Assembly: GCF_001995255.1 (NCBI RefSeq)
Contig: NZ_MUZR01000002.1
Span: 1-64,000, forward strand
From: Thioalkalivibrio halophilus
GTDB lineage: Bacteria; Pseudomonadota; Gammaproteobacteria; Ectothiorhodospirales; Ectothiorhodospiraceae
Length of the DNA: 64,000 nucleotides
Reading direction: 5' to 3'
A program made the position numbers and the translations under genes. How positions within the stretch are numbered: the first letter of the stretch is position 1; each line of letters begins with the position of its first letter. Positions 1 through 64,000 of this stretch are shown one piece after another. A model generated the notes under the pieces. That model saw only the letters and a list, made by a program, of their open reading frames with translations. It ran no database searches and had not been told where the DNA came from.

Positions 1-6
1 TCTACC

Positions 7-37
7 TTGACAGATAGCGCACCCAAGGGGTTAATAA
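7..37 (+). promoter_or_regulatory. Candidate sigma-70 promoter upstream of the BON gene
   Basis: A perfect TTGACA (-35) lies at 7-12, and an AT-rich TAATAA follows at 32-37 after about 19 bases. The spacer is slightly long. The flanking AT-rich sequence (31-95) contrasts with the GC-rich genes, which fits a promoter zone. This is a motif match only. Confidence 0.3.
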
Positions 38-90
38 AAAAAGCTTTTATGGACTGATGAAATAAAACCAATGAAAGAATGTAAATTTTA

Positions 91-130
91 TTGACATACC
101 AGTCCGTTTTGAAACGGTAAAAAAGGAGGA
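91..130 (+). promoter_or_regulatory. TTGACA box with inverted-repeat operator and strong ribosome binding site
   Basis: A second TTGACA is at 91-96. Just downstream is a perfect inverted repeat, CCGTTT (104-109), 2-base spacer, AAACGG (112-117), lying where a repressor would block RNA polymerase. A strong Shine-Dalgarno AAGGAGGA (123-130) follows, but it serves the short leader ORF at 133 rather than the BON gene. No good -10 hexamer is visible, so the exact start is uncertain. Confidence 0.35.
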
Positions 131-132
131 GC

Positions 133-177
133 ATGCGGCCACGCATTGCACTTGCGTCGGCGAATACGAGGGGATGA
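133..177 (+). CDS. Possible 14-codon leader peptide
   Basis: An ATG at 133 sits 2 bases after AAGGAGGA, the best ribosome binding site in this region, and opens a 14-codon ORF (MRPRIALASANTRG) ending in TGA at 175-177. The stop overlaps an ATG at 174 that is in frame with the BON gene, giving an ATGA junction. Translation of the leader could therefore couple to the BON reading frame. The function, if any, is unknown, and it may be fortuitous. Confidence 0.3.
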   Translation: MRPRIALASANTRG

Positions 178-254
178 GTGGGATAACGTACGGACACCAC
201 GAAGACGCTGCGTCAGTCTGGCGATGCAGCCAAAACTGGAAACGGGATCACGCC

Positions 255-1112
255 ATGAACACAACGTTTCGAAAACTGATCATTGCCTCGGGTGTCGCAC
301 TCGCGCTTGGTGCCACGAGCGGTGCTGCCACCGAGGACTCGCCGTCCGGCAACCCGAGCGACATCCGGCTGGAGGAGCGGATCTCGACGACCTACGCCCT
401 GGATCCGCACCTGCAGGAGGGCGATATCACGGTGTCGGTGGCGGATGGCAAGGCCACGCTGACGGGAACGGTACCGGAAGACATCCACAAGGAGATGGCG
501 GAACAGTTCGCACGAAACGTTGAGGGTGTCACCGAAGTGGACAACCAGCTGATTGTCGATGCGGAGTACGTTCCTCCGGAAACGACAGACTCGCCCGGCT
601 TCGGCGAACGGATCGCCGATGCGACGATCACCGCCGCGGTAAAATCCCGGCTGATGTGGTCGCGGCACGCGGAAGGGCTGGCCACCGACGTGAGCACCAC
701 CTCCGGTCACGTCACGCTGGAGGGGACGGCTGAATCGGAGGAGGCGAGTGAGCTCGCCGAGCGGCTGGCCATGACCACCACCGGCGTGATCTCGGTGGAA
801 AACCGGCTGGAAATCCGGGATCCGGACACCGCCGAAGCACCCGACACGGATGACGGCCCCGTGGCCGGGCCCCGGGAGACTGCGTCTGACACCGGAGACT
901 ACATCAGTGACACCTGGATCACCACCAAGGTACGGTCTACCTTCATCTGGTCCAGCGGCGTAAGCGCCAGGGACATCTCGGTGAGCACCGAGGATGGTAT
1001 CGTCACCCTCAGCGGTGAGGTGGACAGCGAAGCGGAGCACCAGATGGCGATCGAGCTGGCCGAACAACTGCGCGGCGTAAGGCGGGTCGACGCCTCTGGG
1101 CTCACGTTCTGA
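255..1112 (+). CDS. Secreted triple BON-domain protein (OsmY-like)
   Basis: The 285-residue protein has a Sec signal peptide (residues 1 to about 25: basic start, hydrophobic core, AxA-type site) and three BON domains, roughly residues 33-98, 112-178 and 210-285. Each shows the usual pattern of an acidic helix, a G-x-V-T-L-x-G strand and a GV..V..L end. BON proteins such as OsmY are periplasmic, stress-induced and thought to bind membranes. I chose the ATG at 255 because it begins a good signal peptide. An in-frame ATG at 174 would add 27 residues and destroy it, but it overlaps the leader ORF stop. No clear ribosome binding site precedes 255. The gene is convergent with the phosphomannomutase gene. 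Confidence 0.85.
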   Translation: MNTTFRKLIIASGVALALGATSGAATEDSPSGNPSDIRLEERISTTYALDPHLQEGDITVSVADGKATLTGTVPEDIHKEMAEQFARNVEGVTEVDNQLIVDAEYVPPETTDSPGFGERIADATITAAVKSRLMWSRHAEGLATDVSTTSGHVTLEGTAESEEASELAERLAMTTTGVISVENRLEIRDPDTAEAPDTDDGPVAGPRETASDTGDYISDTWITTKVRSTFIWSSGVSARDISVSTEDGIVTLSGEVDSEAEHQMAIELAEQLRGVRRVDASGLTF

Positions 1113-1171
1113 GCGGGCTCACTGCGAGCAGAGACCGCCGTCGACCACGGGGATGTGGTGCCGGTGAACGG

Positions 1172-2659
1172 TTATCCGGACAAAACGGCCAGATTTGAAA
1201 GGGCTGTGCTGACCAGGTCCCGCGCCCGATCCTCGCGGTCTGCTTCCGCGTAACAACGCAGCTCCGGGGCGTTGCCCGAGGGTCGCAGGTGTACGATGTC
1301 GCCGTTGGCGAGGGTCGCGCGCAGACCATCGGTGGTGTCGAGCGCCGTGACCGAAGCGGGCAACCCGAGGGAACGCTGGAACGCCGCCCCGTCCTCTTGC
1401 CACCGATTCAAAAGGCCCCGGCTGCGTTCAGAGGGGAAATCCCGGAGCCGGTCACTGGCGGTGTAACGTGCCGGCAAATCCGCCATCAGGGCCGAAAGCG
1501 GGACATCCGCCCGGGCTGCCGCCACCATCAAGGCCAGGGCGGGAAGCAGCGCGTCACGGGTCGGCAACGGCTCCAGCCGGCGCCCGTTTTCCTCCACTGC
1601 GGTGCCCAGGAGAAAGCCACCATTGGCTTCGAACCCGGCCACGCGGTCAAACTGCGCTCCCAGCCGCTCCATCCCGGCCAGCACATGGGGCGAACCGATC
1701 TGCGTGCGAACGACCCTTTGGAAGTCACTGCAGGCCTCGATGGCGGTGTTGCAGCTCACCGGCACGGCCAGTGCCTGAATGCCCAGCGCCCGGGCACACA
1801 GCAGACCCACGATATCGCCATGCAGCCAGTGCCCCCGCTCGTCCGCCAGCAGCGGGCGATCGCCGTCACCATCCGTGGTGAACAGGGCATCCAGCTGGTA
1901 GCGGCGGGCCCAGACTTCACCGTTGCGGCGATCCGCGTCACTGACCGCCTCCGTATCCACCGGGACAAAGCGTTCGCTGCGCCCCAGTACCACCACCTCG
2001 GCCCCCAGGGCCTGCAGAACCTGCCGATTCAGTGCGCGCCCGGCGGCGGAGTGCTGATACAGCCCGATGCGCCTGCCGGTCAGAGGCTGCCCCGGGAACC
2101 AGTCCGTATAGCGGGCCGTATAGCGGCGTGCGGCATGCTCACTCAGGGGCATGCGCTCGCCGGGTCCGCATTCGGGCAGCGCGCTGCTCACGGCCATGAT
2201 CGCCTGCTCGTCGGCCTTGGTGATCTCGCCGTCCGGCCGATAGAACTTGATGCCGTTGCGATCGAAGGGGATATGACTGCCGGTAATCATGATGCCGGGC
2301 ATGCCCCCGGCCATGGCCTCCAGGGCCAGTGCCGGGGTCGGCAGCACGCCACAGTCGATCACTTCCACCCCCATTGCGTGTGCCGCTGCGGTGCAGGCTG
2401 CGGCCATCGGCGAGCTCGCGGGGCGCCGGTCGAGCCCCAGCACCAGCTGCCGCACCTCGCCCCGCTCGCGCATCACGGTCAGGAACGCCGCCGTGAAGGC
2501 CGCACAGACCGGATCACCGAATTGCTCGACCCGGCCCCGCGCTCCGCTGGTCCCGAAGGCCACGCCACTGCGGGCCAGGACTTCGTCGATCCGGGGGCGG
2601 CGCGAATCCACCCGCCCGCTTGCGCTCGAGCGACCGGGTCCATGTTGTCCGGCGGGCAT
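1172..2659 (-). CDS. Phosphomannomutase/phosphoglucomutase family protein
   Basis: The protein has 495 residues and the four alpha-D-phosphohexomutase domains. Visible signatures are the phosphoserine loop TGSHIP (126-131, Ser128), the metal loop DGDGDR (263-268), the sugar-binding EANGG (344-348) and the phosphate-binding RPSGNAPE (459-466). It would interconvert mannose-6-phosphate and mannose-1-phosphate (or the glucose forms). The upstream neighbour manC, only 2 bases away, favours mannose and GDP-mannose supply for the polysaccharide. The start ATG at 2659 has GGAG about 8 bases upstream. The active loop reads TGSHIP rather than the commoner TASHNP, which is tolerated in the family. It is the last gene of a minus-strand nucleotide-sugar operon. 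Confidence 0.88.
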   Translation of the reverse strand: MPAGQHGPGRSSASGRVDSRRPRIDEVLARSGVAFGTSGARGRVEQFGDPVCAAFTAAFLTVMRERGEVRQLVLGLDRRPASSPMAAACTAAAHAMGVEVIDCGVLPTPALALEAMAGGMPGIMITGSHIPFDRNGIKFYRPDGEITKADEQAIMAVSSALPECGPGERMPLSEHAARRYTARYTDWFPGQPLTGRRIGLYQHSAAGRALNRQVLQALGAEVVVLGRSERFVPVDTEAVSDADRRNGEVWARRYQLDALFTTDGDGDRPLLADERGHWLHGDIVGLLCARALGIQALAVPVSCNTAIEACSDFQRVVRTQIGSPHVLAGMERLGAQFDRVAGFEANGGFLLGTAVEENGRRLEPLPTRDALLPALALMVAAARADVPLSALMADLPARYTASDRLRDFPSERSRGLLNRWQEDGAAFQRSLGLPASVTALDTTDGLRATLANGDIVHLRPSGNAPELRCYAEADREDRARDLVSTALSNLAVLSG

Positions 2660-2661
2660 GC

Positions 2662-4095
2662 TCAGCTCCGTCCGTAGCTGTCGTCCAGGCGCACGATGTC
2701 ATCCTCGCCCAGGTATTCCCCGCTTTGCACCTCGACCATCACCAGCGGAAGAATGCCGGGGTTCTCCAGGCGGTGCTGGTGACCGGCCGCGATGTACGTC
2801 GACTCGTCCGTTCTCAGCAGGTGCTCGCTTTCGCCGTTGACCACCCTGGCCGTTCCGCGCACCACCACCCAGTGCTCGCTGCGATGGTGATGCATCTGCA
2901 GGGACAGCGACGCCCCCGGCTTCACCTCGATCCGTTTCATCTTGAAGCGTTCGCCCTCCTCCAGCACGGTGTAGGTGCCCCAGGGGCGATGCACGGTCAC
3001 GTGGTGGTGATGCAGCTCACCGCCATTGGCCTTGAGACGCTGGACGATCTTCTTTACGTCCTCGCTGTGCTCCTTGCGGGCCACCAGCAATGCATCAGCG
3101 GTATCCACGATCACCAGGTCCTCCACGCCCACGGCGGCGACCAGACGATGCGGGCTGCGAACATAGGTATCGCGGCAGTCTTCCAGTTCGGCCTGGCCGA
3201 CGACGCGATTGCCCGCCGCATCCGGCTCCACCAGCCCGGCCATCGCCTGCCACGACCCGATATCGCTCCAGCCCGGGTCGCAGGGCACCACGGAGACCCG
3301 CGAGGATTTTTCCATCAGGGCGTAGTCGATGGAGTCATCCTCGACCGCACCGAAGCTCTCCGGCGCAAGCCGAGTTACGCTGTGCCCCTCCCCTTCGCTG
3401 CGGCCGGCGGCCTCCAGGGCAGCGGTCACGGCCTGCAGCAGAGCCGGCGCGTGCCGGTTCAGCTCTTCGAGCAGGGTGCCCGCACGAAAGCAGAACATAC
3501 CCGCGTTCCACAGATGCCGGCCACCGGCGAGATACTGCTCCGCCTGCTCGCGATCGGGCTTCTCCACGAAACGTTCGACCTCGAGGACATGGCTGCCGGA
3601 CAGATCGCTGCCCTCCGGGACCTGGATATAGCCGAAAGCGGTTTCCGCGCGCGACGGCGGGATGCCGAAAGTCACCAGGCGCCCGTTCGCGGCCGCCGCT
3701 GACGCGCGCGCCACCGCCCGCACGAAGGCGTCCTCGTCCGTCACCAGGTGATCGGCCGGAAGCACCAGCATCAGCGCGTCGTCGCCGTAGCGGGCCTGCA
3801 GCTCCAGCCCCGCGGCACACACGGCAGGCGCCGTGTTGCGTCCGAAGGGCTCCAGCAGGTAGTGCAGCGGCACGGACAGCGCCAGCTCGCGGTATTCGTC
3901 CTCGGTGCGGAAGAACAGATCGCGATTGGTCACCGTGGTCAGACTCTCCACGCTGCCGGTGGCCACTGCACGCAGACAGGTCTTCTGCAGGAGCGACCGC
4001 CCGTCTTCCATCCGGATGAAGGGTTTCGGGTTGGTTTCCCGGGAGACCGGCCACAGTCGCGAACCGACGCCCCCCGCAATGATGACGATATGCAT
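2662..4095 (-). CDS. manC: Mannose-1-phosphate guanylyltransferase / mannose-6-phosphate isomerase
   Basis: This bifunctional type II enzyme has 477 residues. The N-terminal nucleotidyltransferase domain has the GGVGSRLWP pyrophosphorylase signature (8-16) and a later FVEKPD motif. The C-terminal cupin domain (from about residue 340) carries the isomerase, including LQMHHHRSEHWVVV, and the conserved GEYLGEDDIVR near the end. It converts mannose-1-phosphate plus GTP to GDP-mannose, and the isomerase links to fructose-6-phosphate. The length and both domains match the AlgA/ManC family. It lies between galE (24 bases upstream) and the phosphomannomutase gene, completing a GDP-mannose route. Confidence 0.93.
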   Translation of the reverse strand: MHIVIIAGGVGSRLWPVSRETNPKPFIRMEDGRSLLQKTCLRAVATGSVESLTTVTNRDLFFRTEDEYRELALSVPLHYLLEPFGRNTAPAVCAAGLELQARYGDDALMLVLPADHLVTDEDAFVRAVARASAAAANGRLVTFGIPPSRAETAFGYIQVPEGSDLSGSHVLEVERFVEKPDREQAEQYLAGGRHLWNAGMFCFRAGTLLEELNRHAPALLQAVTAALEAAGRSEGEGHSVTRLAPESFGAVEDDSIDYALMEKSSRVSVVPCDPGWSDIGSWQAMAGLVEPDAAGNRVVGQAELEDCRDTYVRSPHRLVAAVGVEDLVIVDTADALLVARKEHSEDVKKIVQRLKANGGELHHHHVTVHRPWGTYTVLEEGERFKMKRIEVKPGASLSLQMHHHRSEHWVVVRGTARVVNGESEHLLRTDESTYIAAGHQHRLENPGILPLVMVEVQSGEYLGEDDIVRLDDSYGRS

Positions 4096-4119
4096 ACAAA
4101 CACCTCCGGGAAACGCTGA

Positions 4120-5148
4120 TCAATGTGCGTGTTTGCGCTCGAATCGCCGGTGCGCCCCGGGGTGGGCCGTGGCCAGAAATGCCGCGACTTTCTCCTCCCA
4201 GGCCAGGGCATGACGTACGATCAGGTCAAGATTGGCGTATTGCGGTTGCCAGACCAGGGTCCCGCGGATGCGCTCGGCGTTGGCCAGCAACGCGGGCGGA
4301 TCGCCTTCCCGACGCCCGCCGAAGGTCACCGCGAAATCGACACCGCTCGCGCGCTTCACGGCGTCGAGCACTTCGAGCACGCTGTAGCCATGGCCATAGC
4401 CACAGTTGAGGACCTGCGAATCGCCGCCGCGCTGCAGGAATTCGAGGGCACGCACATGGGCGGCCGCCAGATCCTCGACGTGGATGTAATCCCGTTCGCA
4501 GGTGCCATCGCGGGTGTCGTAGTCGGTGCCGAACACGGTGATGCCGTCGCGCTGGGCGGTGGCGGCCTGACAGGCGACCTTGATCAAATGGGTGGCGTCG
4601 GGTGTGGCCTGACCGAGGCGCCCGCGGGGATCGGCACCGGCCACGTTGAAATAGCGCAGACTGACATAGCGCAGGCGGGAAGCGGCCCCCAGATCCATCA
4701 GCATCCGTTCGGACATCATCTTGGAGGCGCCGTAGGGATTAATCGGCTGCAGCGGGGCATCCTCCGCCACCGCGGACGTATCCGGGATACCGTAGACGGC
4801 GGCGGTGGAGGAGAACACGAAATAGCCCACGCCGGTATCCGCGCATCCCCGCAGCAGGTTCAGGGTGTTGCGGGTGTTGTTGTCGTAGTACTTGAGTGGT
4901 TCGGCCACTGATTCCGGAACCACGATGTGGGCGGCAAAGTGCAGCACACCTTCGAATCCGCGCGCCAGAACCCGCCACAGGCTCTCGCTGTCGGCAAGAT
5001 CCGCGACCACCAGCTCGGCGTCACCCACGGCCCATGCATGGCCGGTCGAGAGGTTGTCGTAAACGGTGACCGCATGCCCCGCTTCGCGCAGATGCCGCAC
5101 CACGTGGCTGCCGATATAGCCGGCGCCGCCTGTTACCAACAGTTTCAT
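4120..5148 (-). CDS. galE: UDP-glucose 4-epimerase
   Basis: This is a 342-residue short-chain dehydrogenase of the GalE type. The NAD-binding TGGAGYIG is at 6-13, the catalytic Ser/Thr motif SSTAAVYG at 113-120, and the Tyr-x3-Lys pair at Y139/K143 (NPYGASK). NLSTGH near residue 32 is typical of GalE. It interconverts UDP-glucose and UDP-galactose (possibly the N-acetyl forms), supplying precursors. The reading frame stays open upstream, but the true start is the ATG at 5148. It overlaps the stop of the upstream ydcF-like gene as ATGA, so translation is probably coupled. Confidence 0.93.
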   Translation of the reverse strand: MKLLVTGGAGYIGSHVVRHLREAGHAVTVYDNLSTGHAWAVGDAELVVADLADSESLWRVLARGFEGVLHFAAHIVVPESVAEPLKYYDNNTRNTLNLLRGCADTGVGYFVFSSTAAVYGIPDTSAVAEDAPLQPINPYGASKMMSERMLMDLGAASRLRYVSLRYFNVAGADPRGRLGQATPDATHLIKVACQAATAQRDGITVFGTDYDTRDGTCERDYIHVEDLAAAHVRALEFLQRGGDSQVLNCGYGHGYSVLEVLDAVKRASGVDFAVTFGGRREGDPPALLANAERIRGTLVWQPQYANLDLIVRHALAWEEKVAAFLATAHPGAHRRFERKHAH

Positions 5149-5945
5149 GATGATATCCCCTGTTCCCGGCCTCCGGATGGCTGTTCCGCATTCGCAGGCG
5201 TTGCCGGGCGGTCCCGGGACCGCCACCGATACCACTGGATGCCCAGATATTCGTGCATTGCCAGCCAGCTCATACGCAGTGCACTGGCCCGGGGCCGGAA
5301 CACCCCGGGCGACATCCCGTTGTCCGGGGCTATGAACGCCCCGGTCGGGGCCGGGATCACCTCGACCCCCGCTTGTTCGAACGCCCGTATGGCCCGCGGC
5401 AGGTGGTGGGCGTGGGTCACCAGCAACGGGCGCTCCAGCCCGGCCTCGCGCAACAGCCGGGCCGAATGCAGCGCATTGCCCCGCGTATCGCGGGACCGGT
5501 CCTCCCGCAGGATCGAACTCACGCCGAATTCTTCGAGCACCTCGGCCATCCACCGCGCCTCCGGCTCGCGACCTTTCGCGGCACCCCCGGAAGCGATCAC
5601 CGGAAGTCCCGTACGTCGATGCAGCACCGCCGCATAGCGCAGGCGGACCAGGGCGAGGTCATTGACCGTCTCCCCGGAAAACTCCGCCGCACCGCTGCGG
5701 TAACCCGCCCCCAGCACCACGATGGCGTCGGCCTTGACCAGCACCGGATCATCGGGAGGCTCATACGGGGTCTGCAGCGGTGCCATCAGTGCGTAGCCCA
5801 CTGGCGGAATGGAAAAGAGATAGAGCAGCAGGACCCCGGCCACGGCGAGCCATCGACCCGCCGGCCGGTGCCAAAGCAACAACCCGACCATGGCCAGCAC
5901 CAGAGGTCCCGCGGGAGGCAGAAACCAGGCGGCCAGCGCGCGCAA
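5145..5945 (-). CDS. YdcF/ElyC-family (DUF218) membrane protein
   Basis: The protein has 266 residues, with two N-terminal membrane segments (about 8-26 and 32-50) followed by a DUF218 domain beginning at ADAIVVLGAG (about 72) and containing VIASGG and THAHHLPRA motifs. ElyC and SanA relatives influence envelope polysaccharide and undecaprenyl-carrier homeostasis, and the biochemical activity of the family is poorly defined. The start appears to be TTG at 5945 with GGAG upstream; the first in-frame ATG is inside the first membrane segment. It overlaps galE by 4 bases and sits 122 bases downstream of the wza-like gene, suggesting a role in lipid-carrier or envelope maintenance for the polysaccharide pathway. 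Confidence 0.8.
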   Translation of the reverse strand: MRALAAWFLPPAGPLVLAMVGLLLWHRPAGRWLAVAGVLLLYLFSIPPVGYALMAPLQTPYEPPDDPVLVKADAIVVLGAGYRSGAAEFSGETVNDLALVRLRYAAVLHRRTGLPVIASGGAAKGREPEARWMAEVLEEFGVSSILREDRSRDTRGNALHSARLLREAGLERPLLVTHAHHLPRAIRAFEQAGVEVIPAPTGAFIAPDNGMSPGVFRPRASALRMSWLAMHEYLGIQWYRWRSRDRPATPANAEQPSGGREQGISS

Positions 5946-6067
5946 CGAGAAGATCTCCAGAATGTGCCCCCTTCATCGTCAGATGAAACCTGCGGGGAGC
6001 GCTGTCCCGGGCCAGCACTGGCCACGGGGACGTCGCGCACCCGGAGAAACCGCACCCGACAGGCACC

Positions 6068-6694
6068 TCAGAAACGCCGTTCGGGGATAATCAGGGTGTC
6101 GCCCGGGACCATGTCGACGTTGGCCGAGATGTCCCCCCCGTTGACCAGGTCATCGAGACGCACCCGGTATTGCTGCCGCTCACCATCCTCCTGACGCACG
6201 ATCAGTGCGCGATTGCCGGCGGCGAAGTCGGTAATACCCCCGACGGCGATCATCACGTCCATCACGCTCATGTCTTCGCGGTACTGCAGTGCCTGAGGCT
6301 CCGCCGCCTGTCCGATCACGCGAATCTGGCGGTCATACGGGCCTGCAAAGCCGGTCACCATCACGGTCACGATCGGGTCGCGCAGCAAACGCGAGAGTTC
6401 TTCTTCCATCTCCCGGGCCAGTTCGGTCGGGGTCCGGCCGCTGGCCTGCACGTCCTCTACCAGGGGTGTCGTGATCTGCCCGTCGGGCCGCACGGACACC
6501 CCGGTGGAGAGGTCCGGATTGCCACGCACCGATACCTGGAGGGAATCCCCCGGACCAATCACGTACTGATCCAGCACGGCCTGTTCAACCTCGCTCGGAG
6601 CATCCGGTGAATCATTCATGGCACAGCCGGCCAGCAGCAGTGGCACGAGAATGATCAGAGCCGGCCCGGCGTTTCGAAAGTATGAAATGGACAT
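6068..6694 (-). CDS. XrtA-type polysaccharide export lipoprotein (Wza-like)
   Basis: The 208-residue protein has a lipoprotein signal ending in the lipobox LLAGC (Cys24). A poly-export domain follows (about 45-125, starting DQYVIGPGDSLQVSVRGNP), then an SLBB-like region (about 130-200). It belongs to the outer-membrane polysaccharide export family and is short, as is usual for the XrtA-associated subfamily (TIGR03027-like). It would form the periplasmic/OM channel partner of the chain-length determinant encoded far away at 24665. It is first in the minus-strand block that continues into ydcF-galE-manC-pmm. The ATG at 6694 begins the signal peptide directly. Confidence 0.9.
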   Translation of the reverse strand: MSISYFRNAGPALIILVPLLLAGCAMNDSPDAPSEVEQAVLDQYVIGPGDSLQVSVRGNPDLSTGVSVRPDGQITTPLVEDVQASGRTPTELAREMEEELSRLLRDPIVTVMVTGFAGPYDRQIRVIGQAAEPQALQYREDMSVMDVMIAVGGITDFAAGNRALIVRQEDGERQQYRVRLDDLVNGGDISANVDMVPGDTLIIPERRF

Positions 6695-7242
6695 TGTGAT
6701 TTCTCCCCTGGCTTTCAGTATTTCAAAAAATGGCTAAGAACACCCCTGCCTCGCCGCACCCCCGAACCTGAAATCGATCCGCAATCGAAAACAACGATCG
6801 GCCATGATGCCGGGGTTTTTGTTCTGGTTAACAGCCAGCTTTCAGATCGAGCATAGTCCAACTTAAGGGAACATTTCCAGAGCAGAATTAATGTCAATAA
6901 ATTTTACATTGGACACCCGCGGACGCATGTTGGCGAACCCGATCAATGCGACACCGGAGATGTTCAATGTGGCCGATTCATTCTCCTTGCCGAAACGGCG
7001 TCGCCAGTTTGGGAAGAGCCCCATAAGAACGCAACTGCCGGTTTTTTCCGCCTCAGTCACCCGCCAGGTCGCCGGGAAACCGACCGCCTGCAAAGACGAA
7101 CCGAATTCTCCCGAGAGCCGGGATTTGTTCGGTAGCGCACAGACGCCCCCTCCGCAGACCATTAGTTTTCTACTCAACGCAGCCCCCGATCCATGACGGG
7201 ATGTGGAGAACCGGGTACTGCTGTTCATATGGAGGAATTGAA
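6695..7242. other. 548-base intergenic region between divergent wza-like and csbD genes
   Basis: This stretch is less GC-rich, especially 6720-6910. It must hold the promoters for the minus-strand wza block and the plus-strand csbD gene. On the minus strand a perfect TTGACA (complement of 6891-6896) is visible, without a convincing -10 at the right spacing. A minus-strand ORF (6863-7228) and a plus-strand ORF (6891-7196) are open, but neither has a ribosome binding site or recognisable domain. I call no gene here; a degenerate gene remnant is possible. Confidence 0.4.
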
Positions 7243-7422
7243 ATGAACAAGAATCAGATCAAGGGCAGGACAGACGCTGCCAAAGGCAAGGTCCAGGAAA
7301 TCGCCGGAGACATTACTGGTGACAAGAAAACGGAGCAGGAGGGCAAGATGAAAAAATACGGCGGGAAGGCCGAGGCCGCCTACGGGGATCTCAAGAGCGA
7401 CATCAAGAAAGCCACGGACTGA
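7243..7422 (+). CDS. CsbD family stress protein
   Basis: This is a 59-residue, highly charged, lysine-rich protein. It follows the CsbD pattern: N-terminal MNKNQIKGR, a central GKVQEIAGDITGDK, then a Lys/Gly/Glu-rich C-terminus. CsbD-like proteins are small, probably disordered or helical, and induced by general stress; their activity is unknown. The ATG at 7243 is preceded by GGAGG (7231-7235), an excellent ribosome binding site. It stands alone between the wza block and the Prs operon and is probably not functionally part of either. Confidence 0.9.
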   Translation: MNKNQIKGRTDAAKGKVQEIAGDITGDKKTEQEGKMKKYGGKAEAAYGDLKSDIKKATD

Positions 7423-7730
7423 CCCATCGCGGAACGGAGAACAACAGGCCACCAGGGCGGGGGCTCGACGAGTGGGCTGGGGGTTGTCCTCCACGCCCCG
7501 CACGACTCCGCGGAACAAGTGGGAGAAAAGGGGAACGTGAGAATCGACCACCTTGCCCGCCGCCGGCAGCCTGCCCCGGTGACAGCGTTGCGGCCCGGTC
7601 GTTGCTGTCCGGCCACACCGCTCTCACCGCACCCGCCAGGAAACGCAAACGACTCGAGGGCGTACGGAAACAGCGGAACGCGCCTTCTCCGGCACGTTCG
7701 TTCGTGCGCGCTTGCGCGGAGGTATTAGCT
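7423..7730. other. 308-base intergenic region before the Prs operon
   Basis: No gene is supported. Apart from a possible sigma-54 element at 7591-7606 and the ribosome binding site GGAGG at 7718-7722, I see no clear promoter, hairpin-plus-T-run terminator or repeat here. Confidence 0.4.
7591..7606 (+). promoter_or_regulatory. Possible sigma-54 promoter of the glycosyltransferase-prsKRT operon
   Basis: The sequence CGGCCCGGTCGTTGCT has GG and GC exactly 10 bases apart and a TTGCT -12 element, but two mismatches to TGGCACG-N4-TTGCW in the -24 half. It lies 125 bases before the start of the operon that encodes the sigma-54 activator PrsR. In GC-rich DNA such a match can be chance, so this is much weaker than the site at 15491. 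Confidence 0.25.
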
Positions 7731-9113
7731 GTGCGCATCTTCAGTCATTACATCCCTCGCCGGGTTCTGGCGCTGGCCGCGGCAGAACTCCTGATGGCGT
7801 ATCTCTGCCTGTATCTGGTGCTCACGCTGCCCCCGTTCGAGCCCGAGGGGCTCAGCCTGCTCGATCCCGTATTGATAGGCGCCACGGCCGTGGTGCTGCT
7901 GGTACTGATGCTCGCGGGGCTTTACGAATCGGATTATCTTTCGACCCATGGCGTGCGCGGTTCGCTGCCCCGCCTGGTTCCTGCCCTGCTGGTCGTGGCC
8001 GGGGTACTCGCGCTGTATGGCCTGACAACGCCCAGCGCCCTGTTCTCGCCCGCTGCAGCAGCCGGCGCGGCGCTCGTGTTACTGGGCGGTCTGGCGGCGG
8101 AACGCAGCCTGTGGGGCAATGTTTCTTCGGTGGACGCATTCAAGCGCCGGATCCTGGTGCTCGGCACCGGAAGTCGCGCTCGCGCCATCGAGTCGATCGA
8201 CGCGGCTGCACTCCCGTACCGCATCCTCGGATACATCGCGACCGACGGCGAGAAAGACCGCCCCGAGGACCCGGAGCGCCACCTCACTCTGGACGGCGAG
8301 ACCAGCCTGATCGATCTGATCCGCCAGCATCGCGCTCAGGAGGTGGTCGTTGCCATTCGCGATCGCCGCTCGAACCTGCCGATGAAACAGCTGCTGGAAT
8401 GCAAGCTGCGAGGGGTGGCCATTACGGACATTTCCACGTTCTTTGAACGCGAGCAGCAACGGGTGCGGCTCGATTCGCTCAATGCCAGCTGGCTCGTCTT
8501 TGGCGAAGGTTTCCGTCAGGGCAGGACTCGCAATGCCGTCAAACGGACTTTCGACATCATGGCCAGCTCGCTGCTGCTGCTGGTGACACTTCCGGTGATG
8601 CTGGTGACCGCGGCCGCGATCAAGCTGGAGAGTCGTGGACCGGTTTTCTTCTGGCAGACCCGGGTCGGCCTGGGCAACCAGCCATTCGAAGTCTGCAAGT
8701 TTCGCAGCATGCGCGAGGATGCCGAAGTCGACGGCGTCGCCCGCTGGGCGGTACAGGACGATGACCGGGTCACCCGCGTGGGGCGACTGATCCGCAAGTT
8801 GCGGATCGACGAGCTGCCGCAGGTCATCAACGTCTTTGAAGGCAGCATGTCGTTCGTGGGACCGCGCCCCGAACGGCCGGTGTTCGTGCAGGAACTGACC
8901 GAACTGATCCCCTACTTCCCGACCCGCCATACGATCCGTCCCGGCATTACCGGCTGGGCCCAGGTGCGATATCCCTACGGTGCTTCGGTCGAGGATGCCC
9001 GGCAAAAGCTGCAGTACGACCTTTATTACGTAAAAAACCACACCCTTTTCCTGGACATACTGATCCTGTTCGAGACAGTCCAGGTCGTGCTGTTCGGGCG
9101 CGGCGCGCGCTAG
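7731..9113 (+). CDS. XrtA-system initiating sugar transferase (polyprenyl glycosylphosphotransferase, TIGR03013-like)
   Basis: The protein has 460 residues. The N-terminal half has four or five membrane segments (about 10-115), a CoA-binding/Rossmann-like middle (KRRILVLGTGSRA, about 137-149), and a C-terminal bacterial sugar transferase domain from about residue 265. That domain begins KRTFDIMASS, then has a membrane segment, KFRSM and a FVGPRPE motif. It transfers a sugar-1-phosphate from a UDP-sugar to undecaprenyl phosphate, the first step of repeat-unit synthesis. I chose the GTG at 7731 because GGAGG lies 8 bases upstream and related proteins begin RIFSHYIPRR; the open frame further upstream looks non-coding. 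It is separated from prsK by only 10 bases. Confidence 0.9.
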   Translation: MRIFSHYIPRRVLALAAAELLMAYLCLYLVLTLPPFEPEGLSLLDPVLIGATAVVLLVLMLAGLYESDYLSTHGVRGSLPRLVPALLVVAGVLALYGLTTPSALFSPAAAAGAALVLLGGLAAERSLWGNVSSVDAFKRRILVLGTGSRARAIESIDAAALPYRILGYIATDGEKDRPEDPERHLTLDGETSLIDLIRQHRAQEVVVAIRDRRSNLPMKQLLECKLRGVAITDISTFFEREQQRVRLDSLNASWLVFGEGFRQGRTRNAVKRTFDIMASSLLLLVTLPVMLVTAAAIKLESRGPVFFWQTRVGLGNQPFEVCKFRSMREDAEVDGVARWAVQDDDRVTRVGRLIRKLRIDELPQVINVFEGSMSFVGPRPERPVFVQELTELIPYFPTRHTIRPGITGWAQVRYPYGASVEDARQKLQYDLYYVKNHTLFLDILILFETVQVVLFGRGAR

Positions 9114-9123
9114 GTTGCAGGTC

Positions 9124-11208
9124 ATGGATCTGGCCGCCGCCAGCTATTTCATCGCCGCCCTGGCCTTTGCCGTACTCATCGCCCTGGCACTGGGTCGATG
9201 GCGCGAGCGTCCGGGCAGTTTCTGGGTTACGGGGGCTGCCGGGCTCTCGCTGATCTGGGCGACCTACATGGGTCTGCTCGCGCTGGGCTCGGGGGTCACC
9301 CCGCTCGGCGGCGGGGCCTTCGAGGTCCTGCGCAATGCCGGCTGGTTTGCGCTGCTGCTGGCGCTTCTCAGCGGGCGTGATGACCAGCCGGCCCGACTCT
9401 TCGGTGCCCTGCGCTCCGTCACCCTCGCCATCCTCGTGTTCCTGCTGGGTGCGCTGTTCTTGCTCACCTGGCCGGCGGTCGAGCTGCTTGGTCCCTGGCC
9501 CGCGGTCGCGGTGCTGGCGATGGCGGTCCTCGGCCTGGTGCTGGTGGAGCAGGTCTATCGCAACACCCCCCCTCACCGTCGCTGGGAGATCAAGTTTCTG
9601 ACCCTGGGCCTGGGAGGGGTGTTCGCCTTTGACCTGTTCCTGTTCGCCGAGCTGGTGCTGTTTCAGGCGGTGGACGGACCCGCCTGGCAGGCGCGCGGAC
9701 TGGTCAACGCCATCGTGGTGCCTCTGATCGCGATCTCCCTGGCCCGGCGCCCGGTAAGACTCGACGCGCCGACCGTCTCCCGCAAGCTTCTGTTCCACAC
9801 CGCGGCCCTTACCGGGGCCGGGCTGTACTTGCTGGCGGTGGGTGCGGCCGGATACTACCTCCGTCATGTCGGGGGCGACCTGGGTGCGCTGCTGCAGGTC
9901 ACCTTCCTGTTCGGGGCGGTGGTTATCCTGGGAGTCATCCTCACCTCGGGCAGTCTTCGTGCTCGTCTGCGGGTCTTTCTCTCCAAGCATTTCTTTCATG
10001 ATTCGTTCGACTATCGCGAGGAATGGCTGCGTTTCACCAGCACCTTGTCGGCCGAGGATGACGACCTGCCATTCCGGCAGCGCGCAATTCAGGCGATCGG
10101 CGAACTGGTGGAAAGTCCGGGAGGGCTCCTGTGGACGCGCGAGCGGGACGGCTCCTGTCGTCTGGACGGAGTGCTCAACATGGGCGAGCCGGACTACCCC
10201 TCCGAGCCTCCCGAGAGCGCGCTGGCGGAATTCCTGCGGCGGACCGGCTGGGTTGTCAGCCTGGACGAGTATCGTCGCGATCCGGGGTTGTACGACCTTC
10301 TCGAGTTACCCGAATGGTTGCTCCGGAACCCCCGACACTGGCTGATCGTGCCCCTTCTCAAGGGCGAAGACCTGCAGGGGTTTGTAGTGCTGGCACGCCC
10401 GCGTGCACCCCGCAAGATCGACTGGGAAGAGCGCGACCTCCTCAAGACGGCAGCCCGCCAGCTCGCGGTTTACGTGGCCCTGGTGCAAACCGACGAGGCG
10501 CTGCTGGAGGCGCGTCAGTTCGAGACTTTCCATCGGCTGGCCGCCTACCTGGTCCATGACCTCAAGAACGTCTCCGCACAGCTGTCCCTGGTCTGCTCGA
10601 ACGCCGACCGCCATGCGGAGAACCCGGCATTCGTGCGCGATGCCTTCCGCACCGTGGCCGGTGCCCGCGAGCGTCTCGAACGCACCCTGCAACAGCTGCG
10701 ACAGGGCCAGCCCGGGCCGGCGGTCGCGCCGCGGACCCTAGATCTGCAGGCCCTCCTGCAGGAGGTGATCACTGCCAGTCGGGAGCTGCAGCCGGAACCT
10801 CTTCTGACCACCACGGAACCGGTCCGGGTGACCGCCGACCCCGAAGGGCTCCGCAATGTGCTGATGCACCTGGTGCGCAATGCCCAGGAAGCGACCCCGG
10901 ACGACGGCAGCGTAATGCTGGGTCTGCATGCTCAGGAGCCCTGGGCCGTGGTGACCGTGACCGACAACGGTCAGGGAATGGACCAGGATTTTCTCAAACA
11001 CCGCCTGTTCCGGCCTTTTCAGACCACCAAGGGGAACGCCGGCATGGGCATAGGCCTGTACGAGGCCCGTGACCACATTGTCGTCATGGGTGGCCGTATC
11101 GATGTCCAGAGCGCGCGGGGTGAGGGGACGCAGTTCACATTGCGACTCCCGTTGCCGACTGCCGTGGCGCCCGAAACCCAGATCCCGATAACCGGAGGCG
11201 TTGCGTGA
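9124..11208 (+). CDS. prsK: XrtA/PEP-CTERM system histidine kinase PrsK
   Basis: The protein has 694 residues. About eight to ten N-terminal membrane segments (residues 1 to about 285) are followed by a GAF-like sensor domain (about 315-460), a dimerisation/phosphoacceptor helix with HDLKN (His478) and an HATPase domain. The HATPase shows VRNAQEA (Asn586), TDNGQGM and GMGIGLYEA. It senses an unknown membrane or cytoplasmic cue and phosphorylates PrsR. The start could also be a TTG at 9115; I chose the ATG at 9124. Its 3' end overlaps prsR as GTGA. In other XrtA bacteria this pair, with sigma-54, controls PEP-CTERM protein genes, which agrees with the promoter found at 15491. Confidence 0.93.
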   Translation: MDLAAASYFIAALAFAVLIALALGRWRERPGSFWVTGAAGLSLIWATYMGLLALGSGVTPLGGGAFEVLRNAGWFALLLALLSGRDDQPARLFGALRSVTLAILVFLLGALFLLTWPAVELLGPWPAVAVLAMAVLGLVLVEQVYRNTPPHRRWEIKFLTLGLGGVFAFDLFLFAELVLFQAVDGPAWQARGLVNAIVVPLIAISLARRPVRLDAPTVSRKLLFHTAALTGAGLYLLAVGAAGYYLRHVGGDLGALLQVTFLFGAVVILGVILTSGSLRARLRVFLSKHFFHDSFDYREEWLRFTSTLSAEDDDLPFRQRAIQAIGELVESPGGLLWTRERDGSCRLDGVLNMGEPDYPSEPPESALAEFLRRTGWVVSLDEYRRDPGLYDLLELPEWLLRNPRHWLIVPLLKGEDLQGFVVLARPRAPRKIDWEERDLLKTAARQLAVYVALVQTDEALLEARQFETFHRLAAYLVHDLKNVSAQLSLVCSNADRHAENPAFVRDAFRTVAGARERLERTLQQLRQGQPGPAVAPRTLDLQALLQEVITASRELQPEPLLTTTEPVRVTADPEGLRNVLMHLVRNAQEATPDDGSVMLGLHAQEPWAVVTVTDNGQGMDQDFLKHRLFRPFQTTKGNAGMGIGLYEARDHIVVMGGRIDVQSARGEGTQFTLRLPLPTAVAPETQIPITGGVA

Positions 11209-12560
11209 GCTCACTGCCCAAATTACTGATCGTGGAAGACGACGAGGGCCTGCGCAATCAGTTGCGCTGGTGTTTCGATGGTTACGAAATCCTGGAAGCG
11301 GAGGATCGATCTTCGGCGATGACCGAAATCCGGCGCCATGCCCCCGGCCTGGTCACGCTGGATCTGGGCCTGCCCCCGGATTCGGCCAATGCCTCCGAGG
11401 GCCTGGAACTATTGCAGGAAATCCTGGCCGAGGCACCAGGAACCAAGGTGATCGTGGTGACCGGCAACGATGATCGGTCCAATGCCCTCAAGGCCGTGGC
11501 CCTCGGGGCCTACGATTTCTACATCAAGCCGGTCGAGTCCGATCTGTTGCGCATGATCGTGGATCGTGCGGCACGGCTCTACGCGCTCGAGGCGGAGAAC
11601 CGCGCCCTGGCCCTCCACTCGAACAGCCCGTTGTCCGGATTGATTACCTCGGACCCCGACATGCTCAAGGTCTGTCGCATGGTGGAACGCGTGGCGCCAT
11701 CCGACGCGACAGTCCTGCTGCTGGGCAGCAGTGGCACCGGCAAGGAGGTACTGGCACGCGCGCTGCACGATCTGAGCGACCGGGCGAACGAGCGCTTTGT
11801 CGCCATCAATTGCGCGGCGATTCCGGAGAACCTGCTGGAAAGCGAACTGTTCGGTTACGAGAAGGGCGCCTTCACCGGCGCCTCCCGCCAGACCATCGGC
11901 AAGATCGAACACGCCAATAACGGGACCCTGTTTCTTGACGAGATCGGGGACTTGCCGCAAAGCCTGCAGGCGAAGCTCCTGCGATTCCTGCAGGAACGCA
12001 AGGTGGAACGCCTCGGCGGCCGCGCCGAAATCCCGGTCAATGTGCGCATCATCGGGGCCACCAACCAGAACCTCGCGGATCTGATTCGTGACGGATCGTT
12101 CCGCGAGGACCTCTACTACCGGATCGGCGAAATCGAGATCCGGATCCCGCCCCTGAAAGACCGCCAGGGCGACGCCAGCCTGATTGCTCACGCCCTGCTG
12201 AAACAGTTCGCACGGGAACAGAGGAAGCCCCACCGCGGCTTCACGCGTGACGCAACGGATGCGATCGAAGCCTACGACTGGCCCGGCAATGTGCGCGAGA
12301 TGGAGAACGTGGTCCGCCGCGCCGTGATCATGGCCGACGGGCCACTGCTTACCGCCCGCGACCTTGGACTGGATCACCTGACGGAAGAGGCGCCCTCTCC
12401 CCGACTGCGCGAGGTCCGCAACAGCGCCGAACGCGAAGCCATCCTGCGCGCCATGGCGCGCAGCAATCAGAACATCGCCCAGGCCGCGGACCTCCTGGGC
12501 GTCACCCGCCCGACCGTCTACAGCCTGCTCGACAAACTTGGCTTGAGGGAAACCCGATGA
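11205..12560 (+). CDS. prsR: PEP-CTERM system sigma-54 response regulator PrsR
   Basis: This is a 451-residue NtrC-type activator. Residues 1-125 form a receiver domain (LLIVEDDEG; phosphoacceptor Asp53 in TLDLGLPP). Residues about 145-380 form the AAA+ domain with Walker A GSSGTGKE (174-181) and the sigma-54-contacting GAFTGA loop (221-226). A Fis-type helix-turn-helix ends the protein (NIAQAADLLGVTRPTVYSLL). All features needed to activate sigma-54 promoters are intact. The start is GTG at 11205, overlapping the prsK stop as GTGA with GGAGG 6 bases upstream. Its likely target is the PEP-CTERM gene at 15553, and possibly its own operon. Confidence 0.95.
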   Translation: MSSLPKLLIVEDDEGLRNQLRWCFDGYEILEAEDRSSAMTEIRRHAPGLVTLDLGLPPDSANASEGLELLQEILAEAPGTKVIVVTGNDDRSNALKAVALGAYDFYIKPVESDLLRMIVDRAARLYALEAENRALALHSNSPLSGLITSDPDMLKVCRMVERVAPSDATVLLLGSSGTGKEVLARALHDLSDRANERFVAINCAAIPENLLESELFGYEKGAFTGASRQTIGKIEHANNGTLFLDEIGDLPQSLQAKLLRFLQERKVERLGGRAEIPVNVRIIGATNQNLADLIRDGSFREDLYYRIGEIEIRIPPLKDRQGDASLIAHALLKQFAREQRKPHRGFTRDATDAIEAYDWPGNVREMENVVRRAVIMADGPLLTARDLGLDHLTEEAPSPRLREVRNSAEREAILRAMARSNQNIAQAADLLGVTRPTVYSLLDKLGLRETR

Positions 12561-15361
12561 AGAATCCGTACCCGCAACGCCCCGCGCGTTTTCGTCACTC
12601 GCGCCCGGCGTTCCCGACCGCTCTTCTGACACTGGCCCTGCTGGCCGCCACCGGCTGCGATGGACTGGGCGGGGCCAGCGAGGCCGACTACCTCGAGCGT
12701 GCCGACCAGTACATGGAACGGGGTGATTACGCTGCGGCGATCATCGAATACCGCAATGCCCTGCGCGAGGAAAGCCGGGCCCCAACCCGCGCCGGTCTCG
12801 GCCTCGCCTACCACCATCACGGCCAGCACGACAACGCCGTGAGCCATCTTGAGCGCGCGTGGCACCAGCAGGAGCAGCCCGATCTCGTATTGCCGCTGGC
12901 CCGCAGCCTCTTTCACCTGAACCGGCTGGAGGAGATCGAGGACCTGGACCCTCCGGCGCATCTGACCGACACGGAGAAAGCGGAATTCCTGAGCTATCAG
13001 GCCCTGGGCCTGGTACGAGCCGGAGATACGGAGTCCGGCCACGAACGTCTCGAACAGGCTCGTTCGCTGGATCCCGGCCTGGCCATTCTGCACCTGACCG
13101 AGGCCGAGAAGGCCTTTCGTGACGGTGATATCGAGGCAGCCTTCACCGCAGTGCGGGCCGCCCTCGACGCCGACGAAGAGCTGGGTGCCGCATGGAGCCT
13201 GAAGGGAGACCTGAAACGTGTGGAGGGGGATGTCGATGCTGCCCTCGCCGCCTATGACCGTTCCGTGGAGCTGCGTCCGGACCAGATCACCGAGCGTCTC
13301 AAGAGAGGTTTTGCGCACTTCCACCTGGAAAACATGGAAGCGGCGGCGGCCGATGCCGAGGTCCTGCGGACCGGCGCACCCGGGCATCCCGGCGGCCATT
13401 TTCTGCAGGGCATGATCCATTTCCACCAGGACGAATACGACCAGGCTCAGGCGTATCTGGAAGAAAGCCTTTCCGCTGCCCGCAATTACCGCGCGGCGAT
13501 GCCCTACCTGGCGGCCATTCACCTGGAGAACGGCAACCTGACCCAGGCGGAACACCAGCTCCAGCGCCACCGCGCGCTGGGTGAAAGCACCTCCATGACC
13601 TATCAGCTGCAGGCCCGGATCCACCTGGAGCGCGATGAAACCGATCACGCACGCCGAGTGCTGGCGAACGCCCTGGAGAGCCGCCCGGAACTCACGCCGG
13701 AGCTGGGTAACCTGCTGGCCGCAGTTTACCTGGAGACCGGCCACACCGAGCAGGGCGAAGCCCTGCTGCGGACCTCCATCGAAGAAGGTCACGCCACGCC
13801 GACCATGCGCCGCATGCTGGCACAGGTGCTTGTCGAGCGCGGCGAGGAAGACGAGGCCGCCGCCGTCCGCGAGAGCACGGCCGGCGAATCCGGGAACACG
13901 GCCGAGGCGGAAGCCATGACCCATCTCGGGGCCGGCCGCTATTCTCGGGCGCTGGAACTCACGCGCGAGATGATCGCGGACGCGCCGGACGCGGCCCAGG
14001 GCTACAACGTCAAGGGTGCGGCCCTGCTGGGGCTGGACCGTGTGGAGGAGGCCCGACTGACATTCCAGGAAGGCCTGCAGAAGGTCCCCGACAGCATCAG
14101 TCTGGCCATGAACCTGGGCTCGCTGGAGCTGCGGATGGGCCATCGCGATGCAGCCACCGAGGTGTTCGAGGAATTGCAACGCCGGCAACCCGGCCATCCC
14201 GGGTCAGCCATGCGCCTCGCGGGGATGGCCCTCAGCGATGGACGCCCGGAACAGGCGGCCGAGTGGCTTGAACCGGCCATCGAACAGGCCCCCGATCAGC
14301 TGCAGCCGCGCCTCATTATGGCCCGTGCTCAGCTCGCACAGGACCGCCCGGATGCTGCCGTTGAGACCCTGGCACAAACCCTGGAACGCCACCCCGAAGA
14401 ACCGGAGGCCCTGTTCGCCATGGCCGACGTGCAGGAGCGCCGCGGAGCGCCGGAGGAAGCGGTGGATCCAATGCGCCGGCTGACTTCACTGCGACCCGAC
14501 AACGCGACCTTCCAGTTCCGCCTGGCACGCGTTCTCGCCGCCAGTGGCGCCCCGGAGGAATCCGTGGTCGCGCTACGCGAGGTCCTGTCCCTGAACCCCG
14601 AGCGCATGGACGCACGGCAGGCCCTGGTGCGCCAGCTCAGCCTCATGGGGCAAGTGGATGAGGCCCGGGAGGCCTTTGGCCCGCTGGAAGAGGCCGGGCC
14701 CGACTTGCCGGCCGTGAAGGCTCAGCGGGCCTGGTTCGAGGCCCGCGCCGGGGACCACGAGGCCGCTGCGAAATCCTATTCTGCGGCGATCGAGCAGCAG
14801 CCACGACGGGAATGGCTGGCCGAACGTCATCAGGTACGCATGGCAGCCGGGCAGACCGAACAGGCGCTGAGCGAACTGGAGGAATGGTTACAGCGCAATC
14901 CCGAGGACCCGGGCGCACGCCACCTGCTCGGGTCGACCCTGGTGGAGCTGGGCGAGGAGGAGAGCGCCATCAGCACCTACCGGGTCCTGCTCGCCCGGCA
15001 CGAGGACGACGTGATCGCGCTCAACAACCTTGCCTGGCTGCTGCGGGAACGCGACAACGAGCAGGCGCTGGATCACGCCCGCCGGGCACGGGACCTGGCG
15101 CCCGACCATTCCGTGGTCCTCGACACCCTGGGTGTTGTACTGCTTTACGGCGATCAGCCCGGCGAGGCCCGCGAAGTGCTGGAGACCGCCTTCGACGATG
15201 CCGCTTCCACCCCGGACATCGGCTACAACCTGGCGCGGGCACGCGACCGGGCCGGCGATTCCACGGGCGCACGCACCCTGCTGGAAGCCATCCTGCAGGA
15301 AGGAGGCGATTTCCCTGAGCGCAACGAGGCGCGGGCGCTTCACGATCAGCTGGCCCGCTGA
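12557..15361 (+). CDS. prsT: XrtA/PEP-CTERM system TPR lipoprotein PrsT
   Basis: The protein has 934 residues. An unusually long, basic n-region and hydrophobic segment end in the lipobox LAATGC (Cys34). The rest is nearly continuous tetratricopeptide repeats, about twenty copies with the A..Y..A / G-Y-xx-A-xx pattern, very rich in Glu, Ala and Leu. PrsT proteins are predicted envelope scaffolds in XrtA systems; the partner is unknown. The ATG at 12557 overlaps the prsR stop as ATGA, so the three prs genes are translationally coupled. High acidity suits a salt-adapted periplasm. No enzymatic domain is visible. Confidence 0.92.
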   Translation: MKNPYPQRPARFRHSRPAFPTALLTLALLAATGCDGLGGASEADYLERADQYMERGDYAAAIIEYRNALREESRAPTRAGLGLAYHHHGQHDNAVSHLERAWHQQEQPDLVLPLARSLFHLNRLEEIEDLDPPAHLTDTEKAEFLSYQALGLVRAGDTESGHERLEQARSLDPGLAILHLTEAEKAFRDGDIEAAFTAVRAALDADEELGAAWSLKGDLKRVEGDVDAALAAYDRSVELRPDQITERLKRGFAHFHLENMEAAAADAEVLRTGAPGHPGGHFLQGMIHFHQDEYDQAQAYLEESLSAARNYRAAMPYLAAIHLENGNLTQAEHQLQRHRALGESTSMTYQLQARIHLERDETDHARRVLANALESRPELTPELGNLLAAVYLETGHTEQGEALLRTSIEEGHATPTMRRMLAQVLVERGEEDEAAAVRESTAGESGNTAEAEAMTHLGAGRYSRALELTREMIADAPDAAQGYNVKGAALLGLDRVEEARLTFQEGLQKVPDSISLAMNLGSLELRMGHRDAATEVFEELQRRQPGHPGSAMRLAGMALSDGRPEQAAEWLEPAIEQAPDQLQPRLIMARAQLAQDRPDAAVETLAQTLERHPEEPEALFAMADVQERRGAPEEAVDPMRRLTSLRPDNATFQFRLARVLAASGAPEESVVALREVLSLNPERMDARQALVRQLSLMGQVDEAREAFGPLEEAGPDLPAVKAQRAWFEARAGDHEAAAKSYSAAIEQQPRREWLAERHQVRMAAGQTEQALSELEEWLQRNPEDPGARHLLGSTLVELGEEESAISTYRVLLARHEDDVIALNNLAWLLRERDNEQALDHARRARDLAPDHSVVLDTLGVVLLYGDQPGEAREVLETAFDDAASTPDIGYNLARARDRAGDSTGARTLLEAILQEGGDFPERNEARALHDQLAR

Positions 15362-15392
15362 GGGGATCCGGCAGGCCCGTACAGAAGGTTTA

Positions 15393-15453
15393 CACCGGGC
15401 CCGGAAAACCCGCCCGGTGCACCTGGACCACTGGAGACAGGTTCTTTTAACCT
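15393..15453 (+). promoter_or_regulatory. Two inverted repeats upstream of the sigma-54 promoter (possible activator site)
   Basis: A perfect 8-base repeat CACCGGGC (15393-15400) / GCCCGGTG (15412-15419) is followed by a perfect AGGTT (15439-15443) / AACCT (15449-15453). Neither is followed by a T-run as a classical terminator would be. They lie about 40-100 bases upstream of the -24 element, where an NtrC-type activator such as PrsR could bind. The first could alternatively be a weak end-of-prsT hairpin. Confidence 0.35.
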
Positions 15454-15490
15454 CCTGTAATTAGGCCTTTTTCTGCAACTATTCATCCTT

Positions 15491-15506
15491 TGGCACGAGG
15501 TCTGCA
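15491..15506 (+). promoter_or_regulatory. Sigma-54 (-24/-12) promoter of the PEP-CTERM gene
   Basis: TGGCACGAGGTCTGCA matches the consensus TGGCACG-N4-TTGCA with one mismatch, and has GG and GC exactly 10 bases apart. It lies in an AT-richer gap, 47 bases before the start codon and immediately downstream of the operon that encodes the sigma-54 activator PrsR. The agreement of motif, spacing and context makes this one of the firmest regulatory calls in the window. Confidence 0.85.
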
Positions 15507-15552
15507 TAAGTATCCTTGCGGTACCCATTCAGACCTTTCAAAGGAAATGACG

Positions 15553-16524
15553 ATGAACTACAAGAATCTCCTTTTGACAACAGCACTGGGCATGGCGATG
15601 ACATCCCCTGCCCTCGCCGGATCCTTTGTCATTGATGTTGAGCAGGACTTCAGTGGCAACAGCAGCACGCAGACCGGCGAGATCGACACACTCGGAACCA
15701 GTAACACGCTGGCCTCGTCCTTCTACCTGGGCGACCCGAATACCGCGGGTACCCAGTTCGTGGACACCAATCTCGAAAGCACCATGGATGGTTTCGGATT
15801 CTCGGAGGGCAACTTCACGGCAATCGACGGTGAATCATCGGTATCGCTGAAATATCCGGACGATGTCGCCGACAAGAATGTCGTGAATCTCAACTTCGTG
15901 AGCGGCGTCGGTGGCACGCAGGCCAATAACGGCTTCTCCTCCGACGAATGGTTCTACGACGACACCGGCTGGGGACTCACCTTCGATTACGAGATCCAGG
16001 GGGAGGTCTACGAGACGGACAACGGCGACCTGAGCATTCGCTACACCGATGGCTTTTTCGACACCTACTTTGAAGACGGCGCCTCCGGTGACCGGACCAA
16101 GGTGATGCGCATGGACGTCGAGGGCTCCGTGATCCAGGCCGCCAATCTCGACATCATGGGCAAGGTGAGTTTCGACGACGAATGGGCCGACAACGAGTTC
16201 GTCCGGAACTTCTTCATCGATCACGAATCCGGCGAGAGCTTCTACGACATTGCGAGCGAAGAGGGCGGTGCCGGCATCCCCATCAGCTGGCGCCTTGACA
16301 CCAACGTGGATCCGCCCATCCCGACGGCTGACCAGCTGGTGGAGCTGGAGAGCGGCGCTCTGGTTCGCCAGACCCAGCTGAACAGCACCGTACGCTACGA
16401 AGTGCCGGAGCCGGGCATGCTGATCCTGCTGGGCACCGGTCTGCTGTTCCTGGGCTTCATCGCCATCCGTGGCCGCCGGCAGACGAACGACAACAACCTG
16501 CGGGCGCAAGTCCCGCAGGTGTAG
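15553..16524 (+). CDS. PEP-CTERM sorting-signal protein (exosortase A substrate)
   Basis: The 323-residue acidic protein has a signal peptide (residues 1 to about 22, ending SPALAGS) and the tripartite exosortase signal at its C-terminus. That signal is VPEP at 284-287, a hydrophobic segment (about 289-306) and a basic tail beginning RGRR. The middle is Asp/Gly/Asn-rich with no recognised fold, likely beta-rich. Exosortase A (gene at 33011) should recognise this signal and cleave and attach or release the protein at the envelope. I chose the ATG at 15553 over 15547 because AAGG is then 8 bases upstream. It is the only PEP-CTERM protein in the window, is transcribed from the sigma-54 promoter at 15491, and has its own terminator. 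Confidence 0.9.
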   Translation: MNYKNLLLTTALGMAMTSPALAGSFVIDVEQDFSGNSSTQTGEIDTLGTSNTLASSFYLGDPNTAGTQFVDTNLESTMDGFGFSEGNFTAIDGESSVSLKYPDDVADKNVVNLNFVSGVGGTQANNGFSSDEWFYDDTGWGLTFDYEIQGEVYETDNGDLSIRYTDGFFDTYFEDGASGDRTKVMRMDVEGSVIQAANLDIMGKVSFDDEWADNEFVRNFFIDHESGESFYDIASEEGGAGIPISWRLDTNVDPPIPTADQLVELESGALVRQTQLNSTVRYEVPEPGMLILLGTGLLFLGFIAIRGRRQTNDNNLRAQVPQV

Positions 16525-16570
16525 CCCGGGCCTTCCTTGCCCCCCCCCTCAAGGAAAGGCCCCTTTTCGG

Positions 16571-16597
16571 CCCCGTCTCCGGACGGGGTCTTTTTTT
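16571..16597 (+). terminator. Rho-independent terminator after the PEP-CTERM gene
   Basis: A perfect 7-bp stem CCCCGTC (16571-16577) / GACGGGG (16582-16588) has a 4-base loop and is followed by TC and seven Ts (16591-16597). It lies 46 bases after the PEP-CTERM stop and makes that gene a separate transcription unit. Confidence 0.9.
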
Positions 16598-16628
16598 GTG
16601 CCGGTTACAGGGATCTACGCGCCGCCAG

Positions 16629-18890
16629 TCAGGAGAGAACCGGGCGGTTCCTCAGACGGTGGCCCAGGACCAGCAGTGCGGGCAGCACCAGCAGGTCGAA
16701 GATCAGCGCGGCGACCAGCCCGAAGGCCGTGAGCAAACCGAAGGCGGCGGTCGGCTGAAAGTCGGACAGGGCCAGCAACAGGAACTGCCCGACCAGCACG
16801 ATGGTGGTGGCCGTAATCGCGCGGCCCGTGCGGCGGAACGTACGGGCCAGGGCCCAGGCGACCGAACTGCCGGCCAGACGGCGCTGGCGATAGCCGTACA
16901 ACAGATGAATGGTGTCGTCCACGGCGATACCGATCGCGACACTGGCGATCATCGCCGTAGCCATGTCCAGCCAGATGCCGAGAACCCCCATCACCGCAAA
17001 GATCAAGGCCAGTGGAGCAAGGTTCGGGAGCATGCTCACGGCGGCCAGCGGGACCGAGCGCCACATCACCAGCATCAGCAGCGCGAGCATGCCGGCCACG
17101 GCGTACAGGCTGTGGAGCTGCCCCTGAATCAGCAGGCGTTCCTGATCGGCGAACAGCCGTGCCATCCCCGCAAGATCCCACTGCATGTCCGCCGGGGGGT
17201 GCGCCTCCAGGCGGTCGCGCAGATCATCCATCAGCGCATTGATCTCGCGGGCCCCGTGAGCATTCAGGTTGACCAGCAGCCGACTGCGCCCGAAATCCCG
17301 GTCGACCACGTCGTACAGGTCGCGACCGTCGTAGATAAACAGATACTGCGCCACCAGGTCGCTGCTGTCCGGGATCGTCCGGAAGGCCGGATCCTCTTCG
17401 TTGAAGGCCCAGTGCATCTCCGCGACCAGGTCCGGGAGCGACATGCTGTAATCCACCTCCGGCCGAGCATCCAGCCATTCCTGCACCGAATGGATGGCCT
17501 GCAGGCGGTCCGGGGCCTGCAGGCTGTCCCATTCCGGCCCCTGGAACACCACCTCAAGGGCCATCACGCCGGAAAGCTCCTCCTCGACCTGCCGGGTCGA
17601 CTGAGTGATGGGGTGGTGATCGTCAAAGAAGGCATACAGATCGGTCTCGACCTCGACATGCCGGATCTGCGGCAGCGCGATCGCGATCAGCACTGCGGCG
17701 ATGGCCACCACCCAGCCGGCGCGGCGGATGGCCAGATGGGCCGCGAAGCCGGTGACGCGGTCCAGCAGGCGCAGGCTCCGTCGGGGCGCATGCCACGGGC
17801 CCCGGTCCCAGCGGGCCATCAGAGCTGGCAACAGCCACAGAACAATGGCCGCCGCCAGCAATACGCCGAATGCCCCGACCAGCCCGAAGCCGCCAATCGG
17901 CCGGATACTGCTCACGTTCAGCGAAGCCAGACCCGCCGCGGTGGTCAACGCCATGAAAAGAATCGGGCGCGCCACCGCCTGCAGGGCCGCCACCACCCGA
18001 TCGCGCCCGAGATAACCCCGCTGCGCCGCATGCAGCTGGGCATTGAAGAAGTGCATCAGCATGGCCACGGTCAGGGCCGTCAGCAGCGGTGGCAGAATCG
18101 CGGAGATCAGCGTGAACGGCCGCTCGAGCAGGATCAGCAGTGCGATGGCGGGACCGGTCACGGCGCTGATGGTGGCGGCCGCGACTCCCACCACCAGCCA
18201 GCGCCGGAACAGCCACCACAGCAGCAAAAGTCCGATTGTCATGGTGCCCGGCACCAGCAGCGCCAGGTCGGTCAGCATCGCGCGCAGCTGAGCCACGTCC
18301 AGGGCGATATGGCCGGCGACCGCGGACAGGTCGTCCGCGAGCCCGTGTTCCGCGATCCCCGCCCGCAGCAACTGTTCCAGCTGGAGCCGCTGGAGGCTGT
18401 TGTCGAGGGCGTGCGGACGGACCACCAGCGCGGTCGCCTCGCCCGAGTCGGCCACCACCAGCCCGGGTGCGAAGCGGTCCTCCAGCGCTCGCGTCCGCCA
18501 GGCCTCCGGCGTACGGCTGTCCAGTTCCCGCGGATCGATCAGTGGCTCGACCGAAAAGCCGGCTGGCGTCGCACGGATGTGGTCCAGGGTGGTGACCGAC
18601 AGCACCCGCTCGACCGCCGGGGCGGCTGCCAGCGCCTGCGAGAGCGCCCCGATGCGTTGCAGGAATTCGGTCTGGTAGACGCCCTCTCCGGAAAACAGGG
18701 CGACAATCACCTGGTCCTGGGGAAAATGCTCGCGCAGCTCGCGGTCGAAGACCACGGCCGGTGCGTCCTCGGGGAAATAGATCTCGGGGGCGTTGTTGAA
18801 ATCGACCTGCAGCAGGACGGGCCCGGGCAGGACGACCAGGAGGGTCAGGAGAACCAGTGCCAGGGACGGATGCCGCAGCATCCAGTGCAT
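16629..18890 (-). CDS. RND/MMPL superfamily exporter
   Basis: The 753-residue protein has the duplicated RND layout: a membrane segment at about 8-28, a large periplasmic loop (about 30-215), five or six segments (about 215-400), a second loop (about 420-585), and a last bundle (about 590-750). It resembles MMPL and hopanoid-type lipid exporters rather than drug/proton pumps of more than 1000 residues. Such proteins move lipids or hydrophobic molecules to the periplasm or OM. It is the last gene of a seven-gene operon and its ATG overlaps the stop of the OM barrel gene by one base (TGATG). The context (LolA-like protein, OM barrel, N-acyl synthases) suggests export of an acylated product; this is inference. 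Confidence 0.85.
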   Translation of the reverse strand: MHWMLRHPSLALVLLTLLVVLPGPVLLQVDFNNAPEIYFPEDAPAVVFDRELREHFPQDQVIVALFSGEGVYQTEFLQRIGALSQALAAAPAVERVLSVTTLDHIRATPAGFSVEPLIDPRELDSRTPEAWRTRALEDRFAPGLVVADSGEATALVVRPHALDNSLQRLQLEQLLRAGIAEHGLADDLSAVAGHIALDVAQLRAMLTDLALLVPGTMTIGLLLLWWLFRRWLVVGVAAATISAVTGPAIALLILLERPFTLISAILPPLLTALTVAMLMHFFNAQLHAAQRGYLGRDRVVAALQAVARPILFMALTTAAGLASLNVSSIRPIGGFGLVGAFGVLLAAAIVLWLLPALMARWDRGPWHAPRRSLRLLDRVTGFAAHLAIRRAGWVVAIAAVLIAIALPQIRHVEVETDLYAFFDDHHPITQSTRQVEEELSGVMALEVVFQGPEWDSLQAPDRLQAIHSVQEWLDARPEVDYSMSLPDLVAEMHWAFNEEDPAFRTIPDSSDLVAQYLFIYDGRDLYDVVDRDFGRSRLLVNLNAHGAREINALMDDLRDRLEAHPPADMQWDLAGMARLFADQERLLIQGQLHSLYAVAGMLALLMLVMWRSVPLAAVSMLPNLAPLALIFAVMGVLGIWLDMATAMIASVAIGIAVDDTIHLLYGYRQRRLAGSSVAWALARTFRRTGRAITATTIVLVGQFLLLALSDFQPTAAFGLLTAFGLVAALIFDLLVLPALLVLGHRLRNRPVLS

Positions 18891-20359
18891 CAGAACTGGC
18901 CCCGCCAGCCAATGACCAGCATCCGGTTGTCGCGATAGAAGTCACCGGCGGTTCCGTCCGCGCCGTCCAGCCAGTGAGCGCCGATGAAGAACTCCATGGG
19001 CTCGCGGGCGGTCCATGCCAGTTCCGGATGCAGGTAGACGTCGCGCCGGTTCAGTCCCAGCGAGTACCGCAGCCGCGCGTTCCACGCGTGACCCGCGAAC
19101 GGCAGTTCGAACTCGCCGGTCAGGAAATAGCTCTCCGTGTCATCGAGCACGTCGCCGGCGCCCATCAGGTGCTGCCCGGTCAGCTGAGTGGTCATGCGGA
19201 AATCGCCATCGCCGGGGAACCCCTCGACACCGATCACCCAGTCGAAGCCTTCGGTCGTTTCCTGGCGCAGATCGTCCGCGCGAGTCACGGGAACATCGCT
19301 CAGCCAGGCCGCCTCCGCGCGCCAGGTCCACGCCCCCGCGGCAAAGGCGATATCTCCCCCGGCGACCCAGGTTCGCGGATGGATGGCCTCCAGGGTCGCC
19401 TCTTCCGGCGGAGGCATGCCGGCGAGGATCGCCTGGCGTGTTGCTTCGTCAAACCGATAATAGGGTTCCGAGTGACGCGCCCGCTGCAGGGTGACGGCGA
19501 AATCGGCACCGCGCCCGGCACGCGCCAGACGGATACCCCCGCCCCCGTTGCCGGAGAGATCATCGTCGACATCGGCCTGGCGAATGAAGGGGGCCAGCTC
19601 CGGTTGTGCCGGGAGGCCCAGCAGTTCGCCGCGATTGCGATCCACCGGGTGCCACAGGCTGTCCCGGTGCGGCAGTTCGGCCTCGCGAAACAGCGGGAGA
19701 AACACCAGATCCGCATGCCAGGCGCCCTGGAAAAACTCCGCGCGGATCGCCGGGCTGGCGCGCCGCCGATCCGCATAGTCATCCAGACCGAAGCGAGTCA
19801 GATCCTTCGTGCTCAGGCGGTCGGTCGGCGGGATCTCGTCGACGCGCCCCCAGAGGATCTGCTGCGCCCCGAACGTGAAGCGTGTCCGGTCCCCGCGATA
19901 ACGCAGGTAGGTCTCGTCGTAGTCGGCCCTCAGCCGCGAGACCCCCGGATAGTCACCGCCTTGCTGCAGATGCGCATCGACGCGCGCACCCAGACGCAGT
20001 TCCCAGGCCTCCCCCAGAGGGCGGGCGGCGGAGACCACGGCACGGCCATGCTGGGTGAAATCCACGGGACGATCGGAGGTCGCGAGGATCCCCGCCTCCA
20101 CGTTCGCATCATCCACCCGTGTCCGCCAGGGCGAGTCCGGTTCGGGTGCCTCGCTTTCAGCGTCTCCGGCCTCCCCCTGAACTCCGAAGGTAAAGCGGAC
20201 GGGAGCCTCTTCCGGCGGACTCTCCGTCATACCCTCCGTCGCGGCCGTCTCGCCGACGGCCGTTGGCGGCACGACGACCCCCAGCACGGCAAGGAACAGC
20301 CCCGCCCGGCCCGGATGCCGGCGCGGCCGCGCCCGTTCAGGGCCGATAGGGGCGCGCAC
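18890..20359 (-). CDS. Outer-membrane beta-barrel protein (DUF1302-like)
   Basis: With the GTG start at 20359 the protein has 489 residues. There is a basic n-region and hydrophobic stretch (about 18-37, ending PPTAVGETA), a short acidic linker, then alternating beta-strand sequence with many aromatic residues, ending in WRGQF, a typical OM barrel C-terminal Phe. The RFTFGAQQILWGRVDEI motif resembles DUF1302 proteins, which often accompany RND exporters and LolA-like proteins. The start is uncertain: the frame is open to 20425 inside the upstream gene, and 20359 gives the best signal peptide with a 23-base overlap. It probably forms the outer-membrane step of the export pathway with the MMPL exporter. 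Confidence 0.72.
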   Translation of the reverse strand: MRAPIGPERARPRRHPGRAGLFLAVLGVVVPPTAVGETAATEGMTESPPEEAPVRFTFGVQGEAGDAESEAPEPDSPWRTRVDDANVEAGILATSDRPVDFTQHGRAVVSAARPLGEAWELRLGARVDAHLQQGGDYPGVSRLRADYDETYLRYRGDRTRFTFGAQQILWGRVDEIPPTDRLSTKDLTRFGLDDYADRRRASPAIRAEFFQGAWHADLVFLPLFREAELPHRDSLWHPVDRNRGELLGLPAQPELAPFIRQADVDDDLSGNGGGGIRLARAGRGADFAVTLQRARHSEPYYRFDEATRQAILAGMPPPEEATLEAIHPRTWVAGGDIAFAAGAWTWRAEAAWLSDVPVTRADDLRQETTEGFDWVIGVEGFPGDGDFRMTTQLTGQHLMGAGDVLDDTESYFLTGEFELPFAGHAWNARLRYSLGLNRRDVYLHPELAWTAREPMEFFIGAHWLDGADGTAGDFYRDNRMLVIGWRGQF

Positions 20360-21149
20360 GCTGCGGATCCGCCAGACCACGCGTGGTGAACAGGTCACGC
20401 GGCAGGTCATTGTCGTAGACCACATCCTGAACTCCGAGGATCGTAATGCGGCCGCTGTCGAGATCGGTCATGCTGCTGCGCATGACCGTCCAGTAGCCCT
20501 GGATTTCTTCCATTTCCTGAACCTCCATGCGTTTGGACGGCTCTTCCCCGCCCTCGTACAGGTCAATGCGCAGCGGGATCAGGGTCTCTTCGTGTATCCA
20601 GCTCACGCGCTTGCTGTAGGTCGAGTTGCCGGGATCGACCGGCACGCTTTCCAGGATCGTGACCTCGACTTCCTGGAACGTGTCCTGACCCAGGATCCGA
20701 TGATCATCCTTGTGCGGCTCGCGGTCTTCGAGATCCTCGAAATACAGCTCGGACTGAACGAAACTCCCGCCCCGGTTCTCGCCGGAGACCCGGCGCTCAC
20801 GCTGCGTTGCGGGCAGGTACAGCCACTGGTCCACATCGCCACCGGGGTGGTTGTGAATCAGCAGGGCGGTATCGGCGATGTTCCCGGGCGAGGTGAAGCG
20901 AATTAGGTTCCAGCTCTCGCCGGGCTCATCGCCATCCAGGCGGTATTCATAGCTCTCGCGCACGCGCTCGCGGCGGCCCTCCCCGGTCAGGGTCATGGTT
21001 CCCCGGGTCACGACGTCGTTGCCTTCGGGCCGCTCGTGGACGGCCTCTGCCAGTTCGCGGCCCGCGTCGTCGGCCGCGGCCACCGGGGCGAGTACCGGTC
21101 CGACGGCCAGCATGCCAAGGGCCATGAGGTTCGTTTTCATTCGTTGCAT
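20337..21149 (-). CDS. LolA-like outer-membrane lipoprotein-sorting family protein
   Basis: The 270-residue protein has a signal peptide (residues 1 to about 25, ending APVAAADD). The mature part follows the LolA-like pattern (pfam17131 type): RGTMTLTG, ESWNLIRFTSPGNIADTALL, DQWLYLPATQRERRV, then LGVQDVVYDN near the end. Relatives form a half-barrel that carries a lipid or lipoprotein across the periplasm. ATG codons at 21149 and 21140 are both possible; I keep 21149. It lies 4 bases downstream of the thiF-like gene and overlaps the OM barrel gene. The order LolA-like, OM barrel, RND exporter is a recurring trans-envelope lipid transport set. Confidence 0.85.
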   Translation of the reverse strand: MQRMKTNLMALGMLAVGPVLAPVAAADDAGRELAEAVHERPEGNDVVTRGTMTLTGEGRRERVRESYEYRLDGDEPGESWNLIRFTSPGNIADTALLIHNHPGGDVDQWLYLPATQRERRVSGENRGGSFVQSELYFEDLEDREPHKDDHRILGQDTFQEVEVTILESVPVDPGNSTYSKRVSWIHEETLIPLRIDLYEGGEEPSKRMEVQEMEEIQGYWTVMRSSMTDLDSGRITILGVQDVVYDNDLPRDLFTTRGLADPQRARPYRP

Positions 21150-21153
21150 GCGG

Positions 21154-22056
21154 TTACCCCGTTCCCGAAGGTGAAGCGGTCGCGCGCCGTCGCTGCAGTC
21201 GAGCGAGCCGGCGGCGCGCGAAATGAATCAGCAGTCGCTGGACCGGATTGCGGTTGCCACCCGGTCGCCAGGTCCGTGCCAGGCGCTGACGATAGGCATC
21301 ATAGTGCACCCCGCGCGGGACCCAGGTGCTTCTACCGCGGCCCAGCAGGGTTTTCAGGACTTCGGTCCCCATGACCCCGGCACACAGCTCGCACGCCATC
21401 GGCGTCGAGGGCCCGCGCCGGGCCTCGAAGTCCACCGCGTCGGGGTCGACCAGGTAGCCCGTGTGCAGCATCGCCGGCGCCAGACCCACCATGAAGCGTA
21501 TCGACAGCTCGGTGTCGGACAGGTCATCGCGCAGATCGAAATAACGATCAAAGCTCATGCCCCCGGGACGAAAATTAAGCAGCGCAGCTCCGAAGCCGAG
21601 CGGTGCCACGGTCACGGCAGGGATGCCCATGCGATCACAGGCGGCGAAGACTTCGCGGCGAATCTGGAAGGCGAAGAAATCGAGTCCGTCGACATAGACG
21701 TCGATCCCCTGAAGGAACGCATCCAGGTTGCCGGTATGGACACCTTCCGGAAAGCTGCGGATCTCCAGTTGCGGATTGATGTCCAGCGCCAGGTCCCGCA
21801 ACGCGTCCACTTTGGGCCAGCCCATTCGCGACATGCTCGCCCCGGCCTGGCGGTTCATGTTGTGCAACTCGAAGTGGTCGAAGTCGGCGATGTGGAAATG
21901 CCCGACACCCAGCCGGGCGAGGGTCAGCAGATGGCTGCCGCCCACGCCCCCCAGCCCCGCGATGGCGATCCGGGCGTTGCGCAGGCGCTCCAGTTCGGTC
22001 CGGGTCACCCAGCCGATCGTGCGAACGAAGGCGACGTTGTAATCGAACCCGGACAT
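21154..22056 (-). CDS. ThiF/MoeB/HesA-family (E1-like) adenylyltransferase
   Basis: The 300-residue protein has the ATP-binding GLGGVGGSH (34-42), the acidic end of the second strand (ADFDHFELHN) and the E1 family motif NMNRQ (66-70). A CELC motif occurs at 222-225, the only CxxC where many relatives have two pairs. E1-like enzymes adenylate a C-terminal carboxylate. No ThiS/MoaD-type small protein is encoded nearby, so the substrate may be a non-protein carboxylate, for example an N-acyl amino acid made by the two adjacent synthases. Its ATG overlaps the stop of the upstream acyltransferase gene (TGATG). The Arg-rich tail (about 275-295) is unusual. The family call is firm; the function is open. 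Confidence 0.85.
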   Translation of the reverse strand: MSGFDYNVAFVRTIGWVTRTELERLRNARIAIAGLGGVGGSHLLTLARLGVGHFHIADFDHFELHNMNRQAGASMSRMGWPKVDALRDLALDINPQLEIRSFPEGVHTGNLDAFLQGIDVYVDGLDFFAFQIRREVFAACDRMGIPAVTVAPLGFGAALLNFRPGGMSFDRYFDLRDDLSDTELSIRFMVGLAPAMLHTGYLVDPDAVDFEARRGPSTPMACELCAGVMGTEVLKTLLGRGRSTWVPRGVHYDAYRQRLARTWRPGGNRNPVQRLLIHFARRRLARLQRRRATASPSGTG

Positions 22057-22835
22057 CAGGCAGCCCGGACCCGCGACACCCGATCCGCCGGAGGCTCCAT
22101 GTTCCCGGTGAAGATGTCATAGGCGTGGTGATACAGGTCTCGCAGAAATTCCGAGCGTTCGATGCCTTCGCTGGCCGTCTCGCGGTGAATGTAAAAGGCA
22201 GCCCGCCGGCCATGGTATTCCTGCAGCCTGCCCACTTGTGCCATGGGCAGCCCGGTGCGTCGCAGGATGCGCGCCAGGGACGGTTCCATCATGGCAAAGG
22301 CATGCTCCTTGCCGTGCAGCGTCGCCATCGCGGTGGCGCCCATGAAAAGCCCGAGCGCAAGCATGGGGAAAGAGCGGTACTGCTCCGCCGCGATCTGCCG
22401 GGTGCGCACGTCCCCCCGCGGGGTTGCCGCCTCCCCACGACGGCGTCGGAACCGGCCGTGTACAGCCAGGCGCGAGACCTCACAGACCAGGCCGCGATCC
22501 AGACGATCCGGACGCTCGGGAACATCCAGGAAACTGCCCCGACAGTATTTCTCCATCGGGAGCTCGGTGTGGGAACCTCTGCCACTGGCGGGGACAATGC
22601 GCACACACCCGGCAGCGGTCCCGCTGGAACGGTGTTGCAGGACGCAGTGCCAGGAGTCCGCATCATACTCGTCGATTTCCTGTTCCTCCGGGCAGTCCTC
22701 CTCGCGTTCAAAGTGGAATTCGCGGCAGTAGACCTCGTAGCGCAGGCGAAAGACCGCTCTCAGAGCAGCGGCATCAAGGGGCTCGAACAGGTCGAAGTCC
22801 CGGTGAAACGCAGTGGTCAGCGGATCCTGGTCCAC
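22056..22835 (-). CDS. PEP-CTERM/exosortase-associated acyltransferase (TIGR03694-like N-acyl synthase), copy 1
   Basis: This 259-residue protein has the autoinducer-synthase-like GNAT fold. RLRYEVYCREFHFE (about 30-43) resembles the LuxI/FeeM N-terminal signature, and CEVSRLAVHGRFRRRR (about 125) is the conserved core strand. TIGR03694 proteins are linked to PEP-CTERM systems, and some relatives make long-chain N-acyl amino acids. The start is taken as GTG at 22835, 8 bases after AAGGGGG. The frame is open much further upstream, but that part overlaps the preceding gene and lacks family similarity. It is adjacent to a second, divergent copy and overlaps thiF by one base. Confidence 0.82.
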   Translation of the reverse strand: MDQDPLTTAFHRDFDLFEPLDAAALRAVFRLRYEVYCREFHFEREEDCPEEQEIDEYDADSWHCVLQHRSSGTAAGCVRIVPASGRGSHTELPMEKYCRGSFLDVPERPDRLDRGLVCEVSRLAVHGRFRRRRGEAATPRGDVRTRQIAAEQYRSFPMLALGLFMGATAMATLHGKEHAFAMMEPSLARILRRTGLPMAQVGRLQEYHGRRAAFYIHRETASEGIERSEFLRDLYHHAYDIFTGNMEPPADRVSRVRAA

Positions 22836-22848
22836 GCCGGAGCCCCCT

Positions 22849-23532
22849 TCAGCTATCTTGCAGTTGCGGGCAGTCCATCCCGCTGGCGCCCTGAACGTCC
22901 TGTACGTCCTGTACGTCAGGGGGGTGAGTCTCCAGGGGCCAGTACATGGGAATGTAGTGTGCACCGGTAGTGACTGCAGGGAGACCATAGCGCTGGCGCC
23001 AGTTCCTGAGCCGGTCCGCGGCGGCCGCCGCGTCCACCCGGTACGGGATCCGCAGGCCACGATGATCGCGTGCCTCCCCGCACTGTTCCAGTGGCAGTCC
23101 GAACCGGCACAGCAAGCGGGCCAGCGCCGGCCGGATCAGAAACTGGAGATGCGGATATCCATGTTCGACGGCGTAGGCCTGAGCCGCCTGGGACAGATGG
23201 TAAAGCACCCTCGACGATTCGAGATGCTGCGCATCACAGGCGATCAGCCGCGAGATCTCCAGGGGTGGCACCTTGCCCGGATCATGCGGTCCATCCGGGA
23301 GGATCAGGCGCATGGTTCCCACCCACCGCCCGCGACCGTGAAACGAGCCGACACGCACGACGAAGTGTTCCGAGCGCTGATCGAGGGCGTCGCGCTCCAG
23401 ACCGTCCCGATACCGACTTGGCGGTTCATAGCCGTTTTCTACACAGTAAATTCGGTAACGCAGGCCGAAATGCACGCGGCGCAGCGACTCCGAACGTGCC
23501 AGATAGACCCGAATTGGTGCTTCTGGATGCAT
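22849..23532 (-). CDS. PEP-CTERM/exosortase-associated acyltransferase (N-acyl synthase-like), copy 2
   Basis: This 227-residue paralogue of the downstream gene begins MHPEAPIRVYLARSES and has FGLRYRIYCVENGYE (about 21-35), then WVGTMRLILP and LEISRLIACD, all matching the LuxI/FeeM-like fold. The two copies share motifs but have diverged, suggesting different acyl chains or acceptor amines. The ATG at 23532 is chosen; a GTG at 23541 is nearer to GGGGAG, but only 3 bases away. The C-terminal tail contains a DVQ tripeptide repeated three times, encoded by a 9-base DNA repeat. A 16-base palindrome 35 bases upstream may be its operator. Confidence 0.8.
   Translation of the reverse strand: MHPEAPIRVYLARSESLRRVHFGLRYRIYCVENGYEPPSRYRDGLERDALDQRSEHFVVRVGSFHGRGRWVGTMRLILPDGPHDPGKVPPLEISRLIACDAQHLESSRVLYHLSQAAQAYAVEHGYPHLQFLIRPALARLLCRFGLPLEQCGEARDHRGLRIPYRVDAAAAADRLRNWRQRYGLPAVTTGAHYIPMYWPLETHPPDVQDVQDVQGASGMDCPQLQDS
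22891..22917 (-). repeat. 9-base tandem repeat, three copies
   Basis: Three consecutive units (CTGAACGTC, CTGTACGTC, CTGTACGTC on the plus strand) encode Asp-Val-Gln three times in the C-terminal tail of the second acyltransferase. Copy-number change would lengthen or shorten the tail without a frameshift. Confidence 0.85.
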
Positions 23533-23566
23533 GGTATTCACTGACTCCCCGCCTGATAGTCGAATA

Positions 23567-23582
23567 TCCGGTGCAGACCGGA
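23567..23582. promoter_or_regulatory. 16-base palindrome upstream of the acyltransferase genes
   Basis: TCCGGTGCAGACCGGA is a perfect inverted repeat (6-base arms, 4-base centre) in the 128-base gap between the PilZ gene and the first acyltransferase, about 35 bases before its start. Size and position suit a dimeric regulator. LuxR-type boxes have a similar layout, but no luxR gene is present in the window, so the regulator is unknown. Confidence 0.4.
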
Positions 23583-23660
23583 CCTCAATCAGACATGATG
23601 TTTGCAAGCAGCCGCACGGGTGTTGTCCGGAACTGCCCCGGCCCTGCTTGTCTGGTGGGT

Positions 23661-24251
23661 TCACAAATATTCGGATCGGTAAAACTGCAGGCCGGCCCTC
23701 CCCTGGCCGGCAAACACAACCACCGCCTCACGCACGTTGCCGTTGGGTACCGCAACGCGGATCGGGGTGCCCGGCCCGGGAAGCGCCCGGTAGCCGGTCG
23801 GCGCGGCAATGCGCGCACCACCCCGCGACAGGTCGACCAGACGGCAACGCAGAGCCTCGCCCCGGACCCATATCCGGGTGATCATGTCGATCAGGTAGCG
23901 AGGCCAGCGCCTGCGGTCCTTGCAGACGGTCTCCATGAATTTCGACAGATCCTCGGTTTCCTCGCCCTGGACGTATTGCCAGGCAAACGCCGCCCCCCAA
24001 TGGTCCTGGTCGGAAGAGAAGCAATAGATGGAGGCTTGCGCCGACCGGATGACCGGGGGAGCACCCAGCGCGTCAATCACCGCCGCAACAAAACTCGCGG
24101 AGACTGACTCGTATTCCTCGCCCGTGGGCAAATACTCACAGAGCTCGGCGCGAACCTCGTTCACGACCTCGCGCCGCCCTTCCCAGTCACGTTCCTGCAG
24201 GGTTGGCAGCCAGAAATCGGCCAGCTCACGGGCGAGTTCTTCATGGTTCAT
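23661..24251 (-). CDS. PilZ-domain protein (predicted c-di-GMP receptor)
   Basis: The 196-residue protein has an N-terminal helical region (1-95, no recognised domain) and a C-terminal PilZ domain from about residue 110. The c-di-GMP motifs are visible: DRRRWPRY (RxxxR type) followed by VDLSRGGARI (the D-x-S-xx-G motif). PilZ proteins bind cyclic di-GMP and tune exopolysaccharide and motility systems. The ATG at 24251 has GGAG 8 bases upstream. It is the first gene of the minus-strand operon leading to the acyltransferases and exporter, and is divergent from the polysaccharide core, so it may couple c-di-GMP to one or both. Confidence 0.85.
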   Translation of the reverse strand: MNHEELARELADFWLPTLQERDWEGRREVVNEVRAELCEYLPTGEEYESVSASFVAAVIDALGAPPVIRSAQASIYCFSSDQDHWGAAFAWQYVQGEETEDLSKFMETVCKDRRRWPRYLIDMITRIWVRGEALRCRLVDLSRGGARIAAPTGYRALPGPGTPIRVAVPNGNVREAVVVFAGQGRAGLQFYRSEYL

Positions 24252-24664
24252 GCGGTGTCTCCGCTCAATGCCGGGGCACATGGCCCTGTCTGCGAAGACT
24301 CAGCAAAAAACGGACCAGGCCACATAACACCCTGATAACAAGAAACAGAAGACTGCGTGTCTCCGGCTGACCGCTGGAATAAGGCCGCTCATGTAAACAA
24401 AAACAACACGGTCACCACTTCCCTGAAACACTTCCGCTGTAAAAGTATTTGACGTCCACGGAACCGAATAACGCCCGAGAAGCCCCTTGTGTAAACATTT
24501 CCGACAAATGTGGACAAAGCCCCAGAAACCATCTTCAATGGTGACATTGACAATCAAAACCAGCCGCAAACGATACCGCCGGGTAAAGAACGGGATACCA
24601 CTCCCGCTCAGCCATGGGTCGTCTTTTAGCCACCTTTGGGGGGTATGGCCACAAGCCGGATTCT
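24252..24664. other. 413-base divergent promoter region
   Basis: This AT-richer gap separates the PilZ operon (minus) from the polysaccharide core operon (plus). On the plus strand a perfect TTGACA at 24547-24552 is visible, with a weak ACGATA 17 bases later. TTTGACG near 24449 is another -35-like site. I found no sigma-54 -24/-12 pair. No gene is supported, although several short frames are open. Confidence 0.45.
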
Positions 24665-26215
24665 ATGGAAAAGATAATCTACGAATTCCTTCATCACGCG
24701 CGCGCCACCTGGAACCGCCGATGGTGGATCCTTCCGGTTGCCTGGATCATCTCCCTGGGCGGCTGGGCATATATTCACAACCTGCCGGACATCTACGAGG
24801 CGGACGCGCGGGTCTATGTAAACACCCAGTCGGTGCTCGACCCGTTACTGCGCGGCATGACCGTAAGGCCGGACACCGAACAGCGGCTCCGGATGATCAC
24901 CCACACGCTCCTCAGTCGCGACAATCTCGAACAGATCGCGCGGAACAGCGATCTCGACGTGGTGGAAGGCAACTCCAGCCTGGATGACCAGGTCGCCATG
25001 TTGCGCGAGGAAATCACCCTCGAGGGCGGGCAGCGGGACAACATCTACCAGGTCGGTTTCCGTCATCACGACCCCGATGTGGCCCATCGGGTGGTCCGGC
25101 AGACGGTCAACCTGTTCATGGAACGCGGCATGGGCGATTCGCGCCTCGATCTGTCGACCTCGCAACAGTTCATCGAACGTCAGCTCGAAAACTACGAACA
25201 GCAGTTGCAGGAAAAAGAGGCGGAGATCGAGGAGTTCAAGCGCGACAATGCGCGTTTCCTCAGCGGGGACGGCAACTTTTACAGCCGGATGGAGCAGGCG
25301 CGCGAGCAGCTGCGGCAAGCGCGCTTGCAGGAGCGCGAGGCGCAAAGCCGCCTGCAAGCCCTGCAGCGCCGCGCGGCAGAGGCTGGCGCCGGCGGCCAGG
25401 CCCGTTATCAGAACCCGGAGCTGGAGCGGCGCATCAGCGACCTGCAGGACAACCTCGATGCCATGCGCCAGCGCTATACGGACGAACATCCGGATGTCCG
25501 TTCCGCGCGCCGCATGCTGGAAGAACTTGAGCAACGGCGTGAGCGTGAGGCCGAGGCCTATGCGCAGAACCCGCAAGCGCTACCGGAGTCCGGCGGCGGT
25601 TGGGGCAATGATCCCCTGCAGGTAGCGATTACCGAGGCCCGGAGCGAGCTCGCGTCCCTGCGGACCCGGATCGAGGATTTCGAGGATCGCGTCGAGCGCC
25701 TTGAGGGGGATGTCCATCGTGCCCCCGCAGTGGAGTCCGAGCTGACCTCCCTGACCCGCAACTACAACGTCATGCGCGATTCCTTCCGCCAGCTGCAGAA
25801 TCGCCGTGAACAGGCGGTGATGTCGGGCGAGGTGGAAATGCAGACCGACGCCGTCGATTTCCGTGTCCTCGAACCCCCGCGGCGTCCGGACCAGGCGGCC
25901 TTTCCGGACCGACCGTTGCTGGCGGCCGGAATCCTGCTCCTGGGGCTGGGGGCGGGCAGCGGGTTCGCGTTCCTGCTCTCGCAAGTGCGGCGCACGATCA
26001 GCGACACCCGTCAGCTCGCGGAAGTCACCGGCCGCCCCGTGCTGGGTTCGATATCGCGCGTGCGCACCGCGGTGCACAGGCGACGCCGTTATTCGGAGCT
26101 GTTCTTCTTCGCACTGGGGGTCGGCAGTCTGCTGCTGGCGTTCGCGATCGTGATGACCCTCTATCTGACGGACACGGCCAGTCTGCTGGATAACGTGACC
26201 GGTTTCCTGCCATGA
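24665..26215 (+). CDS. XrtA system polysaccharide chain-length determinant (Wzz/PCP family, TIGR03007-like)
   Basis: The 516-residue protein has an N-terminal membrane segment (about 22-38), a Wzz domain, and a long periplasmic coiled coil (about 170-390, rich in Glu/Gln/Arg). A conserved Pro-rich turn precedes the second membrane segment (about 415-435), and a third hydrophobic segment lies near the C-terminus (about 478-500). It controls polymer length and works with the Wza-like lipoprotein and the separate tyrosine autokinase. The ATG at 24665 is chosen from the family start (MEKIIYEFL); the in-frame ATG at 24614 adds a non-conserved stretch. Its stop overlaps a small ORF at 26212. Confidence 0.92.
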   Translation: MEKIIYEFLHHARATWNRRWWILPVAWIISLGGWAYIHNLPDIYEADARVYVNTQSVLDPLLRGMTVRPDTEQRLRMITHTLLSRDNLEQIARNSDLDVVEGNSSLDDQVAMLREEITLEGGQRDNIYQVGFRHHDPDVAHRVVRQTVNLFMERGMGDSRLDLSTSQQFIERQLENYEQQLQEKEAEIEEFKRDNARFLSGDGNFYSRMEQAREQLRQARLQEREAQSRLQALQRRAAEAGAGGQARYQNPELERRISDLQDNLDAMRQRYTDEHPDVRSARRMLEELEQRREREAEAYAQNPQALPESGGGWGNDPLQVAITEARSELASLRTRIEDFEDRVERLEGDVHRAPAVESELTSLTRNYNVMRDSFRQLQNRREQAVMSGEVEMQTDAVDFRVLEPPRRPDQAAFPDRPLLAAGILLLGLGAGSGFAFLLSQVRRTISDTRQLAEVTGRPVLGSISRVRTAVHRRRRYSELFFFALGVGSLLLAFAIVMTLYLTDTASLLDNVTGFLP

Positions 26216-26322
26216 CCGCTCCGACCCCGAACGCAGTGACCGAGCCACCGCGGCCCGGCGGCGCGGGGGTAAAGGCCGCGCGCCAGCCAGACTCGTACCC
26301 AACCGAAGGATGCGCCTCATGA
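26212..26322 (+). CDS. Possible 36-residue ORF bridging chain-length and kinase genes
   Basis: An ATG at 26212 overlaps the chain-length gene stop (ATGA). The ORF runs 36 codons and its own TGA (26320-26322) overlaps the kinase ATG at 26319, again as ATGA. It fills the whole 103-base gap. The peptide is Pro/Ala/Gly-rich with no domain. It may be a translational relay keeping ribosomes coupled, or chance. No ribosome binding site of its own is evident. Confidence 0.3.
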   Translation: MTAPTPNAVTEPPRPGGAGVKAARQPDSYPTEGCAS

Positions 26323-27206
26323 GTATTATCGAAAAGGCCCTGGACAAGAGCCGAACCCGTCCTCGCCAGGGTACGGGGTCCGGCGACGAGCGCAGCGCCC
26401 CCTTCGGGGTGGCGGCCCCCGCACCGGAGCCATCGCGTTCGAAACAGGTGCACATCGATTTTGCCTGGCTGCGCAAGCAGGGCATCGTCATTCCGGGGGA
26501 GGAGCGTTCCTCGATCGCCGAGGAATTCCGGATCATGAAGCGGCCGCTGCTCAACAATGCCTTCGGCCGACATTCCGCGATGCAGATCCCCAGGGGGCGG
26601 CTGATCATGGTCACCAGCGCCCTGCCCCGGGAAGGCAAGACGTTCACGGCCACCAATCTCGCGTTGAGCATTGCGCAGGAGCTCGACCGTACGGTCCTGC
26701 TGGTGGACGCCGATGTAGCCCGGCCCGCGATTCCGATCACCATGGGCTTCGAGGCGGACCGCGGCCTGATGGACGTCCTGACGGACCCCGGGATCGACCT
26801 CCCGGATGTCCTGCTGCGCACGAACCTGGAAAACCTCACGATCCTGCCCGCCGGGCGCCCGCACGGCCGCTCCACCGAAATCCTCGCGAGCGACGTGATG
26901 ATGCGGCTCATCAATGACCTTCACGAGCGTTATGACGATCGCGTCATCCTGTTCGACTCCCCGCCGCTGCTGGCGACCAGCGAACCCGGCGTACTGGCGA
27001 GTCACATGGGCCAGGTGATCATGGTCGTGGATGCCGACCGCACGCCCGCCGCTTCGGTCGAGCAGGCCATGGAGCAACTCCAGTCGTGTGATGTTGTCCT
27101 TTCCGCTCTCAATCGGGCCCCCGCCCTGCCGGGACTGGGCTACTACTATGGCGGGAGCTACTACCATGGACGTGAACACGAGGTACAAGCCCGTGCCGGG
27201 GCCTGA
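26319..27206 (+). CDS. XrtA-associated tyrosine autokinase (BY-kinase, TIGR03018-like)
   Basis: The 295-residue cytoplasmic kinase has Walker A ALPREGKTF (101-109), Walker A' LLVDADVARP (127-136) and an ILFDSPP Walker B. Its C-terminal tyrosine cluster (YYYGGSYY) is the expected autophosphorylation site. BY-kinases regulate polymerisation through cycles of Tyr phosphorylation with the chain-length protein. Here kinase and Wzz domain are separate polypeptides, as usual in XrtA loci. The ATG at 26319 has GAAGGA 8 bases upstream and is preferred to the ATG at 26310. No dedicated tyrosine phosphatase gene is seen in the window. Confidence 0.93.
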   Translation: MSIIEKALDKSRTRPRQGTGSGDERSAPFGVAAPAPEPSRSKQVHIDFAWLRKQGIVIPGEERSSIAEEFRIMKRPLLNNAFGRHSAMQIPRGRLIMVTSALPREGKTFTATNLALSIAQELDRTVLLVDADVARPAIPITMGFEADRGLMDVLTDPGIDLPDVLLRTNLENLTILPAGRPHGRSTEILASDVMMRLINDLHERYDDRVILFDSPPLLATSEPGVLASHMGQVIMVVDADRTPAASVEQAMEQLQSCDVVLSALNRAPALPGLGYYYGGSYYHGREHEVQARAGA

Positions 27207-27210
27207 GCGC

Positions 27211-28701
27211 ATGCCGGGCGCCATCGCGAAGCGGGTCCCGTCAGCCCGTGGATGGATTTTGCCCGTCTTGTGCCTGACGTCGTCGCCCGCGCTGGCGGCC
27301 GACTGGGAAGTGACCCCGCGGATCAGTGGCTCGGTGGAGATCACCGACAACGTGACCCTCGCTCCACGCGGCGAAGAGTCGTCGGATCTGATCGGCCGTA
27401 TCAATCCGGGGGTCAACCTGCGGCGGATCAGTCCGCGGATGGAAACGCGAGTCAGCTACCGCCTGAATTCCCGTTACCACGCCAGCGAATCGCAGGAGGA
27501 CCGGGTCAGCCACCATCTGCGCGCGCGCAATGACTGGGAGGTGATACCGGATACCTTCTTCATCGAGGCGCGCGCATCACGACGGGAAAACGTCTCGTCA
27601 CTGCTGGCACCAGTAGGCATCGATGGCAGCACGCCGCGCGGCAACCTGGAGGAAACCACGCGCTACAGCCTGTCCCCGGTGTTGCGGACCCGCTTCGGCA
27701 GCTTTGCCGAGCAGGAACTCCGCTACACCTATGACGAGATCCGCTACCACGGCAGCGACCGTCCCAACAGCGATGCCCACCGCGTGGAATACACCCTGGA
27801 CAGTGGCGCGGCCTTCAACCGCCCGTTCTGGCAGGTCGCGGCCTCCCACGAAAAGGAACGCTTCGAGTCGGGCCCCGAGGGCGAATTCAGCGAGGTCAGC
27901 GGGACCCTGGGCTATCGCTTCGGGCGGTCGCTGCGGCTTTTCGGTGTGGCCGGCTACGAAGACAACGACTTTCCGACCACCCGCGAGGACGTGGACGGCG
28001 GCTTCTGGGAAGTCGGGGCCGGCTGGGCACCCACCCGCGTCACCCGGATCGATGGCCGCTATGGCGAGCGCTATTTCGGCAAGACGCGCGCCTTCTCGCT
28101 GGATCACCGCAGCCGTCGCGCCAGCTACCGCCTGAGTTTCAACGAAGGCATCACCTCCACCCGGGAACGGCGCGGGGCTCAGTTCAACGAGTTGTCGCAG
28201 CAACTGGGTATGACGGTCGATGAGCTGTTCGACCAGTTCACGCTCGAGGAAGTCAGTTTCCTCCTGGCGATCTCCGGGCTGACCGAAGAAGCCGTGGTGG
28301 CCAACTACTTCTTCACCCGGACCTGGCGCGCCTCCTGGAGTTACGACACCGGGCGCAGCGTGTTCGGAGTCAACGCATTCCAGACCCAGCGCGAGTCGGA
28401 ACTGGAAAGCGGCCTGGGCCTGTTCCAGGACAATCGCCGGCGCACGGGGATCAATGCCTCCTGGCAGTGGAACCTCGGTCCGCGCACGACCAGCGAGCTG
28501 AGCAGCGGGTTCAGTAATACCGAGTTTCTGGGGGTCGATCGCGAGGATGACCGCTGGTATCTACGCGCCAGTGTAAGCCGCGAAATCACCCCGGTATTGA
28601 CAGCGCGTCTCGCCTTGCGGCATCAGCGCCGCGATTCGGACAGCCGCGCCAACGAGTACCGGGAAAACTCGATCATCGGCATGCTGATCAAGGAATTCTG
28701 A
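27211..28701 (+). CDS. XrtA/PEP-CTERM system outer-membrane beta-barrel protein (TIGR03016-like)
   Basis: With the ATG at 27211 the 496-residue protein starts with a signal peptide (about 1-30, ending SSPALAA). Alternating strands follow, rich in Tyr/Arg/Glu, starting DWEVTPRISGSVEITDNVTL and ending in IKEF, an OM-type C-terminal Phe. TIGR03016 proteins are large OM barrels of XrtA loci and may serve as export porins for the polymer. An upstream ATG at 27166 with GGGAG 8 bases before it is a real alternative; it would overlap the kinase gene by 41 bases and lengthen the n-region. It is followed 3 bases later by the ATPase gene. Confidence 0.85.
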   Translation: MPGAIAKRVPSARGWILPVLCLTSSPALAADWEVTPRISGSVEITDNVTLAPRGEESSDLIGRINPGVNLRRISPRMETRVSYRLNSRYHASESQEDRVSHHLRARNDWEVIPDTFFIEARASRRENVSSLLAPVGIDGSTPRGNLEETTRYSLSPVLRTRFGSFAEQELRYTYDEIRYHGSDRPNSDAHRVEYTLDSGAAFNRPFWQVAASHEKERFESGPEGEFSEVSGTLGYRFGRSLRLFGVAGYEDNDFPTTREDVDGGFWEVGAGWAPTRVTRIDGRYGERYFGKTRAFSLDHRSRRASYRLSFNEGITSTRERRGAQFNELSQQLGMTVDELFDQFTLEEVSFLLAISGLTEEAVVANYFFTRTWRASWSYDTGRSVFGVNAFQTQRESELESGLGLFQDNRRRTGINASWQWNLGPRTTSELSSGFSNTEFLGVDREDDRWYLRASVSREITPVLTARLALRHQRRDSDSRANEYRENSIIGMLIKEF

Positions 28702-28704
28702 GTC

Positions 28705-29781
28705 ATGTACGAGGAATTCTACGGACTCGAAGCCCGCCCCTTCGCCCTCAGCCCCGACCCGCGTTTCTTTTACGCCAGCAAGGGCCACAGCCGGGCGATG
28801 GCCTACCTCGAATACGGGGTCCAGCTGGAGGAAGGCTTCATCGTCATCACCGGCGAGGTCGGTGCGGGCAAGACCACCCTGGTGCGCAGCCTGTTCGAGA
28901 CCCTGGGCGACAAGCCGCTGGTCGCCGCCCAGCTGGTGAGTACCCAGCTGGATGCCGAGGACCTTCTGCGTTCGGTCTGTCTGGCCTTCGGCCTGGAGGA
29001 CGCGCCCAGTCACAAGGCCGGGCAGCTACGACGCCTCGACGGGTTCCTCAACGACACCCGGGCACGGGGCCAGCGCGCCCTCCTGGTGGTGGACGAGGCG
29101 CAGAATCTCGGTCCCGACGCGGTCGAGGAGTTGCGCATGCTCTCGAATTTCCAGGGGACGGATGGTCCGTTGCTGCAGAGCTTCCTCCTGGGGCAGCCGG
29201 AATTCCGGCAACTCCTGCGCAGCGAAAACATGCAGCAGCTGCGCCAGCGCGTGATCGCGACCTACCACCTGGGGCCGATGGACGAGGACGACACGCGCGC
29301 CTACATCGAACATCGCCTCGCCCGTGTCGGCTGGCAGGACCGTCCGCATTTTGCGGACGACATCTGGCCTCGCATCCATGACTACACCGGCGGCATCCCG
29401 CGCAAGGTCAACACCTTCTGCGACCGCCTTCTGTTGATGGGCTACCTCGAGGAAAGGGCCGAACTGGACGCCGCTCATGCCCGGATGGTCATCGACGAGA
29501 TCGAAGAGGACCTGGGACAGAACCCGGTGGAGGACGGGGCGGCAACCGACGCGCAGGCTGCAGCCACCGAGCAGACCGACGTCCCGGGCAGCAACACCAC
29601 CATGGTCGCCGGCCAGGTGGCGTTGCTGCGCATGGAACTGGACATCGAAGCCCTGCACGAACGCCTCCAGCGGATGGAACGCAACCTTTCGATCAACTTC
29701 CGCCTGTCCCAGGAGATTCTGGAACTCCTGGGCGAACAATGCGAGCCGCGGGTCCACAGGGCCGACGGCACGCATTCATGA
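28705..29781 (+). CDS. XrtA-associated AAA ATPase (TIGR03015-like, ExeA-related)
   Basis: This 358-residue ATPase has the family start MYEEFYGLEARPFALSPDP, Walker A GEVGAGKTT (50-58) and Walker B LLVVDEAQNL (about 126). Sensor and lid regions continue to about residue 265, followed by a variable tail with a possible coiled coil (about 290-340). ExeA-type ATPases act in envelope assembly; the role in XrtA systems is not defined. It starts 3 bases after the OM barrel gene. Confidence 0.92.
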   Translation: MYEEFYGLEARPFALSPDPRFFYASKGHSRAMAYLEYGVQLEEGFIVITGEVGAGKTTLVRSLFETLGDKPLVAAQLVSTQLDAEDLLRSVCLAFGLEDAPSHKAGQLRRLDGFLNDTRARGQRALLVVDEAQNLGPDAVEELRMLSNFQGTDGPLLQSFLLGQPEFRQLLRSENMQQLRQRVIATYHLGPMDEDDTRAYIEHRLARVGWQDRPHFADDIWPRIHDYTGGIPRKVNTFCDRLLLMGYLEERAELDAAHARMVIDEIEEDLGQNPVEDGAATDAQAAATEQTDVPGSNTTMVAGQVALLRMELDIEALHERLQRMERNLSINFRLSQEILELLGEQCEPRVHRADGTHS

Positions 29782-29801
29782 CAGACCCGCGGGGTACACT
29801 C

Positions 29802-30707
29802 ATGTCGCCAATCCGAAACCGGGCCGCCAACGCCCTCACCGTCGATGTCGAAGACTACTTTCAGGTCTCCGCACTGGCCCCCAGCATCCCGCGCAGCAGC
29901 TGGGACACTCGCGAATGCCGGATCGAGCGCAATCTGGACCGGATTCTCGAGCTGTTCGAACGCAACGGGGCACGGGCCACCTTCTTCACCCTGGGATGGA
30001 TCGCGGAACGCTACCCCCGGGCGATTCGGCGCATTGTCGAAGCCGGACACGAACTGGCCAGCCATGGCTACGGCCATCAGCGGGTGACCGACCTGACGCC
30101 CTGGGCGTTCCGCGAAGACATCACGCGCGCCCGGAGGATCCTGCAGGACCTCTCGGGAACCGTCATCCGTGGTTATCGCGCGCCGAGTTTCTCGATCGGC
30201 GAGGACAATCTCTGGGCCCACGACGTCCTGGCCGAGACCGGGCACGCCTACAGCTCGAGCATCTACCCTGTCCACCATGACCATTACGGTATGCCGGATG
30301 CCCCGCGCGAACCTCACAGGCCGCTGGAAGGCGGCATCCTGGAGCTGCCGCCCGCCACTCTGCGCATGGGCGGCCGCAATCTGCCAGTCGCAGGCGGCGG
30401 CTATTTCCGCCTGCTGCCCTATGCGGTCTCGCGTCATGCCCTGCGCCACATCGCACGGGTCGATGGCATGCCGGCGGTGTTCTACTTCCACCCCTGGGAG
30501 ATCGATCCGGATCAGCCCCGCATCCCCGGCATCGATGCGAAGACCCGTTTTCGTCACTACCTGAACCTCAAGCGCATGGCGCCGCGTCTGGAACGTCTGC
30601 TCCAGGATTTCGAATGGGATCGCATGGATCGCGTATTCGCCGACCAGCTCGCAGCCACGCCGCGCCCCGCGCTGACAACGGAGATCGCTCGTGTATCAAT
30701 CGCCTGA
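29802..30707 (+). CDS. XrtA-system polysaccharide deacetylase (TIGR03006-like)
   Basis: The 301-residue NodB-family enzyme has the catalytic/metal motif TVDVEDYF (about 13-20), the His motif SHGYGH (about 87-92), RGYRAPSFS and, near the end, VFYFHPWEID. It would remove N-acetyl groups from the polymer or its precursors. It has no signal peptide, as usual for this subfamily. I chose the ATG at 29802 because family members start just before the TVDVED motif. The ATG at 29778, overlapping the previous stop as ATGA, is an alternative. It overlaps the next gene by 17 bases. Confidence 0.9.
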   Translation: MSPIRNRAANALTVDVEDYFQVSALAPSIPRSSWDTRECRIERNLDRILELFERNGARATFFTLGWIAERYPRAIRRIVEAGHELASHGYGHQRVTDLTPWAFREDITRARRILQDLSGTVIRGYRAPSFSIGEDNLWAHDVLAETGHAYSSSIYPVHHDHYGMPDAPREPHRPLEGGILELPPATLRMGGRNLPVAGGGYFRLLPYAVSRHALRHIARVDGMPAVFYFHPWEIDPDQPRIPGIDAKTRFRHYLNLKRMAPRLERLLQDFEWDRMDRVFADQLAATPRPALTTEIARVSIA

Positions 30708-31761
30708 CAACCTGGGACCGCCTGCGGGCAACACCGAGCTGCGGATACACGAGCTGGATGCGCAGAACCGGTCGCGCTGGGACGCCTTCGTCCAGGAGTG
30801 CCCGGACGCGACGTTCTTCCATCGTGCGGGCTGGGCCGATGTCATGCGCCGCGCCTTCGGTCACCGGACCTTTTTCCTGTATGTCGAGCAGGGCGGGACG
30901 ATCGTCGGCGTGCTCCCGCTGGCACGGGTGCGCTCCCGCCTGTTCGGCGACGCCCTGACGTCGATGGCTTTCGGTGTCTACGGCGGCATCGCCGCGCGCA
31001 CCCCGGACGCCTTTGCGGCGCTGGACCGGCACGCCTGCCGACTGGCGGATAGCCTGGGCGTCGACTACCTCGAGTACCGCCACCGCGAGCCCCACTACCC
31101 CGAGCGGCCCACCAAGGATCTCTACGTCACCTTCCGCAAGCCGCTGGAGGCCGACGTCGAGGCCAACATGAACGCGATTCCGCGCAAGCAACGGCGCATG
31201 GTGCGCAAAGGCATCAAGGCCGGTCTGGCGAGCGAATTCGACGCCGGCATCGAACGTTTCTTCCCCATTTATGCCGCCAGCGTGCATCGCATGGGCACAC
31301 CCGTCTTCAGCCGGCTCTATTTCCGGACCCTGCTGGACGTGTTCGGCGACGACTGCCGCCTACTGACCGCGACCCGCAATGGCAACCCGGTCGCCACGGT
31401 GATGACGTTCTATTTCCGCGATGAGGTACTGCCCTACTACGGCGCCGGGACGCCCGAGGCGCGCCAGGTGGCGGGCTACGATTTCCTCTACTGGGAACTG
31501 ATGCGCCGCGCCTGCGAGGACGGCTATCGCATCTACGACTTCGGCCGCAGCAAGCGCGATACCGGCTCCTTCAGCTTCAAGAAGAACTGGGGGTTCGAGC
31601 CACAGCCGCTGCACTACGAATACCACCTGGTGCGCGCCCGCGAGATGCCCGACGTCAATCCGCTCAACCCCAAATACCGCTACTTCATCAAGGCCTGGCA
31701 ACACCTGCCGCGGCCGGTCGCCAACTGGCTGGGCCCCCGGCTCTCCCGCTCCCTCGGCTAG
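30691..31761 (+). CDS. FemAB-like XrtA/PEP-CTERM system protein (TIGR03019-like)
   Basis: The 356-residue protein has the double-GNAT FemAB fold. FFHRAGWADVMRRAFG (about 42-57) and the IPRKQRRMVRKG block (about 164-175) are typical, with YDFGRSKRDTGSFSFKKNWG near residue 290. FemAB enzymes use aminoacyl-tRNA to build peptide bridges; in XrtA loci they may attach amino acids to the polysaccharide, but this is unproven. The start is GTG at 30691 with GGAG 7 bases upstream. It is part of the continuous core operon. Confidence 0.9.
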   Translation: MYQSPDNLGPPAGNTELRIHELDAQNRSRWDAFVQECPDATFFHRAGWADVMRRAFGHRTFFLYVEQGGTIVGVLPLARVRSRLFGDALTSMAFGVYGGIAARTPDAFAALDRHACRLADSLGVDYLEYRHREPHYPERPTKDLYVTFRKPLEADVEANMNAIPRKQRRMVRKGIKAGLASEFDAGIERFFPIYAASVHRMGTPVFSRLYFRTLLDVFGDDCRLLTATRNGNPVATVMTFYFRDEVLPYYGAGTPEARQVAGYDFLYWELMRRACEDGYRIYDFGRSKRDTGSFSFKKNWGFEPQPLHYEYHLVRAREMPDVNPLNPKYRYFIKAWQHLPRPVANWLGPRLSRSLG

Positions 31762-31775
31762 CACGGAGTGCTCCT

Positions 31776-33014
31776 ATGGATGATCTTCTGTATCTCGTGC
31801 ACCGGATTCCGTGGCCGCCGAACAAGGGCGACAAGATCCGCTCGTATCACATCCTGCACTACCTCGTGCGGCACTACCGTGTGCACCTGGGAACGTTCAT
31901 CGACGACCCGGCCGACCGGACGTACATCGGCGAGCTGGAGGCACTGTGCGCCAGTGTCTGCGTGCGTCCCCTGCCCGGTCGCCGCGCGCGGCTGCGGGCA
32001 CTGCGCGGTTTTGCCACCGGCGAGGCGCTGACGCTGCCGTGGTACCGCGATCCCGCGCTCCAGCACTGGGTCGACCGTACCCTGGAGGCCCACCCTGTCG
32101 AACGTGCGCTGATCTTCTCCTCGGCAATGGGGCAATATGTCGACCACCGCCCGGGACTGACGCGGGTCACCGATTTCGTCGATGTCGACTCCGACAAGTG
32201 GACCCAGTATGCGCAGACCCGGCGCTGGCCGATGAATGCGGTCTACCGGCGCGAAGGCCGCAAGCTGCTGGACTACGAACGACGCCTCGCACGCAGCAGC
32301 GATGCCAGCCTGTTCGTATCTCCGGCCGAGGCCGAATCCTTCCGCAAACTCGCACCGGAACGTGCCGGCCGGGTGCACGCAATGAACAACGGTGTGGATA
32401 CCGATTTCTTCGCCCCGGCCCGCATTCCCCCGCAAATCCCCTATGCACCCGATGCGCGGGCCCTGGTCTTCAGCGGGGCGATGGACTACTGGCCCAACGT
32501 CGATGCCGCGATCTGGTTCGCCCGCTCCGTGTTCCCGCGGATCCGCGAGACCGAACCGACCGCCGAGTTCCACATCGTCGGCAGCCGCCCCACACCCGCG
32601 GTGCAGGAACTCGGCGCCCTGCCGGGCGTCGAGGTCACCGGATTCGTAGAGGACATGCGACCGTGGATCGGCCATGCGGAACTGGCCGTGGCCCCCCTGC
32701 GGATTGCCCGCGGCATCCAGAACAAGGTGCTGGAGGCCATGGCCCTGGCGCGCACGGTAGTGGCTTCCCCCCAGGCCCTGGAGGGCCTGACCGCGGAGCG
32801 CGAGCATGAAGTGATCGAGGCCGACACCGATCCGGAGACCTTCGCCGCCGCCGTGTTGCGCGCACTGCACGACACGGGGGGCCACCGCGGCGCTTGCGCG
32901 CGAGCGCGGGTGGAGGCGGATTACAACTGGGGACGCAACCTCGCGATGCTCGACCGGCATCTGAACGCCTCCACTCACCCGTCGGTGGTCACCTCCGGCA
33001 CGGAGACGGCATGA
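31776..33014 (+). CDS. XrtA-system glycosyltransferase (TIGR03087-like)
   Basis: This 412-residue GT-B enzyme begins DLLYLVHRIPWPPNKGDKIR (residues 3-22), the family hallmark. The second half carries MNNGVDTDFF (about 206) and a C-terminal GT1/GT4 nucleotide-sugar domain with EVTGFVEDMRPWI and PLRIARGIQNKVLEAMA. It is a retaining glycosyltransferase adding a sugar to the lipid-linked repeat unit; donor and acceptor cannot be read from the sequence. The ATG at 31776 has GGAG 8 bases upstream, and its stop overlaps exosortase A as ATGA. Confidence 0.92.
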   Translation: MDDLLYLVHRIPWPPNKGDKIRSYHILHYLVRHYRVHLGTFIDDPADRTYIGELEALCASVCVRPLPGRRARLRALRGFATGEALTLPWYRDPALQHWVDRTLEAHPVERALIFSSAMGQYVDHRPGLTRVTDFVDVDSDKWTQYAQTRRWPMNAVYRREGRKLLDYERRLARSSDASLFVSPAEAESFRKLAPERAGRVHAMNNGVDTDFFAPARIPPQIPYAPDARALVFSGAMDYWPNVDAAIWFARSVFPRIRETEPTAEFHIVGSRPTPAVQELGALPGVEVTGFVEDMRPWIGHAELAVAPLRIARGIQNKVLEAMALARTVVASPQALEGLTAEREHEVIEADTDPETFAAAVLRALHDTGGHRGACARARVEADYNWGRNLAMLDRHLNASTHPSVVTSGTETA

Positions 33015-34579
33015 ACGAGGCTCTCGCTTCCCGATGGCCCCTGCCGGCACCCGCCTGGCAGTGGCCACTGACCGCATTCGTGCTGGTGCTGGCCATCACC
33101 CTTGTGGTGTTTGCCCCGACCTGGCTCTCCATGGTGGAGACCTGGTCGCGCTCGGAGACCTTCACCCACGGGTTCCTGATCGTCCCGATCGTGCTGTTCC
33201 TGGTCTGGCTCAAGCGCAGCGAGCTGGCGACCGTGGTACCCCGACCGAATGCCCTGGCCGTGGCACCTGTCCTGTTGCTGGGCATGGCCTGGGTGATGGG
33301 CGACCTGGTGGATGTCTCCTCGGTACGCCAGTTCGCGGCCACCCTGATGATCCCGGCGGTGGTATGGCTGGTGCTGGGCAGCGCCGCGATCCGGGTGTTG
33401 ATGTTTCCTCTCGCCTACCTGCTGTTCGCAGTGCCGTTCGGCGAGTTCCTGGTGCCGCCGCTGATGGACTTCACCGCCGATTTCACCGTCTACGCGGTGC
33501 AGTTGTCGGGTATCCCGATCTATCGAGACGGGTTGCAGTTCGAACTGCCCACCGGGAGCTGGTCGGTGGTCGAGGCCTGCTCCGGCGTGCGCTACCTGAT
33601 CGCCTCGGTCGCGCTGGGGACGCTGTATGCGTACATCATGTACCGCAGCCTGTCGCGGCGTCTGCTCTTCATCGCCGTCGCCATTGTAGTGCCGATCATC
33701 GCCAACGGCCTGCGCGCCTACATGATCGTGATGATCGGCCACCTCAGCGGCATGGAGCATGCGGCCGGCGTGGATCACCTGATCTACGGCTGGATCTTCT
33801 TCGGCGTGGTGATCTTCCTGATGTTCTGGATCGGCGCCCTGTGGCGCGAAGACGAACCCCGGGCGGATACACCCTCGTCGCCCGCTCCGGTCGACACCGC
33901 CGGTGGCGCTACGGTAACGGCGGGCACCGCCTTGCTGTTCGCGATCACGCTGCTGGGGATCATCCTCGTCAGCGCCGGGCCGGCCTGGAGCCAGTGGATG
34001 AACGAGCGCGACCTAGGTGAGGTCGCGGGGCTGGGTGACGGCGCCATCGTCACCGACGACTGGCACGCGGTCTCCGCCGGCACCGAACCGGACCCCTGGC
34101 AACCGGGGTATCGCTTTGCCCGGGCCGAGCGTGGCGGCTGGGTCGCGGACAACGAGGGCGTCCCCGCCGTGGGCCTGCATGTCGCCTATTACCGCGAGCA
34201 GCACCGCCACGGCAGCATGGTGGGCTGGGACAACACCCTGGCCGGGCGAGAGCGCTCCGACTGGTCGCAGCAGCGCGCCGGATCGGTGACGGTAAACGAC
34301 GGGCCGCGGGCGGAGCGCTTCCTGGTGCGCGGGCCCGAGCGGCAATTCGTGGTCTGGCGGCTTTACTGGGTCAACGGGACACTGACGACCCGGGCCCACG
34401 AGGTCAAGGCGCGCGAGGCGGTACATCGCCTGCTGGGCGGACGGGACGATGCCGCACTGGTCGCCTTTTATGCCGAATTCGACCAGGACCCCTCCGAGGT
34501 CGAAGCCAGCCTGCAGCGCTATGCCGAAGACGCGCTGCCGGCGGTCCTGGAACGGCTGGAACGGGTGCGGGCGCAGTGA
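33011..34579 (+). CDS. xrtA: Exosortase A fused to EpsI-type domain
   Basis: The 522-residue protein has an N-terminal exosortase domain (about 15-280) with eight predicted membrane segments. It carries the transpeptidase-like catalytic triad: Cys190 in VEACSGVRYL, Arg235 in ANGLRAYM and His256 in GVDHLIYGW. After a further membrane segment (about 300-320) a periplasmic EpsI domain (DUF3485) fills the C-terminus. It should process the VPEP signal of the protein at 15553. The ATG at 33011 overlaps the upstream glycosyltransferase (ATGA), and its stop overlaps the next as GTGA, embedding the sorting enzyme in the polysaccharide operon. Confidence 0.95.
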   Translation: MNEALASRWPLPAPAWQWPLTAFVLVLAITLVVFAPTWLSMVETWSRSETFTHGFLIVPIVLFLVWLKRSELATVVPRPNALAVAPVLLLGMAWVMGDLVDVSSVRQFAATLMIPAVVWLVLGSAAIRVLMFPLAYLLFAVPFGEFLVPPLMDFTADFTVYAVQLSGIPIYRDGLQFELPTGSWSVVEACSGVRYLIASVALGTLYAYIMYRSLSRRLLFIAVAIVVPIIANGLRAYMIVMIGHLSGMEHAAGVDHLIYGWIFFGVVIFLMFWIGALWREDEPRADTPSSPAPVDTAGGATVTAGTALLFAITLLGIILVSAGPAWSQWMNERDLGEVAGLGDGAIVTDDWHAVSAGTEPDPWQPGYRFARAERGGWVADNEGVPAVGLHVAYYREQHRHGSMVGWDNTLAGRERSDWSQQRAGSVTVNDGPRAERFLVRGPERQFVVWRLYWVNGTLTTRAHEVKAREAVHRLLGGRDDAALVAFYAEFDQDPSEVEASLQRYAEDALPAVLERLERVRAQ

Positions 34580-35769
34580 CGGAAACCACCCCCGCCCCGG
34601 CCCTGGCACGCGACGGTCGCGATACCCGGCCGCTGGTCGCGCATATCGTCTATCGCCTGGACGTGGGCGGGCTCGAGAACATCCTGATCGAACTCGTGCG
34701 CAATCTGCCCCGCGATGCCTTTCGCCACGTAATCATCTGCATCGCCGACTACACGGATTTCAGTGCCCGCCTGCCGGAGGGCGTCGAGATCTACGCCCTG
34801 CACAAGCGACCGGGGATCGGTCCGGGCATGTTCCTGCGCCTGTGGCGGCTGCTGTACCAGTTGCGCCCGGACATCGTCCACAGCTCCAACCTGGCCGCGC
34901 TGGAATGTCAGCCGACCGTTACGCTGGCCGGGGTGCCCGCAAGGGTGCATGCCGAACATGGCTGGGACATGGCAGACCTCGACGGCAGCAACCCCAAGTA
35001 CCGCCGCCTGCGTCAGTGGCTGAGCCCATGGGTCCATCGCCACGTCACGGTTTCCGCGCACCTGGCCGACTACCTGACCACCACCGCGGGGATCCCCCGG
35101 ACGCGGGTGCAGCACATCGTGAACGGCGTGGATACCCGGCGCTTCCGCCCGCACGACCACACGCAGCGCTCGCCGGACGCGCCGTTGGTGATCGGCACCG
35201 TGGGGCGGCTGTCGCCAGTCAAGGATCAAGCCACCCTGGTCGCGGCCTTTGCCGGTCTGCGCGAGCGGCTGCCCGAGCACTTTCCACGCCTGCGCCTGGT
35301 ACTGCTGGGCGACGGCCCCGAGGCAGCACGTCTGCGCGAGCAGGTCGCGGCACTGGGGATCGAGGAGCAGACCTGGATGCCCGGCAACCGGACCGACATG
35401 CCGGAACAACTGCGGGCGATGGACCTGTTCGTCCTGCCTTCGCTGGCCGAGGGCATCCCGGTCACGGTCCTCGAGGCGATGGCCAGCGGCCTGCCGGTGG
35501 TCGCCTCGCGCGTCGGCGGGCTCCCGGAACTGGTCGAGGACGGCCGCACCGGCACGCTGCTGGAACCGGGCGATCCCGACGCCCTGTGCAGCACCCTGGC
35601 GGACTACGTCCGGGATCCCGGGCGCCTGCAACTCGAAGGCGCCCGGGCACGCGAACGGGCCGAAAGCACCTTTGGCCTGGGACGCATGGTGACGGCCTAC
35701 GCCGAGCTCTACCGCTCCCTGTTGCCAGCTGCTCGCCGACCCCGCCACCCGTCCGCGGGAGGGGCCTGA
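34576..35769 (+). CDS. XrtA-system glycosyltransferase (TIGR03088-like)
   Basis: This 397-residue GT4-type enzyme has VAHIVYRLDVGGLENILIEL near the start (18-37), the turn HIVNGVDTRRFRPHD, GTVGRLSPVKDQATLVAAF in the donor-binding domain and ADGIPVT-like SLAEGIPVTVLEAMASGLPV. It adds one sugar of the repeat unit. The start is GTG at 34576, overlapping the exosortase stop as GTGA. It is followed 2 bases later by the amidotransferase gene. Confidence 0.92.
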   Translation: MTETTPAPALARDGRDTRPLVAHIVYRLDVGGLENILIELVRNLPRDAFRHVIICIADYTDFSARLPEGVEIYALHKRPGIGPGMFLRLWRLLYQLRPDIVHSSNLAALECQPTVTLAGVPARVHAEHGWDMADLDGSNPKYRRLRQWLSPWVHRHVTVSAHLADYLTTTAGIPRTRVQHIVNGVDTRRFRPHDHTQRSPDAPLVIGTVGRLSPVKDQATLVAAFAGLRERLPEHFPRLRLVLLGDGPEAARLREQVAALGIEEQTWMPGNRTDMPEQLRAMDLFVLPSLAEGIPVTVLEAMASGLPVVASRVGGLPELVEDGRTGTLLEPGDPDALCSTLADYVRDPGRLQLEGARARERAESTFGLGRMVTAYAELYRSLLPAARRPRHPSAGGA

Positions 35770-35771
35770 CC

Positions 35772-37685
35772 ATGTGTGGTCTGGTCGGCATCCTCGCCGC
35801 GCAAGCCGATGTCACGCCCGGGCACGCGCTCCTGGAACGCATGAATGTCGTGCAGTTCCATCGCGGTCCGGACGACGATGGCCAGCACCAGGAACCCGGG
35901 ATCGCCCTGGGACATCGGCGGCTGGCGATCATCGACCTTGCGGGTGGCCGCCAGCCGCTGGCCAACGCGGACGGCAGCGTACTGACCGTCTACAACGGCG
36001 AGATCTACAACTTCCCCGAGCTGATGCGGGAACTCCAGGCCTGCGGGCATCACTTCCGCACCCACTGCGACACCGAGGTGATCGTGCATGCCTGGGAGGA
36101 ATGGGGCGAGGCCTGTGTCGAACACTTCCGCGGGATGTTCGCCTTCGCCATCTGGGACCGCAAGCGCCAGACCCTGTTTCTCGCCCGCGATCGCCTCGGC
36201 ATCAAGCCGCTGCACTACGCCCGTCTGCCCGACGGGCGCTGGCTGTTCGCCTCCGAGATCAAGTCGCTGCTGACCTGTCCGGAGCTGCCGCGCGATCTCG
36301 ACCCCAAAGCGGTGGAAGAATATTTCGCCTATGGCTACGTACCCGATCCGCGCAGCATCTTCGCCGCCATCCGCAAGCTGCCGCCGGGCCACACCCTGAG
36401 CCTGCAGCCCGGCACGGAAGACGCGCGACCGCGCCCGTACTGGGATCTCCAGTTCGCGGCCTCGAGTCCGGCCAGCACGCAGGCGGCACAGGACGAACTG
36501 CGGGCGCGGCTGCACGAGGCGGTGGACATCCGCATGGTCTCGGAGGTGCCACTGGGGGCCTTCCTGTCCGGCGGGGTGGATTCCAGCGCGGTGGTGGCCA
36601 CCATGAGCCAGCTCTCGGAGGACCCGGTGAATGCCTGCTCCATCGGGTTCGGCGATCCCCGTTTCAACGAGAGCGATCATGCCCGTGCAGTGGCCGGGCG
36701 CGTCGGTGCCCGGCATTTCCTGGATCAGGTGGACGTCGACCGCATGCAGCTGATCGACCCCCTCGCCCAGCTGTATGACGAACCCTTTGCCGACAGCTCC
36801 GCGCTGCCGACCTACGAGCTTTCCCGCCTGACCCGGCAGCACGTCACCGTCGCGCTGTCCGGGGATGGCGGGGACGAGACCCTGACCGGGTATCGGCGTT
36901 ACCGGGGGTTTCGCCAGGAGGAACGCCTGCGCGGCCTGCTGCCGGGCGGACTGCGCCGGCCGCTGTTTGGCACCCTGGCGGCACTGTACCCCAAGGCCGA
37001 CTGGGCCCCGCGCGCGTTCCGCGCCAAGGCGACCTTTCAGGCGCTGGCCAGGGACGCGGTGGAGGGCTATCTGCGCAGCGTGACCGTGGTCGACGATGCC
37101 AGCCGTGCCCGGCTCTTTTCCCCGCGCTTTCGCCGCGAGCTCCAGGGCTACGCGGCCAGCGAGGTGCTGCACGCGCACGCCGCCCGTGCCCCGCGCGAGG
37201 AACCGCTGGATTTCGTCCAGTACCTGGACCTGAAGACCTGGCTGCCGGGCGACATCCTGACCAAGGTCGATCGCGCCAGCATGGCGCACGGTCTGGAGGT
37301 GCGGGTGCCGATCCTCGATCACCCGTTCGTCGAATGGGCGGCGACCCTGCCGGCCAACCTGCGCCTGCATCAGGGCGAGGGCAAGTACCTGCTCAAGCGT
37401 GCGTTCGAGCAGGACCTGCCGCACGACGTGCTGTACCGGCGCAAGCAGGGCTTCGTCATGCCGATCGCCGACTGGTTCCGCGGCCCGTTGCGCGACACCC
37501 TGCGCCAGGCGGTGCTGGGCGAGCGGCTGGCCGATTCCGGCTGGTTCAACCCCGAACGCCTGCGCCAGCTGGTGGACGAGCACCAGAGCGGACGCTCCGA
37601 CCACTCGCGCCCGCTGTGGGCCCTGCTGATGTTCGAATCCTTCCTGCGCCAGCGAGTCGACGTACCCGCCGAGCGCATCGCGTGA
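35772..37685 (+). CDS. XrtA-system amidotransferase, asparagine-synthase type (TIGR03108-like)
   Basis: The 637-residue protein starts MCGLVGI, so the glutaminase nucleophile Cys2 is present. The GATase II domain covers about 1-210. The asparagine-synthase domain follows with the PP-loop SGGVDSS (266-272) and SGDGGDETLTGYRRY. It has the complete machinery to make an amide from a carboxylate using glutamine and ATP. In XrtA loci the true acceptor is unknown and may be a sugar carboxylate. The ATG at 35772 follows a strong GGGAGGGG. The frame is open far upstream, but that part overlaps other real genes. Confidence 0.93.
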   Translation: MCGLVGILAAQADVTPGHALLERMNVVQFHRGPDDDGQHQEPGIALGHRRLAIIDLAGGRQPLANADGSVLTVYNGEIYNFPELMRELQACGHHFRTHCDTEVIVHAWEEWGEACVEHFRGMFAFAIWDRKRQTLFLARDRLGIKPLHYARLPDGRWLFASEIKSLLTCPELPRDLDPKAVEEYFAYGYVPDPRSIFAAIRKLPPGHTLSLQPGTEDARPRPYWDLQFAASSPASTQAAQDELRARLHEAVDIRMVSEVPLGAFLSGGVDSSAVVATMSQLSEDPVNACSIGFGDPRFNESDHARAVAGRVGARHFLDQVDVDRMQLIDPLAQLYDEPFADSSALPTYELSRLTRQHVTVALSGDGGDETLTGYRRYRGFRQEERLRGLLPGGLRRPLFGTLAALYPKADWAPRAFRAKATFQALARDAVEGYLRSVTVVDDASRARLFSPRFRRELQGYAASEVLHAHAARAPREEPLDFVQYLDLKTWLPGDILTKVDRASMAHGLEVRVPILDHPFVEWAATLPANLRLHQGEGKYLLKRAFEQDLPHDVLYRRKQGFVMPIADWFRGPLRDTLRQAVLGERLADSGWFNPERLRQLVDEHQSGRSDHSRPLWALLMFESFLRQRVDVPAERIA

Positions 37686-37698
37686 GGAGCCATGCCCC

Positions 37699-39069
37699 AT
37701 GAACGACTCCGCCCGCCCTGCACGTCTTCTGCCACAGCCCGACTGGCCGCTGCGCATGCCGCAGCCACTGGCAAGACACCTGCTGTGGCCGGTCCACGAG
37801 CAGTTACGCGGGCGCGAGACGGCCGCTCATCTGCGGAGCTTGCGCCAGGGCGAGCAGGCCGGCGCGGCAGCAGTGTCGCGCGAACACAGGATCAGACTGC
37901 AGGCCCTGCTCGAGCATTGCACCTGCCACGTTCCGTACTACCGCGAGATCCTGGCGGGGGCTTCCCCGGAGCTCGCCGCGTTCCCGGTGCTGGAGCGCGA
38001 CACGGTGCGCGAGCGCGGGCGCGATCTGCTGGCCGACAACGCCGCCGGCCCGTTGCTGCCCTCCAGCACCGGCGGCTCCACCGGGCGGCCGCTGGTGTTC
38101 TGGTCGGACCGGGTCAAGGAGGCACGCCACAACGCACAGAAGCTGCGCTTTCGCGGCTGGTTCGGCATCCGGCCGGGCGATCGCCAGGTGGATTTCTGGG
38201 GCTCGCCAATCGAGCTGGGCAAGGCCTCGCGCCTGCGCGTGATCAAGGATCGCTACTTCCTCAACCAGGTGGTGCTGTCGGCGCACGAGCTGACGCCGGA
38301 GCGCCTGGAGGCCTATGCGCGCTTCCTCGGGCGCTTCCGGCCACGACTCGTCTACGGCTACCCCACCGTGATCCTGCGCGTGGCCCGGACGCTGGAGGCG
38401 AACCCGGGACTGGCACGCGGCTGGCGCCCACGGGTGGTGGTCTGCACCTCGGAGATGCTTTACCCGCAGGTACGCGAACAGATCGCGAGCATCCTGCAAT
38501 GTCCCGTGGCCAACGAATACGGCTCGCGCGATGGCGGCCTGGTCGCGCACGAGTGCCGGCACGGGCGCCTGCATATCGCCACCGAACATGTGCATGTGGA
38601 GGTCGACCAGCCGGATGCCGACGGCATCGGGGATCTGCTGATCACCAATCTGGATGGCTACAGCATGCCCTTCGTGCGCTACCGAGTGGGCGATCGCGGG
38701 CGCCTGGGCGATGGCACGGACTGCCCGTGTGGCTCGCCGCTGCCGACGCTGGACCGCCTGGAGGGACGACGCAACGACTTCCTGGTCGGGGCCGCCGGGC
38801 GCCGGGTGCACGGTTCGGCCGCCAACTACGTCATGCGCGACATGCCGCAGGTCGCGCAGTACCGGCTGGTGCAGCGCGCGGATCTGAGCCTGGATATCGA
38901 GGTGATCGCCAGCGGCCCCTGGGGCGCGGACGAAACCCGGGCCGTGACGCGGGGCATGCAGGGCATCCTGCATGCCGAGGTACCGGTGCGGCTGCAGCTG
39001 GTGGATCACATCGCCCCCTCCCCCTCCGGGAAGTACCGCTGGGTCGAGAGCGAGGCCCTGGAATCATGA
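37699..39069 (+). CDS. CapK/PaaK-like adenylate-forming enzyme
   Basis: The 456-residue protein resembles phenylacetate-CoA ligase and CapK. The P-loop is SSTGGSTGRPLVFW (about 116-129), with NEYGSRDGG (about 273) and RYRVGDRGRL (about 331). CapK homologues occur in many capsule loci; some activate a carboxylate by adenylation, but the substrate here is unknown. The ATG at 37699 has GAGGAG about 9 bases upstream. Its stop overlaps the next glycosyltransferase as ATGA. Confidence 0.85.
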   Translation: MNDSARPARLLPQPDWPLRMPQPLARHLLWPVHEQLRGRETAAHLRSLRQGEQAGAAAVSREHRIRLQALLEHCTCHVPYYREILAGASPELAAFPVLERDTVRERGRDLLADNAAGPLLPSSTGGSTGRPLVFWSDRVKEARHNAQKLRFRGWFGIRPGDRQVDFWGSPIELGKASRLRVIKDRYFLNQVVLSAHELTPERLEAYARFLGRFRPRLVYGYPTVILRVARTLEANPGLARGWRPRVVVCTSEMLYPQVREQIASILQCPVANEYGSRDGGLVAHECRHGRLHIATEHVHVEVDQPDADGIGDLLITNLDGYSMPFVRYRVGDRGRLGDGTDCPCGSPLPTLDRLEGRRNDFLVGAAGRRVHGSAANYVMRDMPQVAQYRLVQRADLSLDIEVIASGPWGADETRAVTRGMQGILHAEVPVRLQLVDHIAPSPSGKYRWVESEALES

Positions 39070-40283
39070 AGATCCTCTACCACCATCGCACCCGCGGCGA
39101 GGACGCCCAGGGCGTTCACATCCGTGCGCTGTGCGATGCGTTTCGCGAGCTGGGCCACGAGGTCCACATGGTGGCGCCGCTGCAGCGGCGTCTGCCGGAA
39201 CACACGGACGACGACGATATCCCGCCGGCCCCGGCGGCGAAATCCTCCGACGACGGAGATGCACGCCCCACGCTGGGAGGCGTGCCCATCCCCTTCTGGG
39301 TCTACGAGCTGCTGTCGCTGGCCTACAACGGCCCGGCGATGGTCCTGCTGCTGGTGGCAGTCCTGCGTCACCGGCCGGATTTCATCTACGAACGCTACAG
39401 CCTGTTCAGCTTCGCCGGTCGTCTGGTGGCGTGGCTGACCCGCCGCCCCCTGGTGCTGGAGGTGAATGCCCCGCTCAGCCTCGAACTGCAGACCCACGGC
39501 GACCTGGTCTTCCGCCGCCTGGCCCAGTGGCTCGAGGACTGGCTTTGCCGCCGCGCCAACCGGACCATCGTGGTCACTCGGGCCATGGCGGATATCTTCG
39601 CCGCGCGCGGCGTGCCGCGGGAACGCCTGCTGGTAATGCCCAACGGCGTCGACGGGGCGCACTTCCATCCCGGCGTGGAGGGCTCGACGGTGCGCGCACA
39701 CTACGGCCTGCAGCGGGCCCGGGTGGTCGGCTTCGTCGGCTGGATCCGCCCCTGGCACGGGGTCGACGGGCTGATCCATGCCGTGGCCGGCCTGCGCGCC
39801 CGCCACCCGGATCTGCACCTGCTGATCGTCGGCGACGGTCCGGCCGTTCCGGCGCTGCGCCAGCAGGTCGAACAGGCCGGGCTGGAGGCCTGCGTGCATT
39901 TCACCGGGCCGGTCGAGCGCGCCGCGATCCCGGCCCATATCGCCGCCCTGGATATCGCCGTGCAACCGGACGTGACCGACTATGCCTCCCCGATCAAGCT
40001 GTTCGAATACCTGGCCCTGGGGCGCGCCGTGGTCGCCCCGGACAAGCCGAACATCCGCGAGGTCGTGCAACACGAAAACGGCGCCCTGCTGTTCCCGCCG
40101 CGCGACTGGGATGCGCTGGCGGAACAGCTGCACCGCCTGCTGGCGGACGATGCCTGGCGGAAACAACTGGGCGATCAGGCCGCCGCACTGGTGGAGTCGC
40201 AGGGCTGTACCTGGCAGGCCAACGCCCGGCACGTGATCGAGAGCGTGCGGCAGGCGGCCCCCTCGGTCGGGGTTGCCACATGA
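39066..40283 (+). CDS. XrtA-associated glycosyltransferase (TIGR04063-like)
   Basis: This 405-residue GT4 enzyme begins MKILYHHRTRGEDAQGVHI, a start typical of this exosortase-linked family. It has YERYSLF, VVTRAMADIFAARGV, MPNGVDGAHF and the donor-binding IKLFEYLALGRAVVAPD. It likely adds a sugar to the lipid-linked oligosaccharide. The ATG at 39066 overlaps the previous stop (ATGA) and its own stop overlaps the next ATG (ATGA). The long open frame upstream of 39066 is a shadow of the CapK-like gene. Confidence 0.9.
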   Translation: MKILYHHRTRGEDAQGVHIRALCDAFRELGHEVHMVAPLQRRLPEHTDDDDIPPAPAAKSSDDGDARPTLGGVPIPFWVYELLSLAYNGPAMVLLLVAVLRHRPDFIYERYSLFSFAGRLVAWLTRRPLVLEVNAPLSLELQTHGDLVFRRLAQWLEDWLCRRANRTIVVTRAMADIFAARGVPRERLLVMPNGVDGAHFHPGVEGSTVRAHYGLQRARVVGFVGWIRPWHGVDGLIHAVAGLRARHPDLHLLIVGDGPAVPALRQQVEQAGLEACVHFTGPVERAAIPAHIAALDIAVQPDVTDYASPIKLFEYLALGRAVVAPDKPNIREVVQHENGALLFPPRDWDALAEQLHRLLADDAWRKQLGDQAAALVESQGCTWQANARHVIESVRQAAPSVGVAT

Positions 40284-41497
40284 AGCTGCTGGTGCTGTCG
40301 CGGGTGTTCCCCAACGCGGTGCAGCCGACCTATGGCGTATTCGTGCGCGAGCGCATGTTCCGCGTCGCCGAACACATCCCGCTGGTGGTGGTCGCCCCGG
40401 TCGCCTGGTTCCCCGGACAGGGGCTGATCCGCCGGTTCTGGAAGCCGCACTTTCGTCCGCCCATCCCGCGTCACGAGGTGCAGGACGGGATCGATGTGTA
40501 CCACCCCCGCTTCCTGTGCATCCCCGGCATCATGAAATGGACCGACGCGCCGTTCCTGGCCCTCGGCATCCTGCCGCTGGTGCGCCGCCTGAAGCGCGAA
40601 CAGGGCATTACCGCCATCGACAGCCACTTCATCTACCCCGACGGCGTCACCGCCTGGCTGCTGGGCCGCTGGCTCGGTCTCCCGTGGACCATCACCCTGC
40701 GCGGCACCCTGCTGCGGATCTCGCGCACGCGTGCCTGCCGCTGGCTCGCCCTGCGTGCGATGCACGGCGCCGCCAGGGTATTTTCCGTGTCGGATGACCT
40801 GCGCCGCCTCGCCCTGGAGATGGGCATCCCGCCCCACCAGGTCGAGGTGATGCCCAACGGCATCAATCTCGAGCACTTCCGCCCCGAGGATCGCGAGGCC
40901 TGCCGGCGAGCACTGGGCCTGCCGCAGGCGGCGAAGATCATGATCACCGTAGGCGGCCTGAACGAGCGCAAGGGTTTCCACCGCGTGATCGAGCAGATGC
41001 CCGCCCTGCTCCAGCGACACCCGGACCTGCACTATCTGTGCGTGGGCGGCGGCGGTCCGGACGGCAACGAGCTGGCCTGGCTGCAGGGGCTGGCGGAGGA
41101 GAAAGGGGTGAGCGAACGGGTGCATTTCACCGGCGCGGTCGCCCCGGAACGCCTGCGCGATTACTACTCCGCCGCCGACCTGTTCGTGCTCGCCACCCGT
41201 TTCGAGGGCTGGGCCAACGTGTTCCTGGAAGCCGCCGCCTGCGGCCTGCCGACAGTGACCACCCGCGTCGGCGGCAACGCCGAGGTGATTCACGCCGACT
41301 GGCTCGGCCGCCTGGTCGAACTGGGCGACGGCGATGCCCTGCGCGACGCGATCGCCGACGCCCTGGAGGCCCGGTGGGACCACGAAGCGATCATCGCCTA
41401 CGCCCGCGAGAACCGCTGGGAGATGCGCATCCCGACGCTCGTGCGTCGCCTTCACGAGGCCACCCACGCCGAGCGTCAGGGTTCCACCGATCTATAA
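40280..41497 (+). CDS. GT4-family glycosyltransferase
   Basis: This 405-residue GT-B enzyme has an N-terminal acceptor domain starting MKLLVLSRVFPNAVQPTYGV, then SHFIYPDGVTAWLLG and MPNGINLEHFRPED, and a donor domain with GGLNERKGFHRVI and ATRFEGWANVFLEAAACGLP. It is probably a sugar transferase of the same repeat unit. It is the last gene of the core operon, overlapping the previous gene by 4 bases. A 213-base gap without a clear terminator follows. Confidence 0.9.
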   Translation: MKLLVLSRVFPNAVQPTYGVFVRERMFRVAEHIPLVVVAPVAWFPGQGLIRRFWKPHFRPPIPRHEVQDGIDVYHPRFLCIPGIMKWTDAPFLALGILPLVRRLKREQGITAIDSHFIYPDGVTAWLLGRWLGLPWTITLRGTLLRISRTRACRWLALRAMHGAARVFSVSDDLRRLALEMGIPPHQVEVMPNGINLEHFRPEDREACRRALGLPQAAKIMITVGGLNERKGFHRVIEQMPALLQRHPDLHYLCVGGGGPDGNELAWLQGLAEEKGVSERVHFTGAVAPERLRDYYSAADLFVLATRFEGWANVFLEAAACGLPTVTTRVGGNAEVIHADWLGRLVELGDGDALRDAIADALEARWDHEAIIAYARENRWEMRIPTLVRRLHEATHAERQGSTDL

Positions 41498-41710
41498 AAC
41501 GGCCCCTCGCCCTTCCGCCTCTTTCTGCAGGCTGGATCACGTTCCAGGCCATCAAGGCCGCATACGTACCCCCTTTGTGTCTCACCGTACGGAGCCCCTG
41601 CGCCGCAACTCCCAGAATCCTCTACGCGTTCATCTCCTCGGGCGAACCGGCCCGCGGCATGAACGCGGCGATTCATCCGGTACGAACACCGATCTTGAGA
41701 GGAAACAATC

Positions 41711-42187
41711 ATGAAGACCTTTACCAAACTGAAACTGACCGCCGCCATCGTTCCCGTCCTTGCCCTGGGCATGGGCGGCAGCGCTTTCGCCGGCGAACAC
41801 AACGATGAAGGACCGGATCACGGGGCCATGAACGGACCCGAAGCCGGCATGGATGAACCGGGTGCCCGGGGGGCCGATCACGCGAGTGCGCCCCATTTTG
41901 ACCGCGCCCCGGAGGGCGCGCAGCATGCCGGCGACATTATCGGTGCGAACATCCACAGTCGCAGCGACGACACGGACATCGGCGAAGTCAGCGACCTCGT
42001 GATCGACCGGGACGGGAACATCGTCGCGGTCATCGTTGGCACCGGCGGAGTCCTGGGCCTCGGCGAAAAAGACATCGCCCTCTCCTGGGACCGCGTCAGC
42101 CACGAAATGGACGGCGATGACATCAAGCTCTACGTCGACATGGACGAAGAAACCCTGCAGGACGCACCCGAGTACGAACGCAACTAA
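41711..42187 (+). CDS. Secreted PRC-barrel domain protein
   Basis: The 158-residue protein has a signal peptide (1-27, ending SAFAGE), an acidic low-complexity linker (about 28-70) and a PRC-barrel domain (about 73-150). The barrel has IGANIHSRSDDTDIGEVSDL, VIDRDGNIVAVIVG and ALSWDRVS. PRC barrels are small beta domains with structural or regulatory roles; exported versions are common in stress-tolerant Proteobacteria. The ribosome binding site AGAGGA lies 8 bases before the ATG. It is followed by a strong terminator, so it is probably monocistronic and not tied to sugar synthesis. Confidence 0.9.
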   Translation: MKTFTKLKLTAAIVPVLALGMGGSAFAGEHNDEGPDHGAMNGPEAGMDEPGARGADHASAPHFDRAPEGAQHAGDIIGANIHSRSDDTDIGEVSDLVIDRDGNIVAVIVGTGGVLGLGEKDIALSWDRVSHEMDGDDIKLYVDMDEETLQDAPEYERN

Positions 42188-42370
42188 AACACCCGAACCC
42201 GAAACCGCAAGGGACAGGGTTCAAAAATACGGGGCATGGTTCGCTGGCGCACATACGGAGGCCCGTTCTCCGGGTAGCGTCAGGGACATGCTCCCTCCGA
42301 GCATTCCGGATCTGCATCACACTCCCAGGTTGGCCTTCTCTCTCGTCAAGGCCAGTTGCGATTCCGGATT

Positions 42371-42408
42371 CAGCCTGCCTGCAGCCAATGCGGGCGGGCT
42401 GTTTTTTT
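42371..42408 (+). terminator. Rho-independent terminator downstream of the PRC-barrel gene
   Basis: A 12-base stem, CAGCCTGCCTGC (42371-42382) pairing with GCGGGCGGGCTG (42390-42401) with two G-U pairs, has a 7-base loop and is followed by seven Ts (42402-42408). It lies about 180 bases after the PRC stop and 60 bases before the next gene. Confidence 0.88.
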
Positions 42409-42468
42409 CGGCAGGCCCGCGGGGGGCTGTGCTTGCGGTGGTGTCCGACCACAAGGGACTATGAGGTC

Positions 42469-44244
42469 ATGTCGCGGACAACTTATGCAGCCTCTTCGGC
42501 AGACGAGCGTGCGCGTCTGCGATCGCTTGCCGGCGGTGTCACCGGGGCGCTGGAAGCCCTTGTGACATCCGATGGTGTCCTGCATGACCCCTGTGCCGAC
42601 CGCTCCACACCCACCGACCACTATGGCGCGGTGCTGGCGGCCCTGGCCCTGACCCATCATGACCGGAACGAAACAGCCCATGTCCTGCTGCGACAGTGGT
42701 CCGCACTCCCCGCAGCGCAGCGCGGACACGAACCGTTCAACCGGCTCGGGCTGGGGCTGCTGGCCGGGACGCTGGAGCAAACGACGGAATCCGACCGGGT
42801 GGCCGCGGCACGCACCCAATGTCCGCTGGCCCGCGGGTACCCGTCAAACAACTGGAGCCTGCTGGCGCAGGCCCTGCGGGTGCGTGAGGCGAGCCCGGAT
42901 CGGCTTCCGCGCGAACAGCACCGGTTGCGCAGTCAGGTGCGGGCATGGACCACCCGGGCGGGGGGGTTCATCGATTTCCCGCGGCATCCCGACCCGCAAC
43001 GGGGCATCGCCACGCCGGTGGCCTACCATCTGAAATTTCTCCTGTGCCTGCATCTTGCGCTGGGGCGGGCGCCGGATGCCGAACTGGAAACCGCACTGAT
43101 GCGCGGCCTGGACTGGCTGGGGTTGTTTCTGACCGACTCCGGCTATTGTGGCGGGCTCGGGCGCAGCAACCATGCCCTGTTCGGCGATGCCTGCCTGCTG
43201 ACGGTGCTGCACGGACTGCTGCTGCGTCCGGGGGCGCTGCGGCCGGACACGGCAACCGAGGTCCTGCAGGTCGCCCGCAACCTCCGCCAGCGCCTCGAAC
43301 GCCAGCAGCGCGACGACGGCCTGCTGTGGCTGACGCCGGGCGGAGGCTGTGGCGAGGCCGCCGGCTGGGATGGCTACATGTACCTGACGGTGTACAACGC
43401 CTGGTTCGCGGGGTTGCTGTCCGCAACCCTGGCCGGCCATCCCTGGCTTTCGGGCACCGGCCTGCCCGACTGGTCGCCGGCCTGGAACCCGGGGCCCGGA
43501 GTAACCGAAGACGCCGAGGCGGGGCTGCTGCGCTATCGCGGCGCACGCGTGGATGCCCGGATCTCTACCCGTGGCCAGGCCGTCCAGGGGTTCGGACGCG
43601 CGGTCGCCGATCTGCGCCAGGCGGCCCTGTGCCCCTTCCATGTGGAGGTGGACGGTCGCCCGGTGGTCGCACCACCGGTCCGGATGGCGGCGTCGCACCT
43701 TCAGGATGAACCGGCGGTGGCTGGCTGGACCCCGATGGTGGAGTCCGCTGGCGGGCTCTTCGGCCTCACCCGGCTGGATGTCCTCTCGGTAGAGCCGACG
43801 GATTCGGGGGTCACCCTCACTGGCTCCGGAGCGCCGGTGCGCCTGACGCGGGCGCCGGAACGCACAACCCTCGACCGCCTGCAGGCGACCCTGGACTGGC
43901 GGCTGTTCGGCGGGCGGCTGGGCCGCCGGCAGGCCCTTCGCCCCGCAACCCTGGCGGACCACCGGTGGCAGGCACAACTGACCATCGACGACCAGGAGGC
44001 CACCCTGCACTATCGGCTGCAGTTGCAGCCGACCTCCGCGGACGTACCTGCACGCTGGCTGAACCCGCACGGGATCCGCCGTCTGGCGGGCGACAGCGAA
44101 CCATCCGGCGACGTGCACCTGTCCACCCTGGGACCCGCCGAATGTCGGGCCGATCCCCCGGCCCTGTGGCCCGCCGCGGGCACAACCCGCAAATGGCAGC
44201 TACGCCTCACCCCGTCGGATGCTGCCGCCTCAGTCTTTCCCTGA
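42469..44244 (+). CDS. Unrecognised 591-residue protein, helical N-terminus and beta-rich C-terminus
   Basis: I do not recognise the family with confidence. The N-terminal 350 residues look all-helical with repeating aromatic, small and acidic residues (for example GWDGYMYLTVYNAWFAGLL, about 300-320), as in alpha/alpha toroid enzymes. The last 200 residues look beta-rich, a layout seen in heparinase-type lyases and hydrolases. No signal peptide or membrane segment is visible. The ATG at 42469 was chosen because the open frame upstream runs through the terminator hairpin. It may act on the polysaccharide, but only location suggests this. It is convergent with and overlaps the decayed gene at 44207. 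Confidence 0.7.
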   Translation: MSRTTYAASSADERARLRSLAGGVTGALEALVTSDGVLHDPCADRSTPTDHYGAVLAALALTHHDRNETAHVLLRQWSALPAAQRGHEPFNRLGLGLLAGTLEQTTESDRVAAARTQCPLARGYPSNNWSLLAQALRVREASPDRLPREQHRLRSQVRAWTTRAGGFIDFPRHPDPQRGIATPVAYHLKFLLCLHLALGRAPDAELETALMRGLDWLGLFLTDSGYCGGLGRSNHALFGDACLLTVLHGLLLRPGALRPDTATEVLQVARNLRQRLERQQRDDGLLWLTPGGGCGEAAGWDGYMYLTVYNAWFAGLLSATLAGHPWLSGTGLPDWSPAWNPGPGVTEDAEAGLLRYRGARVDARISTRGQAVQGFGRAVADLRQAALCPFHVEVDGRPVVAPPVRMAASHLQDEPAVAGWTPMVESAGGLFGLTRLDVLSVEPTDSGVTLTGSGAPVRLTRAPERTTLDRLQATLDWRLFGGRLGRRQALRPATLADHRWQAQLTIDDQEATLHYRLQLQPTSADVPARWLNPHGIRRLAGDSEPSGDVHLSTLGPAECRADPPALWPAAGTTRKWQLRLTPSDAAASVFP

Positions 44245-45028
44245 CTGTGCGCGCAGTTGAGAACGAGCCCGGCGGGCCGCCTGCCGCCCGTGGCGCAGGA
44301 GCACGTGTCGGATGCATTGCGGTGCCTTCACAGCCCTTCCAGCCCGCAGTCTCGATATCGCCGTGCTGATCCACCGCATGAGCGACGGCCTCCGGGTCGG
44401 CAACCCGCTCGAGGCGCTCGTTGAAACCGTCCTGCTGAAGGCGTTTGGCATACCGCCGCAGATTCGACCGGAGCTTGCGCGGACGGGTGTTGAAGTACTC
44501 CTCGAAAGATCCCTCGTTGGCTACCGCCATGGTGGTGCAATGCTGCAGCAATTCGGCTCTGCCGCCGTCCTCGGACAGCTTGCAAAAGGCGGGGTCCAGC
44601 AACGTGAGGTCCAGCTGCAACACGAAGCCCGGCAGGGCCTTCATCAATTCGCTCACGGCCCTGGTTGTGTCGACCCGCTCATGATCCAGCATGATCGGGC
44701 CAAGGGGTGCCTGGCTGGGCTGGAACAGTTGCCACCGCTGCCGGAACACACGAACATGGCGGCCCCGGGCCCGGCGGCCGTCCAGGGGCTGCGCCAGTAC
44801 CGGGAAGGCGAGCGATTCCGGCAGGTCGTGGAGCTGAGCCGGTGTCGCGAGATCCATTCGCGGGATCACCTCCCGGGACCGCACCGGCGGCTCGACGGGC
44901 CGCACGCCGGCCCCGCGGACCGCTACCCCATGCGCCACCAGGCAGCGTGCCACTGGCACCACAACCCGTGGTGCATTACCGATCAGCAATGTCGGCGCGC
45001 GCGAGTGAGGACCGGAGGACAGTGGCAT
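44207..45028 (-). pseudogene. Decayed mosaic of ATP-grasp and GNAT (BioF2-like) acetyltransferase genes
   Basis: The 273-codon frame joins pieces that look unrelated. Residues 11-52 resemble the first Rossmann strand-helix of ATP-grasp enzymes (TLLIGNAPRVVVPVARCL), and about 53-85 resemble a later ATP-grasp segment (AQLHDLPESLAFPVLAQPL), with what normally lies between missing. From about 95 the sequence resembles a GNAT/FemAB-like acetyltransferase, strongest at RPRKLRSNLRRYAKRL (182-197) and AGWKGCEGTAM (228-238). It then loses similarity and ends, while a GNAT-like ASDT continues in another frame. A single functional protein is unlikely; deletion and frameshift of two genes is the simplest reading. 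Confidence 0.5.
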
Positions 45029-45034
45029 GGGCGG

Positions 45035-46051
45035 TCACCGGCGGCCGGGAGGCCAGAGACTGCGCATGACTGAAACCCCGATGTAGGCCCATGTGCGCCA
45101 CGCCAGGGGTTGGTTCCGAAACGCGTACCCGAAAGCGCCGAGGGCGATTCGGGGGTCTCCGGACCAGAAATGCTTGTAGCCAAAACGGAAGCTGAGCCCG
45201 GCGAGCCGTTCGCGCAACTGCGTTGCGGTTACCGTGGACCCGTCCGGACCCGCACGGCCCCAGCGGGCCAGGGCGCGCTGGAGGATCTCGAGCTCGAAAT
45301 TGCGCGCGCGGGGGGTATGGGTGGAATTGTCCGCATGCTGGCGGTAAAGAGCGAGGATGCGGTCGATGCGCAATATCCGGGTTTCCCGGGAGGCCCGCAG
45401 CCAGTAGTCGTAGTCCTGGCCCAGCCGGAGTGTTTCGTCGAACTCCCCCATCCGGTCGATCAGTTCCCGCCGCATCACGACCGTGGAGGTCCATACCCAC
45501 GCGGGCCTGAGCAGCAGGAGGTGATAGATCCACCCGGCCGGCCGGAACGGGATCTCGCCGGAGGCGGGGCTTTCGGGCGTAGCTTCCTGTTGCCAGGCTG
45601 CATCACTTTCGCTTTCGGGAAACCAGTGCGCACCCCGGGTGCAGACCAGGGCCACATCGGGATTCTCGTCCAGGACCCGCTTCTGCAGTGCCAGCTTCCC
45701 CGGCAACCACACGTCATCCCCGTCGAGGAACGCCACCACCGGCGCCCGCGCATGCCGCATCCCCACATTACGGGCCGCGCCGGGCCCCGAGCGAGGCCGG
45801 GCCGTGGACAGCAGACGGACCCGGTCATCGTAGGTGCGGGCCCGCTCCGCGGTGTTGTCGGTGGAGCCGTCGTCTACCACCAGCACCTCTACACTCACGC
45901 CCTCCTGAGCGAGGATGCTGTCCAGGGCATCAGCGAGAAACGCCGCGCAGTTGAAGGCGGGTACCACCACGGAGAAATCCGGGGTGGCCCGGTCATCACG
46001 GGGGCGCCCCTGTTGCTCCGGCATCGCGGCTTCCCCGGCCGGCGAAGTCAT
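45035..46051 (-). CDS. GT2-family glycosyltransferase, copy A
   Basis: This 338-residue GT-A enzyme has FSVVVPAFNCAAFLADAL (about 26-43), VLVVDDGSTDNT, the metal-binding FLDGDDVWLPGK and a QDYDYWLRASR motif in the acceptor region. It uses a nucleotide-diphospho sugar and likely works on the lipid-linked repeat unit. The ATG at 46051 has GGAGGG upstream; the longer frame to a TTG at 46093 would overlap the decarboxylase. A close paralogue is encoded at 59148. Confidence 0.88.
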   Translation of the reverse strand: MTSPAGEAAMPEQQGRPRDDRATPDFSVVVPAFNCAAFLADALDSILAQEGVSVEVLVVDDGSTDNTAERARTYDDRVRLLSTARPRSGPGAARNVGMRHARAPVVAFLDGDDVWLPGKLALQKRVLDENPDVALVCTRGAHWFPESESDAAWQQEATPESPASGEIPFRPAGWIYHLLLLRPAWVWTSTVVMRRELIDRMGEFDETLRLGQDYDYWLRASRETRILRIDRILALYRQHADNSTHTPRARNFELEILQRALARWGRAGPDGSTVTATQLRERLAGLSFRFGYKHFWSGDPRIALGAFGYAFRNQPLAWRTWAYIGVSVMRSLWPPGRR

Positions 46052-46089
46052 CCGATATCCCTCCGGCTGATGTACTTCGAGGCCATCGC

Positions 46090-47325
46090 TCAAACCAGCA
46101 ACTCAGCGGCCATCGGCTGACCGAGAAAGCCCACCGGACTCGCCGACAGGCCATACGCGCCGGACTGGAAGACGGCAATGAGATCGCCCGGTTCCGCTGC
46201 AGGCACATCAATCTGTTCGGCCAGAATATCCAGCGGAGTGCAGAGCGGGCCGACGATCGAAGCCTTCCCGGTTTCGGCCTCGGTCATGCGCGTGGCAACC
46301 GCGACCGGATAATTCTTCCGGATCACCTGCCCCAGGTTCCCCGACGCCGCCAGGTGGTGATGCATGCCGCCGTCCGTCACCAGGTAGACCCGGCCCCGGG
46401 AAACCTTGCGATCAATGACGCGCGCCACATAGACCCCCGCCTCGCCCACCAGATAGCGGCCCAGCTCCAGCACCACCCGGGCATCGCCCAGCCGTCGGGC
46501 ACAGGTCTCGACATGCCCGGCCAGGTGATCGGTCACCACGTTCAGGTCCAGCGGCCGGTCATTGGGGAAATAGGGGATACCCAGGCCACCGCCAACGTTC
46601 AGCAGCTTGACCGGGCCTGGCGCCTGCTCCGCCAGACGGTAGGCGAGTTCGAAGATGCCGTCCTGAGCCGCGGTCAGTGCCTCGGTGCTCAGGTTCTGCG
46701 AGCCGGCAAAGATCTGAAAGCCCTGGAACGACAACCCGTAATCGCCAATGCGCTGCAACAGCTCGGGGACCTGTTCGGCATCCACACCGAACGGACGGGA
46801 CCCCCCGCCCATGCGCATGCCCGAGGACTTCAATTCGAAATCGGGATTGACCCGCACGGCCACACGGGCCGGCTGGCCCGCCGCCTCGGCCAGGCGATGG
46901 ACGCGTTCCATCTCGCCGAAGGATTCCAGGTTGATCACGATGCCGGCCTGCAATGCCGCCGCAAGCTCCCCGTCGCGCTTGCCGGGCCCGGCGAAACTGA
47001 TATCGCCCGGCGAGGTACCGGTATTCAGGGCCAGCTCGAGTTCCGCGGCCGAGGCCACATCGAGGCCATCAACACGCTCCGCCATGTACTCCACGACGGC
47101 GGGCATCGGATTGGCCTTCACGGCGTAGTGCAGGTGCACGGCGCGGGGCAGGCAGCCACGCAGCTCCGCCAGGCGGGCGTCCAGCATCCCGCGGTCATAG
47201 GCGTAAAAGGGCGTGCCGCCGGCCTCCCGGGCCAGTTCGGTGACGGGCCTGCCACCCAGCGCCAGACAGCCGTCGACGAGCCGGAATTGCTTCATGCAGG
47301 GGAGTTCCGTGACGTGTGGCGTCAT
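46090..47325 (-). CDS. PLP-dependent decarboxylase, exosortase A system-associated (TIGR03099-like)
   Basis: This 411-residue fold III (alanine racemase/DAP decarboxylase-like) enzyme has the PLP-binding lysine in HYAVKANP (Lys70), GLDVASAAELELAL, LNVGGGLGIPYFP, ELGRYLVGEAGVYV and a GPLCTPLDIL motif in the second active site. It decarboxylates an amino-acid-like substrate. In XrtA loci it travels with the acyl-CoA ligase and carrier protein found here, suggesting a small amine or acyl building block. The ATG at 47325 overlaps the ligase stop (ATGA) with GAGG upstream; the ATG at 47295 is a shorter alternative. Confidence 0.9.
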   Translation of the reverse strand: MTPHVTELPCMKQFRLVDGCLALGGRPVTELAREAGGTPFYAYDRGMLDARLAELRGCLPRAVHLHYAVKANPMPAVVEYMAERVDGLDVASAAELELALNTGTSPGDISFAGPGKRDGELAAALQAGIVINLESFGEMERVHRLAEAAGQPARVAVRVNPDFELKSSGMRMGGGSRPFGVDAEQVPELLQRIGDYGLSFQGFQIFAGSQNLSTEALTAAQDGIFELAYRLAEQAPGPVKLLNVGGGLGIPYFPNDRPLDLNVVTDHLAGHVETCARRLGDARVVLELGRYLVGEAGVYVARVIDRKVSRGRVYLVTDGGMHHHLAASGNLGQVIRKNYPVAVATRMTEAETGKASIVGPLCTPLDILAEQIDVPAAEPGDLIAVFQSGAYGLSASPVGFLGQPMAAELLV

Positions 47326-48923
47326 GCTGGATCCTCGGTGAAGGCGTCCCGGTAGAAGGTGCGCAGCCCTGCACGGTCGATCTTGCCGTTGGAATTGCGG
47401 GGCAGGGCCTCGGCCCGGACGATGAATCGGGACGGGACCATGAAGGCCGGCAGGGCCGCACGACACGCGGCCGTCAGTGACTCAACAGGCGGCTCGCGGC
47501 CCGGTTCTCCGGCGACGACCACGACGATCTCCTCGCCCAGTCGCTCATGTGGCAGACCGAACGCCACCGCCTCGCGCACCCCCTCCATCCCGTCGAACAC
47601 CTCCTCGATCTCCCGGGGGCTGACGCGGTAACCGGAAGTCTTGATCATCTCGTCCCGGCGCCCGACGAAATACAAAAACCCGTCTTCGTCGCGTCGCACC
47701 GTGTCGCCCGACCACACGGCCCGTTCCGGAAGGCCCAGCTCCGGACGCTGCCCGGGCACCGGGCGAAAGCGCCGGGCCGTCGCTTCCGGCGCATTCCAGT
47801 ACCCCAGGCTCACCAGTGGCCCCCGATGAACCAGTTCACCGGGTTCACCGGGGGCGCACGGCTCACCATCCGCGCGTACCACCATCACCTCGGCATTCGG
47901 GATGGCCTTGCCCATGGAGGTCGGGCGCGCGTCGATTTCCTCCGGCGGCAGATAGGTCGAGCGGAATGCCTCTGTCAGCCCGTACATCAGATAGGGCGCT
48001 GCATTCGGCAACTGCTCGCGCAGGGCGGTCAGGGTAGTCAGGGGCATCGCGCCCCCCGAATTGGTGAAATAGCGGAGACTCCGGCGCGCGCCCTCGGACC
48101 ACTCCAGACCCGCGAGCTCAACCCACAGGGGAGGCACCGCAGCCAGCCCGGTAATCGAGTGCCTTTCGACCGCCCGCACCACGTCACGCGGCATCAGGTA
48201 GTTGAGCAGAACGGCTTCGGCCCCTACCCGGAACGCGGTGGTCAGCTGGCTGAGGCCATAATCGAAGCTGAGGGGCAGTACGCTGAGGATCCGGTCCGCG
48301 GCCGTGTTTTCCAGGTACTCGCTGACGCTCCTGGCACCCGCCACCATGTTCCGATGCGACAGTACGACCCCCTTGGGCCGCCCGGTGCTGCCCGAGGTAT
48401 ACAGGATCGCGGCCATGTCCGACTCGATCCGCCGGACCGGCGCCGGCGGAGCCTCCCTGTCCGTTGACGACGAATCCCAGGCGAACAGACGCATCCCCGG
48501 GGGAACGATGTCGTCCGTATCCGGCCCCGTGTCCGCCGTGTAGACCTGTTGCAGATCGGGACACCCGTTCAGGAACTCCGCCAGCGGTCCAAGCCTGCCG
48601 CGCGAGGTGACCAGGGCCATTGCACCGGCATCCTGCAGGATGTGCGCGACCTGGTGCGGCTTGAGAGTCGGATTGACCGGCACCGCCACGCCGCCGGCCG
48701 CCATGGCTGCAAACAACGCGACGACCGTCTCCGGCCTCTTGTCCAGGAACACGGCAACGCGATCATTCGGCTGTACACCGTTGCGCCTCAACGCGGCTGC
48801 CTGCCGCATCACGTCACCGGACAGTTCCCGATACGAGCGCTGCTGATCTCCGTGCGTCAACGCGGGGGCATCCGGACGCCGCCGCGCGGAGGCCAGGATC
48901 AGTTCGTGCAGCAGATGGGCCAT
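47322..48923 (-). CDS. Acyl-CoA ligase (AMP-forming), exosortase A system-associated (TIGR03098-like)
   Basis: The 533-residue ANL-superfamily enzyme has the P-loop YTSGSTGRPKG (175-185), an A5-like MYGLTEAFRST, SGDTVRRDEDGFLYFVGRRD, and the C-terminal Lys motif PRNSNGKIDR. It adenylates a carboxylic acid and probably loads it onto the carrier protein encoded divergently at 49614, or onto CoA. The ATG at 48923 overlaps an upstream open frame (TAATG), but that frame is not supported as a gene. It is translationally coupled to the decarboxylase. Confidence 0.92.
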   Translation of the reverse strand: MAHLLHELILASARRRPDAPALTHGDQQRSYRELSGDVMRQAAALRRNGVQPNDRVAVFLDKRPETVVALFAAMAAGGVAVPVNPTLKPHQVAHILQDAGAMALVTSRGRLGPLAEFLNGCPDLQQVYTADTGPDTDDIVPPGMRLFAWDSSSTDREAPPAPVRRIESDMAAILYTSGSTGRPKGVVLSHRNMVAGARSVSEYLENTAADRILSVLPLSFDYGLSQLTTAFRVGAEAVLLNYLMPRDVVRAVERHSITGLAAVPPLWVELAGLEWSEGARRSLRYFTNSGGAMPLTTLTALREQLPNAAPYLMYGLTEAFRSTYLPPEEIDARPTSMGKAIPNAEVMVVRADGEPCAPGEPGELVHRGPLVSLGYWNAPEATARRFRPVPGQRPELGLPERAVWSGDTVRRDEDGFLYFVGRRDEMIKTSGYRVSPREIEEVFDGMEGVREAVAFGLPHERLGEEIVVVVAGEPGREPPVESLTAACRAALPAFMVPSRFIVRAEALPRNSNGKIDRAGLRTFYRDAFTEDPA

Positions 48924-49613
48924 TACCGCCGACGCTCCTCGCCATACACCCTTTTGCCACGGCCGAGATTCCTCGTCTCCACCCCGTGCCGGCTGCGCTG
49001 CAGACCCCTCATGACTGCTGGCTCCTTGCGCGTCCCTTCATGACCCGTACGAGATTGAGCGGCAACAACATATACGTCGGCAGATCCCACGCCGCATGCC
49101 GCCTCAGGACGCCTCAGGACGCCCCGGTCGACACGAACACGCTGACGCAGGTTATGCACCAGCACGGCTGCAAACTCTTTCCGCTTTCTTCCGATGCTGG
49201 TCCGCACCGTCTCCTGCTGATTTTCCGAGAGCCGGAATCGCCTCTGCCATTTCTTTCTCAGGATCAGCTCGTAATGCACCCGGTTCAGAACCTTCTCTCC
49301 TCCCCACTGAATGGACGACATGTAGATGTTGACCCCCTCACCGTAGAACACCTGAAAGCACGGGACGATACATACGACTTTCTCGTGCTTTTCCCAACAA
49401 TGCAAATCTCGGTGCAAGCTCGCGCTGACCCCCCGTATTTTTCTTGACTTGGCACAGCACTCGATATCGGAGACACTGCACTCACCCCCCCGGCCAACCA
49501 TTTTGTAAAAAAAACTGACACTCGGATGCGAACTCAATCAGAGCGTTCTTATAAGTCCTCAACCCTTGTTGATATACAATGTCTCCGAATCAAACCGGCA
49601 AACGGAATCGAAC
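48924..49613. other. 690-base divergent intergenic region between the ligase and carrier-protein genes
   Basis: Promoters for the ligase (minus) and carrier protein (plus) should be here; 49440-49612 is AT-richer. TTGACTTGGCACAGC near 49445 looks partly like a sigma-54 -24 element, but the -12 half (GC at the right spacing) is missing. One minus-strand frame is open from 49537 to 48923 (204 codons, very basic, no domain) and one plus-strand frame from 48986 to 49447. I recognise neither, and the first may be a decayed gene. Confidence 0.4.
49101..49123. repeat. 10-base direct repeat, two copies
   Basis: GCCTCAGGAC occurs twice in tandem (49101-49110, 49111-49120), followed by GCC, in the non-coding region upstream of the ligase gene. 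No function is evident. Confidence 0.8.
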
Positions 49614-49868
49614 ATGTCCAGCATTGAACAGGTGAAGACAATCATCGACTCCACACTGGAGCTTGGCGGACGCGCACGGGCCTTCGGCCGGGAGACTCCT
49701 TTGCTGGGGGACATCCCCGAACTGGACTCCATGGCTGTCGTAAATCTCATGACCACCATGGAAGAGCAGTTCGACATCGTCGTGGAGGACGATGAAGTGA
49801 GCGCCGAGACCTTCGCGACGCTGGGCGATCTGGTGGATTTCGTCGATTTCAAGCTCGCTGCCGCCTGA
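49614..49868 (+). CDS. Acyl carrier protein, XrtA-associated
   Basis: The 84-residue acidic four-helix protein has the phosphopantetheine attachment motif ELDSMAVVNLM (Ser39 in DSM). It would carry the acid activated by the acyl-CoA ligase. The ATG at 49614 was chosen because the extension upstream (to 49566) is in AT-rich promoter-like DNA. It starts a short plus-strand unit with the broken hydrolase gene 7 bases downstream. Ligase, decarboxylase, carrier protein and hydrolases are a known XrtA side cluster whose product is not known. Confidence 0.88.
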   Translation: MSSIEQVKTIIDSTLELGGRARAFGRETPLLGDIPELDSMAVVNLMTTMEEQFDIVVEDDEVSAETFATLGDLVDFVDFKLAAA

Positions 49869-49875
49869 GCCCGTC

Positions 49876-50271
49876 ATGCTGGCTGGATTCCGTTCCGGAA
49901 CCGCGGGACCGGTCTTTGAGGTCCTGCACCCTCCGGGGGTCACGCCCTGCAGAGGAACGGTGCTTTATGTGCAACCCTTTGCCGAGGAGATGAACAAGTC
50001 CCGGCGGATGGCGGCTTTGCAGGCGCGGCAACTGGCCGGCCAGGGATTTGCCGTGCTGATGCCGGACCCCTATGGCTGCGGCGACAGTGGGGGTGACTTC
50101 TCCAACGCGCGCGGGAATATCTGGCGGCAGGACCTGGTGCAAGGCGTTCACTGGCTCCGGCAGACCTATCCCGGCCCGCTGGCTTTGTAGGGGCTGCGGA
50201 CGGGCTGCCTGCTCGTCAGCGACGTCTTCCAGCGCAGGGTGCCGGAGGTGCGTCATTTCGCTATCTGCTGA
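49876..50271 (+). pseudogene. Truncated exosortase A-associated hydrolase (TIGR03101-like), amber mutation
   Basis: The first 104 codons match the start of the alpha/beta hydrolase 'hydrolase 2' family: VLYVQPFAEEMNKSRRMAAL (about 30-49) and DPYGCGDSGGDF. TAG at 50188-50190 then replaces what is probably a Trp codon: the expected LALWGLR appears as LAL-stop-GLR. The same frame continues after the stop with family-like TGCLLVSDVF and ends at 50271. That gives about 130 codons against the roughly 270 usual for the family, so the catalytic His and perhaps the nucleophile region are lost. It is a pseudogene unless the stop is suppressed, which would still leave it short. Confidence 0.82.
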
Positions 50272-50294
50272 TCGGTGTCCACGCTCGCGCTCGA

Positions 50295-51734
50295 TCACAG
50301 ATCCGTGAACAGGCGACCATGCCGGCGTTCCAGTTCGTCGGGCAGGTGGCAGGTGCCGGCGGAATACTGAATCGCCCCCACGTCCGCGCGCCCTTCCCGT
50401 GGCTGCCCGCAGAAGTCGTGGTCGACCTCGGGTGGCGCCGACCCCGCGCCCAGGGGCCGGGCATCCATGTCTTCCAGCCGCAGGTCGCCGAATTCGGGCG
50501 CCAGCAGCCAGCGCTCCACCGGGCGGGAGTGCTGCCCCAGGAAACTCCCGCGCACCTGGTTCAGGCTTGCTTCGATGAAGTCCTGCGTCCAGCGAACGGC
50601 CCCCTCGCTGATCCAGCTCGGGTAGAGCACGTGATAGTCGGAGATGCGATGCGTCAAATGATCCCGCAGCCCGGGGATATACGACGCCTTGTCGAACCAC
50701 CCCGTCTCGATGTTGCCGGTTTTCTCCAGTTCGGCATCGTCGCGTGCCCAGACTGTCCCGGTCATCAGGTTGTCCACCACCCGGGCGCGCGTCTCCGGGA
50801 ACCGGCCCTGGATCCCGTAGGCGTTGAACACCGTGTTGTTCGCCACCAGCGCATCGCGCCCGCGATTCACATAGATCCCCGGCTCGTCCGGGCAGTTGAG
50901 GATGATGTTGTTGGTCATGCGGCTGTCGAGGGTCTCCGGACAGGTCTCGCAATCCCCGATCCTGCGCCGGTCCAGGACCCCGGGGCTGGTGCCACCCCCG
51001 CCCAGCGACAGGCCGATGCGCCGTTCGCCCGTATGGCGCCATTCGCAGATCACCAGGTTGCGATCGAACAGGGCATCGGCCGCCCCGCCCTTCACGAACC
51101 CGGGCGAGCCGTGGCGTCCGCGTTGCCCCTGTGCCATGTCCGCAATGAAGTTCTCCTCGATCCGCCAGCCCTGCCCGCCGACGATGTCGATGGCAACCAC
51201 CGGCCAGCGCGTAGTGTGGATCCCATCATTCACGAACACGTTGCGCCGGACATGCACATTGTCCGGAAAGCGCCGCGGGTCGCCTTCGCCATTGGCCTTG
51301 ATCGCCGCGTGAAAGTTACGAAAACGGTTTCCCTCGATCACCGCATGGTCGGCCCGCCGCACGATATGCAGGGCATGGTTGCCGCTACCCTCCCCCTGGA
51401 AGTCCAGACCCCGGATCTCCCAGTGCGGAGCGAACAGCTTGAAGGCGGTGGTCCGGCTGGAGTGGATGACCGCCGTCCCGGGGGTGCCCGCCCGGATCAC
51501 GATGGGCTCCGACTCGGTTCCGTCCGCGCGCAGGTTGAGCCGCTCGCCAAGCCGGTAGTCACCCGGGCGCAGTTCGATGACATCGCCGGCCTCGGCCTGG
51601 GTTACGGCGCGGGCCAGCCCATCGGCATCTTCCACCACGCGCGGTTCGGCCATGAGGGCCAGAGGCAAACCGGCGAGCACCCATACCAGGAGCCGGAAAC
51701 CCCGCTGCAACGTTTCCTGATTCAGCCACATCAT
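50295..51734 (-). CDS. Secreted right-handed beta-helix protein (polysaccharide lyase/epimerase-like)
   Basis: The 479-residue protein has a signal peptide (1 to about 29, ending LALMAEP). It then has a parallel beta-helix built from short repeats of Asn/Gly/Val turns (for example VIEGNRFRNFHAAIKANGEG, LVANNTVFNAYGI), starting with the ELRPGDYRLGERL segment common in chondroitinase-B-type and alginate-related proteins. It probably binds or cleaves the polymer in the periplasm, as in many capsule loci where such an enzyme trims stray polymer. GGAGG precedes the ATG pair at 51734/51731. It ends the operon 57085 to 50295 and is convergent with the broken hydrolase gene. Confidence 0.78.
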   Translation of the reverse strand: MMWLNQETLQRGFRLLVWVLAGLPLALMAEPRVVEDADGLARAVTQAEAGDVIELRPGDYRLGERLNLRADGTESEPIVIRAGTPGTAVIHSSRTTAFKLFAPHWEIRGLDFQGEGSGNHALHIVRRADHAVIEGNRFRNFHAAIKANGEGDPRRFPDNVHVRRNVFVNDGIHTTRWPVVAIDIVGGQGWRIEENFIADMAQGQRGRHGSPGFVKGGAADALFDRNLVICEWRHTGERRIGLSLGGGGTSPGVLDRRRIGDCETCPETLDSRMTNNIILNCPDEPGIYVNRGRDALVANNTVFNAYGIQGRFPETRARVVDNLMTGTVWARDDAELEKTGNIETGWFDKASYIPGLRDHLTHRISDYHVLYPSWISEGAVRWTQDFIEASLNQVRGSFLGQHSRPVERWLLAPEFGDLRLEDMDARPLGAGSAPPEVDHDFCGQPREGRADVGAIQYSAGTCHLPDELERRHGRLFTDL

Positions 51735-51834
51735 CTCGGTTCACCTCCCGTGCGGGCCCGATCCCGGCGGACCTCCCGCATCACCCCTGGCCTGCCCGGA
51801 TAATGCACCCGCTTTACGTTTGCGATTTTCATGT

Positions 51835-52935
51835 TCAAAACACAGGCCCCGGGCGATTCCACCGTCTCCCGAAACGGGAACGGCGAAGATGGTTCAGCAG
51901 GACGGCGAACACCGCCGCGGGAAGCCTGCGAAGCTGGTCCGGAAATTCGAGGTCATAGGTTTTGAGTCTCTCGCGCACCGGATCCGTCAGATAGCCATCC
52001 GAATGAATCTGCACGGACTCCAGGCCCCAGTTGGCGTTGCCCTCGACCAACACCGGCCCCTCGGGGGTTACCACAATGTCCCAGCCCACGGACGGGGTGC
52101 CGGAGAAATTGGCGGCCACCCTCCTGGACAACTCGACGCAATCCTCCCAGTACGGGACCCGGGTTCCCGTAAAATGGACTTTCGAATCGGGGTGGACCTG
52201 GTACCAACGGCTCCCGGAGGTGGGACAGGACACTCCCTGACCCATGCGTCCGGTATCCGGATCGACATGAACGGACAGACTTCCCTTGTACCAGTTGTCT
52301 GCCATCGATCCGGCCGTGCCCAGCCGCAGGATGGAAAAATCAACGGTGATCGTGCCCGAGGTGTCATGAAAGGTGACGATCCGAACGCAGTTAATGCAGC
52401 TTGAATTGATCTTCTGCAGGTCGGCGTGCTGCTGCAGCCGCTGTTGTACAATCCAGCCGTCGTAACGGGTTCCATAGTAACGCCTGGTCGTGTTTCCCAG
52501 GCGCTCGAGGAATGCCCCCAGGTTGTCCACGGTTCCGCAAAATCGATGGATCTGCTCACCCTGCTGCCCCCCCCTGGGCTTGAAGATCCAGTCGACCTCG
52601 CCCCCGGGAGGGGCGAGCCCCACGAAATCTCTTTCCGTGGTCAGCGCTTCCTCGCTGACGGTCCGGCCGAAGACCGGATGGTAGAGACCCAGAGTTTCGG
52701 GCGTGGGGATGCCTAGGCCCGCGAAAACGAAATGGCTCAGCCATTTGTCTTCCAGAATGTGCTTCTGGCCACCCTGATTGACATGCGTTCGATACAGGCG
52801 ATGAAGCTGGCGGTGGTTCATGAACCGCACACATGCCTCCGGAGTCCGGTCACCGAGCCGGTAGAGCTCATACTCCGAACTCTTGAAGCCACTGCCCAGG
52901 ACTCGCATCTTGTGCAGTCTGGCCCGTGGGTTCAT
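51835..52935 (-). CDS. ATP-grasp enzyme (sugar-transfer-associated type)
   Basis: The 366-residue protein resembles the 'sugar-transfer associated ATP-grasp' family. The core is DWIFKPRGGQQGEQI (about 115-129), then INSSCINCVRIVTF, and an acidic metal site near the end in GWDIVVTPEGPVLVEGNANW. ATP-grasp ligases activate carboxylates as acyl phosphates and join them to amines. The ATG at 52935 overlaps the asparagine-synthase-like gene stop (ATGA), so the two enzymes are probably co-translated and may act in sequence. The open frame upstream is a shadow. The substrate is unknown. Confidence 0.8.
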   Translation of the reverse strand: MNPRARLHKMRVLGSGFKSSEYELYRLGDRTPEACVRFMNHRQLHRLYRTHVNQGGQKHILEDKWLSHFVFAGLGIPTPETLGLYHPVFGRTVSEEALTTERDFVGLAPPGGEVDWIFKPRGGQQGEQIHRFCGTVDNLGAFLERLGNTTRRYYGTRYDGWIVQQRLQQHADLQKINSSCINCVRIVTFHDTSGTITVDFSILRLGTAGSMADNWYKGSLSVHVDPDTGRMGQGVSCPTSGSRWYQVHPDSKVHFTGTRVPYWEDCVELSRRVAANFSGTPSVGWDIVVTPEGPVLVEGNANWGLESVQIHSDGYLTDPVRERLKTYDLEFPDQLRRLPAAVFAVLLNHLRRSRFGRRWNRPGPVF

Positions 52936-54674
52936 GGGAGGACCCCCTGGTGGTATCCGGTCGAGGGGGTCGCGCTCGCTTCCGGCACTGCCGTTGCGGC
53001 CTGCCTCGACTGCCGGGTCGCGGACTCCAGACGCGAGGCCGTCAGCATGCCCCCCAGGCAGTCGATCCGCTGCGGGCCCATGTTCCGCGGTGTGCGCAGC
53101 ACATCTTCGGGGGAATCGGTCGCGAGGATCGCGCGCAGCCATTCGGAACCGGAGAGTGTTCCCCGCGCAGTGGCACGAAAAAGGGGGTCATGCCGCGCCA
53201 GCCGGGCGAAATTGCCTTCCGGCGGCTGGAAAAACTGCCGGCCCGGCCAGACCCGGTTCAGGAACGGGCGGAGCTGGCGCACCGTGGCCTTGCCGAGCGA
53301 ACGTGGACGCGGACTCAGCAGCGGCAGCCCGGTCTTGTCATATGGGATGCCCGCCAGTTCGGGGCTGAGCCGCTGGATGATCCGCCGGTAAAGCCACGAG
53401 CCCTTGCGCAGTTGCCAGGGCAGGGCCAGAGCAAAGTCCATCAGCGCGTGGTCGAGCGCCGGGGTGCGCACATCCAGATAGTTCTGATTCAGGCGGACGA
53501 TGTTGTAGACCAGGCGTCGGCTGCGGTTCTCCAGATAGTGTCGCTGACTGGCCTCCAGGCCGGTGTCACCGGCGGGGAAGTCCTCGCGTATGCATTCCTC
53601 GACCCGACGCACTTGCGGGCTGTCGGGGCCAAAACCCAGGGCCGCAGCGTTGTAGCGAAGGCGCGCCAGATGTCCCTGGATCTGCTGTTCCCGCGATTGC
53701 TCGCACAGAAACGTGGCCTTGAACAGCAGATCCTGCAGGAACCCGTCGACCGTGGCGCGTGACCCGGTGGCGGCAAGTCTTCGCGCCGTCCCGACCAGAC
53801 GCCAGTGGCCGATATTGAAGTCGCCGGGGCCCAGGTCGGGGTTGAAACCAGGCGCATGGCGCATGTCGTCGGCCGAATCGAAACGTTCGATCGGGCGGCG
53901 GAGATGACGCCCGATCCGGCGGGCATAGGGCCATTCCACATTGGCCAGGTCGTGGCAATGAAAGAGCCGTGCGCACAAGGCCAGGTCCGGATGTAACGCC
54001 AGATTGCAGCGCGAGTCCAGACCGGCGGTCACCGGCATGGCCACCGTCTCCGGATCGAGGTCCGCCGCGTGCCGGACATGGGCCTGCCGGAGCCGTTCGG
54101 TGGCGGCTTCCAGCCACGGCTCGACCGACCCCGGGTCGCCGACCTCCGGGACGGGCGGCAGCCAGTAGCGATCACATACCGGGTCGGCCCCGGTGCCCGG
54201 GATACGGCAGCGGCTGGCCGGGGGCAACAGGTGCACATCCCGCAGCAGGGTGCGGCTGCCCCATGGGTGATCCAGGAAGATCGTGGTCAGCACCGCCGCC
54301 GGGTCGGGTTCGACCGCTCCCGGCAGGAGCCGGGCGACGTCGGCAAGACGGGTGGCGAAATAGAAGGTCCTGCCGCGGACGGCCCAGTGGACCGGGATGG
54401 TCCCGAGGCGGTCCGTAATGATCTCCATGCCGGCGGGCGTCCAGCGCAGCTCCAGCCACGAGCCGTCGCGCCGCGCGGGATCGGATGGCTGGTCCTGGAT
54501 CAGGTGGCGTTCCCCGATCACCACGCCCGTCGGGTCCCTGCGAACGGTGCAGGAAGGGTGACCCGGCTCGTACTGCAGGTGAAAACCCGGCCCCGTTTCC
54601 CAACACCAGCCGGCGGGTACCGCCGGAGCCGTTTCAGCGGCTCCGGGTCCAAAAGTGCCGCGCAGTTTCAACAT
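52932..54674 (-). CDS. Asparagine-synthase-like protein lacking the glutaminase Cys
   Basis: The 580-residue protein has an asparagine-synthase fold: a degenerate GATase II-like N-terminal half (1-170) and a PP-loop domain after about 185. It starts MLKLRG, so the Cys2 needed to release ammonia from glutamine is absent. The ATP loop reads TAGLDSR (216-222) instead of SGGxDSS. It could use another amine donor (as beta-lactam synthetase does) or work without glutaminase activity. It overlaps the ATP-grasp gene by 4 bases and follows the flippase gene by 13 bases. A canonical version with Cys2 and SGGVDSS is encoded at 35772. Confidence 0.82.
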   Translation of the reverse strand: MLKLRGTFGPGAAETAPAVPAGWCWETGPGFHLQYEPGHPSCTVRRDPTGVVIGERHLIQDQPSDPARRDGSWLELRWTPAGMEIITDRLGTIPVHWAVRGRTFYFATRLADVARLLPGAVEPDPAAVLTTIFLDHPWGSRTLLRDVHLLPPASRCRIPGTGADPVCDRYWLPPVPEVGDPGSVEPWLEAATERLRQAHVRHAADLDPETVAMPVTAGLDSRCNLALHPDLALCARLFHCHDLANVEWPYARRIGRHLRRPIERFDSADDMRHAPGFNPDLGPGDFNIGHWRLVGTARRLAATGSRATVDGFLQDLLFKATFLCEQSREQQIQGHLARLRYNAAALGFGPDSPQVRRVEECIREDFPAGDTGLEASQRHYLENRSRRLVYNIVRLNQNYLDVRTPALDHALMDFALALPWQLRKGSWLYRRIIQRLSPELAGIPYDKTGLPLLSPRPRSLGKATVRQLRPFLNRVWPGRQFFQPPEGNFARLARHDPLFRATARGTLSGSEWLRAILATDSPEDVLRTPRNMGPQRIDCLGGMLTASRLESATRQSRQAATAVPEASATPSTGYHQGVLP

Positions 54675-54687
54675 GATGATGCCCCCA

Positions 54688-56220
54688 TTACGACACCTCT
54701 CCGAAGTGGGATTGATTGCCGGACAGTCGACACGCCCAGCGTCGGTTCAGGACATTCCGGTCCACGGCCATCTGAAGGGCACGCATTTCGGGTCCTTCCG
54801 GCCGCCCGGATGCAAACCAGAGCCCTGCCAGCACAAGGGCATACGTGAGCCCCCCGAGAGGGATCAGCAACAGCAGATGCAGGGCGGCGATGGCGGAACT
54901 GGTGACGCCCGGGAGTGCGGCGACGGTGCCCAGCAAGGTCGCCAGCATCACCAGCGAAGCCAGCACCGGGCGCCAGATCACAGCGAAGAAATCCCTGCTC
55001 GGCATCCGGAGGAAATGCGAAACCAGCATCACGCCGAAAGGCATCAGGGCGCTGGAGGCGAAGACCTTCGACCACACGGCGATTTCCAGCCCGTGACCGG
55101 CCCACAACAGGTACGCCATCAGAGGCAGCGTCAACAGGACATCGGCCAGGATGAAAATGCCGACCCAGTACGGCTTGTTGAGGGCCATGAACAGTGAAAA
55201 ACGATTGCCATGCAGGATCCGCGTGGCACCCAGAATGGCCAGCACCTGGATCAGTGGGATGGTCACCAGCCAGTTCTCGCCCAGAAGAAGCCATACCATG
55301 GGTTCGGCCACGCCCACCATGCCGAGCGCTGCGGGGACGGTAACCAGGGTCACCAGGCCCTGGGCCAGCAGATAGCCCCGGCGCAGGCGCGGCAAGTCGT
55401 GCGCCACCTTTGCAAAGCCGGGGAACACGGCCCGCATGATCGGCGCATAAAGCTCCGAGGACGGGAGTTTTGCGATATCCGATGCGACCCGGTAGGCACC
55501 GAGACCATCCGCCCCCACGAGACGGCCGACAATCCAGTCCGGCCCCCTGCCCTGCGCGTACATGGCCACGTTGTTGAACGTGACCCAGGCGGAAAATCCG
55601 ATCAGGTCCCGCCAGCCGGACAAGTCCGAACGCGGCCGGAACGGGTGCATCGCGTAGCTCAGGCTCAACCCCACGAACGCCGACGTCAGGGAGCCGAGGA
55701 CCAGTGCCCAGTAGCTCTGAAGGTAGAACCCCATGGCAATGGTCACGGCCACCGCCGACGCCTTCTTGCCGAAGCCGAACAGGAATTCCTTGCGGAACGT
55801 GAGCTCCTTGCGGAAGGCGACGATGCCGATGTTCTCGAACCCGTGCATGAACGAGATGGCGGCAAAGGCGTAGACAATCATCTCCACCCGGGCATCATCA
55901 AAGAACACCGCCGCATGCGGCGCCGCCAGCACCAGCGCCAGCGCACCCATTGACTGGTACACCAGCTTGATGGTCCAGGCCGTGTCGTAATGCCGCCGTT
56001 CCGCCTTCTGGTCGCGGATCAGGGCCAGATCCAGCCCGAAGGCACCGACCATCTCGATCAGGGCGTACAGGGCGAAGGCCATCGCCACCAGGCCGAAGTC
56101 CTCCGGCACCAGCAGCCGCGCGAGGATCACCGTACTGATCAGGCCCATGAAGCGCTGGAAGGTGCGCAGGCCCATCATCCAGGCGGCACCACCCGCCACC
56201 TTGTCGCCGAGGTCCTTCAT
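54688..56220 (-). CDS. Polysaccharide flippase (Wzx/MOP superfamily)
   Basis: The 510-residue protein has about 12-14 membrane segments and the typical start GAAWMMGLRTFQRFMGLIST, with ILARLLVPEDFGLVAMA. It belongs to the lipopolysaccharide biosynthesis (MviN/Wzx-like) branch and would flip the undecaprenyl-linked repeat unit to the periplasm. No second flippase is seen in the window, so this is probably the exporter of the XrtA polysaccharide unit. It starts 37 bases after the QueC-like gene. The length is usual for the family. Confidence 0.92.
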   Translation of the reverse strand: MKDLGDKVAGGAAWMMGLRTFQRFMGLISTVILARLLVPEDFGLVAMAFALYALIEMVGAFGLDLALIRDQKAERRHYDTAWTIKLVYQSMGALALVLAAPHAAVFFDDARVEMIVYAFAAISFMHGFENIGIVAFRKELTFRKEFLFGFGKKASAVAVTIAMGFYLQSYWALVLGSLTSAFVGLSLSYAMHPFRPRSDLSGWRDLIGFSAWVTFNNVAMYAQGRGPDWIVGRLVGADGLGAYRVASDIAKLPSSELYAPIMRAVFPGFAKVAHDLPRLRRGYLLAQGLVTLVTVPAALGMVGVAEPMVWLLLGENWLVTIPLIQVLAILGATRILHGNRFSLFMALNKPYWVGIFILADVLLTLPLMAYLLWAGHGLEIAVWSKVFASSALMPFGVMLVSHFLRMPSRDFFAVIWRPVLASLVMLATLLGTVAALPGVTSSAIAALHLLLLIPLGGLTYALVLAGLWFASGRPEGPEMRALQMAVDRNVLNRRWACRLSGNQSHFGEVS

Positions 56221-56257
56221 GACCTGTCCCGTCCGGTTCTTGTCACGGGAAACATGA

Positions 56258-57085
56258 TCAATAACCGCGCAGTTTCAGTCGGGCCCAGCGTTTTGCGCGA
56301 TACCCTCGCGGCAGAAACTCGAGCATGCGGGCAATCCTGTTGTTCAGCCGGGATCGCCACGGCAGGCGATACCCCACCCCCTTTGAGATTGTCATGCGGC
56401 ACGGCACGCAAAACCCGCATGGCTGCCCCGCACGCGTCGGCATGTGGCAGAACCAGGTCTGCTCCAGCAGATCCAGGAATCCGTGGTCTCGGGCGTGTTC
56501 GCGCATCTCGGCCTTGCCGATATGCAGTGTCGGAAAACTGAACAGATTGAACAGACTTTCCGGCGCCTCCTCGTCCAGGTACGGGCGTACAGGTTCCCGT
56601 TTGTATTCACGTATTCCGCTATTCAGTCGGGGATCAAGAAAATAGAAATCCTCATTATGCTGGACGCAGACTTCGATGCCCTCCAGTGCGTTCTGCCGCA
56701 CCAGCTCCGCCAGCCATATATATTGCGGGCCGATCCCCCGGGTTTCCTGCAGCTTCTCGAATTTCTTTTGCAACACCGGATCCGGCCGTGCGGCGGCGGC
56801 GTGAAGGACCTGTAATGCCAGAAGACGCCCGCCCGTGGCACGTTCGTTGATTGCAAGACGCAAGCGATCCATGACGGCGAGTTCCTGGCCGATCGACTGT
56901 CGGTTCTCGTCACGTACATACCAGGGCTCAACCGTTTCCCCGTAATGAAGAACCAGATCCAGCACCCGGAAAGTCGAGTCCCAGCCACCGGTCCAGAATA
57001 TCCTGCGCGGGGGCGGTGAACCGGAGGATGAACCGTCCGGCTGCGGGAACCCGGCCGATCGAGCTTTGGGAGTTGCGTTAGTCAA
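56258..57085 (-). CDS. QueC-like PP-loop protein, copy 1
   Basis: The 275-residue protein has an ATP PP-loop variant TGGWDST (32-38) and a C-terminal four-Cys cluster C213-x9-C223-x2-C226-x2-C229 (CGFCVPC). Both are landmarks of 7-cyano-7-deazaguanine synthase (QueC), which uses ATP to turn a carboxylate into an amide and then a nitrile. Other QueC features are not recognisable, so the substrate is probably different. I chose TTG at 57085 because AGGAG is 9 bases upstream; a GTG at 57145 is the only longer choice. It heads a minus-strand operon with the flippase, asparagine-synthase-like and ATP-grasp genes. A paralogue is at 58363. Confidence 0.72.
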   Translation of the reverse strand: MTNATPKARSAGFPQPDGSSSGSPPPRRIFWTGGWDSTFRVLDLVLHYGETVEPWYVRDENRQSIGQELAVMDRLRLAINERATGGRLLALQVLHAAAARPDPVLQKKFEKLQETRGIGPQYIWLAELVRQNALEGIEVCVQHNEDFYFLDPRLNSGIREYKREPVRPYLDEEAPESLFNLFSFPTLHIGKAEMREHARDHGFLDLLEQTWFCHMPTRAGQPCGFCVPCRMTISKGVGYRLPWRSRLNNRIARMLEFLPRGYRAKRWARLKLRGY

Positions 57086-57173
57086 TGCAACAATCTCCTG
57101 AAGTGAGCCACGCAGTTGAATATATTTTTCACCTTCGGAACACACACGGGGATCCCACCGGGTCTGTTATCGT

Positions 57174-57219
57174 TATAATGGAACCCCAGCCATGTACTGG
57201 CGACCGAAACTCGGGGGAG
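57174..57219 (+). promoter_or_regulatory. Promoter -10 and ribosome binding site of the CapA-like gene
   Basis: A perfect TATAAT (57174-57179) and GGGGGAG (57213-57219) precede the TTG start at 57226. The -35 hexamer is weak (GATCCC). This arrangement decides the start: an in-frame ATG at 57178 would overlap the -10 box. Confidence 0.5.
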
Positions 57220-57225
57220 TCCAAA

Positions 57226-58338
57226 TTGAAACTGATATTCACCGGTGATACCCGACTGATTCGAACTCCCGGCACGGAACAGGCAGGCAAACCGCAATCG
57301 CCCTTCGCACGCGTGCAGCACCTTTTGCAGGGCGCGGATGTCCTCTCCGGGAACCTTGAATGCTTCTTCACCGAGGACCTCGAGAACCAGAAGGGACTGT
57401 GGAAACACCCGAAAGTCCTGCGTGCCGACCCCGCGATGGCGACGACCCTGGTGGAGGCCGGATTCAGCATCCTGAATCTCGCCAACAACCATATGATGGA
57501 CGGCGGGCCTCAGGGACTGGAGACAACCACGGACACCCTGAACCGGATCGGCCTTCCGTGGTCGGGGGCGGGCCGCGGGCACGGGCAGGCGATCGCGCCG
57601 GCATGGCTGGAACGTGGCGGGCGGACATTGGCCTTCATTGGAGCGGGCGACAACTCTCACGATTACGCCGGGCCGGAGACTCCCGGCGTGGCCCCGATGG
57701 AACCCTTCGGGGACCTTCTCCAGCGCACCCGGGAGGCTGCAGAACAGGCCGACATCGTCGTGGTGCAGCTGCATGCGGACCTCGAGTTCAGCTACGCGCC
57801 GGCGCCGTACCGGGTGAAGCTCAGCCGCGCGCTGATCGACCACGGGGCCACGCTGGTGATCCAGCACCATCCACATGTGGTCCAGGGCGTGGAGCGTTAC
57901 CGGAACGGCCTCATCGCGTACTCGCTGGGCAACTTTGTGTTCAACGTCCGTGGCAACGCCTATCAGGAAGGTTTTCCCGAGGCCCGTTACGGGTGGATCC
58001 TTTCGGTGGATCTGGATCCCGCCACCCATGGCGTGACCGGCTGGGACATGGAGCCGGTGTGGATTGCGGACGATCATCGGCCGGAACCCATCGAGGGAGC
58101 GCCGCGCGAGACCGCCCTGCGGGATTTTGCCGGCCGCTGTGCGGTACTGCGGTCCTCCCGGCAGTTGCGGCGCGCGTGGCTCGGGAGAAGCTGGCGGGAA
58201 GCTCGCTACCATGCGCTGATGGCCTACTACAAAAGCCGCCGCGGACGCCCGGGTGCCGCAATGCTGGACCTCCTGGACCTGCCGATGCGGCCACGCAACC
58301 GCTTCTGGCTGCGAGCACTTCCGCTTCTCGGACGTTGA
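57226..58338 (+). CDS. CapA-family (PGA_cap) metallophosphatase-fold protein
   Basis: The 370-residue protein starts LKLIFTGDTRLIR (read with TTG as Met) and has SGNLECFF, LNLANNHMMD, the CapA-type HADLEFSY (HWGxE in many relatives), QHHPHVVQG and YSLGNFVFN. These are the calcineurin-like metal-binding motifs of the CapA/PgsA family, linked to poly-gamma-glutamate capsules and to other polymers. There are no signal peptide or membrane segments, so it may act in the cytoplasm. No PgsB or PgsC is in the window, so poly-gamma-glutamate is not expected. It is the only plus-strand gene between two minus-strand operons and separates the two QueC-like copies. Confidence 0.85.
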   Translation: MKLIFTGDTRLIRTPGTEQAGKPQSPFARVQHLLQGADVLSGNLECFFTEDLENQKGLWKHPKVLRADPAMATTLVEAGFSILNLANNHMMDGGPQGLETTTDTLNRIGLPWSGAGRGHGQAIAPAWLERGGRTLAFIGAGDNSHDYAGPETPGVAPMEPFGDLLQRTREAAEQADIVVVQLHADLEFSYAPAPYRVKLSRALIDHGATLVIQHHPHVVQGVERYRNGLIAYSLGNFVFNVRGNAYQEGFPEARYGWILSVDLDPATHGVTGWDMEPVWIADDHRPEPIEGAPRETALRDFAGRCAVLRSSRQLRRAWLGRSWREARYHALMAYYKSRRGRPGAAMLDLLDLPMRPRNRFWLRALPLLGR

Positions 58339-58339
58339 T

Positions 58340-58370
58340 GGCAGTGCGGGGCTATCCATGCCCTACTGCC
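58340..58370. terminator. Inverted repeat between convergent genes, possible bidirectional terminator
   Basis: GGCAGT (58340-58345) pairs with ACTGCC (58365-58370), and an inner GGGC (58349-58352) pairs with GCCC (58360-58363). It lies across the ends of the CapA-like and second QueC-like genes. No T-run follows on either strand, so termination strength is doubtful. Confidence 0.35.
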
Positions 58371-59151
58371 CCCTGACCTTGCGTGTGGCGCGGGTCTCCT
58401 GCCATTGACGGCAGCGCCACTGGAGCCCGACGGGCAGGGTGCGTACCGCCCGCTCGATCGCCCAGTAGCGCGTTTTTCCGATCCATCCCAGTCTCGCGCC
58501 CTCCTCCTTGCGCTCAAGCATCAGGACGCATGGGCGGCATGTGCCGCAGGGATGACGTCCCCGAACGGGGCTGTGACAGAAACAGGTTTTCGCCAGCACC
58601 TCGTCCCAGCCCCGTTCCGTCGCCTCCTGCCGCAACCGGGCGTCGCTACGCTGGATAAGCGGCAAGACGAACCCGCCCAGCAGGACGGCGACAGCCCCCG
58701 CGTCGGGCGCCACCCGAAAAGCCGGAACCGTGTCTTGCCCGACGGGCACCAGGAACGGCCCGACGATGGGGTACAGGCTTCCCTTCTCCACGCTCAGTTC
58801 AATCCCGTCCAGACCTTCAGCCTTCACCAGCATCGCGAGCCAGCGATACTGATTGCCGAGGCGGTTCTGTCGGGTGATGGTCAGAAAGGCTTCATCGATG
58901 TCCGGATCGGGAGGGATCTCTTCACGCCGATACAGGACCGGTTCCCGGATCCGGCCGGGCTCCGCGTAGCCGCCAGCCTCCAGGTGCTGCGTGAGCTGCC
59001 GGATGGTGGCGAGCTCCATCGCGGACGAGGCGCGACGGGGATCGATCACGTAACGGGGCTGTATGGGCCCCACTGTGGTGGTCAGCAACTCCATCACCCG
59101 GAAGGTCGAGTCCCAGCCCCCGGTCCAGAAGATCTCGGTGGCCCCGCTCAT
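58363..59151 (-). CDS. QueC-like PP-loop protein, copy 2
   Basis: This 262-residue paralogue of the gene at 56258 starts MSGATEIFWTGGWDSTFRVM. The PP-loop TGGWDST is at 10-16 and the Cys cluster C192-x9-C202-x2-C205-x2-C208 has the same spacing as in copy 1. The compact N-terminus shows that the PP-loop is normally close to the start, which supports the shorter start chosen for copy 1. The ATG at 59151 overlaps the GT2 stop (ATGA) with GGAG upstream. The long open frame upstream is a shadow of that GT2 gene. It is the last gene of the operon beginning with the sulfotransferase. Confidence 0.75.
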   Translation of the reverse strand: MSGATEIFWTGGWDSTFRVMELLTTTVGPIQPRYVIDPRRASSAMELATIRQLTQHLEAGGYAEPGRIREPVLYRREEIPPDPDIDEAFLTITRQNRLGNQYRWLAMLVKAEGLDGIELSVEKGSLYPIVGPFLVPVGQDTVPAFRVAPDAGAVAVLLGGFVLPLIQRSDARLRQEATERGWDEVLAKTCFCHSPVRGRHPCGTCRPCVLMLERKEEGARLGWIGKTRYWAIERAVRTLPVGLQWRCRQWQETRATRKVRGQ

Positions 59152-60197
59152 CTCGATGCTCCGGTTGTCGAATCGCTCCGGCCTGCACCGGGAAGCAGGA
59201 ATCGCCCGCTCCGGACCCCACTGGCGAGGATTGCGTAAAGGGCCGTCCTCACGTGTCCGGGACGGGCCCGCCAGGCGCCGATGAAGGAAGGTGCGGCCGC
59301 AGCCTTCTGCCCGTTCCAGAACAGGTTGTAGCCCATAGCGAAATGGAGCCGGAATCGACGGTGCCGCAGTTCTTCGGGGGTGATGGCGCTGCCATCCGGC
59401 CCGACCCGACCCCAGCGGGCGATGGCGGACTCCAGCACCATCAGCGCGTAATTGACGGGCGCCCAGCGCCGGGTCGCGCTTTCGGCATGCCGCCGGTACA
59501 GGGCATAGGGCCGCGCCAGGGTCAGGATGGGCGTCAGGCGGGAAGCGCGAATCCAGTAATCGTAATCCTGTGCCAGGCGCAGATCCTCGCGGAATTCGCC
59601 CACCATATCGGCCAGTTCGCGGCGCATCAGCACCGTTCCGGTCCAGACCATGGTGTCCAGCAACAGGCGGTGATAGATCCAGCCCGAGCGTTCGGGATCG
59701 AGGGCGTCGGAGTCTTGCGCCTGCGTTGCGGCCGCATGTCGGTTCGGGCTGGACCACTGCCCCGAATCATCCGGATACCAGCGGATGAAATTGCTCGCGA
59801 CCATGGCGGATTCCGGGTGGTTTCTCAGGCAACGGATCTGTGCCTGCAACTTGCCCGGTAGCCAGACGTCATCGCCATCGAGATACGCAATCAGTTCGCC
59901 TTTCGCCTCGCGCAGGCCTACATTGCGGCTGGCACCGGCTCCACTGGATGCCCGGGCGGTTTCCAGCAGCCGGACGGGCCCGTCGAAACGCGCGGCAACC
60001 TGCCGGGTGTGGTCGCTCGAACCGTCATCGATCACCAGGATTTCGATGGCTTCGTGCCCCTGATCCATCACGCTCTGCAGCGCCTCTTCCAGATAGACGG
60101 CGCAGTTGCACGCCGGGACGATGACGGATACACACGGGTGATCCGTCAGCGGCGGCCGGTCCGATGTGAGCAGGGTGTGAGCCACGGGCGAATTCAT
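59148..60197 (-). CDS. GT2-family glycosyltransferase, copy B
   Basis: This 349-residue GT-A enzyme has VSVIVPACNCAVYLEEAL (about 23-40), LVIDDGSSDHT, YLDGDDVWLPGK and AQDYDYWIRASR. It shares these and most of its acceptor-domain layout (GWIYHRLLL, VLMRREL, ARWGRVGPDGS) with copy A at 45035, so the two are recent paralogues. It probably adds a related sugar. It lies 3 bases downstream of the O-antigen-ligase-like gene and overlaps QueC-like copy 2 by 4 bases. Confidence 0.88.
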   Translation of the reverse strand: MNSPVAHTLLTSDRPPLTDHPCVSVIVPACNCAVYLEEALQSVMDQGHEAIEILVIDDGSSDHTRQVAARFDGPVRLLETARASSGAGASRNVGLREAKGELIAYLDGDDVWLPGKLQAQIRCLRNHPESAMVASNFIRWYPDDSGQWSSPNRHAAATQAQDSDALDPERSGWIYHRLLLDTMVWTGTVLMRRELADMVGEFREDLRLAQDYDYWIRASRLTPILTLARPYALYRRHAESATRRWAPVNYALMVLESAIARWGRVGPDGSAITPEELRHRRFRLHFAMGYNLFWNGQKAAAAPSFIGAWRARPGHVRTALYAILASGVRSGRFLLPGAGRSDSTTGASR

Positions 60198-60200
60198 CCT

Positions 60201-61625
60201 TTACCGGAGGCGGCCGGCAGCCATGATGGTTCCGGGTACCTCGGGCGGCCTGCTGCCCTCGGGCGGACTTGCGGGGGACGTCCGGGGCTGCGCTGTCGAC
60301 GCGACCGCCGGGGCGGCAGCGACAACCGTCTCCTTCAGCTCGCGTCGCAGGATGATGGCCAGCGCGACAAAGGCCAGATACAGATCGAAATAGGCCAGAC
60401 TCAGGAAGGCGCCACCGACCATGTATCCGACCAGACCCAGCGCGAGCGCCCAGGCCCACTGGCTGATCCAGACGGTTTCCGCATGCTGGCGTCCCTGGCG
60501 GTAAAGCCGCAGCAGGGTCAGCAGCGAAAAGCCCAGCAGCGCAAGAAACAGCCCCAGCCCGAGGAAGCCGTGCTCGCCCAGCATCTGGAAGTAGATGCTG
60601 TGCGCCGCGATCGGGCCGGTTACCACGGCATCGTCCCGGTCCAGATAGCTCAGCCAGATCGGTGCGGGGAGCCGCTGAATGCTCATGCCCGAGCCGGTAA
60701 AGGGGTGATCGAGGGCAAGATTCCAGGAGACGTTCCAGGCATCCAGGCGTCCGCCGGCAGAGGCGTCTTCCTGGTAGTGGATCAGAGTGTCGATCTGGTG
60801 CTCGACCTTCTCCGGAACGGTGAATCCCACAACGGCGACGACCAGCAGCCCGGCCCCGACCATGGCCGCCTTGTGGCGCATACTCAGAAAGATCAGGGGG
60901 AAGATGACCGCGGTCGCGACCCAGGCACCTCGCGAGTGCGTCCCCACTATTGAGATCAGGTGCAGCCAGAAGCCGGCATACAACGCGAGCCCGATGAGTC
61001 GATGCCAGCGCTCGAAGAACGGAGAGTGAAACGGGAGCCGGAAATGACCCTGGTGGACCTGTCGTGCCAGCACCAGCACCAGAGGAAGGGTCATGACCAG
61101 CGCCAGCCCGATGTCGGTGTTCCCGCCGATGAAGGTACCCGGCGGGCCCAGCACCATCCCGCCAAAGCCAGTCGCGAGGGTATAGGGGCCGCCCTTGAAC
61201 CCGAAAAACGCGACCGAGAGGGTGATGACGGCGAGCAGCACCATGACGCGTGCCTGGCCGGATACCAGCATGGTCGCGACCACCGTCATGAGCATGATCT
61301 TCATCACGGTATCCCAGCGCTCGAACGCGACTTCCGGCTGCCAGGCGAAAAACAGCGAAATGACCGTGATATGCGCGAACAAGGCAATCAGCACCACGGT
61401 TTCACGCGTCAGGGGTGGCGGACGCCGTTCCCGGGCGAACAACAGGGCAACGAGCGTCGTCAGTCCGACCGCCATGGCGACGGGCATGCCTGGCAGGAAT
61501 CCCCAGGCCAGCCGATGAGGGTTCATCAGCCCCACCCAGTACCAGGCCGGGATCCCGATCCACGGGCGCCACAAAATGAACGGGATCAGGCCAAAAATGA
61601 GGATGAAAAAGACGATATCGCGCAT
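60201..61625 (-). CDS. O-antigen-ligase-like protein, exosortase A system-associated (TIGR03097-like)
   Basis: The 474-residue protein has about 11-12 membrane segments and begins MRDIVFFILIFGLIPFI. The large periplasmic loop contains GTHSRGAWVA and, further on, the GSGMSIQRL region of Wzy/WaaL-type enzymes. TIGR03097 proteins are proposed O-glycosylation or polymerising ligases of XrtA loci; which reaction is performed is unknown. It could polymerise the repeat unit, as no other Wzy is visible. The Ala/Pro-rich tail (about 440-474) is cytoplasmic or disordered. Confidence 0.9.
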   Translation of the reverse strand: MRDIVFFILIFGLIPFILWRPWIGIPAWYWVGLMNPHRLAWGFLPGMPVAMAVGLTTLVALLFARERRPPPLTRETVVLIALFAHITVISLFFAWQPEVAFERWDTVMKIMLMTVVATMLVSGQARVMVLLAVITLSVAFFGFKGGPYTLATGFGGMVLGPPGTFIGGNTDIGLALVMTLPLVLVLARQVHQGHFRLPFHSPFFERWHRLIGLALYAGFWLHLISIVGTHSRGAWVATAVIFPLIFLSMRHKAAMVGAGLLVVAVVGFTVPEKVEHQIDTLIHYQEDASAGGRLDAWNVSWNLALDHPFTGSGMSIQRLPAPIWLSYLDRDDAVVTGPIAAHSIYFQMLGEHGFLGLGLFLALLGFSLLTLLRLYRQGRQHAETVWISQWAWALALGLVGYMVGGAFLSLAYFDLYLAFVALAIILRRELKETVVAAAPAVASTAQPRTSPASPPEGSRPPEVPGTIMAAGRLR

Positions 61626-61658
61626 AGGGGCTACCAGGTCGCCTGCTGACGGGATCGA

Positions 61659-62711
61659 TCAGGTGGTCATCACGGGATGGCGGGTGTTGCGAAGCAACTG
61701 AGCCAGAAACTTGGCCGGATGCCGTGACCAGGGCATGAAACGTGGTAACTGGAAGCGGTCCTGCCCGCGTCCGCCGGCCCCCATGGAGGTCGATACGGCG
61801 GCGGAGAACCCGGCCTTGCGGACCAGCTGCACATCGCGGGGCCCGTAGTCCTGCCCCGGCTTGCCGTTGGGATAGGCGAACAGGTCCACCGGGCCGCCGG
61901 TGATCAGCTGCAAACGCTCCCGGCCTTCCCGAATTTCGTGCGCGGCCGTGGCTTCGTCTTCCTGGGCCAGGATCGGATGTGTAAGGGTGTGGCCGCCGAT
62001 CCCCATCCCCGCCCGGTGCAGTTCGCGGACCTGGGCATCGGTCATCATCAGATCGTCCGGCAAGTCGGCGCCGATCCGTTTGGCCATGGCCTGCACCACG
62101 GCCTGGTGTTCCTGACACGGCTGCCATTTGATCTCGCGGATGATCGAACGGAACGCCTCACGGCGACTGTTCGCATCCGATATCGAGTGCTGCCCCAGTC
62201 CAAGGTCGCGCAAATCCAGGCGGCCCGCGGGCAGCCGCCGGATCGTCTCGAGCAGGGTGTCGTTGAACATGCGCCCGCCGTTAAGGTAGCCCGCGGCAAT
62301 GAAGAACGTGGCGGTTACCCCGTGCCTTTGCAGTATGGGCAGTGCATTACGGCGGTTATCCGCATACCCGTCGTCGAAGGTGATCGCGGTCGCCCGCGGG
62401 GGCAGCATCCCGGCATCCATGCGCTGCAGCGCCTCGGCCAGAGGCAGCACGTTGGTGTACCGGGCCAGCAGGCCCACCTGGCGGTCGAATTCGACACAAT
62501 CGGGGTTGTCCGGCTTGAGGGCATCCGGTGTGTCCAGCACCTGGTGATAGAGCAGGATGGACAGCCGCTGGCCGGGCTGGACCCCGGCCCACACAAGCCG
62601 GATGGCCGTAAGGACACCGCTCACCCCGAAACCCTTGCTTTGTTTCAAGCCGGACGGGGAGCCACGCTGCACTAACGCGGCCCGACCGGAAAACCGCTTC
62701 ACGCCTGCCAC
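61659..62711 (-). CDS. Polysaccharide deacetylase (NodB family)
   Basis: The 350-residue protein (from a GTG at 62711) has LSILLYHQVLD, the catalytic/metal motif ITFDDGYADN (about 109-118), TATFFIAAGYLNGG, GGHTLTHPIL and LFAYPNGKPG. It would remove acetyl groups from the polymer; no signal peptide is obvious. The start is uncertain: GTG at 62711 (GGGGAG upstream), GTG at 62702 (GTGA overlap with the sulfotransferase stop) and GTG at 62624 (AAGG upstream) are all possible. It differs from the XrtA-type deacetylase at 29802. Confidence 0.85.
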   Translation of the reverse strand: MAGVKRFSGRAALVQRGSPSGLKQSKGFGVSGVLTAIRLVWAGVQPGQRLSILLYHQVLDTPDALKPDNPDCVEFDRQVGLLARYTNVLPLAEALQRMDAGMLPPRATAITFDDGYADNRRNALPILQRHGVTATFFIAAGYLNGGRMFNDTLLETIRRLPAGRLDLRDLGLGQHSISDANSRREAFRSIIREIKWQPCQEHQAVVQAMAKRIGADLPDDLMMTDAQVRELHRAGMGIGGHTLTHPILAQEDEATAAHEIREGRERLQLITGGPVDLFAYPNGKPGQDYGPRDVQLVRKAGFSAAVSTSMGAGGRGQDRFQLPRFMPWSRHPAKFLAQLLRNTRHPVMTT

Positions 62712-63670
62712 AGCTTCTCCCCTATCATCGACCGTTCCACCACCTCATGAATCCGGTCGATCTGCCCGGTGGTCAGTTCTTTACGCCACTTGCCAATCTC
62801 TGTCCGGGGCGCACGCTGTACGCCGAAGTAACCCGATTGGCTGGCGCCGGTGCGCAACGACTCAATGAACCGGTCCGTCTGCTCGCTCCAGTCCAGTCCG
62901 ACGTGGGCAAAAACCTTCCTGGTCTCCTCCTCGGTCGACCGGGACAGCGCATCGTGCGTCACACACAAATAAGCGTCGTGCCCCTCGAGCGATCGATAAA
63001 CGGCTTCGTTGACGGCCATCCATTCAAAGGCCATCTGCTTTTCAATCGGCCAGGCCTTGACTTCCTCGCGCTTCCATTTCCAGCCATCCGCATAACCCGA
63101 ATCAAAAAGGGCGTCGATATAGACTTCCGTACCCATCAGCCCCAGTTCGACCCCGCGCATTCTGGATGCGACCACCCCGGCCGGGTGCCGGATCAAGTGG
63201 ACGAGCCGAATACCGGGTAATGCATCCACGAACAATGGCGCCCGCGCGACGGAATTGACACTTTTGATTACGGTGACCACATCGCCTCGCGAGGCATTGC
63301 CGATCATGTCCCATACGACATCCCGTTTTCGCGCACCCCCCAGTTTCGCGAGCGTGCGTGCTGCGGCTACGTTCAGGCGGTAAGCCACCTCTCGCGGCCC
63401 GGAGCGATACGACTTGCGGAATCGGGGTTCCTTGCCAGTCACCTTTGGCGCCCGCACCTGAGCAAGGTCACGGAGATACTCTCCGGCCTGGCGAGAAAAT
63501 TTTTCCCGCGCCCCGGGAGGTGGAAGGAACGGCAGGGAGGTATCGACCCGTGCCCAGTCCGGTTCATGGCGATAGAGGACCCGCGTATGGCTGTCCAGAA
63601 GCTTGGCCAGGAAGGTCGTTCCGGAACGACCGCTGCCTACGATCAGGACTGGATCAGTCTGTTGGTCCAT
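62699..63670 (-). CDS. Sulfotransferase family protein
   Basis: The 323-residue protein has the 5'-phosphosulfate-binding loop VGSGRSGTTF (11-20) near its start and a 3'-phosphate-binding motif RHPAGVVASRM (about 160). It would transfer sulfate from PAPS, probably to the polysaccharide. The ATG at 63670 has GGGGA 7 bases upstream; the open frame beyond it lacks support. It is first in the operon sulfotransferase, deacetylase, O-antigen-ligase-like, GT2, QueC-like. PAPS synthesis genes are not in the window. Confidence 0.88.
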   Translation of the reverse strand: MDQQTDPVLIVGSGRSGTTFLAKLLDSHTRVLYRHEPDWARVDTSLPFLPPPGAREKFSRQAGEYLRDLAQVRAPKVTGKEPRFRKSYRSGPREVAYRLNVAAARTLAKLGGARKRDVVWDMIGNASRGDVVTVIKSVNSVARAPLFVDALPGIRLVHLIRHPAGVVASRMRGVELGLMGTEVYIDALFDSGYADGWKWKREEVKAWPIEKQMAFEWMAVNEAVYRSLEGHDAYLCVTHDALSRSTEEETRKVFAHVGLDWSEQTDRFIESLRTGASQSGYFGVQRAPRTEIGKWRKELTTGQIDRIHEVVERSMIGEKLWQA

Positions 63671-64000
63671 ATCGGATCCCCGGAGATTGCAGATGGCTCG
63701 ACACGAACGCCTTGGTGGCTCTACCGGCAAGCGATGCAACACTGGCCGCGTGAAGAAGCGCCACAGCCGTCAGGGATCAGACTGAACCACCGTATTGGCG
63801 GCGTATGTGCGTTACGACACATAGGGAAACCGGAGTCCGGATGTCCCAATGTCCGAAGCCTTTACGTGCCCCCCGAACCCGAACCAGAACGCAAACCATT
63901 TATTCCTCAAAAACCGCTAGATACATATATGGCCTGCGCTTTGCTAGGCATCAGGGCAGAGTCCGGGAGACCTCGGGCTCGCACACGTTCTACCTACACG
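63671..64000. other. 330-base region at the window edge
   Basis: No gene is supported. An AT-rich patch at 63895-63945, containing ATACATATATGG, may hold the promoter for the minus-strand sulfotransferase operon, but I see no convincing -35/-10 pair. Confidence 0.35.

Follow-up and report, generated by a model that had tools for sequence, protein, structure and literature searches.

The window, a 64-kb stretch of Thioalkalivibrio halophilus DNA, is an exosortase-A/PEP-CTERM exopolysaccharide locus. It encodes two QueC-like proteins, here called A and B. To briefly describe the locus, its relevant features are:

24614..33014, + strand: XrtA/PEP-CTERM exopolysaccharide core, comprising chain length protein, outer membrane protein, ATPase, deacetylase, FemAB protein, and glycosyltransferase (TIGR03007, 03016, 03015, 03006, 03019, and 03087, all over cut-off)
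46090..47466, - strand: PLP-dependent decarboxylase (diaminopimelate/ornithine type)
47322..48923, - strand: exosortase-A-associated AMP-forming acyl ligase (TIGR03098, over cut-off)
51835..52935, - strand: sugar-transfer-associated ATP-grasp protein (ATPgrasp_ST; Pfam E 3.8e-42)
52932..54674, - strand: asparagine-synthase-like (AsnB-like) protein, lacking a Cys after the first Met
54688..56220, - strand: Wzx-type flippase, 37 bases downstream of A
56258..57145, - strand: protein A, QueC-like PP-loop/zinc-site paralogue, 295 aa if translation starts at a GTG, conserved part from 57004
56399..56449, - strand: C-x9-C-x2-C-x2-C cluster of A, predicted zinc site (Cys 233, 243, 246, and 249, from sequence)
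56972..56992, - strand: ATP loop TGGWDST of A (residues 52-58, from sequence)
57085..58338, + strand: CapA/PGA_cap-type protein between A and B (Pfam E 3.7e-58)
58363..59151, - strand: protein B, second QueC-like paralogue, 262 aa
58528..58578, - strand: C-x9-C-x2-C-x2-C cluster of B, predicted zinc site (Cys 192, 202, 205, and 208, from sequence)
59104..59124, - strand: ATP loop TGGWDST of B (residues 10-16, from sequence)
59148..60197, - strand: family 2 glycosyltransferase, its stop overlapping the start of B
60201..61625, - strand: exosortase-A-associated O-antigen-ligase-like protein (TIGR03097, 393 bits; cut-off 188)
61659..62711, - strand: polysaccharide deacetylase-family protein
62699..63742, - strand: sulfotransferase

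An earlier, sequence-only reading had placed A and B in a polysaccharide locus, on either side of a CapA-like gene, and the Pfam and TIGR matches of the neighbors agree: the flippase, AsnB-like, and ATP-grasp genes follow A, and the glycosyltransferase, O-antigen-ligase-like, deacetylase-like, and sulfotransferase genes precede B. The PGA_cap gene between them is the only copy in the genome, and its product weakly resembles the peptide epimerase MslH (E 2.7e-25, below cut-off). The putative GTG start of A overlaps the start of this divergent open reading frame (ORF), with conservation beginning near 57004. B starts at the ATG at 59151, sharing 4 bases with the stop of the upstream glycosyltransferase gene, and ends at 58363. 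The probable start of the ATPgrasp_ST gene likewise overlaps the AsnB-like stop. No UDP-glucose dehydrogenase gene was found in the 64-kb window.

Are A and B genuine proteins? Both ORFs lie where they were first reported, each with the TGGWDST loop and the C-x9-C-x2-C-x2-C cluster, and they are 34% identical, which marks them as real paralogues rather than bearers of a chance motif. Coding constraint acts on both. Comparison of A with its orthologues in Thioalkalivibrio ALJ7 and ALJT gives 0.22/0.18/0.57 and 0.20/0.20/0.57 differences at the three codon positions, and that of B with its ALJ7 orthologue gives 0.33/0.31/0.60.

QueC is an enzyme of tRNA-base synthesis (7-cyano-7-deazaguanine synthase), and its Pfam model, PF06508, scores A at 16 bits and B at 12.2, both below the 22-bit cut-off. 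A search of PDB sequences with A alone returned only noise, and with the family profile only a marginal QueC match, but a profile of 97 family members aligned with one of 28 canonical QueC proteins at an hhalign probability of 94.8% (local, E 5.5e-8) or 96.9% (global) over 186 to 214 columns. AlphaFold2 models tell a similar story. That of A (pLDDT 86) best matches Cap9 (9nto_B, probability 1.00) and then QatC, while the leading matches of B (pLDDT 94) are PP-loop enzymes; across the two models these include Cap9, QatC, MnmA, YcfA, TilS, GMP synthetase, and LarE, with modest Foldseek E-values of 1.9e-3 and 2.8e-3. The modeled folds thus place A and B in the PP-loop ATP pyrophosphatase superfamily, and the QueC-like fold with a four-cysteine site that had been read from the letters is borne out, zinc binding being predicted. 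Matches of B to DNA polymerase subunits were noise that covered only the cysteine stretch.

The family shares with QueC the PP-loop fold, an N-terminal GGxDS loop, and, near the C terminus, a C-x8/9-C-x2-C-x2-C cluster preceded by conserved Pro and Lys residues. The loop, near-invariant across the family, reads TGGWDS in A and B where QueC has SGGxDS, with T for the first S and the rest kept. The four cysteines are invariant in the family alignment; the first spacing, x8 in the canonical QueC pattern (C-x8-C-x2-C-x2-C), is x9 in A and B, and of the 94 members measured, 91 have x8 or x9. The substrate motifs are another matter. Residues Y35, R99, and Y131 of QueC, in the motifs YxQxHxxE, VPxRN, and YPDC, are essential (PMC13329287). 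These motifs occur in 26, 28, and 28 of the 28 canonical QueC proteins, respectively, and each in none of the 97 family members, which instead carry a conserved set of their own (Y-x2-D-x2-R-x-S-x3-E, G-x-Q-Y, and WFCH-x-P) and a conserved W before the ATP loop. Replacement of the QueC motifs by a new set points to a different substrate. The genome also has its own queE, adjoining a separate, canonical queC elsewhere, while a scan of the ten genes around A and B found neither queD nor queE, in keeping with the earlier remark that no other queuosine gene lies here. With scores below the Pfam cut-off, the QueC motifs absent, and a queE-queC pair elsewhere, A and B are QueC-like rather than QueC, and no orthology to tRNA-modification enzymes emerged. 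By profile, fold, and motifs, they are paralogues in an apparently undescribed QueC-like family. It goes unmentioned in a 2026 survey of PF06508 (PMC13329287), probably since most of its members score too low for the Pfam cut-off.

How widespread is this family, and what company does it keep? We count at least 220 members, spread over many phyla and also encoded by a few phages. Some one third lie in polysaccharide loci and many are solitary; by HMM count, roughly 50 of 80 loci lack polysaccharide genes in the vicinity, among them those of a clade in Halomonadaceae and Nitrospira. With about half to two thirds of relatives outside recognizable polysaccharide loci, the family is broader than the sequence-only reading assumed. 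Of 81 loci, 20 have an ATP-grasp ligase gene within 10 kb and 12 have it adjacent (<300 b), with six phyla represented; on a quick tree, this association involves at least four label changes on well-supported branches. CapA-like proteins are adjacent in 10 of the 81 loci, in two separate clades, Mur-ligase proteins occur in 5, and a flippase in 9. ATP-grasp, CapA, and flippase genes were absent from all 20 random 20-kb control stretches, a small set from Pseudomonadota only, scored with HMMs built from the family's own loci and thus favoring those loci. Two stretches were left out of the controls, L033 or L034 overlapping the window and the other having been chosen for its QueC paralogue. Clustering of all neighbor ORFs revealed no single partner gene common to the whole family; CapA and ATP-grasp recur only in subsets. 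The long N terminus seen in some relatives (L061 and L092) looks like over-extension of the ORFs rather than a fused domain.

UDP-glucose dehydrogenase makes a uronic acid, and in one phage an ATP-grasp-like::QueC-like fusion directly follows the gene for this enzyme, in a cassette with AsnB and a glycosyltransferase. The Pfam match of the ATP-grasp half is weak, at 17.9 bits against a cut-off of 21, and no similarity was found between it and the ATP-grasp clusters adjoining the family. In three (pro)phage loci, the QueC-like gene comes immediately after one for a tail or baseplate protein. A itself had no match in plasmid and phage GenBank collections.

Our best reading, to which we give an even chance, is that A and B use ATP to activate a carboxylate on an exopolysaccharide building block, or on an amino acid destined for attachment, and convert it to an amide; the fold, motifs, and gene company are observed, and the substrate and reaction are what we infer from them. 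ATP would bind in the TGGWDS loop, the carboxylate would be adenylated, and an amine (ammonia or an amino compound) would attack it to form the amide, as QueC does in its first half-reaction and Cap9 in its ligation. The four cysteines would hold a structural or catalytic zinc, judging from QueC, Cap9, and QatC. The exopolysaccharide in question would most likely be that of the exosortase-A system, and the amide decoration may be made alongside steps performed by the ATP-grasp, AsnB-like, and CapA-like neighbors. That the two paralogues differ suggests two different positions or acceptors.

Might the reaction continue beyond the amide? QueC makes an amide and then a nitrile at one site (PMC13329287), so cyano-sugars or cyano-amino-acid decorations are conceivable, and ArtA (9lei), a nitrile synthetase, appears at rank 24 in the fold matches of B. 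However, GMP or NAD synthetases rank at least as high, Cap9 stops at the amide with the same fold, and where QueC has its essential Tyr, after the first zinc Cys, 78 of 97 members have a His. Nothing favors nitrile over amide for A and B, and we regard a nitrile product as very unlikely. Different chemistry, namely, action on an amide or acetamido group to form an amidine, as by WbpG, or sulfur transfer like that of LarE or MnmA, is improbable as well. WbpG-type PP-loop enzymes do work in O-antigen synthesis (PMC13329287), and the fold matches include MnmA, NcsA, and LarE, but neither HisH/HisF-type ammonia donors nor sulfur-relay genes were found among the ten genes scanned. A relationship to WbpG-type sugar amidotransferases was rejected, as A and B do not match TIGR03573 and the family shows no profile similarity to it beyond the ATP loop, reaching an hhalign probability of only 2.8% against its proteins. 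It would be stranger still for A and B to be queuosine/7-deazaguanine enzymes sited here by chance, with no link to polysaccharide: the weak PF06508 matches and the many solitary relatives speak for this, but the missing deazaguanine motifs, the separate queE-queC pair, and an A-CapA-flippase grouping conserved in Thioalkalivibrio and Halorhodospira make it scarcely credible.

The family may instead modify proteins, joining a carboxylate to the N terminus of a partner such as a CapA-like or phage tail protein. Cap9 (type IV CBASS) and QatC (Qat), best fold matches of A and likewise QueC-like outside tRNA modification, link 7-carboxy-7-deazaguanine to a glycine at the N terminus of a protein, or are believed to do so (PMC12424860, PMC13329287), and both CapA-like neighbors and the three genes behind tail or baseplate genes fit such a role. 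Yet Cap9 retains the deazaguanine motifs of QueC (PMC13329287), of which the family has none, and most members lack a fixed neighbor, let alone one shared across the family. Unlike those systems, A and B have polysaccharide genes around them and no CD-NTase or qatA/B/D. We consider protein modification unlikely. A link of A and B to anti-phage systems was ruled out, PADLOC scores being negligible and the QatC model reaching only 9.9 bits. Relatives without polysaccharide genes nearby and prophage members beside tail genes count against a glycan role, as does the absence of UDP-glucose dehydrogenase from the window; the prophage members would also fit protein modification.

Would a QueC-like fold adapted to modify a sugar carboxylate be new, as first claimed? 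Not entirely, since the WbpG-type N-acetyl-sugar amidotransferase is already a PP-loop enzyme acting on a sugar (PMC13329287), but the family is not close to WbpG. Its recurrent neighbors include acidic-wall-polymer ligases of the TupA and ATPgrasp_ST types, which have another fold and are partners rather than relatives of A and B. TupA has been associated with teichuronopeptide, a polyglutamate-polyglucuronate polymer found in alkaliphiles (PMC8153356). We tentatively offer a broader proposal, in which surface polysaccharides would receive amide or peptide decorations from a widespread QueC-like branch working with an ATP-grasp or CapA-type partner. The carboxylates activated would be those of uronic acids or of attached amino acids, and phages would carry the same chemistry, one of them as an ATP-grasp-like::QueC-like fusion. 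To date, the QueC fold has been linked to tRNA and DNA bases, to the tagging of proteins in anti-phage defense, and to a few cofactors. If the proposal is true, cell-surface glycans would be another arena for QueC-type carboxylate chemistry, enzymes for amidating sugar acids would be on offer, and acidic surface polymers would appear to draw on a common amide-forming toolkit of QueC-like, ATP-grasp, Mur ligase, and CapA-like proteins. Thanks to the family signature, members are easy to find and test.

Two paralogous genes, sharing 34% identity at the protein level, lie on either side of a CapA/PGA_cap gene:

56258-57145, minus strand: gene A, an open frame with TGGWDST near the N terminus and C-x9-C-x2-C-x2-C near the C terminus
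58363-59151, minus strand: gene B, an open frame with the same two motifs in the same places

This arrangement is as the sequence-only reading described it, and A and B are real genes. In orthologues of A from two other Thioalkalivibrio strains, codon position 3 has 2.5 to 3 times as many differences as positions 1 and 2. The start of B overlaps the stop of a family 2 glycosyltransferase gene by 4 bases and a flippase gene lies 37 bases downstream of A, so B is the last gene of one run and A the first of another. The PGA_cap gene between them, on the opposite strand, is the only one in the 2.87-Mb genome.

How closely are these proteins related to QueC? The single-sequence scores of A (16 bits) and B (12.2 bits) fall below the PF06508 cut-off of 22 bits; some relatives exceed it, among them one at locus L061 (22.7 bits) and a phage protein at locus L147 (31 bits). 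A profile of 97 family members aligned over nearly its full length with 28 canonical QueC proteins (hhalign, 94.8% local and 96.9% global). The AlphaFold2 models have pLDDT values of 86 (A) and 94 (B). Among PDB folds, A best matches Cap9 in complex with CdnD (probability 1.00), followed by QatC, MnmA, and YcfA, while B matches TilS, QatC, GMP synthetase, YcfA, NcsA, LarE, and NAD synthetase, with the nitrile synthetase ArtA at rank 24. The fold E-values are just ~1e-3 to 1e-2, and the claim is therefore limited to a predicted PP-loop fold, QueC-like, to which both profile and structure comparisons point.

Canonical QueC carries the motifs YxQxHxxE, VPxRN, and YPDC, and the Tyr that follows its first zinc Cys is essential (PMC13329287). 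Each motif is present in 26 to 28 of the 28 canonical proteins but in none of the 97 family members, 78 of which have His in place of the Tyr. What is nearly invariant in the family is a different set: W before the loop, Y32, D35, R38, S40, E44, G95-x-Q97-Y98, WFCH-x-P, and PCG-x-C-x-PC. Orthology to the tRNA-modifying enzyme, an outcome the sequence-only reading had allowed for, is contradicted by this loss of the deazaguanine signature and by the genome's separate canonical queC, which adjoins queE elsewhere. That 2026 study of PF06508 distinguishes QatC, Cap9, LarE, WbpG, GMP synthetase, a PfkB-linked group, and three archaeal clusters, and mentions neither polysaccharides nor the A/B family (PMC13329287). 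No description of QueC with a polysaccharide, glycosyltransferase, or exosortase was found in the literature searched, mostly papers outside subscription, and "undescribed" is meant within that coverage. A and B thus represent a new, divergent QueC-like family, neither a new fold nor QueC itself. The same genome encodes a second QueC paralogue (L002:1492-2067, or C27:13917-14483 on its contig) with SGGVES for SGGxDS and PLPQRN for VPxRN.

One peptide pattern, run against 85,000 species genomes, led to 220 confirmed relatives; 80 of these were retained. They occur in Pseudomonadota, Bacillota, Bacteroidota, Balneolota, Nitrospirota, Nitrospinota, Planctomycetota, Synergistota, Chloroflexota, and other phyla, and a quick tree sets several old clades apart. 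Within Thioalkalivibrio, 10 of 29 related species genomes have the family, the window's own not counted. The pairing of A and B has counterparts elsewhere: in about 10 of the 80 loci, a 20-kb span contains between two and four copies. One Nitrospinaceae genome has four in tandem (L060:3004-6530); further tandem sets are at L071, L083, and L097.

What kind of locus surrounds A and B? By its gene content, the window contains an exosortase-A (XrtA)/PEP-CTERM exopolysaccharide system, in keeping with the polysaccharide setting first proposed. Scoring over curated cut-offs are the XrtA-type glycosyltransferase, PrsK kinase, PEP-CTERM response regulator, chain-length protein, TIGR03016, ATPase, deacetylase, FemAB protein, TIGR03087 glycosyltransferase, and AMP-forming ligase TIGR03098; the O-ligase TIGR03097 was also found. 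Several members of ATP-dependent carboxylate-activating enzyme families surround A and B: an AsnB-like protein, an ATPgrasp_ST protein, and, 8 kb further on, the TIGR03098 ligase.

52932-54674: AsnB-like protein with an altered ATP loop (TAGLDS), lacking the Cys after the first Met and weakly resembling lasso/macrolactam cyclases

Its product may be a non-ammonia amide. The CapA-like neighbor belongs to the same Pfam family as capsule CapA and weakly resembles MslH, a peptide epimerase of known structure (PMC10406935).

Similar neighbors recur. By HMM, polysaccharide-type genes number at least two in about 29 of the 80 loci. Of 81 loci, 20 have ATP-grasp genes within 10 kb, next to the family gene itself in 12, and six phyla are represented. 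At least 4 of some 12 label changes on the quick tree fall on well-supported branches, so the link with ATP-grasp is a repeated one, seen in distinct lineages. CapA-like genes directly flank the family gene in 10 loci from two clades, Thioalkalivibrio/Halorhodospira, with a flippase, and a Marinobacter/Halomonas type, with what we read as a PaaK/CapK-like ligase (cluster c5). Twenty random 20-kb stretches of related genomes had no ATP-grasp, CapA, or flippase genes and glycosyltransferases in one, a lenient control because the family's own loci had served to train the HMMs.

The strongest single clue comes from a large phage (IMGVR_UViG_3300009314_000004):

L147:8855-10660: ATP-grasp-like::QueC-like fusion, 601 residues
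L147:7513-8844: UDP-glucose dehydrogenase, with the fusion gene directly after

The N-terminal part of the fusion is ATP-grasp-like (RimK, 17.9 bits, below cut-off), and the same protein occurs in two other contigs. Its cassette includes AsnB, a glycosyltransferase-like protein, two methyltransferases, and a radical-SAM protein, with a terminase-like gene just after. IMG/VR yielded five contigs with family members; a search of plasmids and GenBank phages with A gave no match.

How might such proteins act? By analogy with QueC's first step and with Cap9, ATP would adenylate a carboxylate, which an amine would then attack to give an amide; the four cysteines would bind zinc. At the A/B locus the carboxylate would most likely be that of a sugar acid or amino acid bound for the exopolysaccharide. 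A TupA-type ATP-grasp has been tied to the acidic polyglutamate-polyglucuronate wall polymer of alkaliphiles (PMC8153356), and this link and the CapA/MslH likeness fit, without proving, amide-linked decoration of acidic polymers. Amide formation for a polysaccharide is about an even call, and the full version, with a glycan carboxylate, is the more doubtful at about one third. The reading first offered stands for the most part. The family could in principle go on to a nitrile, but nothing in the results points there.

At least half of the relatives are solitary, as in one clade from Halomonadaceae, Pseudomonadaceae, and Nitrospira whose neighbors are unrelated, and three (pro)phage copies each immediately follow a tail or baseplate gene, two of them preceding holin/endolysin-type genes:

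L041:9935-10732: (pro)phage QueC-like gene
L146:9995-10735: (pro)phage QueC-like gene
L145:9977-10696: (pro)phage QueC-like gene

Both groups fit poorly with polysaccharide modification, and action on proteins, as by Cap9, is kept as the main rival. Solitary copies may also serve a polymer encoded elsewhere in the genome, or the family may act on some more general substrate.

Mur-ligase proteins lie near the QueC-like gene in five loci (L052:11959-13887, L068:11969-13912, L077:10809-12785, L096:6127-8004, and L080:6426-8297). That of L052, and others by Pfam tally, has a peptidyl-tRNA-hydrolase-like domain fused at its C terminus, an unusual architecture for exopolysaccharide loci.
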